A stretch of DNA of 64,000 bases, from the NCBI RefSeq assembly GCF_006439355.1, contig NZ_VFTG01000002.1:62001-126000 (forward strand), given 5' to 3'. The notes under the pieces are model-generated. The model saw only the letters and a program-made list of their open reading frames with translations, made no database searches and was not told the DNA's origin. Position 1 is the first letter of the stretch. Each line of letters opens with the position of its first letter. This DNA is from Mesorhizobium sp. B4-1-3. Lineage in GTDB: Bacteria; Pseudomonadota; Alphaproteobacteria; Rhizobiales; Rhizobiaceae. Both the position numbers and the translations under genes were made by a program. Positions 1 through 64,000 of the stretch are shown here, in pieces.

Positions 1-54
1 GGCCGAGCTTGTGGAGCAGGGGGACAGTTCGGCAAGATCGTGGTGACCGTTTGA
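1..54 (+). CDS. C-terminal end of a probable alcohol/quinone dehydrogenase (partial)
   Basis: The first 17 codons of the window end in GGQFGKIVVTV followed by TGA. A final 'G-K-I-V-(V/L)' strand is common at the C-terminus of zinc-type and quinone-type medium-chain dehydrogenases. The 5' part lies outside the window. With so little sequence this is only a suggestion from the tail motif; it could be chance, although the frame is open from base 1 to a stop and no other gene covers it. Confidence 0.35.
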   Translation, partial: GRACGAGGQFGKIVVTV

Positions 55-152
55 GGCTCGCTCGGCCGGAAAAGCGACTATCCGCTTGGCAAGCGGTGCC
101 GCGTCGGGCCAAACTGGTCAATCCGCATGCCTGCCTCAAGGAGACTTCGAAG

Positions 153-1112
153 ATGACCGCCAACGTTTTTTCCGGCTGCATGCCGGCGCTGATGACGCCT
201 TGCACCGATGACCGCCTGCCCGACTTCGACGCGCTGGTGCGCAAGGGGCGCGAACTGATCGCTGCCGGCATGTCCGCCGTCGTCTATTGCGGCTCCATGG
301 GCGACTGGCCGCTCCTGACCGACGCGCAGCGCATGGAAGGCGTCGAGCGCCTGGTGAAGGCCGGCGTCCCGGTGATCGTCGGCACCGGCGCGGTGAATAC
401 CGCCAGCGCCGTGGCGCACGCCGCCCATGCGCAAAAGGTCGGCGCCCGGGGCCTGATGGTGATCCCGCGCGTTCTGTCGCGCGGGCCGTCGGTGGCGGCG
501 CAGCGCCACCACTTCAAGGCGATCCTTGCCGCCGCGCCCAGCCTGCCGGCGGTGATCTACAACAGCCCCTATTACGGCTTTGCCACGCGCGCCGACCTCT
601 TCTTCGCGCTGCGCGCCGAGCATCCGAACCTGGTCGGCTTCAAGGAGTTCGGCGGCCCGGCGGATCTGCGCTACGCTGCGGAAAACATCACCAGCCGCGA
701 TGACGAGGTTGCGCTGATGATCGGCGTCGACACCGCCGTCTTCCACGGCTTTGTCAATTGCGGAGCGTCCGGGGCCATCACCGGCATCGGCAACGTGCTG
801 CCGAAAGAAGTGCTGCATCTGGTGGGCCTCAGCCAGGCTGCGGCCAAGGGCGACGCCGAAGCGCGCCGGCTGGCGCAGGAACTGGACGCGGCGCTGGCCG
901 TGCTGTCCTCTTTCGACGAAGGCCCCGACCTCGTGCTCTATTTCAAGCATATGATGGTGCTGAAGGGTAATCCTGAATACAGGCTGCACTTCAACGAGAC
1001 GGATGCGCTGAGCGACAGCCAACGCGGCTATGCCGAGCAGCAGCTCGAGCTGTTCGACGCCTGGTATGCGCAGTGGTCGAGGCAGCCCGTCATGGCAAGA
1101 TACGCGGCCTGA
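153..1112 (+). CDS. dihydrodipicolinate synthase-family aldolase/lyase
   Basis: 319 residues, a (beta/alpha)8 Schiff-base aldolase of the DHDPS/N-acetylneuraminate lyase family. Visible family features are the substrate-loop region GSMGDWPLLT (about residue 47), the tyrosine segment VIYNSPYYG and the lysine of LVGFKEFGG that would form the Schiff base with the substrate keto group. The ATG at 153 follows an AAGGAG ribosome site; an upstream in-frame start would add 48 residues of unrelated sequence. The family covers dapA, hydroxyproline and sugar-acid pathways. This protein diverges from DapA and is not in a lysine operon, so a catabolic role such as pyrroline-4-hydroxy-2-carboxylate deamination is possible but unproven. 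It stands alone, followed convergently by the AraC gene. Confidence 0.8.
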   Translation: MTANVFSGCMPALMTPCTDDRLPDFDALVRKGRELIAAGMSAVVYCGSMGDWPLLTDAQRMEGVERLVKAGVPVIVGTGAVNTASAVAHAAHAQKVGARGLMVIPRVLSRGPSVAAQRHHFKAILAAAPSLPAVIYNSPYYGFATRADLFFALRAEHPNLVGFKEFGGPADLRYAAENITSRDDEVALMIGVDTAVFHGFVNCGASGAITGIGNVLPKEVLHLVGLSQAAAKGDAEARRLAQELDAALAVLSSFDEGPDLVLYFKHMMVLKGNPEYRLHFNETDALSDSQRGYAEQQLELFDAWYAQWSRQPVMARYAA

Positions 1113-1190
1113 GCCGGCGATCGCGATCGCCAGATCTTCGGCGATCCAGCTGGCCCGTTTGACAGGCTGCACCCGTGCTCGGACAAAGGC

Positions 1191-2087
1191 TCAATAGGCC
1201 GCGGCCGAGCCGGGTATGGCCTGAAGGCGCTCGATGTCCTGACGGGGCGGGGCGCCGAACAGGCGCCGATATTCGCGACTGAACTGGGACGGGCTGTCAT
1301 AGCCGACTGCGAAACCGGCCGTGCCAGCGTTGGCCCCGTCGGCCAGCATCAGCCTTCGTGCTTCCTGCAGGCGTAGCTGCTTTTGATATTCCAGCGGGGT
1401 CATGCGCGTGATCGCCTTGAAGTGAGCATGAAACGACGACGCGCTCATGCCTGAAGCCGCGGCAATCTCGTCGATCCGCAATTGCGCCTGGAAGCCGTTC
1501 CGAATCGTAGCGATCGCGCGGCTCACCTGGTTCAGGTGGCTATCCACGGTTCCCATTTGACGAAGCGTTGCGCCATGCGGACCGGTAAGCAGACGGTAGA
1601 GGATTTCGCGCTCTACCAGCGGGGCCAGAACATCGATGGTTTCGGGGCGATCGAGTAGCTTCACCAATCGGCTCGCGGCATCGATCAGGTCAGGGTCGCT
1701 TGGATAGACCGCAAGCACAGGCAAGTCCTTTTCCCCAGAAGCCCGCCGCTCCGTCACAAGCAGGTCGGCAAGTGCCGCAAGGTCGAAATCGATCTTGCAG
1801 CATAGATATGGTGCGGCCGGACTGGCCTCGAGAACATGGCCGACCAGAGGCAGGTCGACCGAAACAAGAAGATAGCTCGATGCATCATAGACCACGCTCT
1901 GGTCTGCCAGCGAGACGCGCTTCGACCCTTGGGCGATTATGCAAAGCGAGGCTTCATAGACCGCCGGCACCGGCGCGCTGGGCCGGTCGGCACGAATGAG
2001 CGTCAGCCGGGGTATCGCAGTGCTTGAAATGCCTGTATCCCTGGTATGCCGGGCAATCAGCCCGGCCAGTTCGGTGATTTTTTCCAT
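1191..2087 (-). CDS. AraC-family transcriptional regulator
   Basis: 298 residues. The N-terminal two-thirds resembles the AraC 'type N' cupin-like ligand domain (VPAVYEASLCIIAQGSKRVS and following). The C-terminal 100 residues hold the two helix-turn-helix motifs: LRIDEIAAASGMSASSFHAH for the first, and FAVGYDSPSQFSREYRRLFG, a classic second-HTH signature. Start chosen at the ATG before EKITELAG, since homologues begin there; the longer frame adds 22 unsupported residues. It is divergent from the SDR gene at 2237 with about 150 bp between them, the usual layout of an AraC regulator controlling a neighbouring oxidoreductase, so it probably activates that gene. Confidence 0.88.
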   Translation of the reverse strand: MEKITELAGLIARHTRDTGISSTAIPRLTLIRADRPSAPVPAVYEASLCIIAQGSKRVSLADQSVVYDASSYLLVSVDLPLVGHVLEASPAAPYLCCKIDFDLAALADLLVTERRASGEKDLPVLAVYPSDPDLIDAASRLVKLLDRPETIDVLAPLVEREILYRLLTGPHGATLRQMGTVDSHLNQVSRAIATIRNGFQAQLRIDEIAAASGMSASSFHAHFKAITRMTPLEYQKQLRLQEARRLMLADGANAGTAGFAVGYDSPSQFSREYRRLFGAPPRQDIERLQAIPGSAAAY

Positions 2088-2236
2088 GCCGCATAAATCT
2101 GCATGGCGCGGAATGTTGCAAGGCTTGTCCGCCTGATTTGGAGGATTGTGCAAACTCTTCGGACAATCACGCTACCGGTCTTCGCCTGTGCGGCGCCATT
2201 TTCCATCCCGTCACCGCAAGCCAAAAAGGAACGATC

Positions 2237-2962
2237 ATGACGGGACTGAAAGACAAGGTTGTACTCATCACCGGCGCATCGAGCGGCATCGGCGAAGCGA
2301 CGGTGCGAGAGCTTGCCGCGGCCGGCGCTAGGCTGTTCATCGGAGCCCGACGCGCCGAACGTCTGAAGGCGCTGGCCGGGGAAATCGGTGAACGCGTCGC
2401 CTGGCGCGAACTGGACGTAACGAATGCCGAGAGCTTCGACGCTTTCGCCGATGCCGCTCATGCCCGATTCGGGCGGATTGAGGCGCTGGTCAACAATGCC
2501 GGCGTCATGCCGCTGTCGCCGCTTGCCGCCCTGAAACGCGATGAGTGGGCGCGCATGATAAACGTCAACATCTTCGGCGTGCTGAACGGGATCGCTTCGG
2601 TGCTGCCGCGCTTCGTCGCGCAGAAAAACGGGCACGTCGTCAACGTGGCGTCCGTCGGCGCGCATCTCGTGCTGCCCACCGCGGCGGTCTATTGTGGCAC
2701 GAAATATGCGGTGTGGGCGATCACCGAAGGCCTGCGGCAGGAGCACGACGACATCCGCGCCACGATCATCTCCCCCGGCGTGACCGCGACCGAGTTGGGC
2801 GACGACATCAGCGACCCGCAGGTGGCAGCGGCTTTGAAAGAGTGGCGGCAAAAGTCGCTGACGCCGGACGCCATCGCCCGCGCGATCCGCTTCGCGCTCG
2901 AACAGCCCGACGGCGTCGACGTCAACGAAGTGATTGTGCGCCCTACCTCCGCCAACATGTAG
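2237..2962 (+). CDS. SDR-family NAD(P)-dependent oxidoreductase
   Basis: 241 residues, a classical short-chain dehydrogenase. The Rossmann cofactor motif TGASSGIG lies near residue 13, the NNAG structural motif in VNNAGVMPLS, and the catalytic YxxxK as Y-C-G-T-K, preceded by the serine of VNVASVG. Length is typical of the family. The ATG at 2237 is preceded by AAAAGGA at good spacing. It is transcribed away from the AraC gene and is probably its target. The residues after the cofactor motif (GARRAERL) favour NADP(H). The substrate cannot be told from sequence; many AraC-linked SDRs act on small carbonyls or alcohols. Confidence 0.88.
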   Translation: MTGLKDKVVLITGASSGIGEATVRELAAAGARLFIGARRAERLKALAGEIGERVAWRELDVTNAESFDAFADAAHARFGRIEALVNNAGVMPLSPLAALKRDEWARMINVNIFGVLNGIASVLPRFVAQKNGHVVNVASVGAHLVLPTAAVYCGTKYAVWAITEGLRQEHDDIRATIISPGVTATELGDDISDPQVAAALKEWRQKSLTPDAIARAIRFALEQPDGVDVNEVIVRPTSANM

Positions 2963-3135
2963 AGGCTTAGCCTGCTGGTCGGCTTACGGGCGAGGAGCTC
3001 CCCCCATGCCACGCAGGAGCGCGTGCAAGCTGTCGGTAGGGATCAGTTCGCCCTCAATGCACCACCATCAGCACCCGCTCCCGCAGCTCCCTGGCGCGGT
3101 GTCATACTTGCTGTTGAACGGCAGCGATTGGCAGT

Positions 3136-3162
3136 GAACAGGCCGGAGTTGCCGGCCTGTTC
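3136..3162 (-). terminator. hairpin terminator of aas
   Basis: An 11-bp perfect inverted repeat, GAACAGGCCGG / CCGGCCTGTTC, with a 5-nt loop, 11 bp past the aas stop codon on the minus strand. No strong U-tract is visible, so part of its role may be RNA stabilisation. Confidence 0.7.
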
Positions 3163-3173
3163 GCATGTCCGGG

Positions 3174-6100
3174 TCAGGCGGCCTTGACCTTCAGTTCTTC
3201 GTCGCCGCGCACCATTCTGGTCACGCCGGCGAAGTCGAGCTTGCCGGAGCCGAGCACCGGCACCTTGGGTACGACGCGCACTTCGGCCGGCACCATCAGG
3301 TCCATGGCGCCGTTCGCCTTGGCGAAGGCCAGGAAATCCGCGCGAGTGGCGTTGGGCGCTTCCGTGATCAGGATCAGCTTCTCGCCCTTGCGCGCGTCCG
3401 GCAGCGTGGCGACGGCCGACGGCGAGCCTTTCCACAATTCGCCCGCCAGCGCCTCCACCGCGGCAAGCGATATCATCTCGCCGCCGATCTTGGCGAAACG
3501 CTTGGCGCGGCCGCGGATCGAGATGAAGCCCGCATCGTCGACGGTGACGACATCGCCGGTGTCGTGCCAGCCGTTTTCCAGCGGCTCGATCACGCCAGGA
3601 TTCTCGGCGCGCAGGTAGCCGGCCATGACGTTGGGGCCGCGCACGAAAAGCCGCCCGCCTTCGTCGACGCCGGGCACCGGCTCGAGGCGGTACTCCATGC
3701 CGGGCATGATCTTACCCACGCTGCCCGATTTGTTGTACATCGGCGTGTTGATGGCGATCACCGGCGCGGTTTCGGTCACGCCGTAGCCTTCCAGGATGCG
3801 CAGGCCGAATTTCTCCATATAGGTCGTGCGCGTGGCGGCCTTGACCGGTTCCGCGCCGGCGAAGCAGTAGCGCACCGAACGGAAGTCGTAAGGGTGCGCC
3901 GTGCGGGCATAGCCGGAGAGGAACGTGTCGGTGCCGAAGATGATCGTCGCGTTCGACCCGTAGATCAGTTCCGGCACGATGCGGTAGTGCAGCGGCGAGG
4001 GGTAGAAATAGACCGGCACGCCGGAGATCAGCGGCAGCACCGTTCCCGCCGTCATGCCGAAGGAATGGAAGATCGGCAGCACGTTGAACACCTTGTCGCC
4101 CGAATGGAAGTCGATGCGCGAGGCGGCCTGGGCGGCATTGGCCAGGATGTTGCGATGGGTCAGCACCACGCCCTTGGGCGTTCCTTCCGAGCCGGAGGTG
4201 AACAGGATCGCCGCCGGATCGTCCGCCTTGCGCGCCACCCGCGGCGTCGTCTTGCGCAACAGGCCGAGCAGCTTGTCCTTGAGGCCGATCGTGGCGCGCA
4301 GATCGTCGAGCCAGACGATGTCGACCGAGCGGCCGATCTCCTCCACCACCGGCCCGAGCTTTGCCTGCTCGACGAAGGCGCGCGAGGTGAGCACGGTCCG
4401 CACCTCGGCCGCCTTGCAGGCCGACAGGATGTTCGCCGCACCCGCGGTGAAGTTGATCATCGCCGGCACCTTGCCAGCCGACATGACGCCGAGCAGCGTC
4501 GCGCATGAGCCGTTGGCGTTGGGCAGCATGATGCCCAGCGTCTGTTGTCCGGCGTAGAGGTGCTCGAACTTTTCGCCAAGCACGGCTGCGGCGGTCAGCA
4601 GCTTGCCATAGCTCAGCGAACCGGTAACCGGATCCTGCACGGCGAGTTCCTTCATCCCGCGCTCATTGGCCGTCTCGATGATCTTCTCCAGCACCGTCTT
4701 GCCGATGTCCTGGGTGCGGAAGACGAGGTCCGACATCACCTGATAGAGCGCCGAGCCCGCCGCGGCGCGGCGCTGGCGACCCTTCAATTCCTGCGCGACT
4801 TCGAGCTTCACCGGCTCCAGAATGGTCACCTTGACCTTCGGGAACAGGCGGCGGCGCACATGCTGGGAGGAGAGCCGCGAGAAATAGCTCTTCTCCAGCC
4901 CCTCGATGCGCACCGGCACCACCATCGAGCCGGTCTTGTCGGCGACCATGGCGGCGCCGTCATAGACCTTCATCAGGCCGCCGGTGACGGTGATGCGGCC
5001 TTCCGGGAAGATGACCAGCGGATCGCCGCCCTGCACGATCTTGATCAGCGTTCGGGTCGACATCGGCTTGGCCGGATTGAGCGGCAAGGCGCGAGCAAGC
5101 TTCATGAACGGCTTCATCCACCAGGCCTGGGCGATCGTGTAGTCGATGGCGAAGACCGGCTCCTCGTCGGTCAGCGTCAGCGCCAGCGGACCGTCGAGAA
5201 AGCTGACATGGTTGAGCGCCAGGATCGGCGCCTTGCCGGCCGCCTTAAGGTTGTCCAGCCCCTCGACCTCCAGCCGCAGGAAGGCGCGGAACAGGATCGA
5301 GACGAAATCGCGGAACGGATTGGTCGGCAGGAATTTCAGCATCAGCCAGGCGGCGATGACATTGGCGACGACGAGGCCGAACAGGATGCCGGCGATGGAG
5401 ACGCCAGCGGCCTGGATCGCGGCGACGAGTATGCCGCCGACGGTCATGAAGCCGGCATTGACGATGCTGACCGCGGCGACGACGCGGGCGCGGCGCGCTT
5501 CCGGCGACCAGGCCTGCACGGCGGCGAAGGTCGGCACGACGAGGAAGGCGGCGGCAATGGCCATGCCGGCGAGGTCGATGGCGACGCGGATCGTGTTCGG
5601 ACCGGCGAAGAAGGCGGCAAGCGTCTCGGCCTTCGGCGAGGGCTGCATGCTGCCGATCGTCCAGGCGAGATGCAGGCCGAACAGCGCCATCAGCGCGGTG
5701 CCGACCGGCGCGGGCAAAAGCACCATGCGGCCTTGCGACATCCAGGCGGCGATGGCCGAGCCGACGGCGATGGAGACGGCGAACACCGCGAGATAGGCGG
5801 TAACCGCGATCTCGTTGCCACCGAGCGAATCCTTGATCATCGCCGGCAGGATCGAAAGCACGATGGCGCCGACCAGCCAAAACCAGGAGGTCATGAGGCC
5901 GGCGCGCCAGATGCGCATGTCGGTGCGCAATTCGGCGACCTGCCGCCAGGTCGAGCGGAAGATGTTCTTGTCGATCGCAAGGTTGGGCGCCGCCGAACCG
6001 GTGGCGGGGATGTAGCGGCTGACCAGCCAGCAACCCACGGCCAAGGCCATCATGATCGGCCCGAACACCGCAACCCCGATGCCGTCAACGGAGACGACGC

Positions 6101-6578
6101 CGCCGGCAATGGTGCCGCCCAGGATCGCCGCGAAGGTCGCCGACTCGATCCAGGCATTGGCCTTAGGCAGTTCCTTGCGCTCGAGATGATCCGGCAGGAT
6201 GCCGTATTTGATCGGCCCGAACAGCGCCGAGATGACGCCGAACATCAACAGCGCGGTCATCAGCACCGGGATCGAGGACAGCGCGATGCCGACGACGGCG
6301 ACGGCGGCCGCGGCGATCTCGGTGAATTTCAGTCGGCGCGCGATCAGCGCCTTGTCGAAGCGGTCGGCGATCTCGCCGCCGAGTGCCGAAAGCAGCAAGA
6401 AGGGCGCCATGAAGACAGCGCCGGCCAGCGTCACCAAGGACGCGGCCTGATCCTTCGCCAGCGTGAAGAGAATGAGGAACACCAGCGTGTTCTTCAGGAA
6501 ATTGTCGTTGAAGGCCGAGAGGAATTGCGTCCAGAAGAGAGGCGCGAAGCGCCGCGACATCATCAGATGGGTGTTCAT
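3174..6578 (-). CDS. aas: lysophospholipid transporter / acyltransferase / acyl-ACP synthetase fusion (Aas-type)
   Basis: About 1134 residues with three modules. Residues 1-410 form a 12-helix MFS transporter like LplT (FWTQFLSAFNDNFLKNTL at the N-terminus). About 435-610 is a PlsC acyltransferase with the H-x4-D motif in NHVSFLDG and the FPEGR substrate motif. About 620-1130 is an AMP-forming acyl-ACP/acyl-CoA ligase (TSGSEGTPKG, YGVTETAP, GWHDTGDVV). In enterobacteria LplT and Aas are separate neighbouring genes that flip lysophosphatidylethanolamine inward and re-acylate it; here both are one polypeptide in the inner membrane. Start set at the ATG of NTHLMMSRR; another in-frame ATG lies 12 bp upstream. 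Likely regulated by the triple operator at 6861-6931. Confidence 0.9.
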   Translation of the reverse strand: MNTHLMMSRRFAPLFWTQFLSAFNDNFLKNTLVFLILFTLAKDQAASLVTLAGAVFMAPFLLLSALGGEIADRFDKALIARRLKFTEIAAAAVAVVGIALSSIPVLMTALLMFGVISALFGPIKYGILPDHLERKELPKANAWIESATFAAILGGTIAGGVVSVDGIGVAVFGPIMMALAVGCWLVSRYIPATGSAAPNLAIDKNIFRSTWRQVAELRTDMRIWRAGLMTSWFWLVGAIVLSILPAMIKDSLGGNEIAVTAYLAVFAVSIAVGSAIAAWMSQGRMVLLPAPVGTALMALFGLHLAWTIGSMQPSPKAETLAAFFAGPNTIRVAIDLAGMAIAAAFLVVPTFAAVQAWSPEARRARVVAAVSIVNAGFMTVGGILVAAIQAAGVSIAGILFGLVVANVIAAWLMLKFLPTNPFRDFVSILFRAFLRLEVEGLDNLKAAGKAPILALNHVSFLDGPLALTLTDEEPVFAIDYTIAQAWWMKPFMKLARALPLNPAKPMSTRTLIKIVQGGDPLVIFPEGRITVTGGLMKVYDGAAMVADKTGSMVVPVRIEGLEKSYFSRLSSQHVRRRLFPKVKVTILEPVKLEVAQELKGRQRRAAAGSALYQVMSDLVFRTQDIGKTVLEKIIETANERGMKELAVQDPVTGSLSYGKLLTAAAVLGEKFEHLYAGQQTLGIMLPNANGSCATLLGVMSAGKVPAMINFTAGAANILSACKAAEVRTVLTSRAFVEQAKLGPVVEEIGRSVDIVWLDDLRATIGLKDKLLGLLRKTTPRVARKADDPAAILFTSGSEGTPKGVVLTHRNILANAAQAASRIDFHSGDKVFNVLPIFHSFGMTAGTVLPLISGVPVYFYPSPLHYRIVPELIYGSNATIIFGTDTFLSGYARTAHPYDFRSVRYCFAGAEPVKAATRTTYMEKFGLRILEGYGVTETAPVIAINTPMYNKSGSVGKIMPGMEYRLEPVPGVDEGGRLFVRGPNVMAGYLRAENPGVIEPLENGWHDTGDVVTVDDAGFISIRGRAKRFAKIGGEMISLAAVEALAGELWKGSPSAVATLPDARKGEKLILITEAPNATRADFLAFAKANGAMDLMVPAEVRVVPKVPVLGSGKLDFAGVTRMVRGDEELKVKAA

Positions 6579-6860
6579 GGCAATTTCCATTGGGCAAGTC
6601 CGGCAGGCAACCAGATTGGACTGAGCGGACACTTGCGCGGTTTGAGCCTTGTTTATCGGGAAGCGGTTAAGCTTCGTTACTGCGATTCAATCCAATCCAT
6701 TTGTTTCTTGTTCTCGGCGCCTGGAATCTCTCGTCCATGATCGGTCTCCACGCCTTCCAGGCACTTGACTGTTTGCGGGCTTGGCTGTCGGCGAACATCG
6801 ATATGATCCTTTCGTTTCAAGGTGAGTGTGGCTCGGCCCAGGCTTGTTTCAGGTACTTTT

Positions 6861-6931
6861 CTTGAACATCGTTCAAGTGTGCACCATAGCACATCGTGAA
6901 CACCGTTCAAGATAAAAATGAACGACGTTCA
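6861..6931 (-). promoter_or_regulatory. promoter of aas with three TGAAC-N3-GTTCA operators
   Basis: Three palindromes of the form TGAAC-N3-GTTCA lie at 6863-6875 (extended to CTTGAAC-ATC-GTTCAAG, 6861-6877), 6897-6909 and 6919-6931. On the minus strand a sigma-70-like promoter is embedded in them: TTGAAC at 6910-6905 and TATGGT at 6888-6883 with a 16-bp spacer, so one operator overlaps the -35 and another the expected start site near 6876. This is a repressor-type arrangement pointing at aas, with a leader of about 300 nt (6579-6860) that holds no convincing gene. The bound protein is not encoded next door; a TetR- or GntR-type fatty-acid regulator is a guess. Confidence 0.65.
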
Positions 6932-7032
6932 TGTCTGTCCGAGCGTGGTTAGCCAGCGAAGAGCAGGTATGGAAGTGCTGGGCTTGTTTTCCGGGGGCCC
7001 GCACCGGCGCGGAACAGGCAGGTGAATCCTGC

Positions 7033-7758
7033 TCAGGTGGGCTTTTCGCCGATCACCTCGAACCGCTCAATCGTGCAATGCTCGGCAACCACGCCCAGCA
7101 CGTCGGTCGAAGGCTGGTCCGCATCCGGCTGCTTCCATCGGATTTGGAAGGAAAACACGAAACGGTTGCCGCTGGCGTCATGCTCCATGCCGAGGAGGCG
7201 GGCATCGTAGCCGAGTGTCCGTATCATGCCATGGAGGTCGGGCGGTGAGCTGTTCGGCCATGAGACCGAAAGCATCGCCTTGTGGTCGCGCGAAATCTTG
7301 AGGTCGACCCATTTCAGCCCCTGCAGCGTGACCAGAGTCAGTACCGTCGCGATCGCGCCGAGGCCGTATTGGCCGCCGCCGAAGGCAAGGCCGATCATGG
7401 TCATGATCCATATCGTGGCAGCAGTGGTGACGCCGGTGACGAGATCGCCCCGCCGCAGGATCGCGCCGCCGCCGATGAAGCCGACCCCGGTAAGCACGCC
7501 GAGCGGAAATCGCATCACATCCATGCGCACGAACGATCCTGGCTCTTTGCCGGAGACGCCGAGAAGCAGGTTGGCCTGGATCATGGCCACGCAAGCCGCT
7601 ACACCGACTAGTATGGTCGTGCGCAGTCCGGCGGAATGGCCGCGCGCTTCCCGGTTCAGGCCGATGAGAAAGCCGCAGAGCAAAGTCAGCAGCAGCCGTC
7701 CGACAAGGTCCGGCCAGGTCGGATGAAGCGGCATGTCGCAGCAAAGCGGCTCGAACAT
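7033..7758 (-). CDS. MgtC/SapB-family membrane protein
   Basis: 241 residues. The N-terminal 130 residues contain four to five hydrophobic helices with MgtC signatures: GFLIGLNREARGHSAGLRT, then FPLGVLTGVGFIGGGAILR and GVTTAATIWIMTMIGLAFGGG. The remaining about 100 residues form a soluble ACT-like C-terminal domain. MgtC proteins help bacteria cope with low magnesium and, in pathogens, inhibit the F-ATPase; the role in free-living rhizobia is unclear. Two ATG codons (7758 and 7734) are possible and neither has a clear ribosome site. It is monocistronic between aas and a small membrane-protein gene. No Mg-sensing leader could be recognised in the 107 bp upstream. Confidence 0.88.
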   Translation of the reverse strand: MFEPLCCDMPLHPTWPDLVGRLLLTLLCGFLIGLNREARGHSAGLRTTILVGVAACVAMIQANLLLGVSGKEPGSFVRMDVMRFPLGVLTGVGFIGGGAILRRGDLVTGVTTAATIWIMTMIGLAFGGGQYGLGAIATVLTLVTLQGLKWVDLKISRDHKAMLSVSWPNSSPPDLHGMIRTLGYDARLLGMEHDASGNRFVFSFQIRWKQPDADQPSTDVLGVVAEHCTIERFEVIGEKPT

Positions 7759-7865
7759 AGTTTCGATGGGGCGGTGAAGGGTCGCCGCGCCTCAGTTTCG
7801 TCTGCGACGTTCAACTGGCGGAGCCGGGGATGGTTCCTTGACCGAAGTTGCGCAGCCGACACCCT

Positions 7866-8024
7866 TCAATGGGCGACGAGGCTGACCACCAGCGCCAGCA
7901 CAACGATGCCCACCAACCCAGCGATGAAGATGATGCGTTGCGCGCGCGTGCGCAGGATGATCTCGCCCTGCCGGGCATTCTGACCGGAGAAGACCGGCCC
8001 TTCGCGGTTGCGATCCTTCCTCAT
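7866..8024 (-). CDS. 52-residue single-span membrane peptide, conserved hypothetical
   Basis: A short gene with a strong ribosome site (AGGAAGGAG, 6 nt before the ATG). The product is a charged N-terminal 28 residues (start MRKDRNREGPVFSGQNARQG) followed by one hydrophobic helix, IIFIAGLVGIVVLALVVSLV, ending in AH. The start, codon use and GQNARQGEI-type segment before the helix resemble small rhizobial proteins of unknown function that I have seen annotated as hypothetical. It would sit in the inner membrane with the N-terminus inside. It may be co-transcribed with, or placed just upstream of, the MgtC-family gene (107 bp gap, same strand). Function unknown. Confidence 0.7.
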   Translation of the reverse strand: MRKDRNREGPVFSGQNARQGEIILRTRAQRIIFIAGLVGIVVLALVVSLVAH

Positions 8025-8119
8025 GAGTTGCTCCTTCCTTTTGGATGGCTCCGGAAGGTCTCTGAGCAGGAACCAATTTGTCGGCTTGGGGTTCCGCCCC
8101 CGTTTCGGTGCACGGATAT

Positions 8120-8146
8120 CCGCGACCGGGATCGAACCGGTCGCGG
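8120..8146 (-). terminator. hairpin terminator downstream of fba
   Basis: A 10-bp perfect stem, CCGCGACCGG / CCGGTCGCGG, with a 7-nt loop (GATCGAA), beginning 12 bp after the fba stop on the minus strand. There is no U-run. The loop resembles a tRNA T-arm but no tRNA body surrounds it. Confidence 0.6.
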
Positions 8147-8158
8147 GCAATGATCGGC

Positions 8159-9223
8159 TCAGCCGAACTTCGGATCCAGGCTGCCCGACTTGTAGCGCTT
8201 GGCCATTTCGGCCAGCGGAATCGGCTTGATCTTCGGCGCGTTGCCGGCGGTGCCGAACTGCTCGAAGCGCTCCTTGCAGAGCTTCTTCATCGCCGCCATC
8301 GCCGGTGTCAGATACTTGCGCGGATCGAACTCGCTGGGGTTTTCCGTCAGCACCTTGCGGATCGCGCCGGTCAGCGCCATGCGGTTGTCGGTGTCGATGT
8401 TGATCTTACGCACGCCATGCTTGATGCCGCGCTGGATCTCTTCCACCGGCACGCCCCAGGTCGGCTTCATCTGGCCGCCGTATTTGTTGATGATCTCCTG
8501 CAGCTCTTCCGGGACCGAGGACGAGCCGTGCATGACGAGATGCATGTTGGGCAGGCGGCGGTGGATCTCCTCGATCACATTCATCGCCAGCACCGCGCCG
8601 TCCGGCTTGCGCGAGAATTTGTAGGCGCCGTGGCTGGTGCCCATGGCAACCGCCAGCGCATCGACATGCGTGTCGCGCACGAACTGCTCGGCCTGCACCG
8701 GATCGGTCAAGAGCTGGTCGTGGCTGATCGCGCCCTCGACGCCGTGGCCGTCCTCCTGCTCGCCGCCGCCGCTTTCCAGGGAACCCAGCACGCCGATCTC
8801 GCCCTCCACCGAGACGCCGCCCCAGTGCGCCATGCCGACGACGCGGCGCGTGATGCCGGAATTATAGGCGTAGTCGGCCGGCGACTTGCCGTCCTCCTTC
8901 AGCGAGCCGTCCATCATCACCGAGGTGAAACCGTGCTGGATGGCGGTGACGCAGGTCGCTTCATTGTTGCCGTGGTCGAGATGCATGCAGACCGGGATGT
9001 CGGGATGGATCTCGACGAGCGCGTCGATCAGCTTGGCCAGCACGACATCATTGGCGTAGGCGCGCGCGCCGCGGCTGGCCTGCAGGATGACCGGCGACTT
9101 GGTCTCCTCGGCCGCCTCCATGATGGCGAGCCCCTGTTCCATATTGTTCATGTTGAAGGCAGGCACGCCATAGCCGTGTTCGGCGGCATGGTCGAGCAAT
9201 TGTCTCAGTGTGATGCGAGCCAA
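8159..9223 (-). CDS. fba: class II fructose-bisphosphate aldolase
   Basis: 354 residues, zinc-dependent aldolase that cleaves fructose-1,6-bisphosphate (and, in the Calvin-cycle subtype, sedoheptulose-bisphosphate). Metal and active-site motifs are clear: CMHLDHGNN with zinc histidines, the VEGEIGVLG segment, VMHGSSSVP and [10 protein letters not shown] start the gene at a TTG codon (9221-9223) so that the protein begins [18 protein letters not shown], the normal family N-terminus; GGGAGA lies at good spacing upstream. A longer frame would add ten unconserved residues. It is flanked by hairpins on both sides and appears monocistronic, so expression is probably independent of ribH upstream. 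Confidence 0.95.
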
Positions 9224-9300
9224 CGAATAGTCTCCCGGATCTGTTACAGGCACAAGTTACCAACGTCAGGCGGCATGGCCCGACCCGACTGCTTCTGGCC

Positions 9301-9346
9301 GGATTTCAGGCGGACCGCAACCACTCAAGTTGCGGTCCTGAAATCC
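9301..9346 (-). terminator. long hairpin between ribH and fba
   Basis: The arms GGATTTCAGG-(CGG bulge)-ACCGCAAC and GTTGCGGT-CCTGAAATCC pair perfectly over 18 bp apart from a 3-nt bulge, with a 7-nt loop CACTCAA. It lies 34 bp past the ribH stop and 78 bp before the fba start. It most likely ends the ribH transcript or stabilises its 3' end; there is no strong U-tract. Confidence 0.6.
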
Positions 9347-9379
9347 AAATCGGTTTAGTTCCAGCGCACCCTTTGCGGT

Positions 9380-10070
<691 letters not shown>

Positions 10071-10138
10071 ATTAACGCGGGTTTTATGAGAGAGCAGGAT
10101 GGCGCTGTCAATTGGCGACTGGCCAGTCCCTTCCTTGG

Positions 10139-10285
10139 AGGATGTCCGGCAGGGTAGAGCGGCGGCGGCGTTGCAGGATCGAGCTTCCTCGCCCAACGAA
10201 GTGGGGAGAGGTCTTTGGCGGGCGAGGAATCCAAGCGATACGTCGGTCGGACAGCGCGCCCTCTTCCTTGCCAGACATCTCCCCC
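10139..10285. repeat. dispersed intergenic repeat with inverted ends
   Basis: The stretch between the riboswitch and mtnA is bounded by ATGTCCGGCAGGG (10141-10153) and an inverted counterpart, CCTTGCCAGACAT (10268-10280), 11 of 13 matching. The interior is GC-rich with no coding potential. It looks like one of the short non-coding elements common in Mesorhizobium intergenic DNA. Confidence 0.5.
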
Positions 10286-10289
10286 ACAA

Positions 10290-11384
10290 TTACCCGCGCT
10301 CAGGAAACATCGCCTTCAGCCCCTCGCGCGAGGCTTTGGCCACGCCGCGCTCGGTGATGAGCCCCGTCACCAGCCGCGCCGGCGTCACGTCGAACGCCGG
10401 GTTGGCCGCCGGCGTGGCATCGGGCGAGACGCGCACCTGGGCTACCTTGCCGTCCGCCGTCTTGCCCCAGACCAAGGAGACCTCGTCGCCGGAGCGCTCC
10501 TCGATCGGGATTTCCTTCAGCCCGTCGGCCACGGTCCAGTCGATGGTGGGCGAGGGGAGCGCGACATAGAAGGGCACGTCGTTGTCGGCGGCGGCCAGCG
10601 CCTTCAGATAGGTACCGATCTTGTTGCAGACGTCGCCATTGGCCGTGGTGCGGTCGGTGCCGACGATGACCATGTCGATGTCGCCATGCTGCATCAGGTG
10701 GCCGCCGGCATTGTCGACGATCAGCGTGTGCGGCACGCCGTGTCCGGCCATCTCCCAGGCGGTCAGCTGGGCGCCCTGGTTGCGCGGCCTCGTCTCGTCG
10801 ACATAGACATGCACCGGAATGCCGGCCTCGGTCGCCAGATAGATCGGCGCGGTGGCGGTGCCGTAGTCGACGGTCGCCAGCCAGCCGGCATTGCAATGGG
10901 TGAGGATGTTGACGGTTTCGCCGGGCTTCTTGCGCGCCGCTATCTCTCTGATGATGGCAAGCCCGTTCTCGCCGATGGCGCGGTTCAGCCCGACATCCTC
11001 GTCGGCGATCTCGGCGGCCCGCTTGTAAGCCGCCTCCGCACGCTCTTCCGGCGCGAGCGGCTTCAGGTGCCGCCGCATCTCGTCCAGCGCCCAGCGCAGG
11101 TTGATCGCCGTGGGCCGTGTCTTATGAAGCGTCTCCCAGACCGCGTCGAGCGCTTCGTCCGACGGATCGTCCATCATCTGGATGGCGACGCCATAGGCCG
11201 CGGTGACGCCGATCAGCGGCGCGCCGCGCACCCACATGTCGCGGATGGCGGTGGCGATGCCGGCGACGGTTCCGATTTTTTCGATGCGGAACTCATGCGG
11301 CAGCCAGCGCTGGTCGATGATCTCGACCGACCGCTTGTCGCCGCTGAGCCAGATGGTGCGATAGTGGCGTTCGCCGACGTTCAA
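10290..11384 (-). CDS. mtnA: S-methyl-5-thioribose-1-phosphate isomerase
   Basis: 364 residues, homologous to eIF2B-like isomerases. Converts 5-methylthioribose-1-phosphate to methylthioribulose-1-phosphate in salvage of methylthioadenosine. Signature segments are [15 protein letters not shown] near the N-terminus, the catalytic cysteine in [11 protein letters not shown], and the catalytic aspartate region [18 protein letters not shown]. Length matches the family. Its ATG overlaps the mtnK stop (ATGA), so the two are translationally coupled. The later methionine-salvage enzymes (MtnB/C/D) are not in this window. Confidence 0.95.
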
Positions 11385-12649
11385 AGGCTCTTCTCCTGTT
11401 CGATCAGCGCGGCGAGATTGTTCACCTCGTCGATGCTGTGGATCCGGCGCCGGTTGACGGCAATGTGGCGGCCGAAGCGCAAAGCCTTGGCCTCACATCT
11501 GGCGCGCAGGTCTTGATCGGCAATGGTCTCGAAATCGGCATTGTGGGCGAGGCCGAGAATACGGCGGTGCACCTCGATGCCGGCGAAGCCGAGCAGGTCG
11601 GTCCAGATGGAATGCAGCACGTGATCGAGCGCCTGTTCGGCGCCGAGCTGGTCGCCCTGATCCTCGAACAGGCTCTTCTGATAGAGGATGCCGGTGCGCT
11701 CGGTGCGCCACAGATGCGAGAACTCGGCGCGGAAGGTGGCCCAGGTCTCGGCCGTGACCCCGAGTAGATAGGCGCGCATCGGCGCGCGGCTGCCTTTCTC
11801 CTCATGGCCGCGCTGCGAGAAGAAGGCCATCCAGAAATTGGCGAGCAGCATGCCGACGTCGAAGGCGATCGGACCGTAGAAGGCGAACTCCGGATCGATC
11901 ATCCGGGTCTCTGTGTCCGTCACCATGATCGAGCCCGAATGCAAATCGCCATGCAGCAGGGTCTCGGCATTGGCGGCGAAGAGATGCTTCAGCCGCTGCG
12001 CCTCGACCTTGAGGTCGCGGTCGGCGCGCAACTCCGCCACCAGGCCGTCGAGCTGCGGCGAGGTATGCCGGTTCATCTTGGCGTCGAAATAGGGATCGGA
12101 GAACACCAGGTTCTCGGTGATGTCGCAGAGTTCGACATTGTCGGCGAACAGCGCCAGATCGGCTTTGCGGTCTTTCGTCACCATCGAAAGGTCCGAGCCG
12201 CGGAACAGCGTGCGGGCCATGAACAGGCCGATGTCGCGCGCGATGTTCGGCAATTCGCGACCGTCGATCAGCGCGCGCCTGAGAATAACGTGCGGCGGCG
12301 CCAGATACTCCATCACGATCAGCGCCTGGGTCTCGTCGAAATGGTAGATCGCCGGCACCGAGCCGGGCGCACGGGCTTGCTGCCTGGTCAGCGCATGATG
12401 TTCGAAGAACGAGCGCTTCAAGGGCAGCGGCCAGCTGTCGCCGACCAAACGCACATAGGGCAGCGCCTGTTTGACCACTGCAGCACCCTGGTCGCTCTCG
12501 ACGATGAAGACGAGGTTGAGGTTGCCGTCGCCGACCTCGCGCACCTTCCAGCGGCTGACGTCGCTGCCGATGCGCTCGGTCAGGGCCGTGGTCCCGCCAA
12601 GGCGTTTCGGCAGCGTTTCCGCCGACAATGCTTCGAACTTCCCGTTCAT
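11381..12649 (-). CDS. mtnK: S-methyl-5-thioribose kinase
   Basis: 422 residues with an aminoglycoside-phosphotransferase-like kinase fold. Phosphorylates 5-methylthioribose at C1 with ATP. Visible features: nucleotide-loop region [13 protein letters not shown], the catalytic loop [13 protein letters not shown] with its aspartate, and the metal-binding DPE motif ([15 protein letters not shown]) that replaces the DFG of protein kinases. The ATG at 12649 follows GGAGGGAGAGC. First gene of mtnK-mtnA; the gap to the divergent ABC transporter carries a shared operator. A kinase for free methylthioribose next to a sugar importer suggests that exogenous methylthioribose is the substrate. Confidence 0.95.
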
Positions 12650-12720
12650 GCTCTCCCTCCTGCGCGTGGTTTCCGACGATAGCGGAGCCACGGCGGCGGG
12701 GCCAAGCTAGGAAGCGCTCT

Positions 12721-12749
12721 GGCAAATGTCAATCGTGTTGACAATTGCC
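12721..12749. promoter_or_regulatory. symmetric operator between mtnKA and the ABC transporter operon
   Basis: Arms GGCAAATGTCAA and TTGACAATTGCC form a 12-bp inverted repeat with one mismatch and a 5-bp spacer (TCGTG). Each arm contains a TTGACA -35 box pointing outward: rightward TTGACA with a 17-bp spacer to TAGCGT, leftward TTGACA with a 17-bp spacer to TAGCTT. A dimeric repressor bound here would cover both -35 boxes at once, giving joint control of uptake and salvage. The regulator gene is not in the window. Confidence 0.7.
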
Positions 12750-12785
12750 GAGTGAGCCCATAGCGTCACGATCCGGGAGGAACGG

Positions 12786-14297
<1,512 letters not shown>

Positions 14298-14330
14298 GAT
14301 CGTGCGGATGACGAGACTTGGAGTGCAGGC

Positions 14331-15371
14331 ATGAGTTCCAGTTTGGCGGAGAGGGCAACCGCGCGGGAGCGTTCGATGACATTGCGTGACTATGCCATCC
14401 GCTACGGCTTCATCGTGCTGCTGGTCGGGTTGATCGCCTATTTCGCGATCGCGGCCGATGGTTTCGCCTCGCCGCAGAGCGCCGTCTTCATCTTCCAGTC
14501 GGTGGCCATCACCGGCGTGCTGGCGCTCGGTGTCACCGCGACGCTGGTGGTCGGCGGTTTCGATCTGTCGATCGGCTCGGTCGCCACCAGCGCCATGATG
14601 GCGGCCTCCTACGCGATGGTGGTGCTGGAGCAGAATGCCATCGTCGCCGTCATCGCCTGCCTGGTCATCGGCGTCATCGTCGGCCTGATCAATGGCTGGC
14701 TGATCGTCTATATGCGCGTGCCCGACCTGCTGGCGACGCTCGGCATGATGTTCCTGCTGCTCGGCCTACAGCGTATCCCGACGGAAGGCCGCTCGATCGC
14801 CACCGGCATGACCATGCCCGACGGCTCGGTCGCCAACGGCAAGTTCTCGGAAGCCTTCCTGGCGCTCGGCCGCCACCGCATCGACTTCTTCATCCCTAAC
14901 CTGATCCCGGTTTCGGTGGTGGTGCTCGTCGTGCTCGCGCTGCTGATCTGGTTCTTCCTCGAATACACCCGCTTCGGCCGCATGATGTATGCCGTCGGCT
15001 CAAACGAGAGGGCGGCCGAGCTCGCCGGCGCGCCTGTCAAGGCATACAAAATCTGGGCCTACGTCATTTCGGGAGTTTTTGCCTCGATCGGCGGGATTTT
15101 GCTCGCTGCCCGGCTTGGACGCGGCGACATCGCCTCGGGTAATAATCTCTTGCTCGACGCTGTCGCCGCGGCGCTCATCGGCTACGCCGTGCTCGGTGCC
15201 GCCAAGCCCAACGCCTTCGGCACGGCCGTCGGCGCGGTGTTCGTCGGCGTCCTGCTGCAAGGCCTGACGATGATGAACGCTCCTTACTACACGCAGGATT
15301 TCGTCAAGGGCGCGGTGCTTGTCGTCGCCCTTGTCTTCACCTTCGCCCTTTCCGGCAGGGGCAAGAGATAG
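14331..15371 (+). CDS. sugar ABC transporter permease (RbsC-like)
   Basis: 346 residues, 8-10 hydrophobic segments. Family hallmarks: GVLALGVTATLVVGGFDLSI in the second helix region, the loop RFGRMMYAVGSNERAAELAG (EAA-like coupling helix), and GDIASGNNLLLDAVAAALIG near the C-terminus. Inner-membrane channel subunit of the importer, 33 bp after the ATPase gene and 41 bp before the binding-protein gene. A charged N-terminus of about 20 residues precedes the first helix. Confidence 0.92.
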   Translation: MSSSLAERATARERSMTLRDYAIRYGFIVLLVGLIAYFAIAADGFASPQSAVFIFQSVAITGVLALGVTATLVVGGFDLSIGSVATSAMMAASYAMVVLEQNAIVAVIACLVIGVIVGLINGWLIVYMRVPDLLATLGMMFLLLGLQRIPTEGRSIATGMTMPDGSVANGKFSEAFLALGRHRIDFFIPNLIPVSVVVLVVLALLIWFFLEYTRFGRMMYAVGSNERAAELAGAPVKAYKIWAYVISGVFASIGGILLAARLGRGDIASGNNLLLDAVAAALIGYAVLGAAKPNAFGTAVGAVFVGVLLQGLTMMNAPYYTQDFVKGAVLVVALVFTFALSGRGKR

Positions 15372-15412
15372 TTTCGACCGGGACATTGATGAGAACACAA
15401 ACGGAGGAAAAA

Positions 15413-16465
15413 GTGAGCATCACAAGGAGACTTTTGGGGAAAGCGGCACTCGGCCTCGCCGGCGCGGCGCTGTTGATGCAGGGGACCGCTTTGGCAGCGG
15501 ACAAGCCGGCGCCGTTCGACAAGCCGGGCGTCAAGATCGCGCTCGTGCGCTACCTTTCGACCGGTGACTTCTTCCAGGCCTATCTGTCCGGCGTCGAGGC
15601 GCAAGCCAAGGCGCTCGGCGTCGACCTGCGGGTGCTCGACAGCCGCCAGGACGCGGCGCTCCAGGCCGACATGGTCGACCAGGCGATCGCGCTCGGCGTG
15701 CAGGGCATCATCATCCAGCATGGCCTGACGGAATCGATGAAGGACGCCGCCCAGCGCGCGGTCGACGCCGGCATCAAGGTCGTCGCCTTCGACGTCAATG
15801 TCGAGAACCCGAAGATCCCGCAGATCGAGCAGTCGGACAAGGACCTCGCCAGGCTCGCACTCGAGCAGGCGGTGAAGGACAATGGCGAGAGCTGGAAGGC
15901 CGGCTATGTCTATGTCGCCGGCATCGCCCCGCTCGACCGCCGCAACGAAACCTGGGTGGATGTGAAGAAGAAATATTCGGGCATCAGCGAGGTCGCCCAG
16001 TTCGGCACGCTCGACAACCCGATCGCCAACTCCGTTGCCAACCAGGCACGCTCGGTACTGCAGGCGCATCCCGACATCAACGTGATGTTCGCGCCCTATG
16101 ACGAGTTCGCCAAGGGCGTGAAGATCGCCGTCGACGAAGCCGGCCTGAACAAGAAGATCAAGATCTACTCGGCCGACATCTCGACCTCGGACATCGCCGC
16201 CATGCGCGAGCCGGACAGTGCCTGGGCGGCGACCGCCGCCACCAATCCGGCCGTCGTCGGCCAGGTTTCGGTGCGCGCGCTGGCGCAGCTGCTTGCCGGC
16301 GAGGATCCCGGCCACAACGTCATCGTGCCGCCGACGCTGATCACCCAGAAGGAGCTGATCGACAAGGACATCAAGAACATGGAAGACCTGTCGGCCAAGC
16401 TGCCGCAGTTCGCCCATGCCGATGTCGCGATGCCGGCCTGGATGCCAAACCCGAACGCCAAGTAA
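15413..16465 (+). CDS. periplasmic sugar-binding protein of the mtn-linked ABC importer
   Basis: About 350 residues, type I periplasmic binding protein (ribose/galactose class; GVKIALVRYLSTGDFFQAYL starts the first lobe). I choose the GTG at 15413 because AGGAGG lies 6-10 nt upstream. The N-terminus SITRRLLGKAALGLAGAALL ends in a signal-peptidase site near TALAADK; its TRRLLGK resembles a twin-arginine signal. As third gene after ATPase and permease, and with a strong terminator behind, it completes the operon. An ATG at 15386 or 15389 would give 8-9 extra residues. Confidence 0.9.
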   Translation: MSITRRLLGKAALGLAGAALLMQGTALAADKPAPFDKPGVKIALVRYLSTGDFFQAYLSGVEAQAKALGVDLRVLDSRQDAALQADMVDQAIALGVQGIIIQHGLTESMKDAAQRAVDAGIKVVAFDVNVENPKIPQIEQSDKDLARLALEQAVKDNGESWKAGYVYVAGIAPLDRRNETWVDVKKKYSGISEVAQFGTLDNPIANSVANQARSVLQAHPDINVMFAPYDEFAKGVKIAVDEAGLNKKIKIYSADISTSDIAAMREPDSAWAATAATNPAVVGQVSVRALAQLLAGEDPGHNVIVPPTLITQKELIDKDIKNMEDLSAKLPQFAHADVAMPAWMPNPNAK

Positions 16466-16487
16466 GGTCCGAGCAGCCGGAAAATGA

Positions 16488-16516
16488 AGAGAGCGGTCCA
16501 ACGGGCCGCTCTCTTT
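16488..16516 (+). terminator. intrinsic terminator of the sugar ABC operon
   Basis: Stem GAGAGCGGTCC / GGGCCGCTCTC (one G-U pair) with a 3-nt loop, followed by TTTTGTTT. It lies 23 bp past the binding-protein stop and is a standard rho-independent terminator. Confidence 0.9.
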
Positions 16517-16541
16517 TGTTTCTGCTCGGGCCGTTCCGGCC

Positions 16542-16793
16542 TCACCGCTGCCAGAAAGGCAATTTGGCGATCTCCGCCTCGACCTCCTCTTTCGTCAGTC
16601 CGATATCGTCGATCAGATGCGGATTGTCCGTCGCCATGCGCTTGAGCTCGAAGCGGAAATAGGCCTGCTTGCGGCGCTCGGCGATGAGGCTGCGTAAGGC
16701 TGAGAGGCCGTAGCGCCGGCGGCCCTTCATCTCGGCTGCGCGCGCCGCCAAAGGTGCGCAAGGCGCAAGGATATCGTTCATGGCAAGCTCCAT
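16542..16793 (-). CDS. DUF1127-type small basic protein
   Basis: 83 residues (79 from the second ATG). The basic middle (RSLIAERRKQAYFRFELKRM) and the C-terminal helix DNPHLIDDIGLTKEEVEAEI are the YjiS/DUF1127 pattern, arginine-rich with 'LxDIGLTxxEVExEixK'. In Agrobacterium and Brucella, short DUF1127 proteins have been linked to phosphate, carbon or RNA metabolism; the role of this copy is unknown. It is convergent with the sugar ABC operon, its stop about 25 bp from the shared terminator. Confidence 0.8.
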   Translation of the reverse strand: MELAMNDILAPCAPLAARAAEMKGRRRYGLSALRSLIAERRKQAYFRFELKRMATDNPHLIDDIGLTKEEVEAEIAKLPFWQR

Positions 16794-16903
16794 GCGGTAG
16801 AGGGTTTGAGGACCCGTGACCTGATTGAGATTGCAGTGTGCCGCAGCCGGCTGGCGGCGTAATTAAGCCCTCCCAAATAGTTCTCAAAACTTCCAAATCG
16901 GTC

Positions 16904-16942
16904 AGAGCGTTTCACCGTTTCACGGAAACGGCGAAACGCTCT
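16904..16942. repeat. 39-bp palindromic repeat
   Basis: The sequence AGAGCGTTTCACCGTTTC is followed by ACG and then its near-perfect inverse GAAACGGCGAAACGCTCT, giving an 18-bp stem with one mismatch and a 3-nt loop. It stands upstream of the winged-helix gene and next to a second palindromic element. This type of palindrome recurs in rhizobial genomes. Confidence 0.75.
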
Positions 16943-16958
16943 ATCCCTTTGTTTTTAC

Positions 16959-17028
16959 GCAATTCCGGGCGGAGGGTACGGCGAAGTCGCCGGAACTTAA
17001 CCGCTCACACTTATCCTGGAATTGCTCT
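16959..17028. repeat. stem-loop repeat, enlarged member of the GTGNGAANCGG family
   Basis: Read on the minus strand, the order is AGAGCAATTCC, AGGATAA, GTGTGAGCGG, a longer insert holding its own hairpin (GGCGACTTCGCC), then TCCGCCC and GGAATTGC. The outer arms and loop match the copy at 53398-53446, but the inner stem is interrupted by about 20 nt. It ends 12 bp before the winged-helix gene and may form part of its leader. Confidence 0.65.
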
Positions 17029-17040
17029 ATAGATCGCCGC

Positions 17041-18546
17041 ATGCAAGGATCGCGCTTTGCTTTTGGACCGTTCGTCTTTGATCCTGGCGCGGGAACGCTG
17101 CTTCGGGGCGATGTTCCCGTTGCCGCCGGCCATCGCGGGCTGAAGCTGCTCGAAGCGCTTGTGGCGCGCCCGGGCGAGATCCTGGGCAAGGCCGAGCTGA
17201 TGGACGCGGCCTGGCCGGGCACCGCCGTCGAGGAAGGCAATCTGACCGTCCAGATCGCGCAACTCAGGAAGCTGCTCGGTCCGGCGACCCACGGCGGCGA
17301 GTGGATCGCCACGGTGCCGCGCGTCGGCTATCGTTTTACCGGGTCCGTTGAACAGTCCGACGCCACGCGCAAAACCCTGCCGCTGCCCGACAAACCGTCG
17401 ATCGCCGTCTTGCCCTTTATCAATCTGAGCAACGATCCCGAGCAGGACTCCTTTGCCGACGGCTTGACCGAAGATTTGATCACTGATCTTTCGCGGATCC
17501 AGGGCCTCTTCGTCATCGCGCGCAACTCGGTCTTTGCCTATAAGGGCAAGGCGATGGACGTGCGCGTCATCGCAGGCGAACTCGGCGTGCGTTACCTGCT
17601 GGAGGGCAGCGCCCGGCGCGCCGCAGGACGCGTGCGCATCAACGCGCAATTGATCGACGCGTTGAGCGGCGAGCATCTATGGGCCGAACGTTTCGATCGC
17701 AGCGTTGAGGACATTTTCGCCGTTCAGGACGAGGCGACGGCCAAGATCGTCGAGGCGCTGCTCGGGCGGCTGCGCGCGTTGCCTGAGCGCAACCGGCCTA
17801 AGAACCTCGAGGCCTATGATCTCTGCGTGCGGGCCCGCAAATCGTTCGACGAGTCCCCACAGATGGCGCGCGAAGCGCATCTGATGCTGACACGTGCGAT
17901 CTCGCTCGACCCGGACTATGCCGAGGCCTATCGCTGGCTGGCAATGAACCACTGGATGAGCTGGGTGCATTGGGGCGAGCCTTTCGAGCCGGCCCGCAGC
18001 ATCTCCCTGGAACTGGCGCGCAAGGCGGTGGCGATCGATCCAAACGATGCCGGTAGCCGCTGGGTGCTGGCTAATTTGCTTGCCTATGAACGCGATTTCG
18101 AGCAGTCCGAGGCGGAATTCGCCAAGGCGATCGAACTCGACCCGAACGAGGCCGATATCTGGGCGACATTGTCCGATATCGACGTGCTGGGCGGGCGGTT
18201 GGACGAGGGCCTGGAACACATCCGCAAGGCGTTCCGGCTGAACCCGTTTCCGCCGAGCTGGTATTATCTCACGCTCGGCCAGGCGCAATATGCGGCCCGC
18301 GACTATGAGGCCGCCGTCGAGACCCTGCGCCGCGACCAGACCTACCGCACCAGCTCGCGCCGCTTCCTAGCGGCAAGCCTGGCGCAGCTCGGCCGCCTCG
18401 ACGAGGCGCGCACCGAGGTTGCGCTGTTCCTCGTCGGCAATCCGCATTTCTCCACGCAGCGCTGGGTCGAGACGGAGCCGTTCCGTGACGACGCGACGCT
18501 TGAGCATTTCGTCGAGGGCTTCCGCAAGGCCGGCCTGCCGCAGTGA
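17041..18546 (+). CDS. winged-helix DNA-binding protein with TPR repeats (CadC/adenylate-cyclase-like)
   Basis: 501 residues in three parts. Residues 1-105 form an OmpR-type winged helix (FGPFVFDPGAGTLLRG start; VEEGNLTVQIAQLRKLLG recognition helix; ATVPRVGYRFTG wing). About 118-250 is a TolB-like periplasmic-amidase-type domain (PSIAVLPFINLSNDPEQDSF, then NAQLIDALSGEHLWAERFDR). From about 280 on, helical TPR repeats with NPNAADI-like turns (IELDPNEADIWATLSDID) extend to the C-terminus. No transmembrane segment is evident, unlike CadC, so it is probably cytosolic. Such proteins are frequent in Mesorhizobium and Bradyrhizobium, usually of unknown target. It stands alone, directly behind two palindromic repeats. 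Confidence 0.85.
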   Translation: MQGSRFAFGPFVFDPGAGTLLRGDVPVAAGHRGLKLLEALVARPGEILGKAELMDAAWPGTAVEEGNLTVQIAQLRKLLGPATHGGEWIATVPRVGYRFTGSVEQSDATRKTLPLPDKPSIAVLPFINLSNDPEQDSFADGLTEDLITDLSRIQGLFVIARNSVFAYKGKAMDVRVIAGELGVRYLLEGSARRAAGRVRINAQLIDALSGEHLWAERFDRSVEDIFAVQDEATAKIVEALLGRLRALPERNRPKNLEAYDLCVRARKSFDESPQMAREAHLMLTRAISLDPDYAEAYRWLAMNHWMSWVHWGEPFEPARSISLELARKAVAIDPNDAGSRWVLANLLAYERDFEQSEAEFAKAIELDPNEADIWATLSDIDVLGGRLDEGLEHIRKAFRLNPFPPSWYYLTLGQAQYAARDYEAAVETLRRDQTYRTSSRRFLAASLAQLGRLDEARTEVALFLVGNPHFSTQRWVETEPFRDDATLEHFVEGFRKAGLPQ

Positions 18547-18600
18547 CGCGGCGACATGGCCAACTGGCTGCTGCGGAGATTTCGTATCCTCAGGTCTTTT

Positions 18601-19665
18601 TCACCGGCCGGCGCGCGCCAGCCCATGCGCCACCAGACGGTCGATCACCTCCGGATAGCTGACGCCGCTCGCCGCCATAGCCTTGGCGTACATGCTGATG
18701 TTGGTGAAGCCCGGAATGGTGTTGATCTCGTTGATCAGGAAATTCATGTCCGGCATCAGGAAGAAGTCGACGCGGGCCATGCCGTCGCAACCGAGCGCCC
18801 TGAACGCCCTTGCGCCCATGTCGCGCATGGCATCCTCGACCTCCTGCGGCAGCTCAGCTGGCACGATCAAGGCCGCACCATTCTCGTCGATGTATTTGGC
18901 GTTGTAGTTGTAGAAACCATGGCTTTCCGCGGGCACGATCTCGCCTGGATGCGAGACGAAAAGTTCGCCTTCGGGGCTTTCCAGCACGCTGTATTCGATC
19001 TCGCGGCCACGGACGAATTCCTCCGCCAGGAGCTTGCCGTCGTGCTGGAAGGCTTCCGTCAGCGCCCGCTCGAATTCCTGACTGGCATTGACCTTCGCGA
19101 CGCCGACCGACGAGCCCTGCCGCGCCGGCTTGATGAAGAGCGGCAGGCCGAGTTGACCCTCAAGCTCGGCAAGCGAAGGCGCGGCCCCTTCACCGATGGT
19201 CACCGAGCGCGCAACGGGCAGTCCTGCCGCTTTCAGCAGCCGCTTGGCGATGTCCTTGTCGAGCGCCGTGGCGGACCCGAGGATGCCGCAGCCGGCGAGC
19301 GGCACCCGTGCCACTTCGGCCATTCCCTGCACCGCGCCGTCCTCGCCATGCAGTCCGTGCAGCACTGGAAACAGGATATCGATGGGGGGCAGGTCGTAGG
19401 GCGAGCCGTTTGCAGGGATCGCCAGCATCCGCCCATGCCCGCCGGGCACTAGGCAGAGCTGCGTGCCAACGGATGGCGTCGCCAGCGCGCCGTCCTCGAA
19501 GCGGCTCAGCAGCCATTGCCCTTCCCGGGTGACGAAGATCGGGACGGCATCGTATTTCGCCGGGTCCAGCGCGGCGATGACGTTGGCCGCCGAAAGCAGC
19601 GACACCTCATGCTCAGCGGAGCGCCCGCCGAAGAGCACGCCGATACGAAGTCTTCTCGCCGCCAT
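18601..19665 (-). CDS. ddl: D-alanine--D-alanine ligase
   Basis: 354 residues, ATP-grasp ligase making D-Ala-D-Ala for peptidoglycan. N-terminal GVLFGGRSAEHEVSLLSA, the serine-containing PCxGSSVG-type loop as PARQGSSVGVAKVN, and the C-terminal DFFLMPDMNFLINEINTIPG with metal-binding E and N residues match Ddl. Length and N-terminal extension resemble the DdlA (long) form. ATG at 19665 has TGGAG 6 nt upstream, favoured over the start five codons earlier. It lies outside any mur-fts cluster, so it is likely a second, dispersed ligase gene or the housekeeping one in a moved position; the sequence alone cannot decide. Confidence 0.93.
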   Translation of the reverse strand: MAARRLRIGVLFGGRSAEHEVSLLSAANVIAALDPAKYDAVPIFVTREGQWLLSRFEDGALATPSVGTQLCLVPGGHGRMLAIPANGSPYDLPPIDILFPVLHGLHGEDGAVQGMAEVARVPLAGCGILGSATALDKDIAKRLLKAAGLPVARSVTIGEGAAPSLAELEGQLGLPLFIKPARQGSSVGVAKVNASQEFERALTEAFQHDGKLLAEEFVRGREIEYSVLESPEGELFVSHPGEIVPAESHGFYNYNAKYIDENGAALIVPAELPQEVEDAMRDMGARAFRALGCDGMARVDFFLMPDMNFLINEINTIPGFTNISMYAKAMAASGVSYPEVIDRLVAHGLARAGR

Positions 19666-19830
19666 TTGAAGCTCCACCAACGATCAAGGTTGGAGCTCGC
19701 ATGCGAAACACAAGCGCCCCTTAAACTGACCGAGCAATACGTGAAGGATTGGAATGGATTTTGACGGGTTTGAGCAGTTCTTTAGCAGAAGCGTGAAAGG
19801 CCTTGCGCCGGAATCTGTCGATAGGGAGAT

Positions 19831-19869
19831 GGGGCGGTTCGTCGTTTTCGTAGAACGATGAACCGCCCC
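19831..19869 (-). terminator. hairpin terminator downstream of the bifunctional aldolase gene
   Basis: Arms GGGGCGGTTCGTCGTT and AACGATGAACCGCCCC pair over 16 bp with a single mismatch and a 7-nt loop. It sits 24 bp beyond the aldolase stop on the minus strand. The remaining DNA up to ddl (19666-19830) shows no gene or recognisable site. Confidence 0.75.
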
Positions 19870-19892
19870 AGGAGCGGGATACTTCTGCCTCG

Positions 19893-21947
19893 TCAGCGCA
19901 GCGCCGCCGCGATGTTGCCGCCGTCAACCGTCGTCACGTCCGCCGTGGTGCGTTCGGCCAGCGCTTGGTGCAGGAAGGCCTGCGCTACGTCGTCGGCCGT
20001 CACCTCCTGTCCGAGCAGATTGCCGGACATGTATTCCTTTTCCGAGACACCGCGCGCGCCGGACCGGCTGGCGATCATAGCGTCGGTCAGGAGCCCTGAG
20101 CGGATACGGTCGGCGTTGACCGCATTGGAGCGGATGCCATAGGCGCCGTAGTCCAACGCATATTGCCTGGACAGGAACAGCGTCGCCGCCTTCGGAATGC
20201 CGTAGGCGCCGAATTTCGGGCCGGGGTTGATCGCCTGCTTTGAGGTGTTGAAGAGAAGCACGCCGCCGGTGCCCTGTTCCAGCATGATGCGCACCGCATT
20301 CTGCGCCGCCGACTGGTGGGCGAAGAAATTGAGCTCGAAGCTTTTGCGCAAAGTGGCATCATCTAGTTCGCCGATACGGCCTTCCCAGGCGGCGCCTGCG
20401 TTGGAGACCAGGATGTCGACGCCGCCATAGACGGCGACCGCCTTGTCGAAGGCAGCGCGCATCTCGGCCGGCTTGGTGATATCGGCGCCGATGCCGATCG
20501 AATTGTTGCCGGCCGCCTTCGCCGCGTCCGCGGCCTTTGCCGGATCGAGGTCGACGATCACCGCATGCGCCCCATTGGCCGCGAACAGTTTTGCCGTCGC
20601 GGCGCCGATTGCGCCTGCGCCGCCAGTGACCAGCACCACCTGGCCGGTCAGCGGCTTCGGCTTGTTGGAGGCGAGCTTGGCCTGTTCCAGCGACCAGTAT
20701 TCGAGCGGGAACAGATCGGCCTTGGAGAGCGGATGGAATTTGCCGATCGCTTCCGCGCCGCGCACCGCCTCGATCCACATCTCGCCGACATCCGACGCAA
20801 TCTTCGCATCTTTCAGCGTGCGGCCATGGCCGAACATGCCAAGACCCGGCACCAGTGTCAGGCGCGGCATCGGGTCGAGCATGGTGCGCTTGACGTCGTC
20901 CAGCGCGTCATTGGTCTCGAAATAGGCGGTGTAGTCCTTGACGAAGGCCTCGACATGGCCGCGCACCACGGCCTTATAGTCGCCGAGCTTGTCGGCATCG
21001 GGCGCCGGCACCGCCATCGGTCCCGTCTTGATGCGAATCGACAGATCGGGCGTCGAGACGCCGCGGCCGGCCAACTCGGCAATTTTGGTCGAATTGATGA
21101 AATCGACGATCGCGTCGGAGGTGCGGAAGTCGCTGATCATGCGGTCGAAGCGGCCTTCGCCGCGCGACACGGCGACAGCGCCGCGCAGCGTCGGCGCGAT
21201 GTCGCTCGGCTTGGCGAGCTTTGCCGGTAGCGCCGCCTTGGCCGTGTGCGGCTTGCCGTTCTTGGCGACGAAGTCCTCGGCCATGGTCACATAGTGGATC
21301 ATGCGGTCATAGGCCTGCTTGGCGTCGTCGCCGAAGGTGAAGATGCCGTGCTTGTCGAGGATCAGGCCTTCGACGCTTGGGTCGGCGTCGAAGACTTCCA
21401 CCGCCACCTTGGCGAGGTCGAAGCCCGGCTTGATGTAGGGCACGTAACCTAATCTGTCGCCGAACACGGTCTTGATCAGCGGTTTGCTGTCTTCTTGGTC
21501 GACGATGGCGAGAATCGCCGTCGAATGCGTGTGGTCGACAAACTTATGCGGCAGGAAGGCATGCAGCAGCGTTTCGACCGAGGGGTTGGGGGAGGCGGGA
21601 TCGATGAGGTTGGAGCGCTGCAGCGCCACCATGTCCTCGTCGGAGAGCTTGTCCAGAGAGCGCGCCTTGAGCAGCGCGCCCATCTTCACCGCCGGCAGGC
21701 CTTGCGGCTCGATGACGGCCATGTCCCAGCCGCTGCCCTTGACGCAGAGCACGTCCCATTCGTCGCCGACCAGGTCGGTAGCCTTGGTCTTGCAGGACGT
21801 GTTGCCGCCGCCATGCAGCACCAGCCGCGGCTCGCCGCCGAGCAGGCGGGTCGTGTAGACGCGCAGCGCAAGATCGCGGCCGACGCCCTTCTTGGCATAG
21901 TCGGCTACCATCTTTTCCGCGTCGGCGTCATTCCAAAGGTTCTTCAT
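19893..21947 (-). CDS. bifunctional class II aldolase / short-chain dehydrogenase (rhamnulose-1-phosphate aldolase type)
   Basis: 684 residues. The N-terminal about 400 residues are a class II (zinc) aldolase: LVLHGGGNTSCK, the HTHSTAILA metal-binding segment (FVDHTHSTAILAIVDQ) and LILDKHGIFTFG. Residues about 430-684 are a short-chain dehydrogenase with TGGAGAIG, VSNAGAAWEG and the YxxxK of AYGIPKAA. Such fusions cleave L-rhamnulose-1-phosphate (or another ketose phosphate) to dihydroxyacetone phosphate and L-lactaldehyde and then oxidise the aldehyde. No isomerase or kinase of rhamnose metabolism is near, so the precise sugar is uncertain. It follows the SorC regulator by 76 bp on the same strand and is probably controlled by it. 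Confidence 0.88.
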   Translation of the reverse strand: MKNLWNDADAEKMVADYAKKGVGRDLALRVYTTRLLGGEPRLVLHGGGNTSCKTKATDLVGDEWDVLCVKGSGWDMAVIEPQGLPAVKMGALLKARSLDKLSDEDMVALQRSNLIDPASPNPSVETLLHAFLPHKFVDHTHSTAILAIVDQEDSKPLIKTVFGDRLGYVPYIKPGFDLAKVAVEVFDADPSVEGLILDKHGIFTFGDDAKQAYDRMIHYVTMAEDFVAKNGKPHTAKAALPAKLAKPSDIAPTLRGAVAVSRGEGRFDRMISDFRTSDAIVDFINSTKIAELAGRGVSTPDLSIRIKTGPMAVPAPDADKLGDYKAVVRGHVEAFVKDYTAYFETNDALDDVKRTMLDPMPRLTLVPGLGMFGHGRTLKDAKIASDVGEMWIEAVRGAEAIGKFHPLSKADLFPLEYWSLEQAKLASNKPKPLTGQVVLVTGGAGAIGAATAKLFAANGAHAVIVDLDPAKAADAAKAAGNNSIGIGADITKPAEMRAAFDKAVAVYGGVDILVSNAGAAWEGRIGELDDATLRKSFELNFFAHQSAAQNAVRIMLEQGTGGVLLFNTSKQAINPGPKFGAYGIPKAATLFLSRQYALDYGAYGIRSNAVNADRIRSGLLTDAMIASRSGARGVSEKEYMSGNLLGQEVTADDVAQAFLHQALAERTTADVTTVDGGNIAAALR

Positions 21948-22023
21948 GTCGATCCGTCCGATACTCGTCTTTGCTCATGAACAGAAAGCCGCGACGCCTG
22001 TATGACAGAAGCGGCGTGGGGGT

Positions 22024-22989
22024 CTAAGAGGCCTTCTTGATTGCGGCGCCGGCGTGCTGGAGCAGGCGCTCGGCCATATGCGCACCGACCACCAGATGCG
22101 TGCAGAGCCCGCCGGCGATGGCCGCAAGCAGCGGCTCGAACTTGGTGTCTTCCTGCACCACCATCAGCCGCTTCTCGATGGCGCGCAGCGAGGCGAGCTC
22201 GGCGGAGATGACGCGCCGGTTGTAGCTGCAGTCGAGCACTTCGCCCCTGGCGTCGATGATCTGCCCGGCGATGACGCCGGCGGCACCCTGGCTGCGCAGC
22301 GCTTCCATCTCGGCCGGCGACAGCGCGCCGCATTTCACCAGATGGCTGTCCGCATCGACCGCGCCGACGGAATAGAGCGCCAGGTCGCAATCGGCGATGC
22401 CGGCCAGCTGGTCGCGGATCACCGGCTCGCCGCGCAGGCTCTTCGCCAGCCCCTCCGTCGACAGAACCAGCGGCGCATAGAAGTTCAGGCCCTTGGCGTT
22501 GAGCCGTCGCGCGATCTCCATCGTGCATTGGTCGGGCCGGTAGGAATAGGGCGCGCCGAGATTGCCGCAAAGCTGTACCACGGTGACGTCCTGCAGGTCG
22601 GCAAAGGACATGATGTCGGCGATGGTGTAGACCGTGCGGCCCCAGGCGACGCCGATGCGGTCGCCCTTCTTCACCAGCTCGAGGAAGACGCTCGCCGCAA
22701 GCACCGCGATATCGGTCGAGGGATCGGCGAGATAGGCGTTTTCCGGCGCGATCCAGACGGCGTCGAGCCCGAAGGCGTCTTCGACCTTGCGTGCCATGAC
22801 ATCGTCGGTGAAGAGCTGCGTCGAGGTCGAGATGTTGACGATACCGGTCTCGCGCGCCTTGCGCAGATACATGGCGACCGAGGCGCGGGAAATGTTGAGC
22901 TGGTTCGCCACTTCGTCCTGGCGAAGGCCATGTGCATAGTAAAGCCAGGCGGCTTTGTGGATGAGCTGTTCTGCCGGTCTGATCGCCAT
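22024..22989 (-). CDS. SorC/DeoR-type sugar-binding transcriptional regulator
   Basis: 321 residues. N-terminal helix-turn-helix (YAHGLRQDEVANQLNISRAS, then MYLRKARETGIVNI) joined to the SorC sugar-phosphate-binding domain (GDRIGVAWGRTVYTIAD, VVQLCGNLGAP, GVIAGQIIDARGEVLD). The ATG at 22989 follows AGGAGG; the longer frame adds 13 residues. Effectors of this family are phosphorylated sugars, fitting the ketose-phosphate aldolase gene downstream. Two (T)GAC-N4-GTCA boxes lie just upstream and suggest autoregulation of the regulator-aldolase unit. Confidence 0.9.
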   Translation of the reverse strand: MAIRPAEQLIHKAAWLYYAHGLRQDEVANQLNISRASVAMYLRKARETGIVNISTSTQLFTDDVMARKVEDAFGLDAVWIAPENAYLADPSTDIAVLAASVFLELVKKGDRIGVAWGRTVYTIADIMSFADLQDVTVVQLCGNLGAPYSYRPDQCTMEIARRLNAKGLNFYAPLVLSTEGLAKSLRGEPVIRDQLAGIADCDLALYSVGAVDADSHLVKCGALSPAEMEALRSQGAAGVIAGQIIDARGEVLDCSYNRRVISAELASLRAIEKRLMVVQEDTKFEPLLAAIAGGLCTHLVVGAHMAERLLQHAGAAIKKAS

Positions 22990-23003
22990 GCCGCCTCCTC
23001 GGC

Positions 23004-23034
23004 TGACAATAGTCACGGCTCTCGACAAAAGTCA
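23004..23034. promoter_or_regulatory. paired GAC-N4-GTCA operators upstream of the SorC gene
   Basis: TGACAATAGTCA (23004-23015) and CGACAAAAGTCA (23023-23034) are near-identical dyads of the form GAC-N4-GTCA, starts 19 bp apart. The proximal one lies about 15 bp before the regulator ATG, overlapping the likely start of transcription. Good candidates for SorC-protein binding and autorepression. Confidence 0.5.
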
Positions 23035-23190
23035 AATTTACATGAGAGCCGAGATCGCCTCGCGGCGCGTCTCAATCCGGATCGCTATTCTACCAAGCCG
23101 GCGCAGCATAGCATTTTCAGCCGCGGAAGGGGGATAGCGTGACGGCAGGCCTAACGTTAGAAAGCTCGAAAAGACATCGGGGAGAACGGG

Positions 23191-24831
23191 ATGGCCAATC
23201 CCTACGAACAGGATCTCGACAGGAACGCCGCCAACCACCAGCCGCTGACGCCGCTCACTTATCTCGAGCGCGCGGCCAAGACCTATCCCGAGCACATCGC
23301 CATCATCCATGGCAGCCAGCGCATCACCTATCGCGATTTCTGGCGCCGCTCGCTGAAGCTTGCTTCCGCACTTACCAAGCGCGGCATCGGCAAGGGCGAC
23401 ACGGTGACGGTGATGCTGTCCAACACGCCGCCGATGCTGGAAGCGCATTTCGGCGTGCCGATGACCAAAGCGGTGCTGCATTCGCTGAACACCCGTCTCG
23501 ACGCCGCCGTCATCGCCTTCCAGCTCGACCATGCCGATTCGAAGGTGCTGATCTTCGACCGCGAATTCTCGGGCGTCGTCAGGCAAGCGCTGGCATTGGC
23601 CAAGGTGAAGCCGTTGGTCATCGACTATGACGACCCGGACTATGCGGCCGACGCGCCCTATCCGAAAGGCGAGCGCATCGGCACGCTCGATTACGAAGAT
23701 TTTCTCGCCGGCGGCGACGAGGCTTTCGCCTGGTCGATGCCGGATGACGAGTGGGACGCCATCTCGCTCAACTATACTTCCGGCACGACAGGCAATCCGA
23801 AAGGCGTCGTCTATCATCATCGTGGTGCCGCGCTGATGGCCTACACCAACACCATCCATGCCGGCATGGCCAAGCACGCAGTCTATCTCTGGACGCTGCC
23901 GATGTTCCATTGCAACGGCTGGTGCTTCCCCTGGACCTTGGCCGTGCAGGCCGGCACCCATGTCTGCCTGCGCTGGGTGCGGGCAAAGCCGATGTATGAC
24001 GCCATCGCCGACCATGGCGTCACCCATCTCTGCGGCGCGCCCATCGTCATGTCGGTGCTGATCAACGCCAAGGACGAGGACAAGCGCCAGTTCCCGCAGA
24101 CTGTCACCTTCAACACCGCTGCAGCACCCCCGCCGGAGGCCGTGCTGTCCGGCATGGCCGATGCCGGCTTCGCCGTCACCCATCTCTACGGCCTGACCGA
24201 GACCTACGGCCCGGCCGTCGTCAACGAATGGCACAATGAGTGGGATGGATTGGAGAAGGGCCTCAGGGCAGCGAAAAAAGCGCGACAGGGCGTGCGCTAT
24301 GCCGCGCTCGAGGGCCTCACGGTAATGAACCCAGAGGCCATGGTGGAGACGCCGGCCGATGGCAAGACCATCGGCGAGGTCATGTTCCGCGGCAACATCG
24401 TCATGAAGGGATACCTGAAGAACCGCAAGGCGACCGACGAGGCCTTCGCCGGCGGCTGGTTCCATTCCGGCGATCTTGGCGTCATGCACCCCGACGGCTA
24501 TATCCAGCTCAAGGACCGCTCCAAGGACATCATCATCTCGGGCGGCGAGAACATCTCCTCCATCGAAGTCGAGGACGCGCTCTACAAGCATCCGTCGGTC
24601 GCCTCCTGCGGCGTGGTGGCGCGTGCGGACGAAAAATGGGGCGAGGTGCCGGTCGCCTATGTCGAGCTCAAGCCCGGCAAGACCGCGACCGAGGCCGAGA
24701 TCATCGAGCATTGCCGAGGACTGCTCGCCCGCTTCAAGGTGCCGAAGGCGGTGGTGTTCGCGGAAATCCCGAAGACGTCGACGGGCAAGATCCAGAAGTT
24801 CAGGTTGAGGGAAATGGCGAAGGGGGCGTAG
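23191..24831 (+). CDS. AMP-forming acyl-CoA synthetase
   Basis: 546 residues, ANL superfamily. Core motifs: P-loop YTSGTTGNPKGVVYHHRG, NTAAAPPPEAVL (A4), HLYGLTETYGPA (A5), GWFHSGDLGVMHPDGY (A7), and the C-terminal lysine in PKTSTGKIQKFRLRE. The sequence type is that of broad medium-chain or 3-methylmercaptopropionyl-CoA ligases (DmdB-like), where substrate cannot be predicted safely. A GGGGAGAACGGG ribosome region precedes the ATG. It is divergent from the SorC gene and appears monocistronic; no beta-oxidation genes adjoin it. Confidence 0.92.
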   Translation: MANPYEQDLDRNAANHQPLTPLTYLERAAKTYPEHIAIIHGSQRITYRDFWRRSLKLASALTKRGIGKGDTVTVMLSNTPPMLEAHFGVPMTKAVLHSLNTRLDAAVIAFQLDHADSKVLIFDREFSGVVRQALALAKVKPLVIDYDDPDYAADAPYPKGERIGTLDYEDFLAGGDEAFAWSMPDDEWDAISLNYTSGTTGNPKGVVYHHRGAALMAYTNTIHAGMAKHAVYLWTLPMFHCNGWCFPWTLAVQAGTHVCLRWVRAKPMYDAIADHGVTHLCGAPIVMSVLINAKDEDKRQFPQTVTFNTAAAPPPEAVLSGMADAGFAVTHLYGLTETYGPAVVNEWHNEWDGLEKGLRAAKKARQGVRYAALEGLTVMNPEAMVETPADGKTIGEVMFRGNIVMKGYLKNRKATDEAFAGGWFHSGDLGVMHPDGYIQLKDRSKDIIISGGENISSIEVEDALYKHPSVASCGVVARADEKWGEVPVAYVELKPGKTATEAEIIEHCRGLLARFKVPKAVVFAEIPKTSTGKIQKFRLREMAKGA

Positions 24832-24889
24832 GTTCGCTCCTTCCGCCGTGGCCGCGACGTTGACAATTTTCGCCGTCGCCCTGTGATTT

Positions 24890-24949
24890 CGTCATCCTAT
24901 GGTGGAGCAGTCGCGAAGCGACGCTCCTTGCTCCGCCCTAAGATGACGA
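24890..24949. repeat. rhizobial palindromic intergenic element
   Basis: Ends CGTCATC (24890) and GATGACG (24942) are inverted, the next arms TGGTGGAGCA/TGCTCCGCCC are partly paired, and the centre is the hairpin GTCGCGAAGCGAC. This matches the general look of 'GTCATCCTAGGG' elements scattered in rhizobial intergenic DNA. The rest of 24832-25117 shows nothing else except the TetR promoter region. Confidence 0.65.
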
Positions 24950-25117
24950 CAGCACGGGCGTTAATGGCTAATCGCCTACGTGGCTCATTGCACCACCTCT
25001 TCCTGTCACCATCTGTCACCAAATATACGCGTACGTCGATTCCGCGTTGACTCGTCGTCGCTTTCGTTTTACGACTGACGAAAATTGAAATTCATCACTC
25101 ATCAAACGAAAGCCGCC

Positions 25118-25723
25118 ATGTCCGAAGCCGCCAACGTAGTGGCAGACCCCGCCAGACAGGAGAATGTGACCCGCATTCTCGACTGCGCCGAGCGGCTGTT
25201 CCGCCATTACGGCTACAGCAAGACCAATGTTGCCGACATCGCCCGCGAACTCGGCATGTCGCCGGCCAACATCTACCGCTTCTTTGCCTCCAAGATCGAA
25301 ATCCACCAGGCCGTCTGCGGCCGCATGCTCGGCGCCAGCTACAAGATGGCCTACGAGATCATGCATCTCCCGGTCAGCGCCGAGGAGCGGCTGCGTCGCT
25401 ACATTCATGCCCAGTACAAAATGACGCTGGAGGTCATGCTCGACCAGGAGAAGGTGCATGAGATGGTCATCGTTGCGCTGGAGCGCGACTGGAGCGTCAT
25501 CGATGCGCATGTGAACAGAATTCACGACCTCTATGCCGAGGTGATCCGCGAGGGCATCGAGGCCGGCGAGTTCAGGGAGCAGGATCCGGAGACGGCCTCG
25601 CGCTGCTTCGGCGCCGCGACCGTCATTCTGTGCCACCCGCAGATGGTGGCGCAGTGCCTTGCCAAGACCAACCGGGCGATGCCCGACGAACTTATCGACT
25701 ACGCCATCAGAGCCTTGAAATAG
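25118..25723 (+). CDS. TetR-family regulator of the RND efflux operon
   Basis: 201 residues. N-terminal TetR helix-turn-helix: ILDCAERLFRHYGYSKTNVA, then DIARELGMSPANIYRFFASK. The C-terminal all-helical ligand domain is of the type found next to RND pumps. I start at the ATG 25118; a TTG further up would add 11 residues. It lies 53 bp before the membrane-fusion gene on the same strand. TetR proteins in this position repress their own operon and release on binding a pump substrate. An imperfect dyad lies at about 25063-25090 (GTTTTACGACTGACGAAAAT), a possible operator. Confidence 0.9.
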   Translation: MSEAANVVADPARQENVTRILDCAERLFRHYGYSKTNVADIARELGMSPANIYRFFASKIEIHQAVCGRMLGASYKMAYEIMHLPVSAEERLRRYIHAQYKMTLEVMLDQEKVHEMVIVALERDWSVIDAHVNRIHDLYAEVIREGIEAGEFREQDPETASRCFGAATVILCHPQMVAQCLAKTNRAMPDELIDYAIRALK

Positions 25724-25776
25724 AAGCTGTCCGCCGCGTGCGGCCGACAAATCATCTCCAGTTCGGGAGTGCTAAG

Positions 25777-26955
25777 GTGTCTTTGTCCAATTCCATTCTC
25801 TCCGGTTCCATTCTGCGACGACTGCCGGCCGCAGGCCTCCCAACCGCCGCCGTCATCGCGGCAGTGCTCGGCCTTGCCGGCTGCAGCCAGGAGAAGGCCG
25901 AGGTCGTCCAGGAAGTCGTCCGGCCGGTGAAGGTTGTCGAGATCGGCGAGGCGCAGACCACCCGCCAACTCGACTATTCCGGTTCGGTGCGCGCCCGCAC
26001 CGAGATGAATCTCGGCTTTCGCATCGCCGGCAAGGTCACCGAGCGCCTGGTCGACATCGGCCAGCATGTGAATGAGGGCGACGTGCTCGCCCGCATCGAT
26101 CCCGCCGACTACCAATTGTCGGTGAAGAGCGCCGCGGCCAGCCTCGACGCTGCCGAGCGCCAGGTCGAGACCGTCGACCTTGCCAGGAAGCGCGCCGAGC
26201 AGCTCTACGCCAAGAATTTCGCGCCGAAGTCGCAGCTCGACCAGGCGCGGCTGACTTACGACCAGGCGATGGCGACCCGTGATGCCGCCCGTTCGACGCT
26301 GGCCCAGGCGCAGAACCAGGTTCAATACGCCGATCTGAAGGCCAGCAAGAACGGCATCGTCACCACCATCTCGGCCGATGTCGGCCAGGTGGTCGCCGCC
26401 GGCACGCCGGTCATGACCGTCGCGGTCGATGGCGAGAAGGAAGTGTCGATCGCGGTGCCGGAGACGGACATCGCCGGCTTCCGTCCGGGTAAGGAGGTCA
26501 AGGCGAGCTTCTGGTCGGATGAGGGGCTCACCCTTGACGGCAAGGTCCGCGAGGTCGCCGGCAGCGCCGATCCGCAGTCGCGCACCTTCGCGGTCCGGGT
26601 CTCGCTGCCCAACGATCCGCGCGTGCTGCTCGGCATGACCGCCAATGTCCAGGCGACCGTCGGCAGCAAGGCTGAGCTCGTCTCGATCCCGCTGACCGCG
26701 ATGACCGAGAAGGACGGCAAGCAGATCGTCTGGACCGTCGATCGCGCCTCCGACACGGTGCATCCGCGCCCGATCAAGGTCGCCAGCTTCACCGCCGACG
26801 GCGTCGCCGTGGCTGACGGCCTGAAACAGGGCGATGTCGTGGTCGCGGCCGGCACCCAGTTCATGACCGACAATTTGAAGGTCAAGCTTTCCAGCGACGC
26901 CCAGCAATCCGCCTCGGCGGAGAATGACGTCGCGACCACCAGCAGCCTGCGCTGA
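25777..26955 (+). CDS. RND efflux periplasmic adaptor lipoprotein (HlyD family)
   Basis: 392 residues from a GTG start preceded by GGGAG. A lipoprotein signal ends at LGLAGC-S, so Cys would be lipidated in the inner membrane. The following order is adaptor-like: beta-barrel/lipoyl half (VRARTEMNLGFRIAGKVTER, GDVLARIDPADYQLSVKSAA), an alpha-hairpin (about 90-150), the second lipoyl half (ASKNGIVTTISADVGQVVAA) and a C-terminal barrel. The upstream frame would give a protein without a signal. It links the inner-membrane pump encoded next to an outer-membrane channel encoded elsewhere. Confidence 0.92.
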   Translation: MSLSNSILSGSILRRLPAAGLPTAAVIAAVLGLAGCSQEKAEVVQEVVRPVKVVEIGEAQTTRQLDYSGSVRARTEMNLGFRIAGKVTERLVDIGQHVNEGDVLARIDPADYQLSVKSAAASLDAAERQVETVDLARKRAEQLYAKNFAPKSQLDQARLTYDQAMATRDAARSTLAQAQNQVQYADLKASKNGIVTTISADVGQVVAAGTPVMTVAVDGEKEVSIAVPETDIAGFRPGKEVKASFWSDEGLTLDGKVREVAGSADPQSRTFAVRVSLPNDPRVLLGMTANVQATVGSKAELVSIPLTAMTEKDGKQIVWTVDRASDTVHPRPIKVASFTADGVAVADGLKQGDVVVAAGTQFMTDNLKVKLSSDAQQSASAENDVATTSSLR

Positions 26956-27004
26956 TGCTTGTCGCCCAAAAGTGCGAAGCGGTTTTGGGAGAACGACATG
27001 CATC
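26954..27004. repeat. stem-loop repeat, GTGNGAANCGG family
   Basis: Order of parts: GATGCTTGTCG, CCCAAAA, loop GTGCGAAGCGG, TTTTGGG, AGAA, CGACATGCATC. Outer arms pair 10 of 11, inner arms 7 of 7. It starts on the adaptor stop codon. The rest of the 310-bp gap up to 27265 shows no gene, promoter or terminator I can support. Confidence 0.75.
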
Positions 27005-27265
27005 GAACTAAAACCTGGAGTCAGGCGTAACAGACGCTTTCCCGCTCTCGCTGCGTCGAGCCGCGAGCCGGGGAAGGCATGGGTTCCGGGCGGCGGACGC
27101 CCGATCGTGAGATGCCGGCATGTTGACTTCCCCCGCAGCAGCGCCGCGTCCAGCGCGATTTGCGAGTCTCTCTCCGCTTGAGGGTCTCGCCGCCCGGAAA
27201 CCCGACCGAGAATTCACAGGCAATGCCGAGCGTGCATTGCCGACCAATTGGACTGGACTTGTGCC

Positions 27266-30200
27266 ATGACCACGACGGACAGCAGCACTGAAAAGCGGCC
27301 TTTCAACCTCTCGCGCTGGGCGATCGGACATCCGAGCATCGCGCGCTTCCTGTTCGGGCTGATCATCCTGGCCGGCGCGCTCGGCCTGATGCGCATGGGC
27401 CAGAAGGAAGACCCAGACTTCACCTTCCGCGTCATGGTGGTGCAGGCGATCTGGCCGGGCGCCTCGATCCAGGACATGGAGGACCAGGTCGTCAACAAGA
27501 TCGAGCGCAAGCTGCAGGAAACGCCGCATCTCGACTTCGTGCGCTCCTACACCCGCGCCGGCAGCGCCATCATCACGCTTCAGGTCAAGGGCGACACCAA
27601 CGCCGAGGAGGTGAAGGACGCCTTCTATCAGGTGCGCAAGAAAGTCGGCGACATTTCCAGTGAGTTGCCGCAAGGCCTGCTCGGTCCGTATTTCAACGAC
27701 GAGTTCGGCGACACGTTCATCACGCTGCATTCGATCAGCGGCGACGGCTTCACCTATCCGGAGCTGAAGAAGTTCGCCATCCAGGCGCGCGACATGCTGT
27801 TGACGACGCCCGGCGTCGAGAAGGCCGTCATCATCGGCGACCAGCCGGAGAAGATCTATATCGACGTCTCGTCAAAGGCGTTGGCCGAGCGTGGCCTGAC
27901 CATCCTCGACCTGCAGAACGCCGTGAAAGGGCAGAACGCCGTCGTTCCGGCAGGCTCCGTCGACACCGGCCTGCGCTCGGTGCGCATCTCCGTCGAGGGC
28001 GACGTCACCAGGGCTGCCGACATCCGCGAGTTGAGGCTGCGCTCCGGCAACCAGGTGACGCGCCTCGGCGACATCGCCACCGTCTCTTCCGGCCTCGAGG
28101 ATCCTTACGAGCGCAAATATCGCTTCAACGGCCACGAGAGCGTCCAGGTCGGCGTCGTCATGGCCAAGGGCTTCAACGTCAGGGATGTCGGCAAGGATGT
28201 CGAGGCGACCTACCAGCGTTTCGAGGCCGGGCTGCCCTATGGCGTTTCGGTCGACCAGATCTCCGACCAGCCCGAGGTCGTCAAGGATGCGGTCAACGAG
28301 TTCATGGAGGCGCTTGGCGAAGCGCTGCTTATCGTGCTCGTCGTGTCGTTCCTGTCGATCGGCTGGCGCTCGGGCCTGGTGATCGCCATCGCCATCCCGC
28401 TCGTGCTCGCCGCGACGTTCGCCATCATGTACGAGATCGGCATCGACTTGCAGCGCATCTCGCTCGGCGCGCTGATCATCGCGCTCGGCCTGTTGGTCGA
28501 CGACGCCATGATCGTCGTCGAGATGATGGAACGAAAGCTGGAGGAGGGACTGGTCAAGATCGAGGCGGCGAGCTTCGCCTATACCTCGACCGCCTTCCCG
28601 ATGCTCACCGGCACGCTGATCACCACGGCGGGCTTCATCCCGGTCGGCTTCGCCGCCTCCACCGCCGGCGAATATGTGCGCACGCTGTTCTACGTCGTCG
28701 GCATCGCGCTGGTGGTGTCGTGGTTCGTCGCGGTCTATTTCACGCCGTGGCTGGGCTACATGATCCTGAAACAGCGCAAGCACGCCGGCACCCACCACGA
28801 TGTCTTCGACACGCGTTTCTACCGCCGCCTGCGCGCCACCGTCACCTGGGCCGTGCGCCACCGCATCATCGTTCTGGCGATGACGCTGGTCACCTTCGCC
28901 ACCAGCCTGTGGGCGTTTCAGTTCATCCCGCAGAACTTCTTCCCGCAATCCTCGCGTCCGGAAATCCTCGTCGATCTGTGGCTACCGGAAGGCACCTCGA
29001 TCAAGGAGGTCGAGAACCAGGCCAAGGCGCTGGAATCAAGGATGATGGACGATCCCGACAAGCGCTTCATCGCCACCTATATCGGCGAAGGCGCCCCGCG
29101 CTTCTTCCTGCCGCTCGACCAGCAACTCCGCAACCCGAACTTCGCCCAGCTCCTGGTGATGGCCAAGGACGAGCCGGCGCGCGAGCGGCTGATCGTCAGG
29201 ATGCGCGGCATCCTCGCCAAGGACTTCCCCTCGATCCGCGGCAAGGTCGACCGTCTCTTCCTCGGTCCGCCGACCGGCTGGCCGGTGCAGATGCGCATCA
29301 TGGGCCCGGACCGCAAGGAGGTGCGCCGCATCGCCGACGAGGTGAAGGCGAAGTTCCAGGCCAATCCGCTGCTCGGCGCCATCCATGACGACTGGCTGGA
29401 GCCGGTGCCGGCGATGAAGCTGGTGATCGACCAGGACCGCGCCCGCGCCCTTGGCGTCACCTCGCAGCGCATCCGCCAGATGCTGCAGGCCACCATGTCC
29501 GGCGCGCCGCTCGACGACTTCCGCGACGGCGAGGAGACGGTCTCGATCGTCGCCCGCGAGCCGGATGCGACCCGCCACCTGCTCTCCTCGGTCGATTCGG
29601 TCTACATCCCGACCGACTTCGGCGGCTCGGTGCCGCTGTCGCAGGTGGCCAAGGTCGTGCCCGTCATGGAGCAGGGCATCGAATGGCGGCGCGACCGCCT
29701 ACCGACCATCAGCGTGCGCGCCACGCTGCCGGACGGCGTGCAGTCGAACGACGTCGTCACCAAGATGTACAACGACATGAAGGACCTGCGCGCCGGCCTC
29801 GCGCCCGGCTACAAGGTGGAGATCCAGGGCGGCGCCGAGGATTCTGCCGAGAGCCAGGCCTCGATCGCGGCCAAGGCGCCGATCATGCTGGCCATCATCG
29901 TCGTACTCTTGATGGTCCAGCTGCAGCATTTCGGCAAATCGATGCTGGTGCTGGCCACCGGTCCGCTCGGTATCATCGGCGCCGCCGCGGCGCTGCTGAT
30001 CAGCGGCGCGCCGTTCGGCTTCGTCGCGATCCTTGGCGTCATCGCGCTGCTCGGCATCATCATGCGCAACTCGATCATCCTGGTCGATCAGATCGACCAG
30101 GATATCGCGGCCGGCATGGAGCGATCAGAAGCGATTGTGGGTGCCGCCGTGCGCCGCTTCCGGCCGATCATGCTGACGGCGCTCACCGCCGTGCTGGCGC

Positions 30201-30418
30201 TGATCCCGATCTCGCGTGCCGTCTTCTGGGGACCGCTCGCCTACGCCATGATGGGCGGCATCCTGGTCGCCACGGTGCTCACCATCCTGGTGCTACCGGC
30301 CGGCTACGCCCTGTTCTTCGGCCGCGCGCCCAAGAAGGCCAAGACCGACGAGCAGGCGCCCGAGCCGGAAAAGGTCGAAGGCATCGAACGGCCGCAGCTG
30401 GCCCTGGCCGCGGAATAA
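27266..30418 (+). CDS. RND-family efflux pump inner-membrane subunit
   Basis: 1050 residues, AcrB/CusA-like proton-driven antiporter. Twelve helices in two halves: first helix FGLIILAGALGLMRMGQ, large periplasmic loop, then helices 2-6 starting near residue 335 (ALLIVLVVSFLSIGWRSGLV); helix 4 carries the GLLVDDAMIVVEMMER proton-relay aspartates; the second half repeats this with ILGVIALLGIIMRNSIILVD. The long cytosolic tail is rich in K/E/P. It follows the adaptor by 310 bp filled partly by a repeat. The ATG at 27266 has only a weak ribosome site. Substrate unknown; sequence is of the hydrophobe/amphiphile type rather than metal-specific CusA. Confidence 0.92.
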   Translation: MTTTDSSTEKRPFNLSRWAIGHPSIARFLFGLIILAGALGLMRMGQKEDPDFTFRVMVVQAIWPGASIQDMEDQVVNKIERKLQETPHLDFVRSYTRAGSAIITLQVKGDTNAEEVKDAFYQVRKKVGDISSELPQGLLGPYFNDEFGDTFITLHSISGDGFTYPELKKFAIQARDMLLTTPGVEKAVIIGDQPEKIYIDVSSKALAERGLTILDLQNAVKGQNAVVPAGSVDTGLRSVRISVEGDVTRAADIRELRLRSGNQVTRLGDIATVSSGLEDPYERKYRFNGHESVQVGVVMAKGFNVRDVGKDVEATYQRFEAGLPYGVSVDQISDQPEVVKDAVNEFMEALGEALLIVLVVSFLSIGWRSGLVIAIAIPLVLAATFAIMYEIGIDLQRISLGALIIALGLLVDDAMIVVEMMERKLEEGLVKIEAASFAYTSTAFPMLTGTLITTAGFIPVGFAASTAGEYVRTLFYVVGIALVVSWFVAVYFTPWLGYMILKQRKHAGTHHDVFDTRFYRRLRATVTWAVRHRIIVLAMTLVTFATSLWAFQFIPQNFFPQSSRPEILVDLWLPEGTSIKEVENQAKALESRMMDDPDKRFIATYIGEGAPRFFLPLDQQLRNPNFAQLLVMAKDEPARERLIVRMRGILAKDFPSIRGKVDRLFLGPPTGWPVQMRIMGPDRKEVRRIADEVKAKFQANPLLGAIHDDWLEPVPAMKLVIDQDRARALGVTSQRIRQMLQATMSGAPLDDFRDGEETVSIVAREPDATRHLLSSVDSVYIPTDFGGSVPLSQVAKVVPVMEQGIEWRRDRLPTISVRATLPDGVQSNDVVTKMYNDMKDLRAGLAPGYKVEIQGGAEDSAESQASIAAKAPIMLAIIVVLLMVQLQHFGKSMLVLATGPLGIIGAAAALLISGAPFGFVAILGVIALLGIIMRNSIILVDQIDQDIAAGMERSEAIVGAAVRRFRPIMLTALTAVLALIPISRAVFWGPLAYAMMGGILVATVLTILVLPAGYALFFGRAPKKAKTDEQAPEPEKVEGIERPQLALAAE

Positions 30419-30423
30419 CAAAA

Positions 30424-30450
30424 CCGGCCGGTCCAATGTGGGCCGGCCGG
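30424..30450 (+). terminator. terminator of the RND operon
   Basis: Stem CCGGCCGGTCC / GGGCCGGCCGG (one G-U pair) with a 5-nt loop AATGT, 6 bp after the pump stop codon, followed by CTTCCCTTTG. It also separates the convergent APC permease gene. Confidence 0.75.
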
Positions 30451-30483
30451 CTTCCCTTTGCCGCGGGGGCGGCCGCTAGCTCG

Positions 30484-32193
30484 TCAGATCACGAAGATCC
30501 AGTTGGCGATGAGCACGACGATGATGCCGGCAACGAGTGTCAGATAGGGCAGCATGCCGGCCTTCTTGACCTTGAGGTCGGCTCCCGACATGCCGAGATC
30601 AGCCAGCATGTGCTCGGGGAACTTGCCGCCGTCCTGGATGTAGTGGCGGAAGCAGAACACCGGGATGATCAGCGCCGCGGTGAACAGCCCGGCCCACAGC
30701 GCCATCGGGTTCCAGACCTTGGCGCCGGCGCCCATGAAGATCGCGTTGACATAGGCGAAGATGGCGCCGATCCCGAGCAGCCAGCTCGGCGCCTTCCACG
30801 GCCGTTTGATGTGGCCGTTATCGATGCGATGGATCCAGCCCGCGTTGAGGTTGAGGAAGTTGAAGATGATGTAGCCGCAATTCGACACGGCGAGGATGAA
30901 GAAGAAGCTCGTCGCGTCGGCCGAGGCGATCGCCAGCACGATCAGGTTGAAGCAGAGATCTGTCCACATGGCCCGCGTCGGCGCGCCATGCTCGTTTACG
31001 TGGCTGAGATAGCGCGGCAGCCAGCCGTCGACCGAGCCCTGGTAGAGCGTGCGCGAGGAGCCGGCCATCGCCGTCATGATGCAGAGCACCAGCGCCAGGA
31101 TCATCAACATGACCAGCAGGCTGTGGATCAGCTTGCCGCCGCCGACCATGCCGGCCAGCGCGTCGGCGACGCCCGAGCCGTCGACGATCGGCGTCGCCAG
31201 CATGCCGTTCAAGCCAAGCACGCCCTGGAAAGTGAAGGGCACCAGAATGAACAGCAGCATACAGAGCAGGCCGGAATAGAAGATCGCCTTGAAGGTGTCG
31301 GTGCCGGGGTTCTTGAATTCCGACGTGTAGCAGACCGCGGTCTCGAAGCCGTAGGTCGACCATGCTGCGATGAACATGCCGCCGAGCGCCAGCGTCCAGC
31401 CGGCAATGTTCCAGGAGCCGGGATCTGGCGCATAAGCGGTGGCCAGCGGCACCAGCGGCGAGAAATTCGCCCAGTCGATCTGGCCAGTGAAGATGGGCAC
31501 GACGCCGACGATCAGCATCGGGATGATGACCAGCAGTCCGATATATTTCTGCACGCTGGCCGTACCGAGGATGCCGCGATGCTGGATCGAGAAGATGATC
31601 AGCATCAGCACGGCGCCGATGAAGAAGGTGGCGTTGAAGGTGAAGGACACCGGGCCAAGCGTGTGGCCCCACAGCGACCATGTGCGGATCGCCGGCGTCG
31701 CGGCGGCGGTCACTGCGGCGATCGCGTCGGCGGGCGCCGTCCCGGCATGGGCCGCGATATAGGCAATCACTTCGGCAGAATTCTCTGTGAAGATCGGCAC
31801 CGGCGCCAGGGCGTTGAGAATATAGGCGGCGGCGATCGAGCAGCCGAGCGACAGCACCGGCGTCCAGGCGAACCAGTTGCACCACACCGACAGCGGTGCG
31901 ATGAACTTCGAATAGCGCAACCAGGCGGTCGCGCCGTAGATCGAGGCGCCGCCCGACTTGTTCGGGAACAGGCCGGCGATCTCGGCATAGGTGAAGGACT
32001 GCAGGAAGCCCATGATCATGGACACCGTCCAGATCAGGAAGGCGAGCTTTCCGGTCGTGCCGGCAATGCCGCCGATCGAGAACAGGACCAGTGCCGGAAC
32101 GCCGCTTGCCACCCAGAAGGCGCCGCGCCAGTCGATATGCCTGAGCAGCTTGCTTTCGGCAGGCTGCTCGAGGGCCGTGGTTATCGTGCTCAT
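30484..32193 (-). CDS. APC-superfamily amine/amino-acid permease linked to tdm
   Basis: 569 residues, about 12-14 hydrophobic helices. N-terminal helix 1 has the APC unwound motif (FSIGGIAGTTGK), and the segment GMFIAAWSTYGFETAVCYTS resembles helix 6 of the family. A long periplasmic loop (about 160-190) and a C-terminal extension with two more helices (PYLTLVAGIIVVLIANWIFV) are unusual compared with a 450-residue LeuT/AdiC-type carrier. Same strand as tdm, 268 bp downstream of it. Placement at the end of the methylated-amine island suggests uptake of TMAO, a methylamine or an amino-acid product; no sequence feature proves this. Confidence 0.85.
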   Translation of the reverse strand: MSTITTALEQPAESKLLRHIDWRGAFWVASGVPALVLFSIGGIAGTTGKLAFLIWTVSMIMGFLQSFTYAEIAGLFPNKSGGASIYGATAWLRYSKFIAPLSVWCNWFAWTPVLSLGCSIAAAYILNALAPVPIFTENSAEVIAYIAAHAGTAPADAIAAVTAAATPAIRTWSLWGHTLGPVSFTFNATFFIGAVLMLIIFSIQHRGILGTASVQKYIGLLVIIPMLIVGVVPIFTGQIDWANFSPLVPLATAYAPDPGSWNIAGWTLALGGMFIAAWSTYGFETAVCYTSEFKNPGTDTFKAIFYSGLLCMLLFILVPFTFQGVLGLNGMLATPIVDGSGVADALAGMVGGGKLIHSLLVMLMILALVLCIMTAMAGSSRTLYQGSVDGWLPRYLSHVNEHGAPTRAMWTDLCFNLIVLAIASADATSFFFILAVSNCGYIIFNFLNLNAGWIHRIDNGHIKRPWKAPSWLLGIGAIFAYVNAIFMGAGAKVWNPMALWAGLFTAALIIPVFCFRHYIQDGGKFPEHMLADLGMSGADLKVKKAGMLPYLTLVAGIIVVLIANWIFVI

Positions 32194-32461
32194 ATCTTGT
32201 GTCTTCCCCTTTTTTCTGTTCCCCGCCGGCGACGCTTCGGCTCAGGCGAAGCTTGCTCCCCGGCAAATCACCGTCGACCCATCGTGTTTCCACTCAGTCG
32301 TATTTTTTTCTTAAGAGTGAAGATTGACCCGACGCGCTTTCGCGTCAAGCGTTTTGTGGATGTCATGCACATCACGCTTGCGAAACATTGATCCGACCGC
32401 CGCCGGCGGCGGTCGGCGAGGGTTCGGATCAGCCTTGGGAGGCTTTTGGAACTCGGCTTTT

Positions 32462-34831
32462 TTAGGAGCGCGGTTTGGTCTTCTGCGGGTCATAATGCGC
32501 GAAGGCGACGACGCGCGCGGGCAGCCGCTTGGCGTGGCCGTCGAGCTTGCCGATCTCGACCTCCGTGCCGATCTCGGCATGGGTGACGTCGAGCCGCGCC
32601 AGCGCGATGGTCTTGCCGAGCACCGGCGAGCGCATGCCGGAGGTTACGACGCCGATCTGGGCGCGGCCGACATGGACGCAGTCGCCATGGCCGACCGGGA
32701 TGTTGGCATCGATGTCGAGCCCGACCAGCTTGTGCTGCGGATGTTCCTTGCGCCGGATCAGCGCATCGCGGCCGATGAAGTCATCGGTCTTCGTCTTGAG
32801 CGGCACGGTGAAGCCGATGCCGGCCTCGAACGGGTCGGTCTGGTCGGAGAACTCGTAACCGGCGAAGATCAGCCCGGCCTCAATGCGCACCATGTCGAGC
32901 GCCTGCAGGCCCATCGGCTTCAGCCCGTGCGGCTGGCCGGCTTCCCAGATCGCGTCGAACACCTTTTCGGCGTCGCGCGGATGGCACCAGATCTCGTAGC
33001 CGAGCTCGCCCGTATAGCCGGTGCGCGAGACCACGACCGGCACGCCGTTGCCGCCGCCGATGCGCGCAACCGCGAAGCGGAACCATTCGAGCTCGCCGAT
33101 CGAAGGCTGCACCGGCGAGGTCCAGACGACCTCCTTCAAGATCTCGCGGCTCTTCGGCCCCTGCACGGCAATATTGTGCATCTGGTCGGTGGAGGAGCGC
33201 ACCAGCACGTTGAGGCCGAGTTTCCTTGCCGTCTCGCGCAGCCACTCGCCGGAAAGATCGTCGCCGCCGACCCAGCGGAAATTGTCCTTGCCGAGCCTGA
33301 GCAGCGTGCCGTCGTCGATCATGCCGCCATGCTCGTAGCACATCGCTGTATAGACGACCTGGCCGACGCCGAGCTTCTTGACGTCGCGGGTCAGCGTGTA
33401 TTGCAGCAGCGCCTCGGCATCCGGCCCGGTGACCTCGAACTTGCGCAGCGGCGACAGGTCCATGATCACGGCGTCCTGCCGGCAGGCCCAGTACTCGGCG
33501 ATGGGCCCTTCCTTGGCGAAGGAATTGGCCAGCCAATAGCCCCTGTATTCGACGAAGTCGCGCGTGTGCTTGGCAAAGCTCGAATGAAAAGCTGTCTCGC
33601 GGGTCATTTTCGGTTCCGAGTCGGGCTTCATGCGTCTGGCGATCGCTCGCGAGAATTTGTGCTGGCCGGAATAGGTCCGCACATGGATGTCGGTGAGGTC
33701 CCAGCCATTGGCGGGCGTGGTGTCGTCCGGGCAGGCCGAGGACACGCAGACGATGTCGGTCAGGGCTCTGAGCAGCACATAGTCGCCCGGCCGCGACCAT
33801 GGCTCGTCCGACACCATCACGCCATGCGCGTCGATCGCCGTATTGAAGAAGAAGTTGATCGCCATCCAGCCGGCGCGGGGCGTGACACCCTTGCCGGCCA
33901 GCGCCTTGTTGAAATTCTCCGAGCAGTTGGTGTGGCCCGGATAGCCGATGTCGTCGTAATATTTGGCGGCGCAGGCGAGCGCGAAGGCGTCGTGCCGGCC
34001 GCACGTGTCCTGCACCACCTCGACCAGCGGCTCCATGTCCTGGTCGTAATATTTCGAATGCAGTCCCGGCATCGGATAGGCCGAGCCCATCAGCGTGCGG
34101 GTCGTCGTCACGTCGAGCGGCAAGTCGCGTCGCTTATCCAGCTTGCGCGCCGAAAAACACTGGAAGTCGGTGCATTGCCGACCGTCGACATCGATGATCT
34201 GCAGATAGTCGCCCGCCTTGACGAAATAGGATTCAGCGGTCGCCGATTTCACGCGCAGATCGAGCACAGGATCGGCGAGCGGATCGGCAAGCTGCCCTCT
34301 TGTCTTCAGGCGGATGGTGGCGCGGCGCACCAGCACGGTGAGCGGCGTCGCCGTGTTGTGGCCGTCGACCAGCATCGGGCCGCCGGGCGCCGCGATCAGC
34401 AGCGCGCCGCTGCGTTGGACGGAAAAACTCTGCTCGGTGCCGGCCGGCGTGGCGCCGCCGAACACGCGCACGGCCTTCGGCTGGTCGAGCTCCACCTTGC
34501 GGTGCTCGAGGCTGAGGCGCAACGCCGAAAGGCTGTCGTCGCCTTCGGCGAGCAGCGCCTTGATGCCGGCGGCATTGCTGTTCGACCGTTCGCCAAAAAT
34601 GCCGGGATCGGTTGCGCCGGACTTGTCCCAGGCCAGCAATTCGCAAGGCTGGCCGCCCTCGACATTGATAAGGCTGACGCTGTCGCCCGCCTCGACGTCG
34701 ATCAGCACCGCGCCATTGCCCTGCACCGTGTAGCGCTCCAGGCCGGGCGGCAGGCGGATCTCGCCGGGCCTTAGGATCAGGCTGGGCTTGGGTGGCCCGG
34801 ACAGGACGGCGGGGTAGGGCGACTGGCTCAT
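32462..34831 (-). CDS. tdm: trimethylamine N-oxide demethylase (DUF1989-GcvT fusion)
   Basis: 789 residues. Cleaves TMAO to dimethylamine and formaldehyde; the GcvT part can pass the one-carbon unit to tetrahydrofolate. Residues 1-400 are the DUF1989 metal-binding region; Cys287, Cys303 and Cys367 (spacings 16 and 64) fit the three-cysteine zinc site I recall for Methylocella Tdm. Residues about 415-789 are the aminomethyltransferase fold (VSRTGYTGELGYEIWCHPRD; C-terminal barrel). It could be mistaken for sarcosine or dimethylglycine dehydrogenase, but the FAD domain is absent. Start fixed by GGAGGAGGG before the ATG. It has its own promoter with the cluster box at 34866-34893, set between the mgd operon and the APC permease. 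Confidence 0.85.
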   Translation of the reverse strand: MSQSPYPAVLSGPPKPSLILRPGEIRLPPGLERYTVQGNGAVLIDVEAGDSVSLINVEGGQPCELLAWDKSGATDPGIFGERSNSNAAGIKALLAEGDDSLSALRLSLEHRKVELDQPKAVRVFGGATPAGTEQSFSVQRSGALLIAAPGGPMLVDGHNTATPLTVLVRRATIRLKTRGQLADPLADPVLDLRVKSATAESYFVKAGDYLQIIDVDGRQCTDFQCFSARKLDKRRDLPLDVTTTRTLMGSAYPMPGLHSKYYDQDMEPLVEVVQDTCGRHDAFALACAAKYYDDIGYPGHTNCSENFNKALAGKGVTPRAGWMAINFFFNTAIDAHGVMVSDEPWSRPGDYVLLRALTDIVCVSSACPDDTTPANGWDLTDIHVRTYSGQHKFSRAIARRMKPDSEPKMTRETAFHSSFAKHTRDFVEYRGYWLANSFAKEGPIAEYWACRQDAVIMDLSPLRKFEVTGPDAEALLQYTLTRDVKKLGVGQVVYTAMCYEHGGMIDDGTLLRLGKDNFRWVGGDDLSGEWLRETARKLGLNVLVRSSTDQMHNIAVQGPKSREILKEVVWTSPVQPSIGELEWFRFAVARIGGGNGVPVVVSRTGYTGELGYEIWCHPRDAEKVFDAIWEAGQPHGLKPMGLQALDMVRIEAGLIFAGYEFSDQTDPFEAGIGFTVPLKTKTDDFIGRDALIRRKEHPQHKLVGLDIDANIPVGHGDCVHVGRAQIGVVTSGMRSPVLGKTIALARLDVTHAEIGTEVEIGKLDGHAKRLPARVVAFAHYDPQKTKPRS

Positions 34832-34865
34832 CTCAAACCCTCCTCCGAGCGAGAAACAAGTTTGC

Positions 34866-34893
34866 CTGTGTGTAAAATTATTTTCGCTGAGAG
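34866..34893 (-). promoter_or_regulatory. cluster box upstream of tdm
   Basis: CTGTGTGTAAAATTATTTTC followed by GCTGAGAG, 35-62 bp upstream of the tdm ATG. Aligned to the box before tmm (53375-53401) it shares CTGTG-GT-AAATT-TTTCG-TGAGAG, with one single-base gap. Predicted binding site of the XRE-cupin regulator. Confidence 0.55.
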
Positions 34894-34989
34894 AATAGCA
34901 GGGGGAATGCGTTTGGCAAGGCTGCGGTGGTGCTCTCGATGCAATCGCCGCGAGGTGATTTGCCGACATGCTTGTCCTTCGAACGCCGG

Positions 34990-35161
34990 CGCTGCCCCTC
35001 ATCCGCCCTTCGGGCACCTTCTCCCTGTGAACGGGGCGAAGGACGCTGCCGCCTTCGATTTCGCCAATCGCCAATGCCGCAGAAAAGGCGCGGCGCGTTC
35101 CCAGCTTCTTTCTCCCCGTTTACGGGGAGAAATGCCCGGCAGGGCAATGAGGGGCGGCGCT
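34990..35161. repeat. dispersed intergenic repeat with inverted ends
   Basis: Ends GCGCTGCCCCTCAT (34990-35003) and ATGAGGGGCGGCGC (35148-35161) are inverted, 13 of 14 matching. Nested inside are TTCTCCCTGT/ACGGGGAGAA-type arms. Same class as the element at 52285-52433 ('CCCCTCATCCG...' family). It fills most of the gap between tdm and mgdD; no gene lies inside. Confidence 0.75.
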
Positions 35162-35180
35162 GAGCCCGAAAATTATCGAG

Positions 35181-35801
35181 CTACAATTCCTCGGAATGGC
35201 CGATTGTCACACCGTATTCCGCGGCCGAGTCCAAAATGGTGTGCCAGAGGCTCTCGGCAAAGGTTGCAAACACGAGGAGATTGAACACAGCCTGGCCGCT
35301 TCGGTCATTTCCGCGCCACAGCGTGACGCTGGTGTGATCCATCGACGTGGCCGCCGCCGCGCCCACACCGAACACATCGGGATGCAAATCGATCGACGAC
35401 AGCTTGGCGAGCATCGCGCGCGCCTTGTCGCCGGACACGCTGATCAGCGCCCGCGCGTGCGACTGGTCGGAAAGCGATGCCGAGCCGGCAAAGACGATAG
35501 CCAGGCTTTCGATGGAATGCCTGCCGTCCTTGGACAGCACGAGAAACTGGTCCGGTCCGGACCAGATCAGCGTCGCATCGGCCGCAGCGACCGCCCTGGG
35601 CGTTTCGGGCGCGGCGATGCCGAAGCGCGCCTTCGCCGCCTTCGCGGTCTCGCCGGCCTTGCCGCGCCGCGCCATCACCTGCACGAGGTCGAAATTGCGG
35701 ATCTCGGTCAGCGACACGCCGGCGTCGCCTTGCGCGCCGTAAGCGCCGGCGACCAGCGCGCGGTCGAGCGGGCCGCGGATGTCCCAGGAAAAATCAGCCA
35801 C
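35181..35801 (-). CDS. mgdD: N-methylglutamate dehydrogenase gamma-like subunit (SoxG family)
   Basis: 206 residues, homologous to the gamma subunit of heterotetrameric sarcosine oxidase (WSGPDQFLVLSKDGRHSIES; RALISVSGDKARAMLAKLSS; WRGNDRSGQAVFNLLVFATF). I use the GTG at 35801, which has GGAGGG nine bases upstream and overlaps the preceding gene by 8 bp; an ATG 15 bp earlier is a poorer alternative. Last gene of the mgs-gmaS-mgd operon. It stabilises the oxidase assembly and covers the folate site. Assignment to N-methylglutamate rather than sarcosine rests on the neighbouring gmaS and mgs genes. Confidence 0.82.
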   Translation of the reverse strand: MADFSWDIRGPLDRALVAGAYGAQGDAGVSLTEIRNFDLVQVMARRGKAGETAKAAKARFGIAAPETPRAVAAADATLIWSGPDQFLVLSKDGRHSIESLAIVFAGSASLSDQSHARALISVSGDKARAMLAKLSSIDLHPDVFGVGAAAATSMDHTSVTLWRGNDRSGQAVFNLLVFATFAESLWHTILDSAAEYGVTIGHSEEL

Positions 35802-38775
35802 GCTGGCGCCCTCCATCCGGGTCGTAGAAGACGGAATTGCAGAGCTCGACATCGTAGTCCTCGCCGCGCAGCGGATCATGCGCGCGCACGATCTCGCCGA
35901 TACGCTCACGGCCGCGCTCGACAAGACCGAGCCCGATCCACTGGTCGAGCACCGGCGAGAAGCAGACCGAGGTGATATAGCCCTGGTCGTTGTCGGGGCC
36001 GGGCGTCTCGCCCTTCGGAATGATGTGCGCGCCGGAGCGCAGGCGGCGCGCCTTGTCGGTCGGCTTGATGCCGACGACCACCTGCCGGTTCGACGCGGTG
36101 AGCGCCTCGCGTCCAGCCATGACGCGGCCGATGAAATCCTTCTTGGTCGACATCATCTTGCCGAGGCCGAGATCACCAGCGGTCGTGGTGCCGTTGAGCT
36201 CCGGCCCGGCGACATGGCCCTTTTCGATGCGCATCACGCCGAGCGCCTCGGTGCCGTAAGGCGTGATGCCCAACGGCTTGCCGGCAATCATCAGGTTGCG
36301 CGCCATCGCCTCGCCATAGCGCGCCGGCACCGAAATCTCGAACGCCATCTCGCCGGAGAAGGAAATGCGGAACAGCCGCGCTTTCAGGCCGCCGCGCAAC
36401 GCAACTTCCCGCGCGCCCATGAACGGAAAACCTTCGTTCGACAGGTCCTCGCCCGGATCGACGACCTCCTTCAAGAGGTCGCGTGTCTTCGGTCCGGCGA
36501 TCGAGAACTGCGCCCACTGGTCGGAGACAGAGGTCAGCTGCACGTCGAGTTCGGGGAACAGCACCTGGCGGCAGAATTCGAGATGCTGCATCACCAGTCC
36601 GGCCTTGGCCGTCGTGGTGGTGAGGAAATAATGGTCCTCGGCCAGACGCGAGGTCGTGCCGTCATCATAGACGATCCCATCCTCGCGCAGCATCAGCCCG
36701 TAACGTGCCTTGCCGACGGCAAGGCTGGAGAAGGCGTTGATGTAGACACGGTCGAGGAAGGCGCCGGCATCGGGCCCGTGCACGTCGATCTTGCCGAGCG
36801 TCGAGACATCGCAGAAGCCGACGCCTGAGCGCACCGCCTTGACCTCGCGGGTCACCGATTCCAGCCAGTCCTTCTCGCCGGCGCGCGGATACCATTGCGC
36901 GCGTTTCCACAGGCCGGTGTCGACGAAGATGGCGCCCTGTTCGGCCGCCCAGTGATGCGACGGCGTCAGCCGGGTCGCATGGAAATTCTCGTCGCGGTGA
37001 TGTCCGGCGAAGGCGCCAATGGCGACCGGCACGTAAGGCGGCCGATAGATTGTCGTCCCGGTTTCGGGAATGGACTTGCCGCTGACCGCCGCCATGATGG
37101 CGAGGCCGGCGACATTCGAGGTCTTGCCCTGGTCGGTCGCCATGCCCAGCGTGGTGTAGCGCTTCAGATGCTCGACCGACTCGAAGCCTTCGCGCTGCGC
37201 CAACTCGACATCGGAAGCGGTGACGTCATGCTGCTGGTCGACGAAGGCCTTGCCCTTGCCGGCGACATGCCACAGCGGCGTAAGGGAAAAGGCCTCGTCG
37301 TCGGCGACCGGCATCGATCCGATACTGCCGCTGCGTCCAGCATCGCGCGCGGCGGCAGCGCCGGCTTCGAAGCCTTCGCGCAAGCAGGCGCCAAGTCCGA
37401 AGGCGCCGTTGGCCGCGCCCGCGGCGACCATGCCGGGCGGCGCGCCGTCCGGCACGAAAGCGGCGATGTCGTCGCGCCATTTCGGCCGGCCGCGATGGTA
37501 GGAAGTAAGGCCGACCGCCGGGTTCCAGCCGCCGGAGACGGCAAGTCCGTCGGCCTCGACCTCGGCGCGGGCGCCGCCGCTCAGCGAGACGGATATCTTG
37601 CGTATCCCGCCCTTGCCGCCGTCGACGCCGGCGACAGCGCCGTGCAGCACCGAGAAGCCGCCCTTGCTGGCCAGCGAGCGATGCGCCGGCGAAACATCCG
37701 GCCGCGCATCGATCACAGCTGCCACTTGCAACCCCGCGGCGATCGCCGTTTCGGCGGTGCGCCAGCCGTCCTCATTGTTGGTGAAGAGCGCGATGCGCCT
37801 GGCCGGCGCGGCCGCGTAGCGATTGATGTAGCTGCGCATGGCCGACGCCATCATCACGCCCGGCGTGTCGTTGCCTGCGAAGACGATCGGGCGTTCGATC
37901 GCGCCGGCCGCAACGACGCAGCGCTTGGCCACGATCCGCCACAGGCGCTGGCGCACCTGATGCTCGGGCGGCACCGGCAGATGGTCGTTGACGCGTTCGA
38001 TCGCGCCATAGGTGCCGCCATCGTAGACGCCGAACAAAGTCGTCCGCGTCATGATGCGCACGTCGGGCATAGCCTCAAGTTCGGCAACCGCGCGCGCGAC
38101 CCATTCGGAGGCCGGCAATCCGTCGATCGTGTCACCATCGGCGAGCAGACGGCCACCGAGGACGAAATCCTCCTCGCACAGGATGACGCGCGCGCCGCTC
38201 CGGCCCGCGGCAAGGGCTGCCGCCAGGCCGGCCGGCCCGGAGCCCGCGATCGCCACGTCGCAATGCGCCCAGGCCTTGTCGTAGTGGTCGGGATCGGAAA
38301 CGCCCGCCGCGCGGCCAAGACCGGCAGCGCGACGGATCGCCGGCTCGTAGATAGTCTCCCAGAATTTCGCCGGCCACATGAAGGTCTTGTAGTAGAAGCC
38401 CGCGACGAAGATCGGCGCGAACAGCTGGTTGACCGACATGACGTCGAAATTGAGCGACGGCCAACGGTTCTGGCTGGCGGCTTCCAGGCCTTCATAGAGC
38501 TCGGCCGTGGTCGCCTTGGTATTCGGCTCGCGCCTGGCGCCGCTGCGCAGCTCGACCAGCGCGTTCGGCTCTTCCGACCCAGCGGTGAGAATTCCGCGCG
38601 GCCGGTGATATTTGAACGAACGGCCGACGAGCTTGACACCGTTCGCGACGAGCGCGGAAGCCAGCGTGTCGCCCTTGAAGCCCGAGAAGGTCTTGCCGTC
38701 GAAGCGGAAGTTGAGCGGTGTCGAGCGGTCGATGAGACCGCCATTGTTCAGCCGGTTTGCCTGATCGCCGCGCAT
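35794..38775 (-). CDS. mgdC: N-methylglutamate dehydrogenase alpha-like subunit (SoxA family)
   Basis: 993 residues. N-terminal about 100 residues bear a 2Fe-2S-like/ubiquitin-like fold region without clear cluster cysteines (FDGKTFSGFKGDTLASALVA). A Rossmann NAD(H)-binding domain follows (VAIAGSGPAGLAAALAAGRS; second nucleotide site near 320, RIALFTNNEDGWRTAETAI). The C-terminal about 390 residues are GcvT-like and bind tetrahydrofolate (FRISFSGEMAFEISVPARYG). This is the SoxA architecture. The ATG at 38775 shares its A with the mgdB stop (TGATG), showing coupling; a GTG one codon up is possible. Oxidises N-methylglutamate to glutamate with a C1 unit in concert with MgdA. Confidence 0.87.
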   Translation of the reverse strand: MRGDQANRLNNGGLIDRSTPLNFRFDGKTFSGFKGDTLASALVANGVKLVGRSFKYHRPRGILTAGSEEPNALVELRSGARREPNTKATTAELYEGLEAASQNRWPSLNFDVMSVNQLFAPIFVAGFYYKTFMWPAKFWETIYEPAIRRAAGLGRAAGVSDPDHYDKAWAHCDVAIAGSGPAGLAAALAAGRSGARVILCEEDFVLGGRLLADGDTIDGLPASEWVARAVAELEAMPDVRIMTRTTLFGVYDGGTYGAIERVNDHLPVPPEHQVRQRLWRIVAKRCVVAAGAIERPIVFAGNDTPGVMMASAMRSYINRYAAAPARRIALFTNNEDGWRTAETAIAAGLQVAAVIDARPDVSPAHRSLASKGGFSVLHGAVAGVDGGKGGIRKISVSLSGGARAEVEADGLAVSGGWNPAVGLTSYHRGRPKWRDDIAAFVPDGAPPGMVAAGAANGAFGLGACLREGFEAGAAAARDAGRSGSIGSMPVADDEAFSLTPLWHVAGKGKAFVDQQHDVTASDVELAQREGFESVEHLKRYTTLGMATDQGKTSNVAGLAIMAAVSGKSIPETGTTIYRPPYVPVAIGAFAGHHRDENFHATRLTPSHHWAAEQGAIFVDTGLWKRAQWYPRAGEKDWLESVTREVKAVRSGVGFCDVSTLGKIDVHGPDAGAFLDRVYINAFSSLAVGKARYGLMLREDGIVYDDGTTSRLAEDHYFLTTTTAKAGLVMQHLEFCRQVLFPELDVQLTSVSDQWAQFSIAGPKTRDLLKEVVDPGEDLSNEGFPFMGAREVALRGGLKARLFRISFSGEMAFEISVPARYGEAMARNLMIAGKPLGITPYGTEALGVMRIEKGHVAGPELNGTTTAGDLGLGKMMSTKKDFIGRVMAGREALTASNRQVVVGIKPTDKARRLRSGAHIIPKGETPGPDNDQGYITSVCFSPVLDQWIGLGLVERGRERIGEIVRAHDPLRGEDYDVELCNSVFYDPDGGRQRG

Positions 38776-39050
38776 CACGCACCAACCTTGGCGGCGCCGG
38801 CGCCCGCCGCTGGTTCCACGGCCGAAATCTCATGGGTCAGCGTGTTGCGCGTGACCTTCAGCCAGGCGCGGCAGCCGCCGCCATGGTACCAGTGCTCGCT
38901 CATCACGCCGGCGATGTTGTCGCGCAGATAGACGTAATCGTAGACGGCATCCTCGCCGGCATCGGCCGCGGGGCGTTGCGGCTTGGCGTCGCCGAGATAG
39001 GTGAACTCGCCGAGTTCGCGTTCGCCGCAGAAGGGACAGACTATGCGCAT
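38775..39050 (-). CDS. mgdB: N-methylglutamate dehydrogenase delta-like subunit (SoxD family)
   Basis: 91 residues; small zinc subunit of the sarcosine-oxidase type. The N-terminal CPFCGERELGEFTY supplies the C-x2-C ligands, and EHWYHGGGCRAWLKVTRNTL the histidine and third cysteine. Start at the ATG before RIVCPFCG; an earlier start would add nine residues that overlap the intergenic repeat. Coupled to mgdC by a TGATG junction. The 66-bp gap to mgdA is almost completely filled by a stem-loop repeat. Confidence 0.88.
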   Translation of the reverse strand: MRIVCPFCGERELGEFTYLGDAKPQRPAADAGEDAVYDYVYLRDNIAGVMSEHWYHGGGCRAWLKVTRNTLTHEISAVEPAAGAGAAKVGA

Positions 39051-39062
39051 GGCTGGGTCTTC

Positions 39063-39113
39063 AGAGCATGATGCCAAAAAGTGTGAAGCGGTTTTTGGAT
39101 AACATCATGCTCT
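39063..39113. repeat. stem-loop repeat, GTGNGAANCGG family, inside the operon
   Basis: Parts in order: AGAGCATGATG, CCAAAAA, loop GTGTGAAGCGG, TTTTTGG, ATAA, CATCATGCTCT. Outer arms pair 11 of 11, inner arms 7 of 7. It lies between mgdA and mgdB within the transcribed unit, so the RNA must carry the hairpin; it could modulate expression or stability of the two halves. Confidence 0.85.
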
Positions 39114-39116
39114 ATC

Positions 39117-40370
39117 CTAATGGAGGTTCGGTTGGGCGCCCTGGCCCTTCTCGTCGATCATGGCGCCGCGCTGGAACCGGTCGAGGCGGAAGAGCGCGGC
39201 TTCCTTGTGCGATTGATCGCGGGCGATGAGATGCGCGAAGACGAAGCCCGAGCCCGGCGTCGCCTTGAAGCCGCCATAGCACCAGCCGGCATTGATATAG
39301 AGGCCATCGACCGGGCTCTTGTCGATTATCGGCGAGCCGTCCATCGACATGTCCATGATGCCGCCCCACTGGCGCAACAGCCGCACGCGGCCGATCATCG
39401 GGATCAGCGCCATGCCGCCTTCGCAGACATCCTCGACCACCGGCAGATTGCCGCGCTGCGCATAGGAATTATAGCCGTCGATGTCGCCGCCGAAGACCAG
39501 CCCGCCCTTGTCCGACTGGCTGACATAGAAGTGTCCGGCGCCGAAGGTCATGACGTTGGGCAAGAGCGGCTTGATCGCTTCGGAGACGAAAGCCTGCAGC
39601 ACATGGCTTTCGATCGGCAGTCGCAAGCCGGCCATCGCCGCGACGCGCGACGAGGAACCGGCCACCGCCATGCCGACCTTGCCAGCGCCGATCTTTCCGC
39701 GCGAGGTCTCGACGCCGGTCACCTTGCCGTTGGCGTCGCGCGTGAAGCCGGTGACCTCGCAATTCTGGATGATGTCGACGCCGAGCGCGCTTGCCGCATG
39801 CGCGTAGCCCCAGACCACGGCGTCATGCCGCGCCGTGCCGCCGCGCCGCTGCAGCAGCCCGCCCTGCACGGGGAAGCGCGCATTGTCGAAGTTGAGGAAC
39901 GGCAGCATTTTCCTGAGCGCCGCCTGGTCGAGCAGCTCGGCGTCGATGCCATTGATGCGCATCGTGTTGCCACGCCGGGCGAAGGCGTCGCGCTGCGCGT
40001 CGGAATGATAGAGGTTGAGCACGCCGCGCTGGCTGACCATCGCATTGTAGTTGAGGTCCTGCTCCATCGGTTCCCAGAGCTTCATCGACAATTCGTAGAA
40101 GCCGGTATTGCCGGGCAGGCCGTAATTGGAGCGGATGATGGTGGTGTTGCGGCCGGCATTGCCGGAGCCGATCCACCCCTTTTCCAGCACCGCCACGTTG
40201 CGGATGCCGAACTCGCTGGCGAGGAACCAGGCGGTGGCGAGCCCGTGCCCGCCGCCGCCGATGATCACCACGTCGTAGCGGTCCTTGGGCGCTGCGTCGC
40301 GCCAGGTGGGCTGCCAGTTCTTGTGGCCGGAAAGGGCGGCGCGGGCGAGCGAGAAGATCGAATATTTCAT
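39117..40370 (-). CDS. mgdA: N-methylglutamate dehydrogenase beta-like, FAD-binding subunit (SoxB family)
   Basis: 417 residues, DAO/monomeric-sarcosine-oxidase fold. FAD-binding motif VVIIGGGGHGLATAWFLA near residue 35 and NVAVLEKGWIGSGNAGRNTT, including the GN-GRN segment where FMN is covalently held in SoxB; C-terminal GLYINAGWCYGGFKATPGSG. Catalytic subunit that oxidises the secondary amine. Named from the gmaS-mgsABC context; on sequence alone 'sarcosine oxidase beta' would be the default. Lies 36 bp after gmaS on the same strand. Confidence 0.87.
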   Translation of the reverse strand: MKYSIFSLARAALSGHKNWQPTWRDAAPKDRYDVVIIGGGGHGLATAWFLASEFGIRNVAVLEKGWIGSGNAGRNTTIIRSNYGLPGNTGFYELSMKLWEPMEQDLNYNAMVSQRGVLNLYHSDAQRDAFARRGNTMRINGIDAELLDQAALRKMLPFLNFDNARFPVQGGLLQRRGGTARHDAVVWGYAHAASALGVDIIQNCEVTGFTRDANGKVTGVETSRGKIGAGKVGMAVAGSSSRVAAMAGLRLPIESHVLQAFVSEAIKPLLPNVMTFGAGHFYVSQSDKGGLVFGGDIDGYNSYAQRGNLPVVEDVCEGGMALIPMIGRVRLLRQWGGIMDMSMDGSPIIDKSPVDGLYINAGWCYGGFKATPGSGFVFAHLIARDQSHKEAALFRLDRFQRGAMIDEKGQGAQPNLH

Positions 40371-40406
40371 CAGTTTATTCCGAGGTCGCTCGCACCGCCG
40401 AGATAT

Positions 40407-41714
40407 CTAGATATCCAGCGTGTGGTCGCGCTCCCACTGCGTGAAGTGCGACGCATAGGAATTCCATTCCTGCTGCTTCAGCTTTAGATATGCCGACGAA
40501 AATTCCTCACCCAGCGCCGCCTTGAGCGATTTGTCGTTGTCGAATTCGCGCAGCGCGTCGAGCAGGTTGAGCGGCAGTTTCGGCGCATCCGTGACCGTAT
40601 GGCCTAGCTGGTACATGTCGATGTCGTAGCGCTTGCCGGGATCCGCCTTGGAGCGGATGCCGTCGAGGCCGGCAGCGATGATGACGGCCTGCAGGAGGTA
40701 GGGATTGGCGGCGCCATCCGGCAGACGCAGCTCGAAGCGCCCTGGCCCCGGCACGCGCACCATATGGGTACGGTTGTTGCCGGTCCAGGTCACCGTGTTC
40801 GGCGCCCAGGTCGCGCCCGAAATGGTGCGCGGCGCGTTGATGCGCTTATAGGAGTTGACCGTCGGATTCGTGATCGCGGCGAGCGCCGAGGCATGCTTCA
40901 TGATGCCGCCGAGAAAGTTCCTGCCCTTGGCGGAGAGGCCGAGCTCTTGCGAATTATCGGCAAACACGTTGGTCTTGCCGCTCTCGTCCCACACCGAGAT
41001 ATGCGCATGGCAGCCATTGCCGGTCAGGCCCTGGAAGGGCTTGGGCATGAAGGTCGCGCGAAGGCCATGCTTCTCGGCGATCGACTTGACCATGAACTTG
41101 AAGAAGGAGTGCTTGTCGGCGGTCGCCAGCGCGTGATCGAAGGTCCAGTTCATCTCGAACTGGCCGTTGGCATCCTCATGGTCGTTCTGGTACGGACCCC
41201 AGCCCAGCGCCAGCATATAGTCGCAGATCTCGGCGATCACGTCGTAGCGGCGCATCACCGCCTGCTGGTCGTAGCAGGGCTTCGAGGCCGTATCGTATTC
41301 GTCGGAGATCGCCTTGCCGTCGGGCGAGATCAGGAAGAACTCGGCCTCGACGCCGGTCTTGACATGCATGCCGTCGCGGGCGGCTTCGTCGATCACCCGC
41401 TTCAGCGTGTTGCGCGGCGCCTGGTCGACGAGCTTGTCATCCATCACGCAGGTGGCCGCGACCCAGGCGACGTCTTTCTTCCACGGCAATTGGATAACCG
41501 AATCCGGGTCCGGCACCGCCAGCATGTCCGGATGCGCGGGCGTCAGATCGAGCCAGGTCGCGAAGCCGGCGAAGCCCGCACCGTCCTTCTGCATGTCGGC
41601 GATCGCCTGCGCCGGCACCAGCTTGGCGCGTTGCCCGCTGAACAGGTCGGTGTAGGAGATCATGAAATATTTGACGCCGTTCTCCTTGGCGAATGCGGCG
41701 AGATCGTTCCCCAT
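40407..41714 (-). CDS. gmaS: gamma-glutamylmethylamide synthetase (glutamine synthetase family)
   Basis: 435 residues, GS type III/GlnT-like. Joins monomethylamine to glutamate with ATP to give gamma-glutamylmethylamide, first step of the N-methylglutamate route. GS landmarks: GVEAEFFLISPDG (metal-binding glutamates), YQNDHEDANGQFEMNW, NGCHAHISVWD, and the ATP-site region TWTGNNRTHMVRVPGPGRFE. Without context 'glnT' would be a fair label; placement directly between mgsC and mgdA makes gmaS far more likely. GAGGAA precedes the ATG. Fourth gene of the eight-gene operon from mgsA. Confidence 0.88.
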   Translation of the reverse strand: MGNDLAAFAKENGVKYFMISYTDLFSGQRAKLVPAQAIADMQKDGAGFAGFATWLDLTPAHPDMLAVPDPDSVIQLPWKKDVAWVAATCVMDDKLVDQAPRNTLKRVIDEAARDGMHVKTGVEAEFFLISPDGKAISDEYDTASKPCYDQQAVMRRYDVIAEICDYMLALGWGPYQNDHEDANGQFEMNWTFDHALATADKHSFFKFMVKSIAEKHGLRATFMPKPFQGLTGNGCHAHISVWDESGKTNVFADNSQELGLSAKGRNFLGGIMKHASALAAITNPTVNSYKRINAPRTISGATWAPNTVTWTGNNRTHMVRVPGPGRFELRLPDGAANPYLLQAVIIAAGLDGIRSKADPGKRYDIDMYQLGHTVTDAPKLPLNLLDALREFDNDKSLKAALGEEFSSAYLKLKQQEWNSYASHFTQWERDHTLDI

Positions 41715-41750
41715 TATAGTTCCTCGCTTATGTGATCTTGGAAGTTTGTC

Positions 41751-43079
41751 TTAGAAACCGTTCTTCCCCGGTATCCAGTTGGTGCCGGCCAAAGGCACGC
41801 CGGCCATGGCGGCGGCTTCGATCGAGAGCGCGACGAGATCCTCGGGCTCGAGATTATGCAGTCTGTTCTTGCCGCAGGCGCGGGCAATCGTTTGCGCTTC
41901 CAGCGTCATCACCTTGAGGTAGTTCGCCAGCCGTCGTCCGGCCGCGATCGGGTCGACCCGCTTCATCAATTCGGGGTCCTGCGTGGTGATGCCGGCCGGG
42001 TCGCGACCCTCATGCCAGTCGTCATAGGCGCCGGCGGTGGTGCCCAGCGCATTGTACTCCGCCTCCCAGCGCGGATCGTTGTCGCCGAGCGCGACGAGCG
42101 CCGCCGTGCCGATCGACACCGCGTCGACGCCGAGCGCCAGCGCCTTGGCGACATCGGCGCCGTTGCGGATGCCGCCGGAAACGATCAACTGCACCTTGCG
42201 ATGCATGCCGAGGTCCTGCAGCGCCTGCACTGCCGGCCTGATGCAGGCAAGCGTCGGCTGGCCGACATTCTCGATGAACACTTCCTGGGTCGCGGCCGTG
42301 CCGCCCTGCATGCCGTCGACCACGACGACGTCCGCGCCGGCCTTCACCGCGAGCGCGGTGTCATAGTAGGGGCGGGCGCCGCCGACCTTGACATAGATAG
42401 GCTTTTCCCAGTCGGTGATCTCGCGCAGTTCGAGGATCTTGATCTCGAGATCGTCCGGGCCGGTCCAGTCGGGATGGCGCGAGGCCGAGCGCTGGTCGAT
42501 GCCCTTGGGCAGGGTGCGCATCTCGGCGACGCGGTCGGAAATCTTCTGCCCCAGCAGCATGCCGCCGCCGCCGGGCTTGGCGCCCTGGCCGACCACCACT
42601 TCGATCGCGTCGGCGCGGCGCAGGTCGCGCGGATTCATGCCGTAGCGCGAGGGCAGGTATTGATAGACCAGCGTCTTCGAATGGCCGCGCTCTTCCTCGG
42701 TCATGCCGCCGTCGCCCGTCGTGGTCGAGGTGCCGGAAAGCGTGGCGCCGCGCCCCAACGCTTCCTTGGCGGGACCAGAGAGAGATCCAAAGCTCATGCC
42801 GGCGATGGTGATCGGGATCTTCAGCTCGATCGGCTTCCTGGCGTGGCGCGAGCCGAGCACCACCGAGGTGTCGCAGCGCTCGCGATAGCCTTCGAGCGGA
42901 TAGCGCGAGATCGAGGCGCCGAGGAATAACAGGTCGTCGAAATGCGGCAGCTTGCGCTTGGCGCCGGCGCCGCGGATGTCATAGATGCCGGTCGCGGCCG
43001 CGCGGCGGATCTCGGAAAGCGTGTAGTCGTCGAAGGTCGCGGATTTGCGCGGCGTCGTCGGCGGGTTGCGGTAAGTCAT
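41751..43079 (-). CDS. mgsC: N-methylglutamate synthase, FMN-binding glutamate-synthase-like subunit
   Basis: 442 residues, homologous to the FMN/(beta/alpha)8 domain of glutamate synthase (GltB central part). Key segments: ITIAGMSFGSLSGPAKEALG, the GEGGM-like loop as TGDGGMTEEERGHSK, QGAKPGGGGMLLGQKISDRV, and VDGMQGGTAATQEVF. In the pathway, Mgs moves the methylamine group from gamma-glutamylmethylamide to 2-oxoglutarate/glutamate to give N-methylglutamate. It is also known in Sinorhizobium as glxD. Follows mgsB by 6 bp and precedes gmaS by 36 bp. Confidence 0.88.
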   Translation of the reverse strand: MTYRNPPTTPRKSATFDDYTLSEIRRAAATGIYDIRGAGAKRKLPHFDDLLFLGASISRYPLEGYRERCDTSVVLGSRHARKPIELKIPITIAGMSFGSLSGPAKEALGRGATLSGTSTTTGDGGMTEEERGHSKTLVYQYLPSRYGMNPRDLRRADAIEVVVGQGAKPGGGGMLLGQKISDRVAEMRTLPKGIDQRSASRHPDWTGPDDLEIKILELREITDWEKPIYVKVGGARPYYDTALAVKAGADVVVVDGMQGGTAATQEVFIENVGQPTLACIRPAVQALQDLGMHRKVQLIVSGGIRNGADVAKALALGVDAVSIGTAALVALGDNDPRWEAEYNALGTTAGAYDDWHEGRDPAGITTQDPELMKRVDPIAAGRRLANYLKVMTLEAQTIARACGKNRLHNLEPEDLVALSIEAAAMAGVPLAGTNWIPGKNGF

Positions 43080-43085
43080 CTTGCC

Positions 43086-43817
43086 TCAATACGCGTCGGC
43101 GTTATCGATGTTGAAATTGTAGAGTTTGCGGGCCGAACCGTAGCGTTTGAACTCCGAGGCCTTGACGCCGGTGACGCCGGCCTTGTCGAGCAGGCCTTGC
43201 AACAATTCGATATGCTCGGGCCGCATTTCCTTGGCGATGCAGTCGGCGCCGAGGCTTTCCACCTTGCCGCGCACGAAGAGCCGCGCCTCGTAGATTGAGT
43301 CGCCCAAGGCATCGCCGGCATCGCCCAGCACCACGAGGTTGCCGGACTGCGCCATGAAGGCCGACATGTGGCCGATGTTGCCGTGCACGACGATGTCGAT
43401 GCCCTTCATCGAGATGCCGCAGCGCGAGGAGGCATTGCCCTCGATGACCAGCAAGCCGCCGCGACCGGTGGCGCCGGCATACTGGCTGGCGTCGCCCTTG
43501 ATGACGATCGAGCCCGACATCATGTTCTCGCCGACGCCGGGCCCGGCCGAGCCATGCACGGTGATCGCCGCGCCGTCATTCATGCCGGCGCAGTAATAGC
43601 CGACGCTGCCGCGCACATCGATGCTGACCGGCTGGTCGACGCCGACGGCGACCGAATGGCTGCCCTTCGGATTGAGCACCTCCCAGGCGGTCTCGTTCGA
43701 GCCGGGCGTGAGCTTGTGCAGCGCCTGGTTCAACTCGCGCAACGAGTGTTGCGAGAGATCGAACACCGTCGCATGGCCTTGCTCGCGCTCGGCCTTCGAT
43801 ATCGGGGTTGCCGGCAT
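43086..43817 (-). CDS. mgsB: N-methylglutamate synthase, GXGXG-domain subunit
   Basis: 243 residues, equivalent to the C-terminal GXGXG beta-helix of glutamate synthase (GAAITVHGSAGPGVGENMMS, DASQYAGATGRGGLLVIEGN, AQSGNLVVLGDAGDALGDS). This domain has a structural role between amidotransferase and FMN domains. ATG at 43817 lies 4 bp after the mgsA stop; the longer frame would overlap mgsA. Synonym in Sinorhizobium: glxC. Confidence 0.87.
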   Translation of the reverse strand: MPATPISKAEREQGHATVFDLSQHSLRELNQALHKLTPGSNETAWEVLNPKGSHSVAVGVDQPVSIDVRGSVGYYCAGMNDGAAITVHGSAGPGVGENMMSGSIVIKGDASQYAGATGRGGLLVIEGNASSRCGISMKGIDIVVHGNIGHMSAFMAQSGNLVVLGDAGDALGDSIYEARLFVRGKVESLGADCIAKEMRPEHIELLQGLLDKAGVTGVKASEFKRYGSARKLYNFNIDNADAY

Positions 43818-43821
43818 CAGC

Positions 43822-44718
43822 TCAATGCTCCCAGAAATAAACGGTTGCGGGCTCGGGCTCCCAGACCCGCGCATTGTCGATGCCGGGCAGCTTGGTCAGC
43901 GCGCGATATTCCGAGCCGAAGGCGACATACTGGTCGGTCTCGGCCATCACGGCGGGCTTGCAAGCGATCGGATCGCGCACCACGCCGAAGCCGTTCTTGG
44001 TGCCGACGACGAAGGTGAAGAAGCCGTCGAGGTCGGAGAGCGTGCCTTCCAGCGCCTCGCCGAGATTCTTGCCATGCGCCATCCGGTTGGAGAGATAGGC
44101 AGCGGCCACTTCCGTGTCGTTCTCGGTCTCGAACGTCATGCCGTCGCGGATCAGCTCGCGGCGTACATTGTTGTGGTTGGAGAGCGAGCCATTGTGCACC
44201 AGGCACTGGTCGGCGCCGGTCGAGAACGGATGCGCGCCCATCGTCGTCACAGCCGATTCCGTCGCCATGCGGGTGTGGCCGATGCCGTGCGTGCCGGTCA
44301 TCGCGCGCACGCCGAAGCGTTCGACGACGGCTTCGGGCAGGCCGACTTCCTTGTAGATCTCCACTGCCTCGCCGGCACCCATGATGCGGATGTCGGGCCG
44401 GAGCGTCTGCAGTACCTCGCGTGCGGCGTCGAACTTGTCCGGCGTGGTCCTGATCACCGCATGCGTGGACTTGACCGCTACGCTGACCGGCGCGCCGATC
44501 GCCTTGGCGAGGTCCGCGTCGAGGCCGCGGAAATCGCGATCGGGCGTCGGCGACTGCACGGTGATCTTGGCTTCATTGCCGGTGGCCGCGCCATAGATGG
44601 CAATGCCGGCGCTGTCCGGTCCGCGGTCGCTCAGCGACACCAGCATCTCGGACAGCATGGCGCCGAGCTTCGGCTCCAGCGCCTTGTCCTTCAAGAAAAG
44701 CCCGACGATTCCGCACAT
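43822..44718 (-). CDS. mgsA: N-methylglutamate synthase, class II glutamine amidotransferase-like subunit
   Basis: 298 residues. Starts MCGIVGLFLKDKALE, so Cys2 becomes the N-terminal nucleophile after methionine removal; SDRGPDSAGIAIYG, GTHGIGHTRMATESAV and CLVHNGSLSNHNNVRRELI complete the class II amidotransferase fold. It would release methylamine (or ammonia) from gamma-glutamylmethylamide and channel it to MgsC. The upstream frame adds 20 residues that would bury the cysteine. First gene of an eight-gene operon reaching to mgdD; cluster box at 44783-44804 about 65 bp upstream. Confidence 0.9.
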   Translation of the reverse strand: MCGIVGLFLKDKALEPKLGAMLSEMLVSLSDRGPDSAGIAIYGAATGNEAKITVQSPTPDRDFRGLDADLAKAIGAPVSVAVKSTHAVIRTTPDKFDAAREVLQTLRPDIRIMGAGEAVEIYKEVGLPEAVVERFGVRAMTGTHGIGHTRMATESAVTTMGAHPFSTGADQCLVHNGSLSNHNNVRRELIRDGMTFETENDTEVAAAYLSNRMAHGKNLGEALEGTLSDLDGFFTFVVGTKNGFGVVRDPIACKPAVMAETDQYVAFGSEYRALTKLPGIDNARVWEPEPATVYFWEH

Positions 44719-44782
44719 GCCAGCCTCCGACAATTTTTGGCTCTCAGATGATGTACCCAATGAGTAAGCCGAATTCAATTGG

Positions 44783-44804
44783 TATGAAAGAAATTTTCCT
44801 GTGA
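44783..44804 (-). promoter_or_regulatory. cluster box upstream of mgsA
   Basis: TATGAAAGAAATTTTCC followed by TGTGA, 65-86 bp before the mgsA ATG. It shares GAAA-AAATTT with the inverse of the tmm box (GAAACAAATTTCAC). Its right end abuts the stop of the 109-residue membrane-protein gene, so the mgs promoter lies in an 86-bp gap. Confidence 0.45.
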
Positions 44805-45134
44805 TTACATCTTAGACGGCGCATTGCCCCCGGCACTATCGCCGTCCGGGCGCGCCTTGTGAACCCAGATCGCATGGCGGATGCGCGCAATCCGGTAGGC
44901 GTCGAGGATCGCGAAGGCATAGATCAGGAAGCCGCCGGCATGGCGGCCGATGAAGCTGGCGTCGGCCGGAGCCAGCTTCATCGTTATCCAGCCAAGGATC
45001 ACCATGAAGAACAGGAACTGCAGGCCGCGCGCCGGCATGCCGAGCATGACATGGCCGCTTGCCGGCAAGACGACCGCGGCGCCGAGCACGAGATAGGGAT
45101 TCACGGGAGCAAGGGAGGCGGTTTCGTCGCTCAT
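44805..45134 (-). CDS. 109-residue membrane protein, unknown function
   Basis: Two to three hydrophobic helices: NPYLVLGAAVVLPASGHVML, then GLQFLFFMVILGWITMKL and HAGGFLIYAFAILDAYRIAR, with a basic tail. The pattern G-H-x2-L-G-x3-R-G resembles small TM2-like or 'DUF' membrane proteins that I cannot name. Overlaps the 229-residue gene by ATGA, so they are translated together. Last gene of the permease operon whose first gene starts at 48138. Confidence 0.72.
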   Translation of the reverse strand: MSDETASLAPVNPYLVLGAAVVLPASGHVMLGMPARGLQFLFFMVILGWITMKLAPADASFIGRHAGGFLIYAFAILDAYRIARIRHAIWVHKARPDGDSAGGNAPSKM

Positions 45135-45820
45135 GCGGCCCGCCTTTCGCGCCGGTTGATGGCTTGGCGAAGTGTCGAGGCTGCCTCGAGCAGCCGTTCG
45201 ATCAAGGCCGGATCGATCCCGGCATCCCCGAACGCGGCCTGCCGGAACACGCCGTAGCGTGCGCGCTCGGCCTCGGCCAGCAGCCACACGATGCGCACGC
45301 CCTTTGGCGTGATCAGCAATTCCTTGGCGCGGCTTTCGGCAAAGATGTCCGTATGCGCGGCGATCAGATCCTGGGGGAAGGCGACGCCTCTGCGATCCGT
45401 CTTGAGCACCGCGTCGGCGGGAAAGCCGAGCACCTTCGGCAGCGTGTGCGGCAGATGGTCGAAATTGGAGAATGTCGTTGCCGAATTCGGCCGCATCATC
45501 ATGTCGAAGACACCCGGCATCGCGGTCGGCTCGGTGATCGAGACGCTGAGCCAGCGCGTCGGCAGCTTTCGTGTCGCCAGCGTGTCGACGATGGTGCGCA
45601 GCTGAACGCGCTGACCGTTCCAGGAACCGGCCCAGGTGACGACGCCGGCCGTGCCGTCGGAAATGTCGGCGGCATCGGGAACGACGCTGCGGACGCTTGC
45701 CATATCGGCGGCCAGGGCCGCCTTCGCCCTGTTGCGACTGGCGCGCGCGAGCCAGGCAATGTGGACGGCGACCGCCAATGCGATCGCCCCGGCAAGCAAC
45801 ACTGACGTCAGTTCCGACAT
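45131..45820 (-). CDS. 229-residue membrane-anchored protein, unknown function
   Basis: An N-terminal helix (SVLLAGAIALAVAVHIAWLA) anchors a soluble domain of about 200 residues with GVVTWAGSWNGQRVQLRTIV and RWLSVSITEPTAMPGVFDMM. No catalytic motif, metal site or repeat is visible. The domain would face the cytosol or periplasm depending on topology (the positive RASRNR after the helix favours a cytosolic domain). Located between the APC permease and the 109-residue membrane protein, coupled by ATGA to the latter. Not recognised; probably accessory to amine transport because of position. Confidence 0.7.
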   Translation of the reverse strand: MSELTSVLLAGAIALAVAVHIAWLARASRNRAKAALAADMASVRSVVPDAADISDGTAGVVTWAGSWNGQRVQLRTIVDTLATRKLPTRWLSVSITEPTAMPGVFDMMMRPNSATTFSNFDHLPHTLPKVLGFPADAVLKTDRRGVAFPQDLIAAHTDIFAESRAKELLITPKGVRIVWLLAEAERARYGVFRQAAFGDAGIDPALIERLLEAASTLRQAINRRERRAA

Positions 45821-45866
45821 TTTGACACGCCACGGCCCGCCGTCGACAGGCGGGCCTTCACTCCAC

Positions 45867-47270
45867 TCAATAACCCTGCGGCTTCGGCCATGGCATGGAG
45901 AACTGGTCGCCGCGCCGCACGAACTTGTAGCGGTAGAAGTGGAACCACAGTGAAATCAAGAAATAGAAGGCGACCATCGCGATCAACTGCGAGCCGAAGC
46001 CGAGGAAGATGGCGAAATAGGTCACCACGCACAGGCAGAACAGCACGATCGCCGGCAGCGGATGGAAGGGATGCGTATAGCCGCGGCGGATCGAGCCGAG
46101 CGGCCATTTCCTCCTGAACATCATGATGTTGATGCTCATGAAGGTGTATTGCAGCACACCCGATAGGATGGAGAAGGTGATCGCCTGGTTGAGGTCGGCG
46201 ATGAAGGCGAAGGCCAGCGCGATCGGCAGCAGGAACAGGATCGACCGATAGGGCGTGCGGTATTTCGGATGCACCGCCGAGAACCAGCTTGGCAGATAGC
46301 GGTCGCGGCCGAGTGAGAACCAGGCGCGCGCCGCGTCGTTGATGCAGCCATTGGCCGACGCAAGCGCCGCCAGAAGCGTCGCGACGAAGAGCAGGTTTTC
46401 GAGCAGCGGGCTGCCGGTCAGCTTACCCGCGTCCCACAGCGGATAGGGAGTGATGCCGAGATATTCCCAGGGCATCAGAGAGGCGCAGACATACCAGGTC
46501 ATCGCGGCGGCGATCAGAAGCGTGATCATGCCGGCCATGGTGCCATAGGGCAGCGAGCGCGCCGGGGAGCGCACTTCCTCTGCTGCCTGCGTGGTGCCCT
46601 CGATGCCGAGATAATACCAGATGCCGAACTGGAAAGCGGCGATGACCCCGATCCAGCCATAGGGCAGTGCGTTGCCGGGCGTGACCAACTCGTTAAGCTT
46701 AAGCACCGCTCCTTGTGTCCACGGACTGACGGAGAAGAACAGGATGACGATTGAGACATAGGCGATCGCGGTAATGACGAAGTTGACGTTGAGCGTCATC
46801 AAGACGCCGCGATAATTGAGCCAGGCGAGCACCACGATGGTGGCGGCGATGAAGGAATTGTGCGTCAAGCCGTCCACACCCGCCTTGGCGACGATGGTGT
46901 CGCCGAGCAGGATCGCGTCCGACACTTCGAGCATGGTGTAGGCGAAGACCAGGAAGAGCGCGACATTGAAGGCCATCAGAGGCCCGACGATGTGCTTGGC
47001 CTGCGCATACTGGCCGCCGGCGGCCGCGACGGTGGACGTCACCTCGGAATCGATCATGGCGACCGAGGTGTAGAGCAGTCCGACGACCCAGCAGACGATC
47101 AGCGCGGCGAGCGAGCCGCCCTTGTCGGCCGAGAAATTCCAACCGGTGAACTCTCCAACCAGCACGATGCCCACGCCGAGCGCCCAGACGTGAGCGGGGC
47201 CAAGCACCCGAAGCAGCGAGACCCGGTCGCCGCTTGCTGTCGTTCCTACTGTGTCAACTGCGGCCGTCAT
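45867..47270 (-). CDS. APC-family permease, probable methylamine or ethanolamine-type carrier
   Basis: 467 residues, about 12 helices. Similar to ethanolamine permease EutP/EAT of APC: helix 1 region GVGIVLVGEFTGWNFSADKG, and FGIWYYLGIEGTTQAAEEVR in the helix 6 region, AWFSLGRDRYLPSWFSAVHP after helix 8. Fourth gene of an operon led by three small membrane proteins, 46 bp ahead of the 229-residue gene. Given gmaS and mgs genes directly downstream, import of methylamine or a methylated amine is a fair inference. Confidence 0.85.
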   Translation of the reverse strand: MTAAVDTVGTTASGDRVSLLRVLGPAHVWALGVGIVLVGEFTGWNFSADKGGSLAALIVCWVVGLLYTSVAMIDSEVTSTVAAAGGQYAQAKHIVGPLMAFNVALFLVFAYTMLEVSDAILLGDTIVAKAGVDGLTHNSFIAATIVVLAWLNYRGVLMTLNVNFVITAIAYVSIVILFFSVSPWTQGAVLKLNELVTPGNALPYGWIGVIAAFQFGIWYYLGIEGTTQAAEEVRSPARSLPYGTMAGMITLLIAAAMTWYVCASLMPWEYLGITPYPLWDAGKLTGSPLLENLLFVATLLAALASANGCINDAARAWFSLGRDRYLPSWFSAVHPKYRTPYRSILFLLPIALAFAFIADLNQAITFSILSGVLQYTFMSINIMMFRRKWPLGSIRRGYTHPFHPLPAIVLFCLCVVTYFAIFLGFGSQLIAMVAFYFLISLWFHFYRYKFVRRGDQFSMPWPKPQGY

Positions 47271-47284
47271 TGCTCAGTCCCCAC

Positions 47285-47446
47285 TCAAATCCGGTGTTTT
47301 TCGGAAACGGCTTCAAGCTCGCCCTCGCGCGAGGACGTCAGCACATCCTCGGAATAGCTCGTGTCGACCTTGAACCAGTCGTAGAGCATCCACAGCGCAA
47401 GAACGACCGAGATGCCCCAGCATGCGTAAGAAAGTGACAGCCACAT
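47285..47446 (-). CDS. 53-residue single-span membrane protein, unknown function
   Basis: A short gene with the ribosome site GGAGG 7 nt before its ATG. The product starts MWLSLSYACWGISVVLALWM (one helix) and continues with an acidic tail, LYDWFKVDTSYSEDVLTSSR, ending HRI. It sits 16 bp behind the 125-residue membrane-protein gene and 14 bp before the permease start, on the same strand. Size, single helix and position are those of a small transporter subunit. It is easily missed because of length. Confidence 0.75.
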   Translation of the reverse strand: MWLSLSYACWGISVVLALWMLYDWFKVDTSYSEDVLTSSREGELEAVSEKHRI

Positions 47447-47462
47447 GGTGCGCCTCCGGGCT

Positions 47463-47840
47463 TTATTTGTCGTTGAACTTCTCGTTGATGACCTCGCGAT
47501 ATTCGCGGTCGGAAGCTCGGAAAAGGAAGACGAAATAGGCGATCAGCACGATCGCCATGACGATCAGCGTCGGCCAGTCGGTGACGTAGTGAAAGCGGTT
47601 CTGGATGACGTCGTGCGCCGTCTCGGGCGTATAGCCCAGTTTCCCCCAGATCGAGGCCATCGTCGCGTTCTGGCCGAGCGCTTCCCAGGTCTTGGCGTCG
47701 AGCGCATCGATCGATTTCGCGGCGCCTGCCAGCCCCAATTTCAACGGCAGCCAGAGCGCCACGAAGATGGTCACCACAACGACCGCGATGTCGAAGATCT
47801 GCCCGGCCTTGCCTTGCTCCGGTGGTGTATAGCGCGCCAT
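47463..47840 (-). CDS. 125-residue two-helix membrane protein, unknown function
   Basis: Helix 1 (IFDIAVVVVTIFVALWLPLK) and helix 2 (WPTLIVMAIVLIAYFVFLFR) flank a loop of about 60 residues with ALGQNATMASIWGKLGY. Both ends are predicted cytosolic by the positive-inside rule (the tail is DREYREVINEK). ATG preceded by GAGGA. Second gene of the permease operon, ten bp after the 95-residue gene. No family recognised. Confidence 0.72.
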   Translation of the reverse strand: MARYTPPEQGKAGQIFDIAVVVVTIFVALWLPLKLGLAGAAKSIDALDAKTWEALGQNATMASIWGKLGYTPETAHDVIQNRFHYVTDWPTLIVMAIVLIAYFVFLFRASDREYREVINEKFNDK

Positions 47841-47850
47841 CTCTTTGTCC

Positions 47851-48138
47851 TCAGGATTTGCGGTTGCGGGCCGCGTCGGCATTCTTGATGTCGAGCCCGT
47901 AGATGAAGTCCTTGTCTTCCTTGTAATGCCTGACCATCGCGAGGATCGCGGCGGTGTTGAAAACCAGAACCGCGGCGGCGCCCACCGCCACGACGGCCTT
48001 GATGCCGCTGTGTGGAATGTATGGCCAGGTCATCAGGAGGACGAAGAGGATCGTTGCCCAGAGGCACACGATCAGGAGCGCGGACCCACGCACGTCGGAA
48101 CGGTACAGCGCTTCGATGCGCTGCTGCATGTCGGACAT
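47851..48138 (-). CDS. 95-residue two-helix membrane protein, unknown function
   Basis: Starts MSDMQQRIEALYRSDVRGSA, followed by helix 1 (LIVCLWATILFVLLMTWPYI) and helix 2 (GIKAVVAVGAAAVLVFNTAA), with a charged tail ending DAARNRKS. AAGGGG precedes the ATG at 48138. First gene of the operon that continues through the 125- and 53-residue proteins to the APC permease. The cluster box 48201-48220 lies 63-82 bp upstream, so this operon is probably co-regulated with dmmD in the opposite direction. Confidence 0.72.
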   Translation of the reverse strand: MSDMQQRIEALYRSDVRGSALLIVCLWATILFVLLMTWPYIPHSGIKAVVAVGAAAVLVFNTAAILAMVRHYKEDKDFIYGLDIKNADAARNRKS

Positions 48139-48200
48139 CGGTTTTCCCCTTTCTCGACGTCCGGTCCCGAAACATCGGCCGGGCGTCCACTCTTTCAACA

Positions 48201-48220
48201 GAGTGAAATTTTTTCATAAA
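48201..48220. promoter_or_regulatory. cluster box, permease-operon side
   Basis: GAGTGAAATTTTTTCATAAA. Shares GAGTGAAATTT and TTTC-T-A with the tmm box, and contains the perfect dyad TGAAA-TTT-TTTCA. It lies upstream of the 95-residue membrane-protein gene on the minus strand, and at a distance from dmmD. Confidence 0.55.
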
Positions 48221-48300
48221 TTCTGCCCGATTCTCGAAATTGTCAAGCTGGATTTACGTTTGGTAAACCGCTCGTGTCGGCCGGAAAATTTGCCTGACAA

Positions 48301-48317
48301 TGAAATTATTTGCTTCA
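48301..48317. promoter_or_regulatory. cluster box, dmmD side
   Basis: TGAAATTATTTGCTTCA, a looser version of the same box with TGAAATT and TTCA ends, 117-133 bp before the dmmD ATG. The rest of this 295-bp intergenic region shows no other clear site. Confidence 0.35.
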
Positions 48318-48433
48318 AGGGGATTGCGGGGCTTCGCCGTTTGCGGTCAATATTCAGGCAAGCTCCGCCACCAAGCAGGAGCAGGGAACAGCAACCGCTT
48401 AAAGCGACCTAAATTGGACGGAGGACGATCGGA

Positions 48434-49567
48434 ATGACGGCATCCTGGAGATTCTCGACCCTGGCGGATCGCCATCGCGCGCTCGGCTCGAAGCTCGAGG
48501 ACTGGAGCGGCATGGGCACCGCCTGGACCTATGACAAGGATGCCGACGAGGAATATGTCGCGATCCGCACCAAGGCTGGGCTGATGGATGTGTCCGGCCT
48601 GAAGAAGGTCCACATCACCGGCCCGCATGCCTCGCATCTGATCGACCTCGCCACGACGCGTGACGTGGAGAAAATCTATCCCGGCAAGTCCGCCTATGCC
48701 TGCATGCTGAACGAGGCCGGCAAATTCACCGACGACTGCATCCTCTACCGCATCAGCCCGAACTCCTGGATGGTCGTGCACGGCTCCGGCACCGGCCATG
48801 AGGAGCTGCAGCGTGCTTCCGTTGGGCGTGATGTCTCGCTGCGCTTCGACGACAATCTGCACGACCTGTCGCTGCAAGGCCCGACCGCGGTCGACTATCT
48901 CGCCAAGCATGTGCCGGGCATCCGCGACCTTAACTACTTCCATCACATGCAGACCCAGCTCTTCGGCTTGCCCGTCATGATCTCGCGCACCGGCTACACC
49001 GGCGAGCGCGGCTACGAGATATTCTGCCGCGGCCAGGACGCCGGCACGATCTGGGATCGGATCCTCGAGGAGGGCAAGAGCGCCGGCATCATCCCGTGCC
49101 GCTTCACCACGCTCGACATGCTGCGCGTCGAGAGCTACCTGCTCTTCTATCCCTACGACAATTCGCAGAAATATCCGTTCGAGAACGAAGGCCCCGGCGA
49201 CACGCTGTGGGAGCTCGGCCTCGACTTCACCGTCAGCCCCGGCAAGACCGGCTTCCGCGGCGCCGAGGAACACTATCGGCTGAAGGGCAAGGAGCGCTTC
49301 AAGATCTATGGCGTGCTGCTCGAGGGCAAGGAGCCAGCGGACGAGGGCGCGCCCGTCTACCGCGACGGCAAGAAGGTCGGCGTGGTGACCTGCGCCATGT
49401 ATTCGCCGCTGGTCGAGAAATCGATGGGCATCGCCCGTCTCGACGTCGACTGCGCGGTCAAGGACACCAAGCTCGAGATCCGCAACAGGAGCGGGTCGAT
49501 CAAGGCGACGGCGCAGCCCTTGCCGTTCGACGATCCGAAGAAGACCAAGCGCACCGCCAAGGGTTGA
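48434..49567 (+). CDS. dmmD: GcvT-family aminomethyltransferase of the dimethylamine operon
   Basis: 377 residues, aminomethyltransferase (T-protein) fold without the FAD domain. Folate-site landmarks: YACMLNEAGKFTDDCILYRI, HDLSLQGPTAVDYLAKHVPG, VMISRTGYTGERGYEIFCRG. Likely binds tetrahydrofolate and captures formaldehyde released on dimethylamine oxidation, as the DmmD component found with DmmABC in marine bacteria. The family also contains DMSP demethylase DmdA and glycine cleavage T; the neighbours argue against those. First gene of dmmD-A-B-C, with GGAGGA before the ATG. A stem-loop repeat separates it from dmmA. Confidence 0.82.
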   Translation: MTASWRFSTLADRHRALGSKLEDWSGMGTAWTYDKDADEEYVAIRTKAGLMDVSGLKKVHITGPHASHLIDLATTRDVEKIYPGKSAYACMLNEAGKFTDDCILYRISPNSWMVVHGSGTGHEELQRASVGRDVSLRFDDNLHDLSLQGPTAVDYLAKHVPGIRDLNYFHHMQTQLFGLPVMISRTGYTGERGYEIFCRGQDAGTIWDRILEEGKSAGIIPCRFTTLDMLRVESYLLFYPYDNSQKYPFENEGPGDTLWELGLDFTVSPGKTGFRGAEEHYRLKGKERFKIYGVLLEGKEPADEGAPVYRDGKKVGVVTCAMYSPLVEKSMGIARLDVDCAVKDTKLEIRNRSGSIKATAQPLPFDDPKKTKRTAKG

Positions 49568-49600
49568 GGCGTCATCAGCGGGGAGGGGTTTTAAAGCACT

Positions 49601-49651
49601 AGAGCATGATCCCGAAAAGTGAGAACCGGTTTTCGGAAGAGATCATGCTCC
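49601..49651. repeat. stem-loop repeat, GTGNGAANCGG family, inside the operon
   Basis: Parts: AGAGCATGATC, CCGAAAA, loop GTGAGAACCGG, TTTTCGG, AAGA, GATCATGCTCC. Outer arms pair 10 of 11, inner arms 7 of 7. It ends 17 bp before the dmmA ATG and is followed by AAGGAAGA. Comparison with 39063-39113 shows paired changes in both stems. Confidence 0.85.
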
Positions 49652-49668
49652 AACTGATCTAAGGAAGA

Positions 49669-50265
49669 ATGGCAGCCAAGACGATCATCAGCCGGCCCAT
49701 TTACGGAACGCTCTCTCCGCAGTCCGGCAAGCATCATCTCTTCATCGCCGATGCCGAAGGCGCGCTGGCGATCACGGATATGGCCCGCAAGGCTCCGCCC
49801 GGCTTTTTCGACGGTGCGGAAATCAACTTCATTCCAGGCCTGGAGGGCAAGCACATCGCGGCCCTGGAAGCATTGAAGCCGGCGCAACTGCACATCGCGC
49901 CGTCTTTCGCCAGCCTCCTGCCGCGCCTCAAGCAGACGCTGACCAACGCGCATATGGGGTTGCGCCTCTATCTTGCCGGCACCGAAGGTCTGATCGGGCA
50001 GGCGATGCAGGCAGCGCTTGAAGCCGGCATCGACCACACCTCGATTGAGACCGAACATCGCGGCTCGCTGGCGCGGCGCATGCAATGCGTGCACTGCAAG
50101 GGCATTACCGAGAATGTGACGACTCAGCCGGCGCTCTGCTCGCATTGCGGCCTGCTGCTTCTTGTGCGCGATCACTACTCACGCCGGCTCGCCGCCTTCC
50201 AGGGCGTGTGCATCAACGCCGAGGATCGCTCGGAGGTACCTCCGATGGAGGAAATTTTCCGATGA
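49669..50265 (+). CDS. dmmA: dimethylamine monooxygenase, zinc-ribbon subunit DmmA
   Basis: 198 residues. The C-terminal 60 residues carry two C-x2-C pairs (CVHCKGITENVTTQPALCSH and following CG), a zinc ribbon or rubredoxin-like site; the N-terminal 130 residues have no cofactor motif and begin ISRPIYGTLSPQSGKHHLFI. Size and motif fit the DmmA subunit of the three-component dimethylamine monooxygenase. Its TGA overlaps the dmmB ATG (ATGA). Recognition rests mainly on the zinc ribbon plus dmmB and dmmC next to it. Confidence 0.8.
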   Translation: MAAKTIISRPIYGTLSPQSGKHHLFIADAEGALAITDMARKAPPGFFDGAEINFIPGLEGKHIAALEALKPAQLHIAPSFASLLPRLKQTLTNAHMGLRLYLAGTEGLIGQAMQAALEAGIDHTSIETEHRGSLARRMQCVHCKGITENVTTQPALCSHCGLLLLVRDHYSRRLAAFQGVCINAEDRSEVPPMEEIFR

Positions 50266-51227
50266 GCACCGGCACCACCAAGCTCAATGTCGTCGTCAGC
50301 GATGTCGTCCCGGTCAACGAGCTCGTGACGCGCTTCCATTTCCGTCGCCGCGACGGCGAACTGCTGCCGACCTTTTCCGGCGGCGCCCATGTCGTGGTCG
50401 AGATGCGCGACGGCAACCGCACCAGGCTCAATCCCTATTCGCTGATGGGCTCGCCGCTCGACACGCGCGAATACACGATCTCGGTGCGCCGCGACGATGC
50501 CGGCCGCGGCGGCTCGCTGTTCATGCACCGGCAGGTCAAGCCTGGCCTGGAGATGGTCATCAGCTATCCGGTCAATCTGTTCTCGCTCGATCTCAGGGCC
50601 AAGAAACACCTGATGCTGGCCGGCGGCATCGGCATCACGCCCTTCATGGCGCAGACGTCGCAGCTCGCCGGCGCCGGCGGCAATTTCGAGCTGCACTATA
50701 CCTGCCGCACGGCTTCGCTGGGCACCTATGCCGATGTCTTGCAGCAGCGCTACGGCAACCGGGTCAGGCTCTATCACGACGACCGCGAGGAGCGCATCGA
50801 TCTCGACAGGCTGTTGTCCTCGCAGCCGCTCGGGACGCATCTCTATGTCTGCGGCCCGGCCGGTATGATCAACTGGGTCCGCGACCGTGCCGCGGCGCTC
50901 GGCTGGCCGCCGGAAACCGTGCATTTCGAGCATTTCGCCGCGCCTCAGCCCGGCGCGCCTTTCGATGTGACCTTGGCCGTCAGCGGCAAGACGATCCGCG
51001 TCGGCGAGCAGCAGAGCCTGCTCGAGGCCATCGAAACCGCCGGCGTCGACCCGCCTTATCTCTGCCGTGGCGGCGTCTGCGGCCAGTGTGAGACCAATGT
51101 GATCTCTTCCGACGGCAAGTTCATCCACAACGATCACTGGCTGAGCGAGGAAGACCACCGTTCCGGCTGCAAGATCATGCCTTGCGTCTCGCGCTTCGAG
51201 GGCAAGTCGCTGGTCCTGGAAAGATAG
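50262..51227 (+). CDS. dmmB: dimethylamine monooxygenase reductase subunit DmmB
   Basis: 321 residues, phthalate-dioxygenase-reductase/VanB type. FAD/FMN-binding RxYS-like segment NPYSLMGSPLDTREYTISVR, NAD site AGGIGITPFMAQ and CGPAGMINWV, and a C-terminal plant-type 2Fe-2S domain with cysteines of CRGGVCGQCETNV and the distal C of GCKIMPC. Passes electrons from NAD(P)H to DmmC. Start at the ATG overlapping the dmmA stop. The longer open frame (from about 50085) is antisense-type noise with no homology. Confidence 0.88.
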   Translation: MSTGTTKLNVVVSDVVPVNELVTRFHFRRRDGELLPTFSGGAHVVVEMRDGNRTRLNPYSLMGSPLDTREYTISVRRDDAGRGGSLFMHRQVKPGLEMVISYPVNLFSLDLRAKKHLMLAGGIGITPFMAQTSQLAGAGGNFELHYTCRTASLGTYADVLQQRYGNRVRLYHDDREERIDLDRLLSSQPLGTHLYVCGPAGMINWVRDRAAALGWPPETVHFEHFAAPQPGAPFDVTLAVSGKTIRVGEQQSLLEAIETAGVDPPYLCRGGVCGQCETNVISSDGKFIHNDHWLSEEDHRSGCKIMPCVSRFEGKSLVLER

Positions 51228-51236
51228 GAGACGTCA

Positions 51237-52277
51237 ATGGGCATCACCTTTCGCAAGGAAACGTTTCGCGACGACTACACCTTCAGGAATAGCCCGGAGC
51301 ACATCCGGCGCTTTCCGTTTCCGTTCAACGAAGACAGCTACATGTACGCGGTCAACATCGAGCCGCATGTCGTCGGCCCGAAGGGCAGCGTGCTGGAAAA
51401 CCTGATCGACGTCGACGAGCACTATGTCGCCGAGATGCAGGACCGCGCGTTGGTGCTGGCCGAGGATCCGCTGCGCTGCCAGTCGCTGCCGCATATGACT
51501 TTAGCCGGCTGGGACCTGCTCGAGCTTCTGATGGAGCAGCAGGCGCTCGGCTATCCCGAGCATTTCACGTTGGAGCGGAACGGCGACCGCTGGCGCTGGA
51601 TCAACCGTCCGCTCGGCATCGACGACACCTTCACCTTCGGCGACACCTCGACCCTGCCCTATGGCCCGATGGAATACATCACCCGCCAGAGCCAGGGCGA
51701 TTTCTGCATTCTCGACCAGCGCGACGGCAATCTGTGGATGGACGCCGGTATGGTCACTACCCAGGCCGACTGGTCGCTCGATTTCGACATCGGCATGAAC
51801 TTCTTCGAATGGCACGCGCCGGTGCCGCTGGCGCACGAGAAGGGCATCTTCACCCGTGCGCTGAAATTCCTCACCAACATCCAGCAGGGCAAGCCGGCCA
51901 GGCGCCTCAACTGGACGATGACCATCAATCCGCGCCTCGACACCAGCCCCGAGAACTACCACAAATGGGGCCCGGATCGCGCCACGGTCACGCCCGAGAA
52001 TGTCGGCCAGAAAGTGCATCTGCGCGTCGAATTGCAAAGCTTCTGGCGGCTGCCGCGCTCCAACGCCATCGTGTTTCCGATCCGCTGCTACCTGATCAAG
52101 ATGGACGAGCTGGTCACTCAGCCGAAATGGGCCCGCCGCCTGCACCGCGTCATCCGTGACCTGCCGGAAGAGCTCGCAACTTACAAAGGCCTGACGCGGT
52201 ATCGGCCCACGCTGGTCGAGTGGTTGTCGAAGCTGGATGACGGCAGCCCGACCAGCCCGGGATTCGGGCCGGACTAG
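51237..52277 (+). CDS. dmmC: dimethylamine monooxygenase catalytic subunit DmmC (heme-dependent oxidative N-demethylase family)
   Basis: 346 residues of the DUF3445/HODM family. Conserved stretches FPFPFNEDSYMYAVNIEPHV, EDPLRCQSLPHMTLAG, RQSQGDFCILDQRDGNLWMD, FEWHAPVPLAHEKGIFTRAL and VELQSFWRLPRSNAIVFPIR. Family members bind heme and oxidise a secondary methylamine to the primary amine and formaldehyde, here probably dimethylamine to monomethylamine. GGAG lies 7 bp before the ATG. Last gene of the dmm operon, followed by a dispersed repeat and, convergently, the XRE regulator. Confidence 0.87.
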   Translation: MGITFRKETFRDDYTFRNSPEHIRRFPFPFNEDSYMYAVNIEPHVVGPKGSVLENLIDVDEHYVAEMQDRALVLAEDPLRCQSLPHMTLAGWDLLELLMEQQALGYPEHFTLERNGDRWRWINRPLGIDDTFTFGDTSTLPYGPMEYITRQSQGDFCILDQRDGNLWMDAGMVTTQADWSLDFDIGMNFFEWHAPVPLAHEKGIFTRALKFLTNIQQGKPARRLNWTMTINPRLDTSPENYHKWGPDRATVTPENVGQKVHLRVELQSFWRLPRSNAIVFPIRCYLIKMDELVTQPKWARRLHRVIRDLPEELATYKGLTRYRPTLVEWLSKLDDGSPTSPGFGPD

Positions 52278-52284
52278 GCGGACT

Positions 52285-52433
52285 CCCCCTCATCCGGCCG
52301 CTTCGCGGCCACCTTCTCCCCGAGGGGAGAAGAGGTGGGCGCCGGTGTCGACAATCTCCTCTCCCCTCGGGGAGAGGTCGGATTGCCCCGAATTGCTCTT
52401 TGCAATTCGGCCTTGGCAATCCGGGTGAGGGGG
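52285..52433. repeat. dispersed intergenic repeat with inverted ends
   Basis: Outer ends CCCCCTCATCCGG (52285) and CCGGGTGAGGGGG (52421) are inverted. Internal dyads include GGCCGCTTCGCGGCC, TTCTCCCCGAGGGGAGAA, CTCTCCCCTCGGGGAGAG and GAATTGCTCTTTGCAATTC. Mosaic structure of several short palindromes, same class as 34990-35161. It separates the convergent dmmC and XRE genes and could also end transcription. Confidence 0.8.
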
Positions 52434-52447
52434 CTGCTGCAGTCCGA

Positions 52448-53167
52448 TTAACCCGCGCTGTTCTGCGGATAGCAAATGATCGACAGATACCGCATCGGCA
52501 ACTGCGTCAACTCTTCCGGTCCGTGCGGCGCGTCGGCGTCGAAGAACAGGCTGTCGCCGGGCTTCATCGGATAGAGATTGTTGCCGTGCCGGTAAACGAC
52601 CTCGCCTTCGAGCATGTAGAGGAACTCCATGCCCGCATGCTGGAACGTCGGGAACACGTCCGAATTCTCGGTCAGGGTGATGAGATAGGGCTCGACCACG
52701 ACGCCGCTGGTATTGGCGCCGATATGACCGAGCAGATTGTATTGATGGCCGGCGCGCGTGCCGCGCCGCTCGACATCGACGCCTTCGCCCGCCTTGACGA
52801 GGACGGCGCTGTGCTCTTCTTCGAAACGCCGGAAGAAGGCGGTCACCGGGACGCCCAGCGCCCGCGACAGCGCCTGCAGCGTCGTCAGCGACGGCGAGGT
52901 GATGCCGTTCTCGATCTTCGACAGCATGCCAAGCGAAATGTCGGTGGCCGCGGCGAGATCGGCGACGGTGATGCCGAGCTTCTTGCGGAAGGCGCGCACC
53001 TCGTGGCCGATCGCCACTTCGAGCACCTTCTCGCGCGTGTCGCGAATGGCATGCGGGTTCTGGGTCAGCGGCGTGCGGATCGTGCGCCCATCCGCCGAAA
53101 CGCGCTTCGGCGGCACCTTGCTCTTGGCGGCCGCAGAGGGCTTTGTGTCAGAAGTCTTGTTTGCCAT
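52448..53167 (-). CDS. XRE-family regulator with C-terminal cupin domain
   Basis: 239 residues. A basic low-complexity N-terminus (1-45) precedes an HTH of the lambda-repressor type (about 56-115: RKKLGITVADLAAATDISLG, then MLSKIENGITSPSLTTLQAL) and a cupin (about 165-235: HAGMEFLYMLEGEVVYRHGN, KPGDSLFFDADAPHGPEEL) that probably binds an effector. Same build as PuuR and betaine/amine-catabolism regulators. Placed between the dmm operon and tmm, it is the only regulator inside the island, so it is the best candidate to bind the cluster boxes. GAGGG precedes the ATG. Confidence 0.88.
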   Translation of the reverse strand: MANKTSDTKPSAAAKSKVPPKRVSADGRTIRTPLTQNPHAIRDTREKVLEVAIGHEVRAFRKKLGITVADLAAATDISLGMLSKIENGITSPSLTTLQALSRALGVPVTAFFRRFEEEHSAVLVKAGEGVDVERRGTRAGHQYNLLGHIGANTSGVVVEPYLITLTENSDVFPTFQHAGMEFLYMLEGEVVYRHGNNLYPMKPGDSLFFDADAPHGPEELTQLPMRYLSIICYPQNSAG

Positions 53168-53192
53168 GTCGCCCTCGAATCCGCGGATTTAT

Positions 53193-53207
53193 TTCACTCA
53201 AGGTGAA
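53193..53207 (-). promoter_or_regulatory. dyad in front of the XRE-cupin gene
   Basis: TTCAC-TCAAG-GTGAA, a perfect 5-bp dyad 26-40 bp before the XRE ATG; its left part (inverse: GAGTGAAATAAAT) matches the start of the cluster box (GAGTGAAATTT). Likely autoregulatory site. Confidence 0.5.
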
Positions 53208-53344
53208 CATATTCGGTGGCGATACGGAAGTGCAACCGCCACAGCAAGCCGCTGTATGTCGCAGCCGCGCTTCGCCCGCCTGGAGCCGTCGCCGCCTTCG
53301 CGCGGAAAAACCGTTCACGCAAACGCCGTCGCCGCAGATGTTTG

Positions 53345-53401
53345 TTGACAGCACCAAAGACCCAATTACTGTCACTGTGAGTGAAATTTGTTTCGTGAGA
53401 G
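53345..53401 (+). promoter_or_regulatory. tmm promoter and cluster box
   Basis: TTGACA (53345-53350) with a 16-bp spacer to TACTGT (53367-53372) is a fair promoter for tmm. Directly downstream, across the expected start site, lies the box CTGTGAGTGAAATTTGTTTC-GTGAGAG (53375-53401), nearly the same as the box before tdm. Position over +1 suggests repression. The remaining DNA of this 316-bp gap (53208-53344) shows nothing recognisable. Confidence 0.55.
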
Positions 53402-53446
53402 CAATTCCAGGAAAGTGTCGAACGGTTTTCCGCCCGGAATTGCCTC
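53398..53446. repeat. stem-loop repeat, GTGNGAANCGG family, in the tmm leader
   Basis: Parts: AGAGCAATTCC, AGGAAA, loop GTGTCGAACGG, TTTTCC, GCCC, GGAATTGCCTC. Outer arms pair 10 of 11, inner arms 5-6. It overlaps the end of the cluster box and ends 38 bp before the tmm ATG, so it would be in the 5' UTR. Confidence 0.8.
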
Positions 53447-53483
53447 AAGTCGAGAGTCGAAGTCGGAAAAGAGGAGGCCCGCA

Positions 53484-54842
53484 ATGAAATCTCGTGTCGC
53501 CGTCATCGGAGCTGGGCCGTCGGGCCTAGCCCAGTTGAGGGCCTTCAAGTCGGCCGCCGACAAGGGCGCCGAGATCCCGGAGATCGTCTGTTTCGAGAAG
53601 CAGAGCGACTGGGGCGGGCTGTGGAATTACACCTGGCGCACCGGCCTCGACGAGCATGGCGACCCGGTGCATGGCTCGATGTACCGCTATCTGTGGTCGA
53701 ACGGGCCGAAGGAGTGCCTCGAATTCGCCGACTATACCTTCGAGGAGCATTTCGGCCGGCCGATCGCCTCCTATCCGCCGCGCGCGGTGCTGTGGGACTA
53801 CATCAAGGGCCGCGTCGAGAAATCCGGGGTGCGCAAATGGGTGCGGTTCAACACGCCAGTGCGCATGGTCACCTACTCCGACGAAACCAAGAGGTTCACT
53901 GTCACCGCGCACGACCGCACCAACGACTTGACCTATTCGGAGGAGTTCGACAACGTCGTCGTTGCCTCCGGCCATTTCTCCGTGCCCAACGTGCCCTTCT
54001 TCGAGGGCTTCCCCACCTTCAATGGCCGCATCCTGCACAGCCATGATTTCCGCGACGCGATGGAGTTCAAGGGCAAGGACATCTTGATCATCGGCCGCTC
54101 CTATTCGGCCGAGGACATCGGTTCGCAATGCTACAAATACGGCGCCAAATCGATCACCTCCAGCTACCGTTCCAAGCCGATGGGCTTCAAATGGCCGGAG
54201 AACTGGAAGGAAGTGCCGCTGCTGCAGAAGGTCGTCGGCAAGACGGCGCATTTCAAGGACGGCACGACCAAGGATGTCGACGCCATCATCCTGTGCACCG
54301 GCTACCTGCACTCCTTCCCCTTCCTCACCGACGACCTCAAGCTCAAGACCGCCAATCGCATGTGGCCGCTCGATCTTTATGAAGGCGTCGTCTGGGAGAA
54401 GAATCCGAAGCTCTTCTACATTGGCATGCAGGACCAGTTCTACACTTTCAACATGTTCGACGCGCAGGCCTGGTACGCGCGCGACGTGATGCTTGGCCGC
54501 ATCAAGCTGCCCTCCGCCGAGGCGATGGCCGAGCACAGCGCCAAGTGGCGTGCCCGGGAAGAGACCCTCGAAGACGCCGAGCAGATGATCTGGTTCCAGG
54601 GCGACTACACCAAGGAGCTGATGGACCAGACCGATTATCCGGGCTTCGATGTCGAGGCGGTCAACCGCACCTTCATGGAGTGGGAGCACCACAAGATGGA
54701 AAACATCATGACCTTCCGCGACAACGCCTACCGCTCGCTGATGACCGGCACCATGGCGCCGTTGCATCACACGCCGTGGCTGCAGGCGCTCGACGATTCG
54801 ATGGAGAGCTATCTCGAGGTGAAGGGCGTCGCGGCCGAGTGA
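53484..54842 (+). CDS. tmm: trimethylamine monooxygenase
   Basis: 452 residues, flavin-containing monooxygenase converting trimethylamine to TMAO with NADPH and O2. FAD site [17 protein letters not shown] at the N-terminus; FMO fingerprint [16 protein letters not shown] site [29 protein letters not shown] as the second dinucleotide motif. Whole-length match to bacterial Tmm (e.g. [20 protein letters not shown] and [20 protein letters not shown] near the ends) rather than to other FMOs or Baeyer-Villiger enzymes. GAGGAGG before the ATG. Single gene with its own promoter, a leader hairpin and a terminator. Confidence 0.93.
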
Positions 54843-54872
54843 TGCTCGCAGTTCCAGCATAGCCACAAACAG

Positions 54873-54905
54873 AAGGGCAGCCCAGCGATATACTGGGCTG
54901 CCCTT
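54873..54905. terminator. bidirectional terminator between tmm and the DUF427 gene
   Basis: A 13-bp perfect stem AAGGGCAGCCCAG / CTGGGCTGCCCTT with a 7-nt loop between convergent genes. T/A-rich flanks are short, but the stem is strong in both directions. Confidence 0.8.
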
Positions 54906-54924
54906 GATCGTTTTGGGCTTACGG

Positions 54925-55815
54925 TCAGAAATACCCGTCCGACGCGGCCGTCGCTTCCTTGGGAATCTCCACGCCGTCGACCAGGATCTTGTCGACCAGC
55001 TCGTGATGGAAACACACCAGGCCCTTGATCCGCTCGGCCTCGTGCACCGGCTCGGGATAGTACCAGACGAGGTTCTCGTGCCGCTTCTTCGGCGTCGTCA
55101 CGTGATAGTAGTTTGAGATGCCTTTATAGGGGCAGCGCGAGATGTAGCGGCTGGGCGAAAACATATCGAGCCGCGTATCCGAGATCGGCAGGTAGTGGCG
55201 CACCGGATGGCCGGTCTCGAACAGGAACACGCCGCGCCGTGAATCGGCCACCTGCTCGCCGTCAAGGATCACCTGCACGCGCCGCGACGAAGGCAGGCAG
55301 TCGACGCGGCGGAACGGGTCGCGGGCATGGACGAAGATCTCTTCGTCCTCCTCATACCAATGGGTCATCTTCGGCCAATAGAAGGATATGTAGTCCTGGA
55401 TCGGCGGGCAGCCCTTGACCGGGTCGAGATAGCGCCATGCGCCGTCTTCGACCAGCGTGATGCCGGTATTCAAAGAATAATGCGTGGCGACGCCCTTGAA
55501 CGGATCTTCCGTGACCGTCCGGCTCGGCAGCAGGAACTCCTCGCGCACGTCGCTCATCGGGAAGTAATAGACCGGCAGATGGTCGCTTTCCTGGAACACC
55601 AGCGCCTTGGTGGTGTCGGCGACGATCATCGGTCCCACCTGCACCCTGATCCGCTTGGGCGAGGGCATGGTGAAGGCGACATAGCCCGGTTCGAACTCGT
55701 ATTGCACGATGCCGTCGAGTATCGGGAAATGCGGCCCGCGGCCGCGCAGATGGGGCTTGCGAATGGTACTTGTCCTTTTTTCGTCGTTTGCGGCCAGGGC
55801 TTTGCGCACGCTCAT
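54925..55815 (-). CDS. tandem DUF427-domain protein
   Basis: 296 residues with two copies of a beta-rich domain: first about 35-130 (RIRVQVGPMIVADTTKALVF, PVYYFPMSDVREEFLLPSRT, DPFKGVATHYSL) and second about 175-270 (RVQVILDGEQVADSRRGVFL, HYLPISDTRLDMFSPSRYIS, PYKGISNYYHV). Each has the W/F-P-x-D and Y-x-P-x-S pattern of DUF427. No known enzyme activity. ATG at 55815 with GGTGGG upstream, 2 bp after the binding-protein stop, so it is coupled to that ABC component. It may act on or sense the imported compound. Confidence 0.82.
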   Translation of the reverse strand: MSVRKALAANDEKRTSTIRKPHLRGRGPHFPILDGIVQYEFEPGYVAFTMPSPKRIRVQVGPMIVADTTKALVFQESDHLPVYYFPMSDVREEFLLPSRTVTEDPFKGVATHYSLNTGITLVEDGAWRYLDPVKGCPPIQDYISFYWPKMTHWYEEDEEIFVHARDPFRRVDCLPSSRRVQVILDGEQVADSRRGVFLFETGHPVRHYLPISDTRLDMFSPSRYISRCPYKGISNYYHVTTPKKRHENLVWYYPEPVHEAERIKGLVCFHHELVDKILVDGVEIPKEATAASDGYF

Positions 55816-55817
55816 GG

Positions 55818-57473
55818 TCAACCCACCGATACACGATCGAGCAGCAGGCCCGCTGCGATCGGCGGCACGCCGCTGACGGTCTTGCGCACCGGCACCAGCA
55901 GGTCCGGGAAATAGCTGAAGATCACCGGCGTCTCGTCGAGCAGCAGCTTCTGGATGTCGGAAGCGGCCTTGCGCTGGGCATCGAGGTCGAGCGCCTTCAA
56001 ATAGCTGTTGACCAGCCCGTCATAGGTCGCGTTCTTGAAATGCGCCGCGTTCCACGGACCGTCGCTGACCAGCGGGCTCTTCAGGAACACGTTCGGCACG
56101 CTGCGATGCGCGTAGTCGGTGATGCCGAGCGGGCTGTCCAGCCAGTCCGACTGGCCGAACACCGCCTTGCCGTAATATTTGTCCTGCTCCTCGATGTTGA
56201 GCGAGATGCGCGCACCGATCTCCTTGGCGAAGTTCTGGAAGAGCTGCGCATAGCCGGGGATGTCGGAATAGCGCAGCGTCGTCAGCATCATGTCGAAGCC
56301 GCTGGCCAGGCCCGCCGCCTCCATCAGCTGCTTGGCCTTGGCGATATCTTGCGTACGTTGCGCCACCGACTTGTCGGTGACCGGGAAGGCCGGCGCGAAC
56401 GGGCTGTCGTTGCCGGTGGCCGCCATGCCGCGGCAGAGACCGTCGACCAGTTGGGAACGGTCGATGCAAAGCGCCAGCGCCTGGCGCACGCGCTTGTCGG
56501 TGAAAGGCGCCATGTCGCAGCGCATGTGGAGCTGGCGATGCGCGGTCGAGGCCACGGGCAGCACCTGGATGTCGGGGTTGCCCAGCACAACCTGGCTGAC
56601 GTCGAGCGGGATGGCGTCGAGCACGTCGACCTCGCCCGCCTGCAGCGCGAGAATCCGCGGCTGCACATCGGCGTAGAACTTGAACTCGAGCCGGTCGGGC
56701 AGTGCTTTCTCGCCCCAATAGTCGGGGTTGCGCACGAAGCTCGCGCCGACCTTCGGCGTGTAGCTTTCGAGCCGGAACGGACCGGTGCCCTCGAAGGTCT
56801 TCTCGTAGTCTCCCTTGTAGCTCGCCGGCAGGATGACGGCGTTGTAATTGTCGATCGACACCGAATAGGGGAAGCTGCCATTCGGCGCGTCGAGATGGAA
56901 CTCCACCGTGTGGTCGTCGACCTTGCGCGTGCCGCCCTTCGATAACAGGCCCTTGAACACCGACAGCGCGTTGGACGCGCCGTTCGGGTCTGCGAGGCGA
57001 TCGAAGGTCGCCACAACGTCGTCGGCCTTGAAATCCTCGCCATTGTGGAATTTCACGCCCTTGCGCAGTTTGAAGGTCCACACGCTGCCATCGGCGTTGG
57101 GTGACCAGCTCTCGGCCAGCACCGGCTTCAGCGTCAGGTCGGGTTGCGTCACGCACAGGAACTCGGACGTCTGGAAGGCGAGCTGGTAGCTGCCGCTGTC
57201 GTAGAAAGTCACCGGATCGATGGCGCCGCCGGGCACGGCGACGCCAGCGCGCACAGTGCCGCCGGGCTTACCTTCGGCGCGTGCTGGCGGAGCGCCGAGA
57301 CCGAGCGCCGAAGCGATGCCGCCGAGGAAGGGCAGCGACAGGCCGAGCACGCTGCCATGGCGCAGGAATTCACGCCGGCCGACCCTGCCGGCGAGCAATT
57401 CGTCGATAGCGGAATTTTCGATTGCGCTGAGGGTTTTGCGAGCGGCGTCGATCGTCCTGAAATGCTTCGGCAT
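55818..57473 (-). CDS. ABC transporter substrate-binding protein, family 5
   Basis: 551 residues, dipeptide/oligopeptide-type binding protein. The long N-terminus with GRVGRREFLRHGSVLGLSLP is a twin-arginine (Tat) signal, cleaved near ARAEGKPGG. Core segments LAESWSPNADGSVWTFKLRK, GVKFHNGEDFKADDVVATFD, and AHFKNATYDGLVNSYLKALD mark the family. It has no permease of its own in the operon; the paralogue at 62441 (about 55-60% alike by eye) does. Probably feeds the same or a related importer. Divergent from the LysR gene with 127 bp between. Confidence 0.9.
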   Translation of the reverse strand: MPKHFRTIDAARKTLSAIENSAIDELLAGRVGRREFLRHGSVLGLSLPFLGGIASALGLGAPPARAEGKPGGTVRAGVAVPGGAIDPVTFYDSGSYQLAFQTSEFLCVTQPDLTLKPVLAESWSPNADGSVWTFKLRKGVKFHNGEDFKADDVVATFDRLADPNGASNALSVFKGLLSKGGTRKVDDHTVEFHLDAPNGSFPYSVSIDNYNAVILPASYKGDYEKTFEGTGPFRLESYTPKVGASFVRNPDYWGEKALPDRLEFKFYADVQPRILALQAGEVDVLDAIPLDVSQVVLGNPDIQVLPVASTAHRQLHMRCDMAPFTDKRVRQALALCIDRSQLVDGLCRGMAATGNDSPFAPAFPVTDKSVAQRTQDIAKAKQLMEAAGLASGFDMMLTTLRYSDIPGYAQLFQNFAKEIGARISLNIEEQDKYYGKAVFGQSDWLDSPLGITDYAHRSVPNVFLKSPLVSDGPWNAAHFKNATYDGLVNSYLKALDLDAQRKAASDIQKLLLDETPVIFSYFPDLLVPVRKTVSGVPPIAAGLLLDRVSVG

Positions 57474-57559
57474 GGCGGCATTCCTTATTTGTCGCGGGGG
57501 ACCTTGGCATTTAGGCCACTGTTGACCGCGACCGGGAAGCGATATTTTTTGATCGAAGC

Positions 57560-57576
57560 CATCGGAATTCTCGATG
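57560..57576. promoter_or_regulatory. LysR-type operator dyad
   Basis: CATCG-GAATTCT-CGATG: a perfect 5-bp inverted repeat with a 7-bp spacer, containing the T-N11-A LysR core (T562 to A574), 25-41 bp before the LysR ATG in the divergent gap to the binding-protein gene. Expected place for autoregulation and activation of the minus-strand gene. Confidence 0.55.
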
Positions 57577-57600
57577 GCGAGGCACTGAAAGGTGGGAGCC

Positions 57601-58509
57601 ATGGAGACCGAGAATCTGCGCAGTTTCCTGGAGGTCGCGGCCCATGGAAGCTTCACCGTCGCCGCCCACCGGCTGCACCTTGCCCAGTCGACGGTGAGCG
57701 CGCGCATTCGCGGCCTGGAGGAGCAGTTGGGCCGCAAGCTGTTCGTCCGCGATAGCGACGGCGTCACGCTGACGCCGGCCGGCCGGCAGTTCCTGCCGCA
57801 TGCCTCGACGATCACCCGCACCTGGGAGCAATCGCGCCAGGACATCGCCGTTCCCGATGGCTACGAAACGCTGCTCAGGCTCACCGCGCCCGCTTATCTT
57901 TGGGACAGCATAACCTCGCCCTGGATCGACTGGATGCGCGCGAAGCGGCCGAACGTGGCGCTCCGGCTGGAAGGCAGCTTCCCCGATCTGGCGGTCGACC
58001 AGATCGCCGACGGCCTGCTCGACATCTGCATCCTCTATCTGCCTAAGCCGCATCCCGGCATCGTCTATGAGACCTTGGCCGTCGATCAGGTGGTTCTCGT
58101 CCAGCACACGGCGCAGCCCGGGCCGTGGATGGACAATTACATCCTCATGGACTGGGGGCTGGAGTTCCGTGTCGAGCACGACCGCGCCTTTGCCGGCATG
58201 GTGAAGCCGGCGATCTCAGCCGGGCTCGTGTTTATCGGCTTGCAGCACGTCCTGTCGCAGAAGGCGGCTGCCTATCTGCCGCTGAGCGCGGTCAGCACCC
58301 ATGTCGAGCGCGGCGAGTTGAAGCGCGTCGAGAACACGCCGGTATTCCAGCGCCCGATCTATCTTGCCTATCCGGAGAACCCGGCCTCGTCCGATGCTCT
58401 CGACGTTGCGCTCGCTGGCCTGCGTACACCGGCCAGGAACCTGTCCAGCGGTCAGGCTTTCGCGGAAAGCGACCGCGCCTTCAGCATGGCCGGCACGGCG
58501 GCGTTCTGA
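57601..58509 (+). CDS. LysR-family transcriptional regulator
   Basis: 302 residues. N-terminal winged HTH (METENLRSFLEVAAHGSFTV, then AAHRLHLAQSTVSARIRGLE), followed by a periplasmic-binding-like effector domain (LLRLTAPAYLWDSITSPWID; VLVQHTAQPGPWMDNYILMD). Sits between the two family-5 binding-protein operons, divergent from one and convergent with the ATPase of the other. It most likely controls uptake by one or both. The GGTGGGAGCC ribosome site supports the ATG at 57601. Confidence 0.9.
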   Translation: METENLRSFLEVAAHGSFTVAAHRLHLAQSTVSARIRGLEEQLGRKLFVRDSDGVTLTPAGRQFLPHASTITRTWEQSRQDIAVPDGYETLLRLTAPAYLWDSITSPWIDWMRAKRPNVALRLEGSFPDLAVDQIADGLLDICILYLPKPHPGIVYETLAVDQVVLVQHTAQPGPWMDNYILMDWGLEFRVEHDRAFAGMVKPAISAGLVFIGLQHVLSQKAAAYLPLSAVSTHVERGELKRVENTPVFQRPIYLAYPENPASSDALDVALAGLRTPARNLSSGQAFAESDRAFSMAGTAAF

Positions 58510-58510
58510 C

Positions 58511-60544
58511 TCACGCCGGCTCCATGGCCTTTGGCTTTTGCAGTCTTGCCAGCTCGTCGTAGGGGATGTGGCATCGGATGGTATGTCCCGGCTGAGCCTC
58601 GGTGAGTTCCGGCTCCTGCGTTTCGCAGATTGTGCCAATCTTGCGCGGGCATCTGGTATGGAAGACGCAGCCTGTCGGCGGGTTGGCCGCGCTCGGGATA
58701 TCACCGTCGAGACGAATGCGCGCGCTTTCGGTCCGGTCGAGCTTCGGCACAGCCGACAACAGCGCTTCGGTATAGGGATGATGCGGTCCGGAAAACACCG
58801 CTTCCGAGGACCCGAACTCCATGATGCGACCGAGATAGAGCACGGCGATCTTGTCGGAGAGATAGCGCACCACGCCGAGGTCATGCGAGATGAAGATGTA
58901 GGAGACATCCTGCTTCGACTGCAGGTCTGCGAGGAGATTGAGGATCGCCGCTTGCACCGAGACATCGAGCGCCGAGGTCGGCTCGTCGCACACCACGATG
59001 CGCGGATCGCCGGCGAAGGCGCGCGCGATCGCCACGCGCTGTTTCAGCCCGCCGGAGAGCTGGCGCGGCTTGACCGCGAGATGCCGGTCGGTGAGCCGCA
59101 CCGAGCGGACCAGCTCTTCCAGGCGGTTGTCCAACGTCTTGCCGGTGAGCCCGCCCAGCCGCTTCAGGGCGCGGCTGAGGATATGCCGGATCGAATGCGA
59201 GCGATTGAGCGCCGAGTCCGGATTCTGGAAGACGATCTGCACCGCCTTGACCTGGTCTTCCGAGCGGCTGGCAAGCCGTGGCGCGAGCTTCTTGCCCTCG
59301 AGCTCGATCGAACCGCCGTCGTCGGGCGGGACAAGGCCGAGCAGCAGCCTCGCGAAGGTCGTCTTGCCGCTGCCGGATTCGCCGACCAGCCCAAGCGTCT
59401 CGCCGGGCCGCAGGCTCACCGAGACGTCCTTCACCGCCCGCAGCGGACGGCCGTGGCTGGCATAGGTCTTGTTGAGTCCTTCGACCTGCAGCACAGGCGG
59501 CGCCTGCTTCGGCGTGACGGCAGCGATCTCGGCCGGCGTGGCGCGCGGCAGTGACTGCGCCCTGTCGTGATAGTGGCAGCGCGACAGACGGCCCTCGCCA
59601 AGCTCATAGAGCGGCGGCGGCTCCGCGCGACAGCGTTCGGTGGCCAAAGCGCAGCGGTCGGCGAAGGCGCAGCCGACGATCGTAGCGCCGATGCCGGGCA
59701 GGAAGCCCGGGATGGTGTCGAGCCGGCCCTGGTCCTTGCGCTGGCCGCCGCGCGGCAGGCAGCGCAGCAGCGCCACCGTGTAGGGATGGCGCGGGTCGTT
59801 GAAGACGTCCCTGGTCGAGCCTTCCTCCACCAGCATGCCGGCATAGAGCACGCCGACGCGGTCGCACATGTTGGAGACGACGGCGAGATTGTGGCTGATG
59901 AACAGAATCGAAGCCGACAGCTCGCGACGCAACTGGCCGATAAGATCGAGCACTTCGGCTTCGACCGTGGCGTCGAGGCCGGTCGTCGGCTCGTCGAGGA
60001 TCAGCATTGAGGGGTCGTTGGCCAGGGCCATGGCGATCGCAACGCGCTGCTGCATGCCGCCGGAAAGCTGGTGCGGATAGCGCTGCATGACGCTGGCCGG
60101 ATCGGAGATGCGCACCCGGTTCAGCATGGCGAGCGCCTTGTCTTCGGCCGCCTGTCCGGTGACGCCGGTAAGCTCGAAGATCTCGGTCAGCTGGCGACCG
60201 ATGCGCAGCGACGGGTTCAGCGCCTTGCCGGGATCCTGGTAGACCATCGAAACGCTGTCCGCGCGGGCGCGCCGCAGCGCCTCCGCATCGAGCTTCATGA
60301 CATCCTTGCCGTCGAGCGCGATCGAGCCGCCGGTGATGGAGCCGTTGCGCGGCAGATAGCGCACCACCGAAAGCGCGACGGTGGATTTGCCGCAGCCGGA
60401 TTCGCCGACCAGCCCATAGGCCTCGCCGGCCTTGATGGTCAGGTTGACATTGCGCAGCACCGCCCGGTTGCGGCGGCCGACGCGATAGGCGACCGAAAGC
60501 TCCTTCAGCTCAAGTGCGTTGGTTGCTTGCCTGGGGTCAGTCAT
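58511..60544 (-). CDS. dipeptide-type ABC transporter, fused double ATPase
   Basis: 677 residues combining DppD and DppF in one chain. First ATPase: Walker A GESGCGKST, signature LSGGMQQRVAIAMALANDPS, Walker B LILDEPTTGLD, then the oligopeptide C-terminal cysteine motif (CAFADRCALATERC). Second ATPase from about 350: GESGSGKTT, LSGGLKQRVAIARAFAGDPR, IVVCDEPTSALD, and CVFHTRCPRKIGTIC. The cysteines resemble the Fe-S cluster site of DppD/OppD-type subunits. Starts at the ATG overlapping the permease end by 8 bp. Last gene of the binding protein-permease-permease-ATPase operon; two bases from the LysR stop. Confidence 0.92.
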   Translation of the reverse strand: MTDPRQATNALELKELSVAYRVGRRNRAVLRNVNLTIKAGEAYGLVGESGCGKSTVALSVVRYLPRNGSITGGSIALDGKDVMKLDAEALRRARADSVSMVYQDPGKALNPSLRIGRQLTEIFELTGVTGQAAEDKALAMLNRVRISDPASVMQRYPHQLSGGMQQRVAIAMALANDPSMLILDEPTTGLDATVEAEVLDLIGQLRRELSASILFISHNLAVVSNMCDRVGVLYAGMLVEEGSTRDVFNDPRHPYTVALLRCLPRGGQRKDQGRLDTIPGFLPGIGATIVGCAFADRCALATERCRAEPPPLYELGEGRLSRCHYHDRAQSLPRATPAEIAAVTPKQAPPVLQVEGLNKTYASHGRPLRAVKDVSVSLRPGETLGLVGESGSGKTTFARLLLGLVPPDDGGSIELEGKKLAPRLASRSEDQVKAVQIVFQNPDSALNRSHSIRHILSRALKRLGGLTGKTLDNRLEELVRSVRLTDRHLAVKPRQLSGGLKQRVAIARAFAGDPRIVVCDEPTSALDVSVQAAILNLLADLQSKQDVSYIFISHDLGVVRYLSDKIAVLYLGRIMEFGSSEAVFSGPHHPYTEALLSAVPKLDRTESARIRLDGDIPSAANPPTGCVFHTRCPRKIGTICETQEPELTEAQPGHTIRCHIPYDELARLQKPKAMEPA

Positions 60545-61418
60545 TGAACGCTCCATGCACGCCGTCGGCCACAAGGTTGACGCCGATCACCAGCGAGGCG
60601 ATGGCGAGCGCATCGAACAGCACCGTCCACCAGAAGCCGCCGCCGATCATGCCGTAATTGGAGGAGATCGACAGGCCCCAGTCGGGCGAGGGCGGCTGAA
60701 TGCCGAAGCCCATGAAGGAGAGCGTGGCGACCGCGAAGATCGCGTAGCCCAGCCGCACCGTCGTCTCGACCAGGATCGGCGGGATGACATTGGGCAGGAT
60801 CTCGACGAACATCGTGTGCAGCGCGCCTTCGTGGCGCAGCTTCGCCGCGGCCACATAGTCGAGCTCGCGTTCGGCCAGCACCGCCGAGCGCACGGTGCGG
60901 GCGATGATCGGCGCGAAGCTCAGGCCGATGACGACGATGACGGTGATCTTCGAGGTGCCGAGCGCGACGATGGCGAGCAGCGCGATGATCACCACCGGGA
61001 TCGCCATGAAGGCTTCGAGCACGCGGCTGACGATGTCGTCGACGATGCCGCGGAAATAGCCGATGACGAGGCCGAGCGCGGTGCCGGCGATTGTGGCGAG
61101 GATTGTCGCCAGCGGCGCCACGGTAAGGATGTCGCGCGAGCCGATAATGACGCGCGAGAAGACGTCGCGGCCGAGCTGGTCCGTGCCGAACCAGTGATCG
61201 GCCGCTGGTGGCGTGAGTGCGTTGATGATGTCGCTCGCCAGCGGGTCATAGGGGACGAAGTGCTGGCCGAATAGCGCGCAGACGATCCAGAAGACGACGA
61301 TGCCGAGCCCGGTCAGGAAGGTGCCGGACCTGGAGAGCGAATGCAGCACCTCGCCCCAGGGACTGCGCTCTGCGGTGTCGGGGGGCGGCAGGCTGACGGG
61401 AGAGTCGGTAGCGCTCAT
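60537..61418 (-). CDS. dipeptide-type ABC transporter permease (DppC-like)
   Basis: 293 residues, about six helices, with the N-terminal OppC segment (FLTGLGIVVFWIVCALFGQH) and ADHWFGTDQLGRDVFSRVII; EAA loop region RELDYVAAAKLRHEGALHTM. ATG overlaps the stop of the first permease (ATGA). Together with the adjacent permease it forms the channel of the importer. Confidence 0.92.
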   Translation of the reverse strand: MSATDSPVSLPPPDTAERSPWGEVLHSLSRSGTFLTGLGIVVFWIVCALFGQHFVPYDPLASDIINALTPPAADHWFGTDQLGRDVFSRVIIGSRDILTVAPLATILATIAGTALGLVIGYFRGIVDDIVSRVLEAFMAIPVVIIALLAIVALGTSKITVIVVIGLSFAPIIARTVRSAVLAERELDYVAAAKLRHEGALHTMFVEILPNVIPPILVETTVRLGYAIFAVATLSFMGFGIQPPSPDWGLSISSNYGMIGGGFWWTVLFDALAIASLVIGVNLVADGVHGAFND

Positions 61419-62368
61419 TGCTCTGCTCCCAGCCGGATGCGCGGATTGAGAACGGAATAGAGGAAGTCGGCGATCAAGGTCGCCACCGCATAGACGATGC
61501 CGATGGTGAGGATGCCGGCCTCCAGCATCGGAAAATCCTTGCCGCGCGCGGCGGTGAAGATCAGCGAGCCGATGCCCTGGTAGCGGAACAGCGTCTCGAT
61601 CACGACCAGGCCGCCGATCAGATAGCCGGTCTGAGTGGCGATCACGGTGATGGTCGGCAGCAGCGCGTTGCGCAGCACATGGCGCCAGATCACGGTGCGC
61701 CAGCGGAGGCCTTTCAGCACCGCGGTGCGCGTGTAGTCGGAATCGAGCGCCTCGATCATGCCGGAGCGCGCCATGCGCGCGATATAGCCGAACAGCACCA
61801 GAAACAGCGGCAGCGAGGGCAGGATGAGATAATAAATTTGGGTGAGGATGCCTGCGCCCTTCGGCCAGGCGGCGGCGATCGGCAGCCAGCGCAGCCACAC
61901 CCCGAAGATCAAGATCAGGATGATGCCGGTGACAAACTCCGGCAGCACCGTGACCGACAGGCCGCCGAGGCTGATGATGCGGTCGAGCGGCCGGTTGACA
62001 TTGAGCGCGGCGATCACGCCGCCGAGAATGCCGATCGGCACCACCAGCACGAAGGCGACCAGCGCCAGCTTCATCGAATTGCCCAAGGCATCGACGACGA
62101 AGGGCGCGACCGGCGCGCGGAACACATAAGACGTGCCCATGTCGCCATGAAGAAAGTTCCAGATCCAGCTTCCGTATTGGACGAGCAGCGGCCGGTCGAC
62201 GCCGAGCGAATGGTTCAGCGCATCGACCGCGCGCTGGTCGGCGAAGGGGCCCAGGATGGCCCGCCCGACATTGCCCGGCAGCACCTGGCCGCCGAGGAAT
62301 ACCATGACGCTGAGCAGGAATAGCGTGATGAGCGACAGAGCCAGGCGCCGGGTGAGGAAGGAGAGGAT
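61415..62368 (-). CDS. dipeptide-type ABC transporter permease (DppB-like), start codon non-canonical
   Basis: About 317 residues if begun at 62368, 296 from the first ATG (62305). DppB-type permease: FLTRRLALSLITLFLLSV as helix 1, PLLVQYGSWIWNFLHGDMGT, RMARSGMIEALDSDYTRTAV (EAA region) and QTGYLIGGLVVIETLFRYQG. The frame is open well past the ATG and encodes the expected first helix LSFLTRRLALSLITLFLLSV, with AGGAG eight bases before an ATC codon (62366-62368) where homologues have ATG. From the ATG at 62305 the protein would lack this helix and has no ribosome site. So the start is either ATC, an error in the sequence, or a mutated start. Confidence 0.82.
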   Translation of the reverse strand: MLSFLTRRLALSLITLFLLSVMVFLGGQVLPGNVGRAILGPFADQRAVDALNHSLGVDRPLLVQYGSWIWNFLHGDMGTSYVFRAPVAPFVVDALGNSMKLALVAFVLVVPIGILGGVIAALNVNRPLDRIISLGGLSVTVLPEFVTGIILILIFGVWLRWLPIAAAWPKGAGILTQIYYLILPSLPLFLVLFGYIARMARSGMIEALDSDYTRTAVLKGLRWRTVIWRHVLRNALLPTITVIATQTGYLIGGLVVIETLFRYQGIGSLIFTAARGKDFPMLEAGILTIGIVYAVATLIADFLYSVLNPRIRLGAEQ

Positions 62369-62387
62369 GGCGAATACTCCTGTTGGA

Positions 62388-62413
62388 GCCGGCTCTCGGA
62401 AAAGAGAGCCGGC
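62388..62413 (-). terminator. intra-operon hairpin between binding protein and permease genes
   Basis: A 10-bp perfect stem GCCGGCTCTC / GAGAGCCGGC, loop GGAAAA, in the gap between the second binding-protein gene (ends 62441) and the first permease. No U-tract. Hairpins at this place usually protect the binding-protein RNA and lower permease expression. Confidence 0.6.
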
Positions 62414-62440
62414 TGTTGGAGGATTGTTCTTCTCTCCCGC

Positions 62441-64000
62441 CTAGGCTTTCGACGCCTTCTCGAGGAATAACTGCGACATGGCCGTGGGCTGCACGCCGGC
62501 CACGCCCTTCGCCGTCGCCGTCAGGTAGTCGTAGAAATACCCGAAGATCACCGGCGTTTCCTCGAGCAGCAGCTTCTGGATCTTGCCTGCGGTGGCCTTC
62601 TGCGCCTCGAGGTCGAGGGCCGCGATATAGCTCGCCGCCATCTGGTCGTAGTCCTTGTTCTTGAAGTGGGCGGCATTCCAGGTGCCGTCGCTCTTCAAGG
62701 GTGCCGCCAGATAGACGTTGGGCACGCCGCGATGGCCGTAATCGGTGATGCCCATCGCCGAATCCAGCCAGTTCGACTTGCCGAACACGGCATCGCCATA
62801 ATAGGCGCTCTGGTCCAGGATGTTGAGCTCGAGCTCGATGCCGATTTCCTTGACCCAGTTCTGGATGAGCTGGGCGTATTCCGGGATTTCCAGATAGCGC
62901 TCGGTGGTGAGCGTCATCTTGAAGCCCTTGCCGGCGCCCGCCGCTTCCATCAGTTGCTTGGCCTGGGCGATGTCCTGCTTGCGTTGCGGCACGCTGGTGT
63001 CCGTCGAAGGGTAGACAGGAGCGAATGGGCTATCGTTGCCGAGTGCCGAGCGCCCCTTCATCAGGCCGGCGGCGAGTTTTTCACGGTCGAGGCAGAGCGC
63101 GATGGCGCGGCGCACGCGCGCGTCCTTGGTCGGGCCCTCGTCGCAATGCATATGAAGCTGCTGATGCGCGGACGACTTCAGGCTGATGACGTCGACATTC
63201 GGATCGTTCAGCACCGCGACGCCCGCCAGCACCGGCATCTGGTTGATGATGTCGATCTGGCCGCCTTGCAGTGCCAGGATCTGCGGCTGGATGTCGGTGA
63301 AGAAGGTGAATTCCGTGCGGTCCGGCAGGGCCTTTTCACCCCAGTAGTCGTCGTTGCGCACGAAGGAGGCGCCGACCTTGGGCGTGTACTTCTCCAGCTT
63401 GAACGGCCCGGTGCCGTCGAAGCTCTGCTCGTAGCCGCCCTTGTAGCTCGCCGGGATGATGACGGCGTTGTAATTGTCGGACGACAGCATGTAGGGGAAG
63501 TTGCCGTTCGGCGCATCGAGGTGGAATTCGACGGTGTAGTCGTCGACCTTCTTCGAGGCGCCCTTTTGCAGGATGCCGGTGAACACCGACAGCGCGTTGG
63601 ACGAGTTGGCCGGATCGGCGAGGCGGTCGATGCTGGCCACAACGTCTTCAGCCTTCATCTCGCCGCCCGAGTGGAATTTCACGCCCTTGCGCAGCTTGAA
63701 GGTCCACACCGTGCCGTCGGTGTTGGGCGACCAGCTTTCCGCCAGCGCCGGCTTCAGCACCAGGTCAGGGCCATCGACGCACAGGAACTCGGCCACCTGC
63801 TGCATCACCACGAGGCCGCCGGCGTCGGCGATGGTGACCGGATCGATCGCCGCGGCCGGCACGCTGCTGCCGACGCGGATTGTGGCGCCAGGCGCGCCGG
63901 CGCGCGCGAGCGAGGGCGCCGCGCCGAAGCCGGCCGCCATGCCGATGCGGCCGAGCAGCGGCAGCGACAGGCCGAGCAGGCTGCCGTGACGCACGAACTC
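62441..64000 (-). CDS. ABC transporter substrate-binding protein, family 5 (5' end outside window)
   Basis: 519 residues visible, no start inside the window; the first codons are EFVRHGSLLGLSLPLLGRIG, matching the Tat-signal region of the paralogue at 55818 (RREFLRHGSVLGLSLPFLGG), so about 30 residues are missing. Shared core: LAESWSPNTDGTVWTFKLRK, SYKGGYEQSFDGTGPFKLEK, AHFKNKDYDQMAASYIAALD. It heads the operon with two permeases and a fused ATPase. Ligand unknown (peptide, opine or glycoside are all possible in the family). Confidence 0.92.
   Translation of the reverse strand, partial: EFVRHGSLLGLSLPLLGRIGMAAGFGAAPSLARAGAPGATIRVGSSVPAAAIDPVTIADAGGLVVMQQVAEFLCVDGPDLVLKPALAESWSPNTDGTVWTFKLRKGVKFHSGGEMKAEDVVASIDRLADPANSSNALSVFTGILQKGASKKVDDYTVEFHLDAPNGNFPYMLSSDNYNAVIIPASYKGGYEQSFDGTGPFKLEKYTPKVGASFVRNDDYWGEKALPDRTEFTFFTDIQPQILALQGGQIDIINQMPVLAGVAVLNDPNVDVISLKSSAHQQLHMHCDEGPTKDARVRRAIALCLDREKLAAGLMKGRSALGNDSPFAPVYPSTDTSVPQRKQDIAQAKQLMEAAGAGKGFKMTLTTERYLEIPEYAQLIQNWVKEIGIELELNILDQSAYYGDAVFGKSNWLDSAMGITDYGHRGVPNVYLAAPLKSDGTWNAAHFKNKDYDQMAASYIAALDLEAQKATAGKIQKLLLEETPVIFGYFYDYLTATAKGVAGVQPTAMSQLFLEKASKA

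Follow-up and report, generated by a model that had tools for sequence, protein, structure and literature searches.

Methylamine is a widespread source of carbon and nitrogen. Beyond Amt-type ammonium transporters, no dedicated methylamine importer was named for N-methylglutamate-pathway bacteria in the literature searched; amtB is named in a figure legend on a methylamine cluster (PMC5520151), and amino-acid permeases are listed among the methylamine-responsive functions of Methyloversatilis (PMC5023235). The locus described below had been put forward in a preliminary description as an undescribed system, and within the texts searched (these include PMC4543880, PMC5520151, PMC13390433, PMC5023235, PMC5017803, PMC9800807 and PMC8235418) no such cassette is named.

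The same description held that APC carriers normally work alone, a generalization that needs a caveat, with GkApcT–MgtS and GerAB as counter-cases. SLC3, the partner of the SLC7 carriers, is one large glycoprotein of animals, whereas the companions of the permease described here are five small bacterial proteins. In the heteromeric amino acid transporters that SLC7 and SLC3 form, the APC-fold carrier requires this membrane-anchored partner (PMC5803215). GkApcT was crystallized together with the single-helix protein MgtS, a pairing of APC carrier and one-helix protein like that of our permease and g53; MgtS, however, was a protein of the E. coli host, and GkApcT is equally stable without it (58 vs 57°C; PMC5803215), whereas the cassette has five dedicated genes. 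GerAB is the APC-superfamily subunit of a three-protein complex in spore germinant receptors (PMC8617281). For the largest of the small proteins the modeled fold resembles that of mycobacterial TtfA, which is membrane-anchored with a cytoplasmic body, binds the transporter MmpL3 and is needed for MmpL3 transport (PMC6593404).

Six genes form a discrete and conserved cassette

The window, a 64,000-nucleotide stretch of a Mesorhizobium sp. B4-1-3 contig, carries on its minus strand (44805–48138) six open reading frames coding for 95, 125, 53, 467 (the APC permease), 229 and 109 residues (Table 1); their place, sizes and strand, as first described, are borne out by coordinates and translations. 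The tight spacing claimed for them holds as well: the ORF coordinates give intergenic gaps of 10, 16, 14 and 46 nt in gene order, followed by a 4-nt ATGA overlap between g229 and g109, and the upstream G/A-rich stretches are, judged by eye, compatible with ribosome sites. All six genes are under purifying selection, with median dN/dS in gene order from g95 to g109 of 0.139, 0.089, 0.149, 0.055, 0.217 and 0.299 (68 pairs, window versus Mesorhizobium-type loci, saturated pairs left out).

Table 1. Positions of the cassette genes, neighboring genes and sites between cassette and dmmD in the window.
Feature	Position	Strand	Basis
g95, two-helix hairpin protein, 95 aa	47851..48138	-	hydropathy, translation
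g125, 125 aa, two helices flanking a ~55-residue loop	47463..47840	-	hydropathy, alignment
g53, single-helix protein, 53 aa	47285..47446	-	hydropathy, alignment
APC permease, 467 aa	45867..47270	-	PF00324 and PF13520 above cut-off
g229, one N-terminal helix and alpha/beta domain	45131..45820	-	alignment, model pLDDT 88.2
g109, small membrane protein, DUF6677-like, 109 aa	44805..45134	-	orthologue profile matches, AlphaFold model
mgsA, context gene downstream	43822-44718	-	orthologue annotation
mgsB, context gene downstream	43086-43874	-	orthologue annotation
mgsC, context gene downstream	41751-43079	-	orthologue annotation
gmaS, context gene downstream	40407-41714	-	over TIGR03105 cut-off
dmmD, GcvT-like, divergent neighbor outside cassette	48434..49567	+	family matches all below cut-off
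PuuR-like regulator gene, nearby	52448-53167		
Inverted repeat TGAAATTTTTTCA, only in main Mesorhizobium-type loci; probably the operator at the cassette promoter	48204-48216	.	alignment
Second box TGAAATTATTTGCTTCA, dmmD side, within conserved island	48301-48317	.	alignment
TTGACA, -35-like hexamer of the cassette	48241..48246	-	conserved in alignment; promoter role inferred

Searched one by one against 72,556 plasmid records, the six proteins all match an identical set of 22. We collected 146 stretches, 29 of which were too short for order to be judged; tblastn recovers all six genes in order in 115 of the other 117 (108 distinct permeases), and the remaining two are one locus fetched twice, where g229 is more diverged and was recovered by blastp and profile. 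Absence or shuffling of the small genes in orthologous clusters had been named as the observation that would speak against the system; genes and order are kept in all 117 stretches. The g229 profile is present in 10 of 249 genomes, a sample that may leave out the permease-positive G025, G669, G704 and G721, and all ten are permease-positive. Since the low dN/dS values are accompanied by the same six-gene order in distant lineages, the gene set is more than a chance assembly. Its exchange is seen in one relative (L135/L117), whose flanks match the window (dmmD 89%, mgsC 94%, gmaS 89%) and whose six cassette genes are all of a second type (permease 90% versus 68%, g125 79% versus 47%). The six genes are thus a discrete, selected and indivisible cassette, swapped as a single unit.

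Nearly all cassette-bearing genomes have the N-methylglutamate pathway

Downstream of the cassette lie gmaS, mgsC, mgsB and mgsA, named after published N-methylglutamate pathway clusters; their orthologues are annotated, respectively, as glnT, FMN-binding glutamate synthase, GXGXG and glutamine amidotransferase. Taking mgsC as the marker, we find it in 14 of 14 permease-positive genomes versus 30 of 384 others (Fisher 5e-15), and a count by genus gives 6/6 (5e-6). Among relatives the figures are 20/21 versus 7/20, and all 12 genomes behind genome-contig loci have the gene. In the 56-locus Mesorhizobium permease cluster mgsC is near the cassette throughout (56/56). It is missing within 10 kb in six of ten long-flank permease clusters (L104/L105, L108/L112, L101, L102, L025 and L026; this clustering omits 9 of 87 long loci that were not in the protein table or had their permease DNA in it under another locus) and is within 10 kb in only 2 of 11 loci of the L024 cluster. 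For six genome-contig loci of such mgsC-distant clusters the gene is elsewhere in the genome, as it is for the Paraburkholderia replicon of L025; a search of the plasmids behind L026, L142 and L144, covering the plasmids only, did not find it. One genome (G028) is without mgsC and has its cassette cut at a contig end, and another (G111, 82% complete) is an exception to the link, with an mgsC-like gene at only 51% and no gmaS found at E ≤ 1e-60. With few exceptions, then, the cassette is found where the pathway is, and the 30 sampled mgsC-positive genomes without the permease indicate that the permease is not essential to the pathway. Read from sequence, context and co-occurrence together argue strongly for a tie to methylamine metabolism.

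Amt-family transporters, which belong to another family (PF00909), are encoded within ~10 kb of gmaS/mgs in some pathway loci that lack the cassette (6 of 20, two of these six at only 22–27% identity); L129 and L131 have such a gene beside the cassette as well.

Permease TM1: an acidic motif resembling that of ethanolamine permeases

The permease belongs to the APC superfamily, scoring 106.3 bits against PF00324 (gathering 24.6) and 92.6 bits against PF13520 (gathering 27), and solved APC chains match it with E as low as 6e-22. Its TM1 carries the motif LGVGIVLVGE with Glu40. Of 103 distinct permeases 102 have this motif and one is unmatched; most orthologues end close to QFxMPWPKPxGY. In APC amino-acid carriers a G-x-G of the unwound TM1 holds the carboxylate (T43/G44 in GkApcT, S26/G27 in AdiC; PMC5803215). 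The permease departs from this, the aligned stretch reading (gap)-V38-G39-E40 with uncertain gap placement. A glutamate by the substrate site, together with the missing amino-acid motif, would fit a cation without a carboxylate.

In sequence, this acidic TM1 motif resembles those of ethanolamine permeases and not those of amino-acid carriers; the acidic pattern is common to both, theirs reading ISGE or ISGD and the cassette permease VGE. The closest curated NCBIfam family is likewise the ethanolamine permease TIGR00908 (167.9 bits, below the cut-off of 381.75). ISGE or ISGD is present in nine of ten ethanolamine permeases over the cut-off, the tenth being L214, with its motif unread. The two kinds of permease nevertheless form separate tree groups (support 100/100), and none of the five small proteins was found in 11 of 11 control stretches around ethanolamine permeases (~1.5 kb each side). 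One further protein, L218, has His in the motif and falls under the ethanolamine permease cut-off.

Five small proteins accompany the permease

Hydropathy agrees with the helix counts first given (two, two and one for g95, g125 and g53, and one anchor for g229). The three proteins encoded ahead of the permease each have a conserved tail: HYxEDKxFIYGLDIKxLD in g95, SDxEYREVIxExF in g125, whose loop is predicted to be periplasmic, and LTSSREGExE in g53. Neither g95 nor g125 falls into any Pfam or NCBIfam family at family cut-off, and g53 has no family match there at E ≤ 1; among solved structures no credible homologue was found for g125, g95, g109 or g53. The small subunit of sodium symporters, presumably a two-helix protein encoded upstream of its carrier and named DUF4212, is absent as a family from the Pfam matches of g95 and g125 at E ≤ 1. 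In one locus (L027) the g53 and permease frames are joined into 524 residues; we rejected this fusion as proof of contact and do not count it as evidence, the joining being a single-base difference from its close relative L147.

The alpha/beta domain of g229 is predicted to be cytoplasmic, and its modeled fold is TtfA-like (VIA-align Z 11.8 over 157 residues, rmsd 4.1 Å). The model is likewise matched by chains from three multipass-translocon entries, 7tm3, 6w6l and 9i78 (Z 11.8, 9.9 and 9.7), which we take to be CCDC47, the entry titles alone being listed; after these, other matches begin at Z 6.9 and 5.9. By Foldseek alone, nothing matches g229 at E ≤ 0.001. The predicted layout of N-terminal helix, cytoplasmic body and companion transporter gene is also that of TtfA; MmpL3, however, is an RND lipid transporter and not an APC carrier, and sequence similarity between g229 and TtfA was not found, the g229 alignment profile having no match among PDB chains at E ≤ 5. 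A match to YbjN (PF10722, "putative bacterial sensory transduction regulator") reaches 16.3 bits, below the gathering threshold of 22, and recurs in 2 of 22 g229 orthologues at E ≤ 0.1.

The AlphaFold model of g109 has a broken first helix followed by two long helices. Of 20 g109 orthologues, 13 match PF20382 (DUF6677) at E ≤ 0.1, with 1.5e-5 as the lowest value; the g109 of the window itself does not. The model has no Foldseek match at E ≤ 0.001, and structural alignment gives Z 5.6 or less. The PAT complex is an intramembrane chaperone. CCDC47 is the partner of Asterix within it (PMC9630114). A PAT-like pair of g229 (as CCDC47) and g109 (as Asterix) was considered and retained only as an alternative, g109 having no clear fold match, an absence among the matches listed that does not exclude the fold.

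Proposed function and alternatives

The best explanation, to which we assign a probability of about 0.55, is that the six gene products together make up a single multi-component uptake system of the inner membrane, whose substrate would be a small primary amine and most likely methylammonium. The multi-subunit amine carrier of the preliminary description thereby stands as the best reading, on the strength of the kept gene order and the pathway link; both the complex and its methylammonium substrate are inferred. The APC permease would be the carrier, with g53 (one helix) and g95 (hairpin) packing against it and g125 contributing a periplasmic loop; g229 would serve as an anchored, TtfA-like accessory domain in the cytoplasm, with g109 as the small membrane protein that partners it. 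Because prediction places the tails of g95 and g125 in the cytoplasm (a guess in the case of g53), a cytoplasmic collar is expected, which could gate the carrier or dock GmaS; incoming methylammonium would feed GmaS and the N-methylglutamate pathway, the amine thereby being trapped as gamma-glutamylmethylamide. We know of no bacterial APC carrier of such make-up, with five companions and a TtfA/CCDC47-fold subunit. A stronger version, in which none of the five companions of the APC pore (one of TtfA/CCDC47 fold) is dispensable and the six-part carrier docks the amine ligase GmaS and passes methylammonium to it directly, uptake and ATP-driven trapping thus being combined in a single machine, is speculative and probably goes too far. 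If the uptake reading is true, the cassette is a dedicated methylamine importer of N-methylglutamate-pathway bacteria, an APC-superfamily secondary carrier can require several small membrane proteins, TtfA-like anchored factors aiding multipass transporters gain a compact bacterial model, and five gene families now mostly "hypothetical protein" or unannotated in the records examined acquire a function.

Co-occurrence cannot tell stable subunits from assembly factors, and strict co-occurrence is also the expectation for a dedicated chaperone. The permease could then act alone, the five small proteins being dedicated insertion, folding or stability factors that depart after assembly; the match of the g229 model to the translocon chains points the same way, but g109 lacks a clear fold match, and the three upstream proteins, with their operon spacing and synthesis before the permease, fit subunits at least equally well. 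To our knowledge, most APC carriers need no dedicated small helper proteins of this kind, and we consider this account unlikely, if deserving of weight. Transport of a different amine (dimethylamine, ethylamine, ethanolamine or a polyamine), be it throughout the hosts or in part of them, or amine/ammonium exchange, is a minority reading that we take seriously, given the ethanolamine permease as nearest curated family and the different neighbors at L108 (amidohydrolase and a saccharopine-dehydrogenase-type enzyme), L102 (amidase) and L144 (a glutamine-synthetase-family gene only 28% like gmaS). The TIGR00908 cut-off is, however, far from reached, mgsC is near every locus of the Mesorhizobium cluster, and it is still present in the hosts of L102 and L108, which are among the 12 genomes searched.

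Operons can join unrelated genes, so the small genes might be bystanders that merely share one; with every gene in the same 22 plasmid records, order kept in distant lineages and exchange as a block, this is very improbable. GerAB, together with its complex partners GerAA and GerAC, is a sensor of amino acids (PMC8617281), and by analogy the permease fold could bind amine as a sensor or transceptor, with the conserved tails and the g229 domain, given its sub-threshold YbjN match, doing the signaling. Such a role is improbable: the small proteins have no signaling domain at cut-off, YbjN is matched by few g229 orthologues, and a PuuR-like regulator gene is already nearby.

Sites between the cassette and dmmD

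The dmmD gene is at 95–99% in most Mesorhizobium loci and does not adjoin the cassette in a few (L045, L054, L057, L060 and L062). Two boxes had been claimed between dmmD and the cassette, and both are conserved footprints in the alignment: TGAAATTTTTTCA is kept in 11 of 11 aligned Mesorhizobium-type rows, the window copy being one A shorter, and the outer half-site of TGAAATTATTTGCTTCA varies among them. For the main Mesorhizobium-type loci, co-regulation with dmmD through these boxes is plausible. Outside them the box was not found ahead of the cassette in any of the 22 other loci read (L100, unreadable, was left out), four of which (L106, L136, L137 and L139) are from the window's own genus. 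We therefore rejected box-driven regulation as a component of the system as such. The conserved TTGACA hexamer, probably part of the cassette promoter, stands 17 nt ahead of a GAATTTATG stretch.

Gene layout and conservation of the cassette

The preliminary description had placed six genes on one strand, and their position was borne out: on the minus strand, g95, g125, g53, the APC permease (467 aa), g229 and g109 (small proteins named by residue number) are separated by 10, 16, 14 and 46 nt, followed by a 4-nt overlap. Two helices each are seen in g95 and g125, one in g53 and one, N-terminal, in g229. The permease alone passes a Pfam cut-off, and none of the six proteins reaches an NCBIfam cut-off. 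All six genes are under purifying selection in Mesorhizobium-type loci, with median dN/dS running from 0.055 (permease) to 0.299 (g109; 68 pairs per gene).

Coordinates of features in the window and in two other locus stretches
Feature	Stretch	Position	Strand
Six-gene cassette	window	44805-48138	minus
First box (inverted-repeat type)	window	48204-48216	
Second box	window	48301-48317	
PuuR-like regulator gene, below family cut-off	window	52448-53167	
Trimethylamine monooxygenase gene, above own family cut-off	window	53475-54842	
ORF of 297/298 residues	window	54925-55821	minus
Universal-stress-protein gene (PF00582, 89 bits)	L132 (genome G704)	8758-9192	minus
Amidohydrolase and saccharopine-dehydrogenase-type genes after cassette	L108	12437-15398	

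The cassette is indivisible. From 146 permease-bearing stretches, 117 had flank sufficient for judging (108 distinct permeases, the majority from close Mesorhizobium relatives), and 115 of these carry the complete six-gene order by tblastn; the other two (L127, L133) represent a single locus of genome G543, in which g229 was detected by blastp and profile. Among 72,556 plasmid records, each of the six proteins matches an identical set of 22 (E cut-offs: g95, g53 and g109, 0.1; g125, <=0.01; g229, 1; permease, 1e-40), hosted by Aminobacter (9), Sinorhizobium (6), Paracoccus (2), Paraburkholderia (2), Pararhizobium, Rhizobium and Pseudohalocynthiibacter (1 each). The g229 profile matches ten genomes out of 249, each of which also has the permease, and none of the five small genes was detected within ~1.5 kb either side of 11 control ethanolamine-permease stretches. 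By sequence similarity the permease family itself is discrete: every match at E<=1e-60 in the phylum sample lies at 4.5e-248 or better, and other APC genes in two genomes reach about 1e-35 against the cassette permease.

A universal-stress-protein gene lies between permease and g229 in G704, and an annotated one directly upstream of the cassette in Paracoccus sp. MA (L145); in Rhizobium sp. RCAM05350 (L142) the permease is in two frames and absent from the gene table (pseudogene or sequencing error).

Exchange of the cassette as one block

A second cassette type is shared by Aminobacter, Sinorhizobium and several members of the genus to which the window belongs (G005, G011, G019, G591, G594), with both types present in G011. 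In genome G721 (L117/L135), just as in the window, dmmD stands on one side of the cassette and mgsA on the other, and its flanking enzymes resemble those of the window (dmmD 89%, mgsC 94%, gmaS 89%); all six of its cassette genes nevertheless belong to the second type, the switch coinciding at both ends with the cassette borders. Its permease is 90% identical to that of L137 versus 68% to the window, and the same holds for g125 (79 versus 47%), g95 (68 versus 49%), g53 (69 versus 51%), g229 (47 versus 31%) and g109 (69%, to L144, versus 41%). Such a whole-cassette switch is the behaviour expected of a co-adapted gene set.

Co-regulation of the cassette with dmmD through the two boxes, as originally proposed, is plausible for some loci: among the main Mesorhizobium-type loci the first box stands out as a footprint, and a conserved island encloses the second, but the box was not found in 22 other cassettes examined, including the exchanged cassette of L135, which indicates that such co-regulation would be local.

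Permease and companion proteins

Profile alignment sets G42-T43-G44-I45 of GkApcT opposite gap-V38-G39-E40 of the permease, although gap placement could differ; the GkApcT study describes T43 and G44 as holding the substrate carboxylate (PMC5803215). The motif LGVGIVLVGE is present in 102 of 103 cassette permeases, and nine of ten ethanolamine permeases above the TIGR00908 cut-off have ISGE or ISGD (the tenth was left unread). The two families thus share an acidic residue in the aligned motif, yet form separate groups in the tree (100/100 support). The acidic residue and the lost amino-acid motif are consistent with an amine substrate without a carboxylate.

The g229 model is of good confidence (pLDDT 88.2, pTM 0.83). 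In VIA-align, TtfA (Z 11.8, 157 residues, 4.1 A) shares the top rank with a chain from 7tm3, a multipass-translocon entry (Z 11.8, 200 residues, 4.4 A). Chains of 6w6l (Z 9.9) and 9i78 (Z 9.7) come next, well clear of the remaining rows, which start at 6.9 and 5.9 and continue with START and related domains at about 4; Foldseek alone gave no significant match. TtfA itself consists of a cytoplasmic body with a helix at the N-terminus; it binds MmpL3, whose transport depends on it (PMC6593404). For g109, 13 of 20 orthologues are DUF6677-like, and a clear fold match was not found. Credible matches were likewise not found for g95, g125 and g53, each of which has one tail conserved across lineages; judged by charge, those of g95 and g125 are probably cytoplasmic, and for g53 the same location is a guess.

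Link to methylamine metabolism

In the window the cassette is flanked by dmmD and mgsA-mgsB-mgsC-gmaS (gmaS above the TIGR03105 cut-off). Across 398 genomes of the phylum sample, the permease occurs in 14 and mgsC in 44, comprising 14/14 permease-positive genomes versus 30/384 others (Fisher 5e-15; by genus 6/6, 5e-6, a count that corrects relatedness only partly). Permease and mgsC lie within ~10 kb in 12 of the 14, ~17 kb apart in one and on separate contigs in G591. Among 41 relatives, mgsC accompanies g125 in 20 of 21 genomes versus 7 of 20 lacking g125; the odd one out, G028, has its cassette interrupted by a contig end, and the permease was not found in that assembly. In the class sample, five of six permease-positive genomes have an mgsC match of at least 81%; the sixth, G111 (82% complete assembly), has a best mgsC-like gene of just 51%, with gmaS not found at E<=1e-60. 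Counting against the link, mgsC within 10 kb is absent for 6/10 permease clusters and present in only 2/11 loci of the L024 cluster; mgsC was present in all 12 genomes picked from L099-L113 so as to cover loci without it nearby (70-95% identity; fragments only in two). In G704, of another class, the cassette adjoins diverged mgsA (44%), gmaS (41%) and sarcosine-oxidase-type (44%) genes, and on Aminobacter plasmids the serine-cycle genes ppc and glyA lie ~6-8 kb upstream.

A further point against it is that thirty pathway genomes of the phylum sample lack the permease. In 20 of these, a search of ~10 kb around the pathway genes for Amt-family and APC genes gave an Amt-family gene in six (two with just 22-27% identity to the query) and another APC gene in one, so the cassette is probably one among several answers to amine uptake. 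A different APC permease, ~566 residues long, turns up repeatedly in the vicinity of cassette or methylamine genes (L133, L137, L139, L140 and the cassette-lacking pathway locus L184) and is a candidate second amine carrier. Several genomes (G077, G205, G303, G380, G030, G033, hosts of L104 and L105) have a second mgsC-like gene, 51% to mgsC, alongside the true one. The ORF adjoining the window's trimethylamine monooxygenase gene is conserved in several relatives, without NCBIfam match at E<=1e-10.

A candidate methylammonium import system

We propose that all six proteins make up one importer of methylammonium. The APC protein would be the carrier, g53, g95 and g125 would pack around it, the cytoplasmic side would hold an anchored accessory module of g229 with g109, and the amine would be trapped inside the cell by GmaS. 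The analysis establishes the unity of the cassette, selection on its genes, its exchange, the pathway link, the amine-type motif and the modelled fold of g229; a physical complex, the substrate and the part played by each small protein are inferred. One main rival is that the permease works alone and the small proteins serve its assembly. The other is that the substrate is a different amine or a wider range: the genes that follow the cassette in L108 and L112 hint at polyamines, with an amidohydrolase in L108 and, in both, a saccharopine-dehydrogenase-type protein that is perhaps a homospermidine synthase.

A cassette of this kind was not found in the literature searched, which took in few subscription papers. 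Multi-part APC complexes are already known (SLC7/SLC3, GerA and, in crystals, GkApcT-MgtS), and we therefore class the cassette as a variation on an existing kind of system. Genes for homogentisate dioxygenase (hmgA) also lie near the cassette on plasmids of unrelated hosts (L026, L024/L141), which may be chance.
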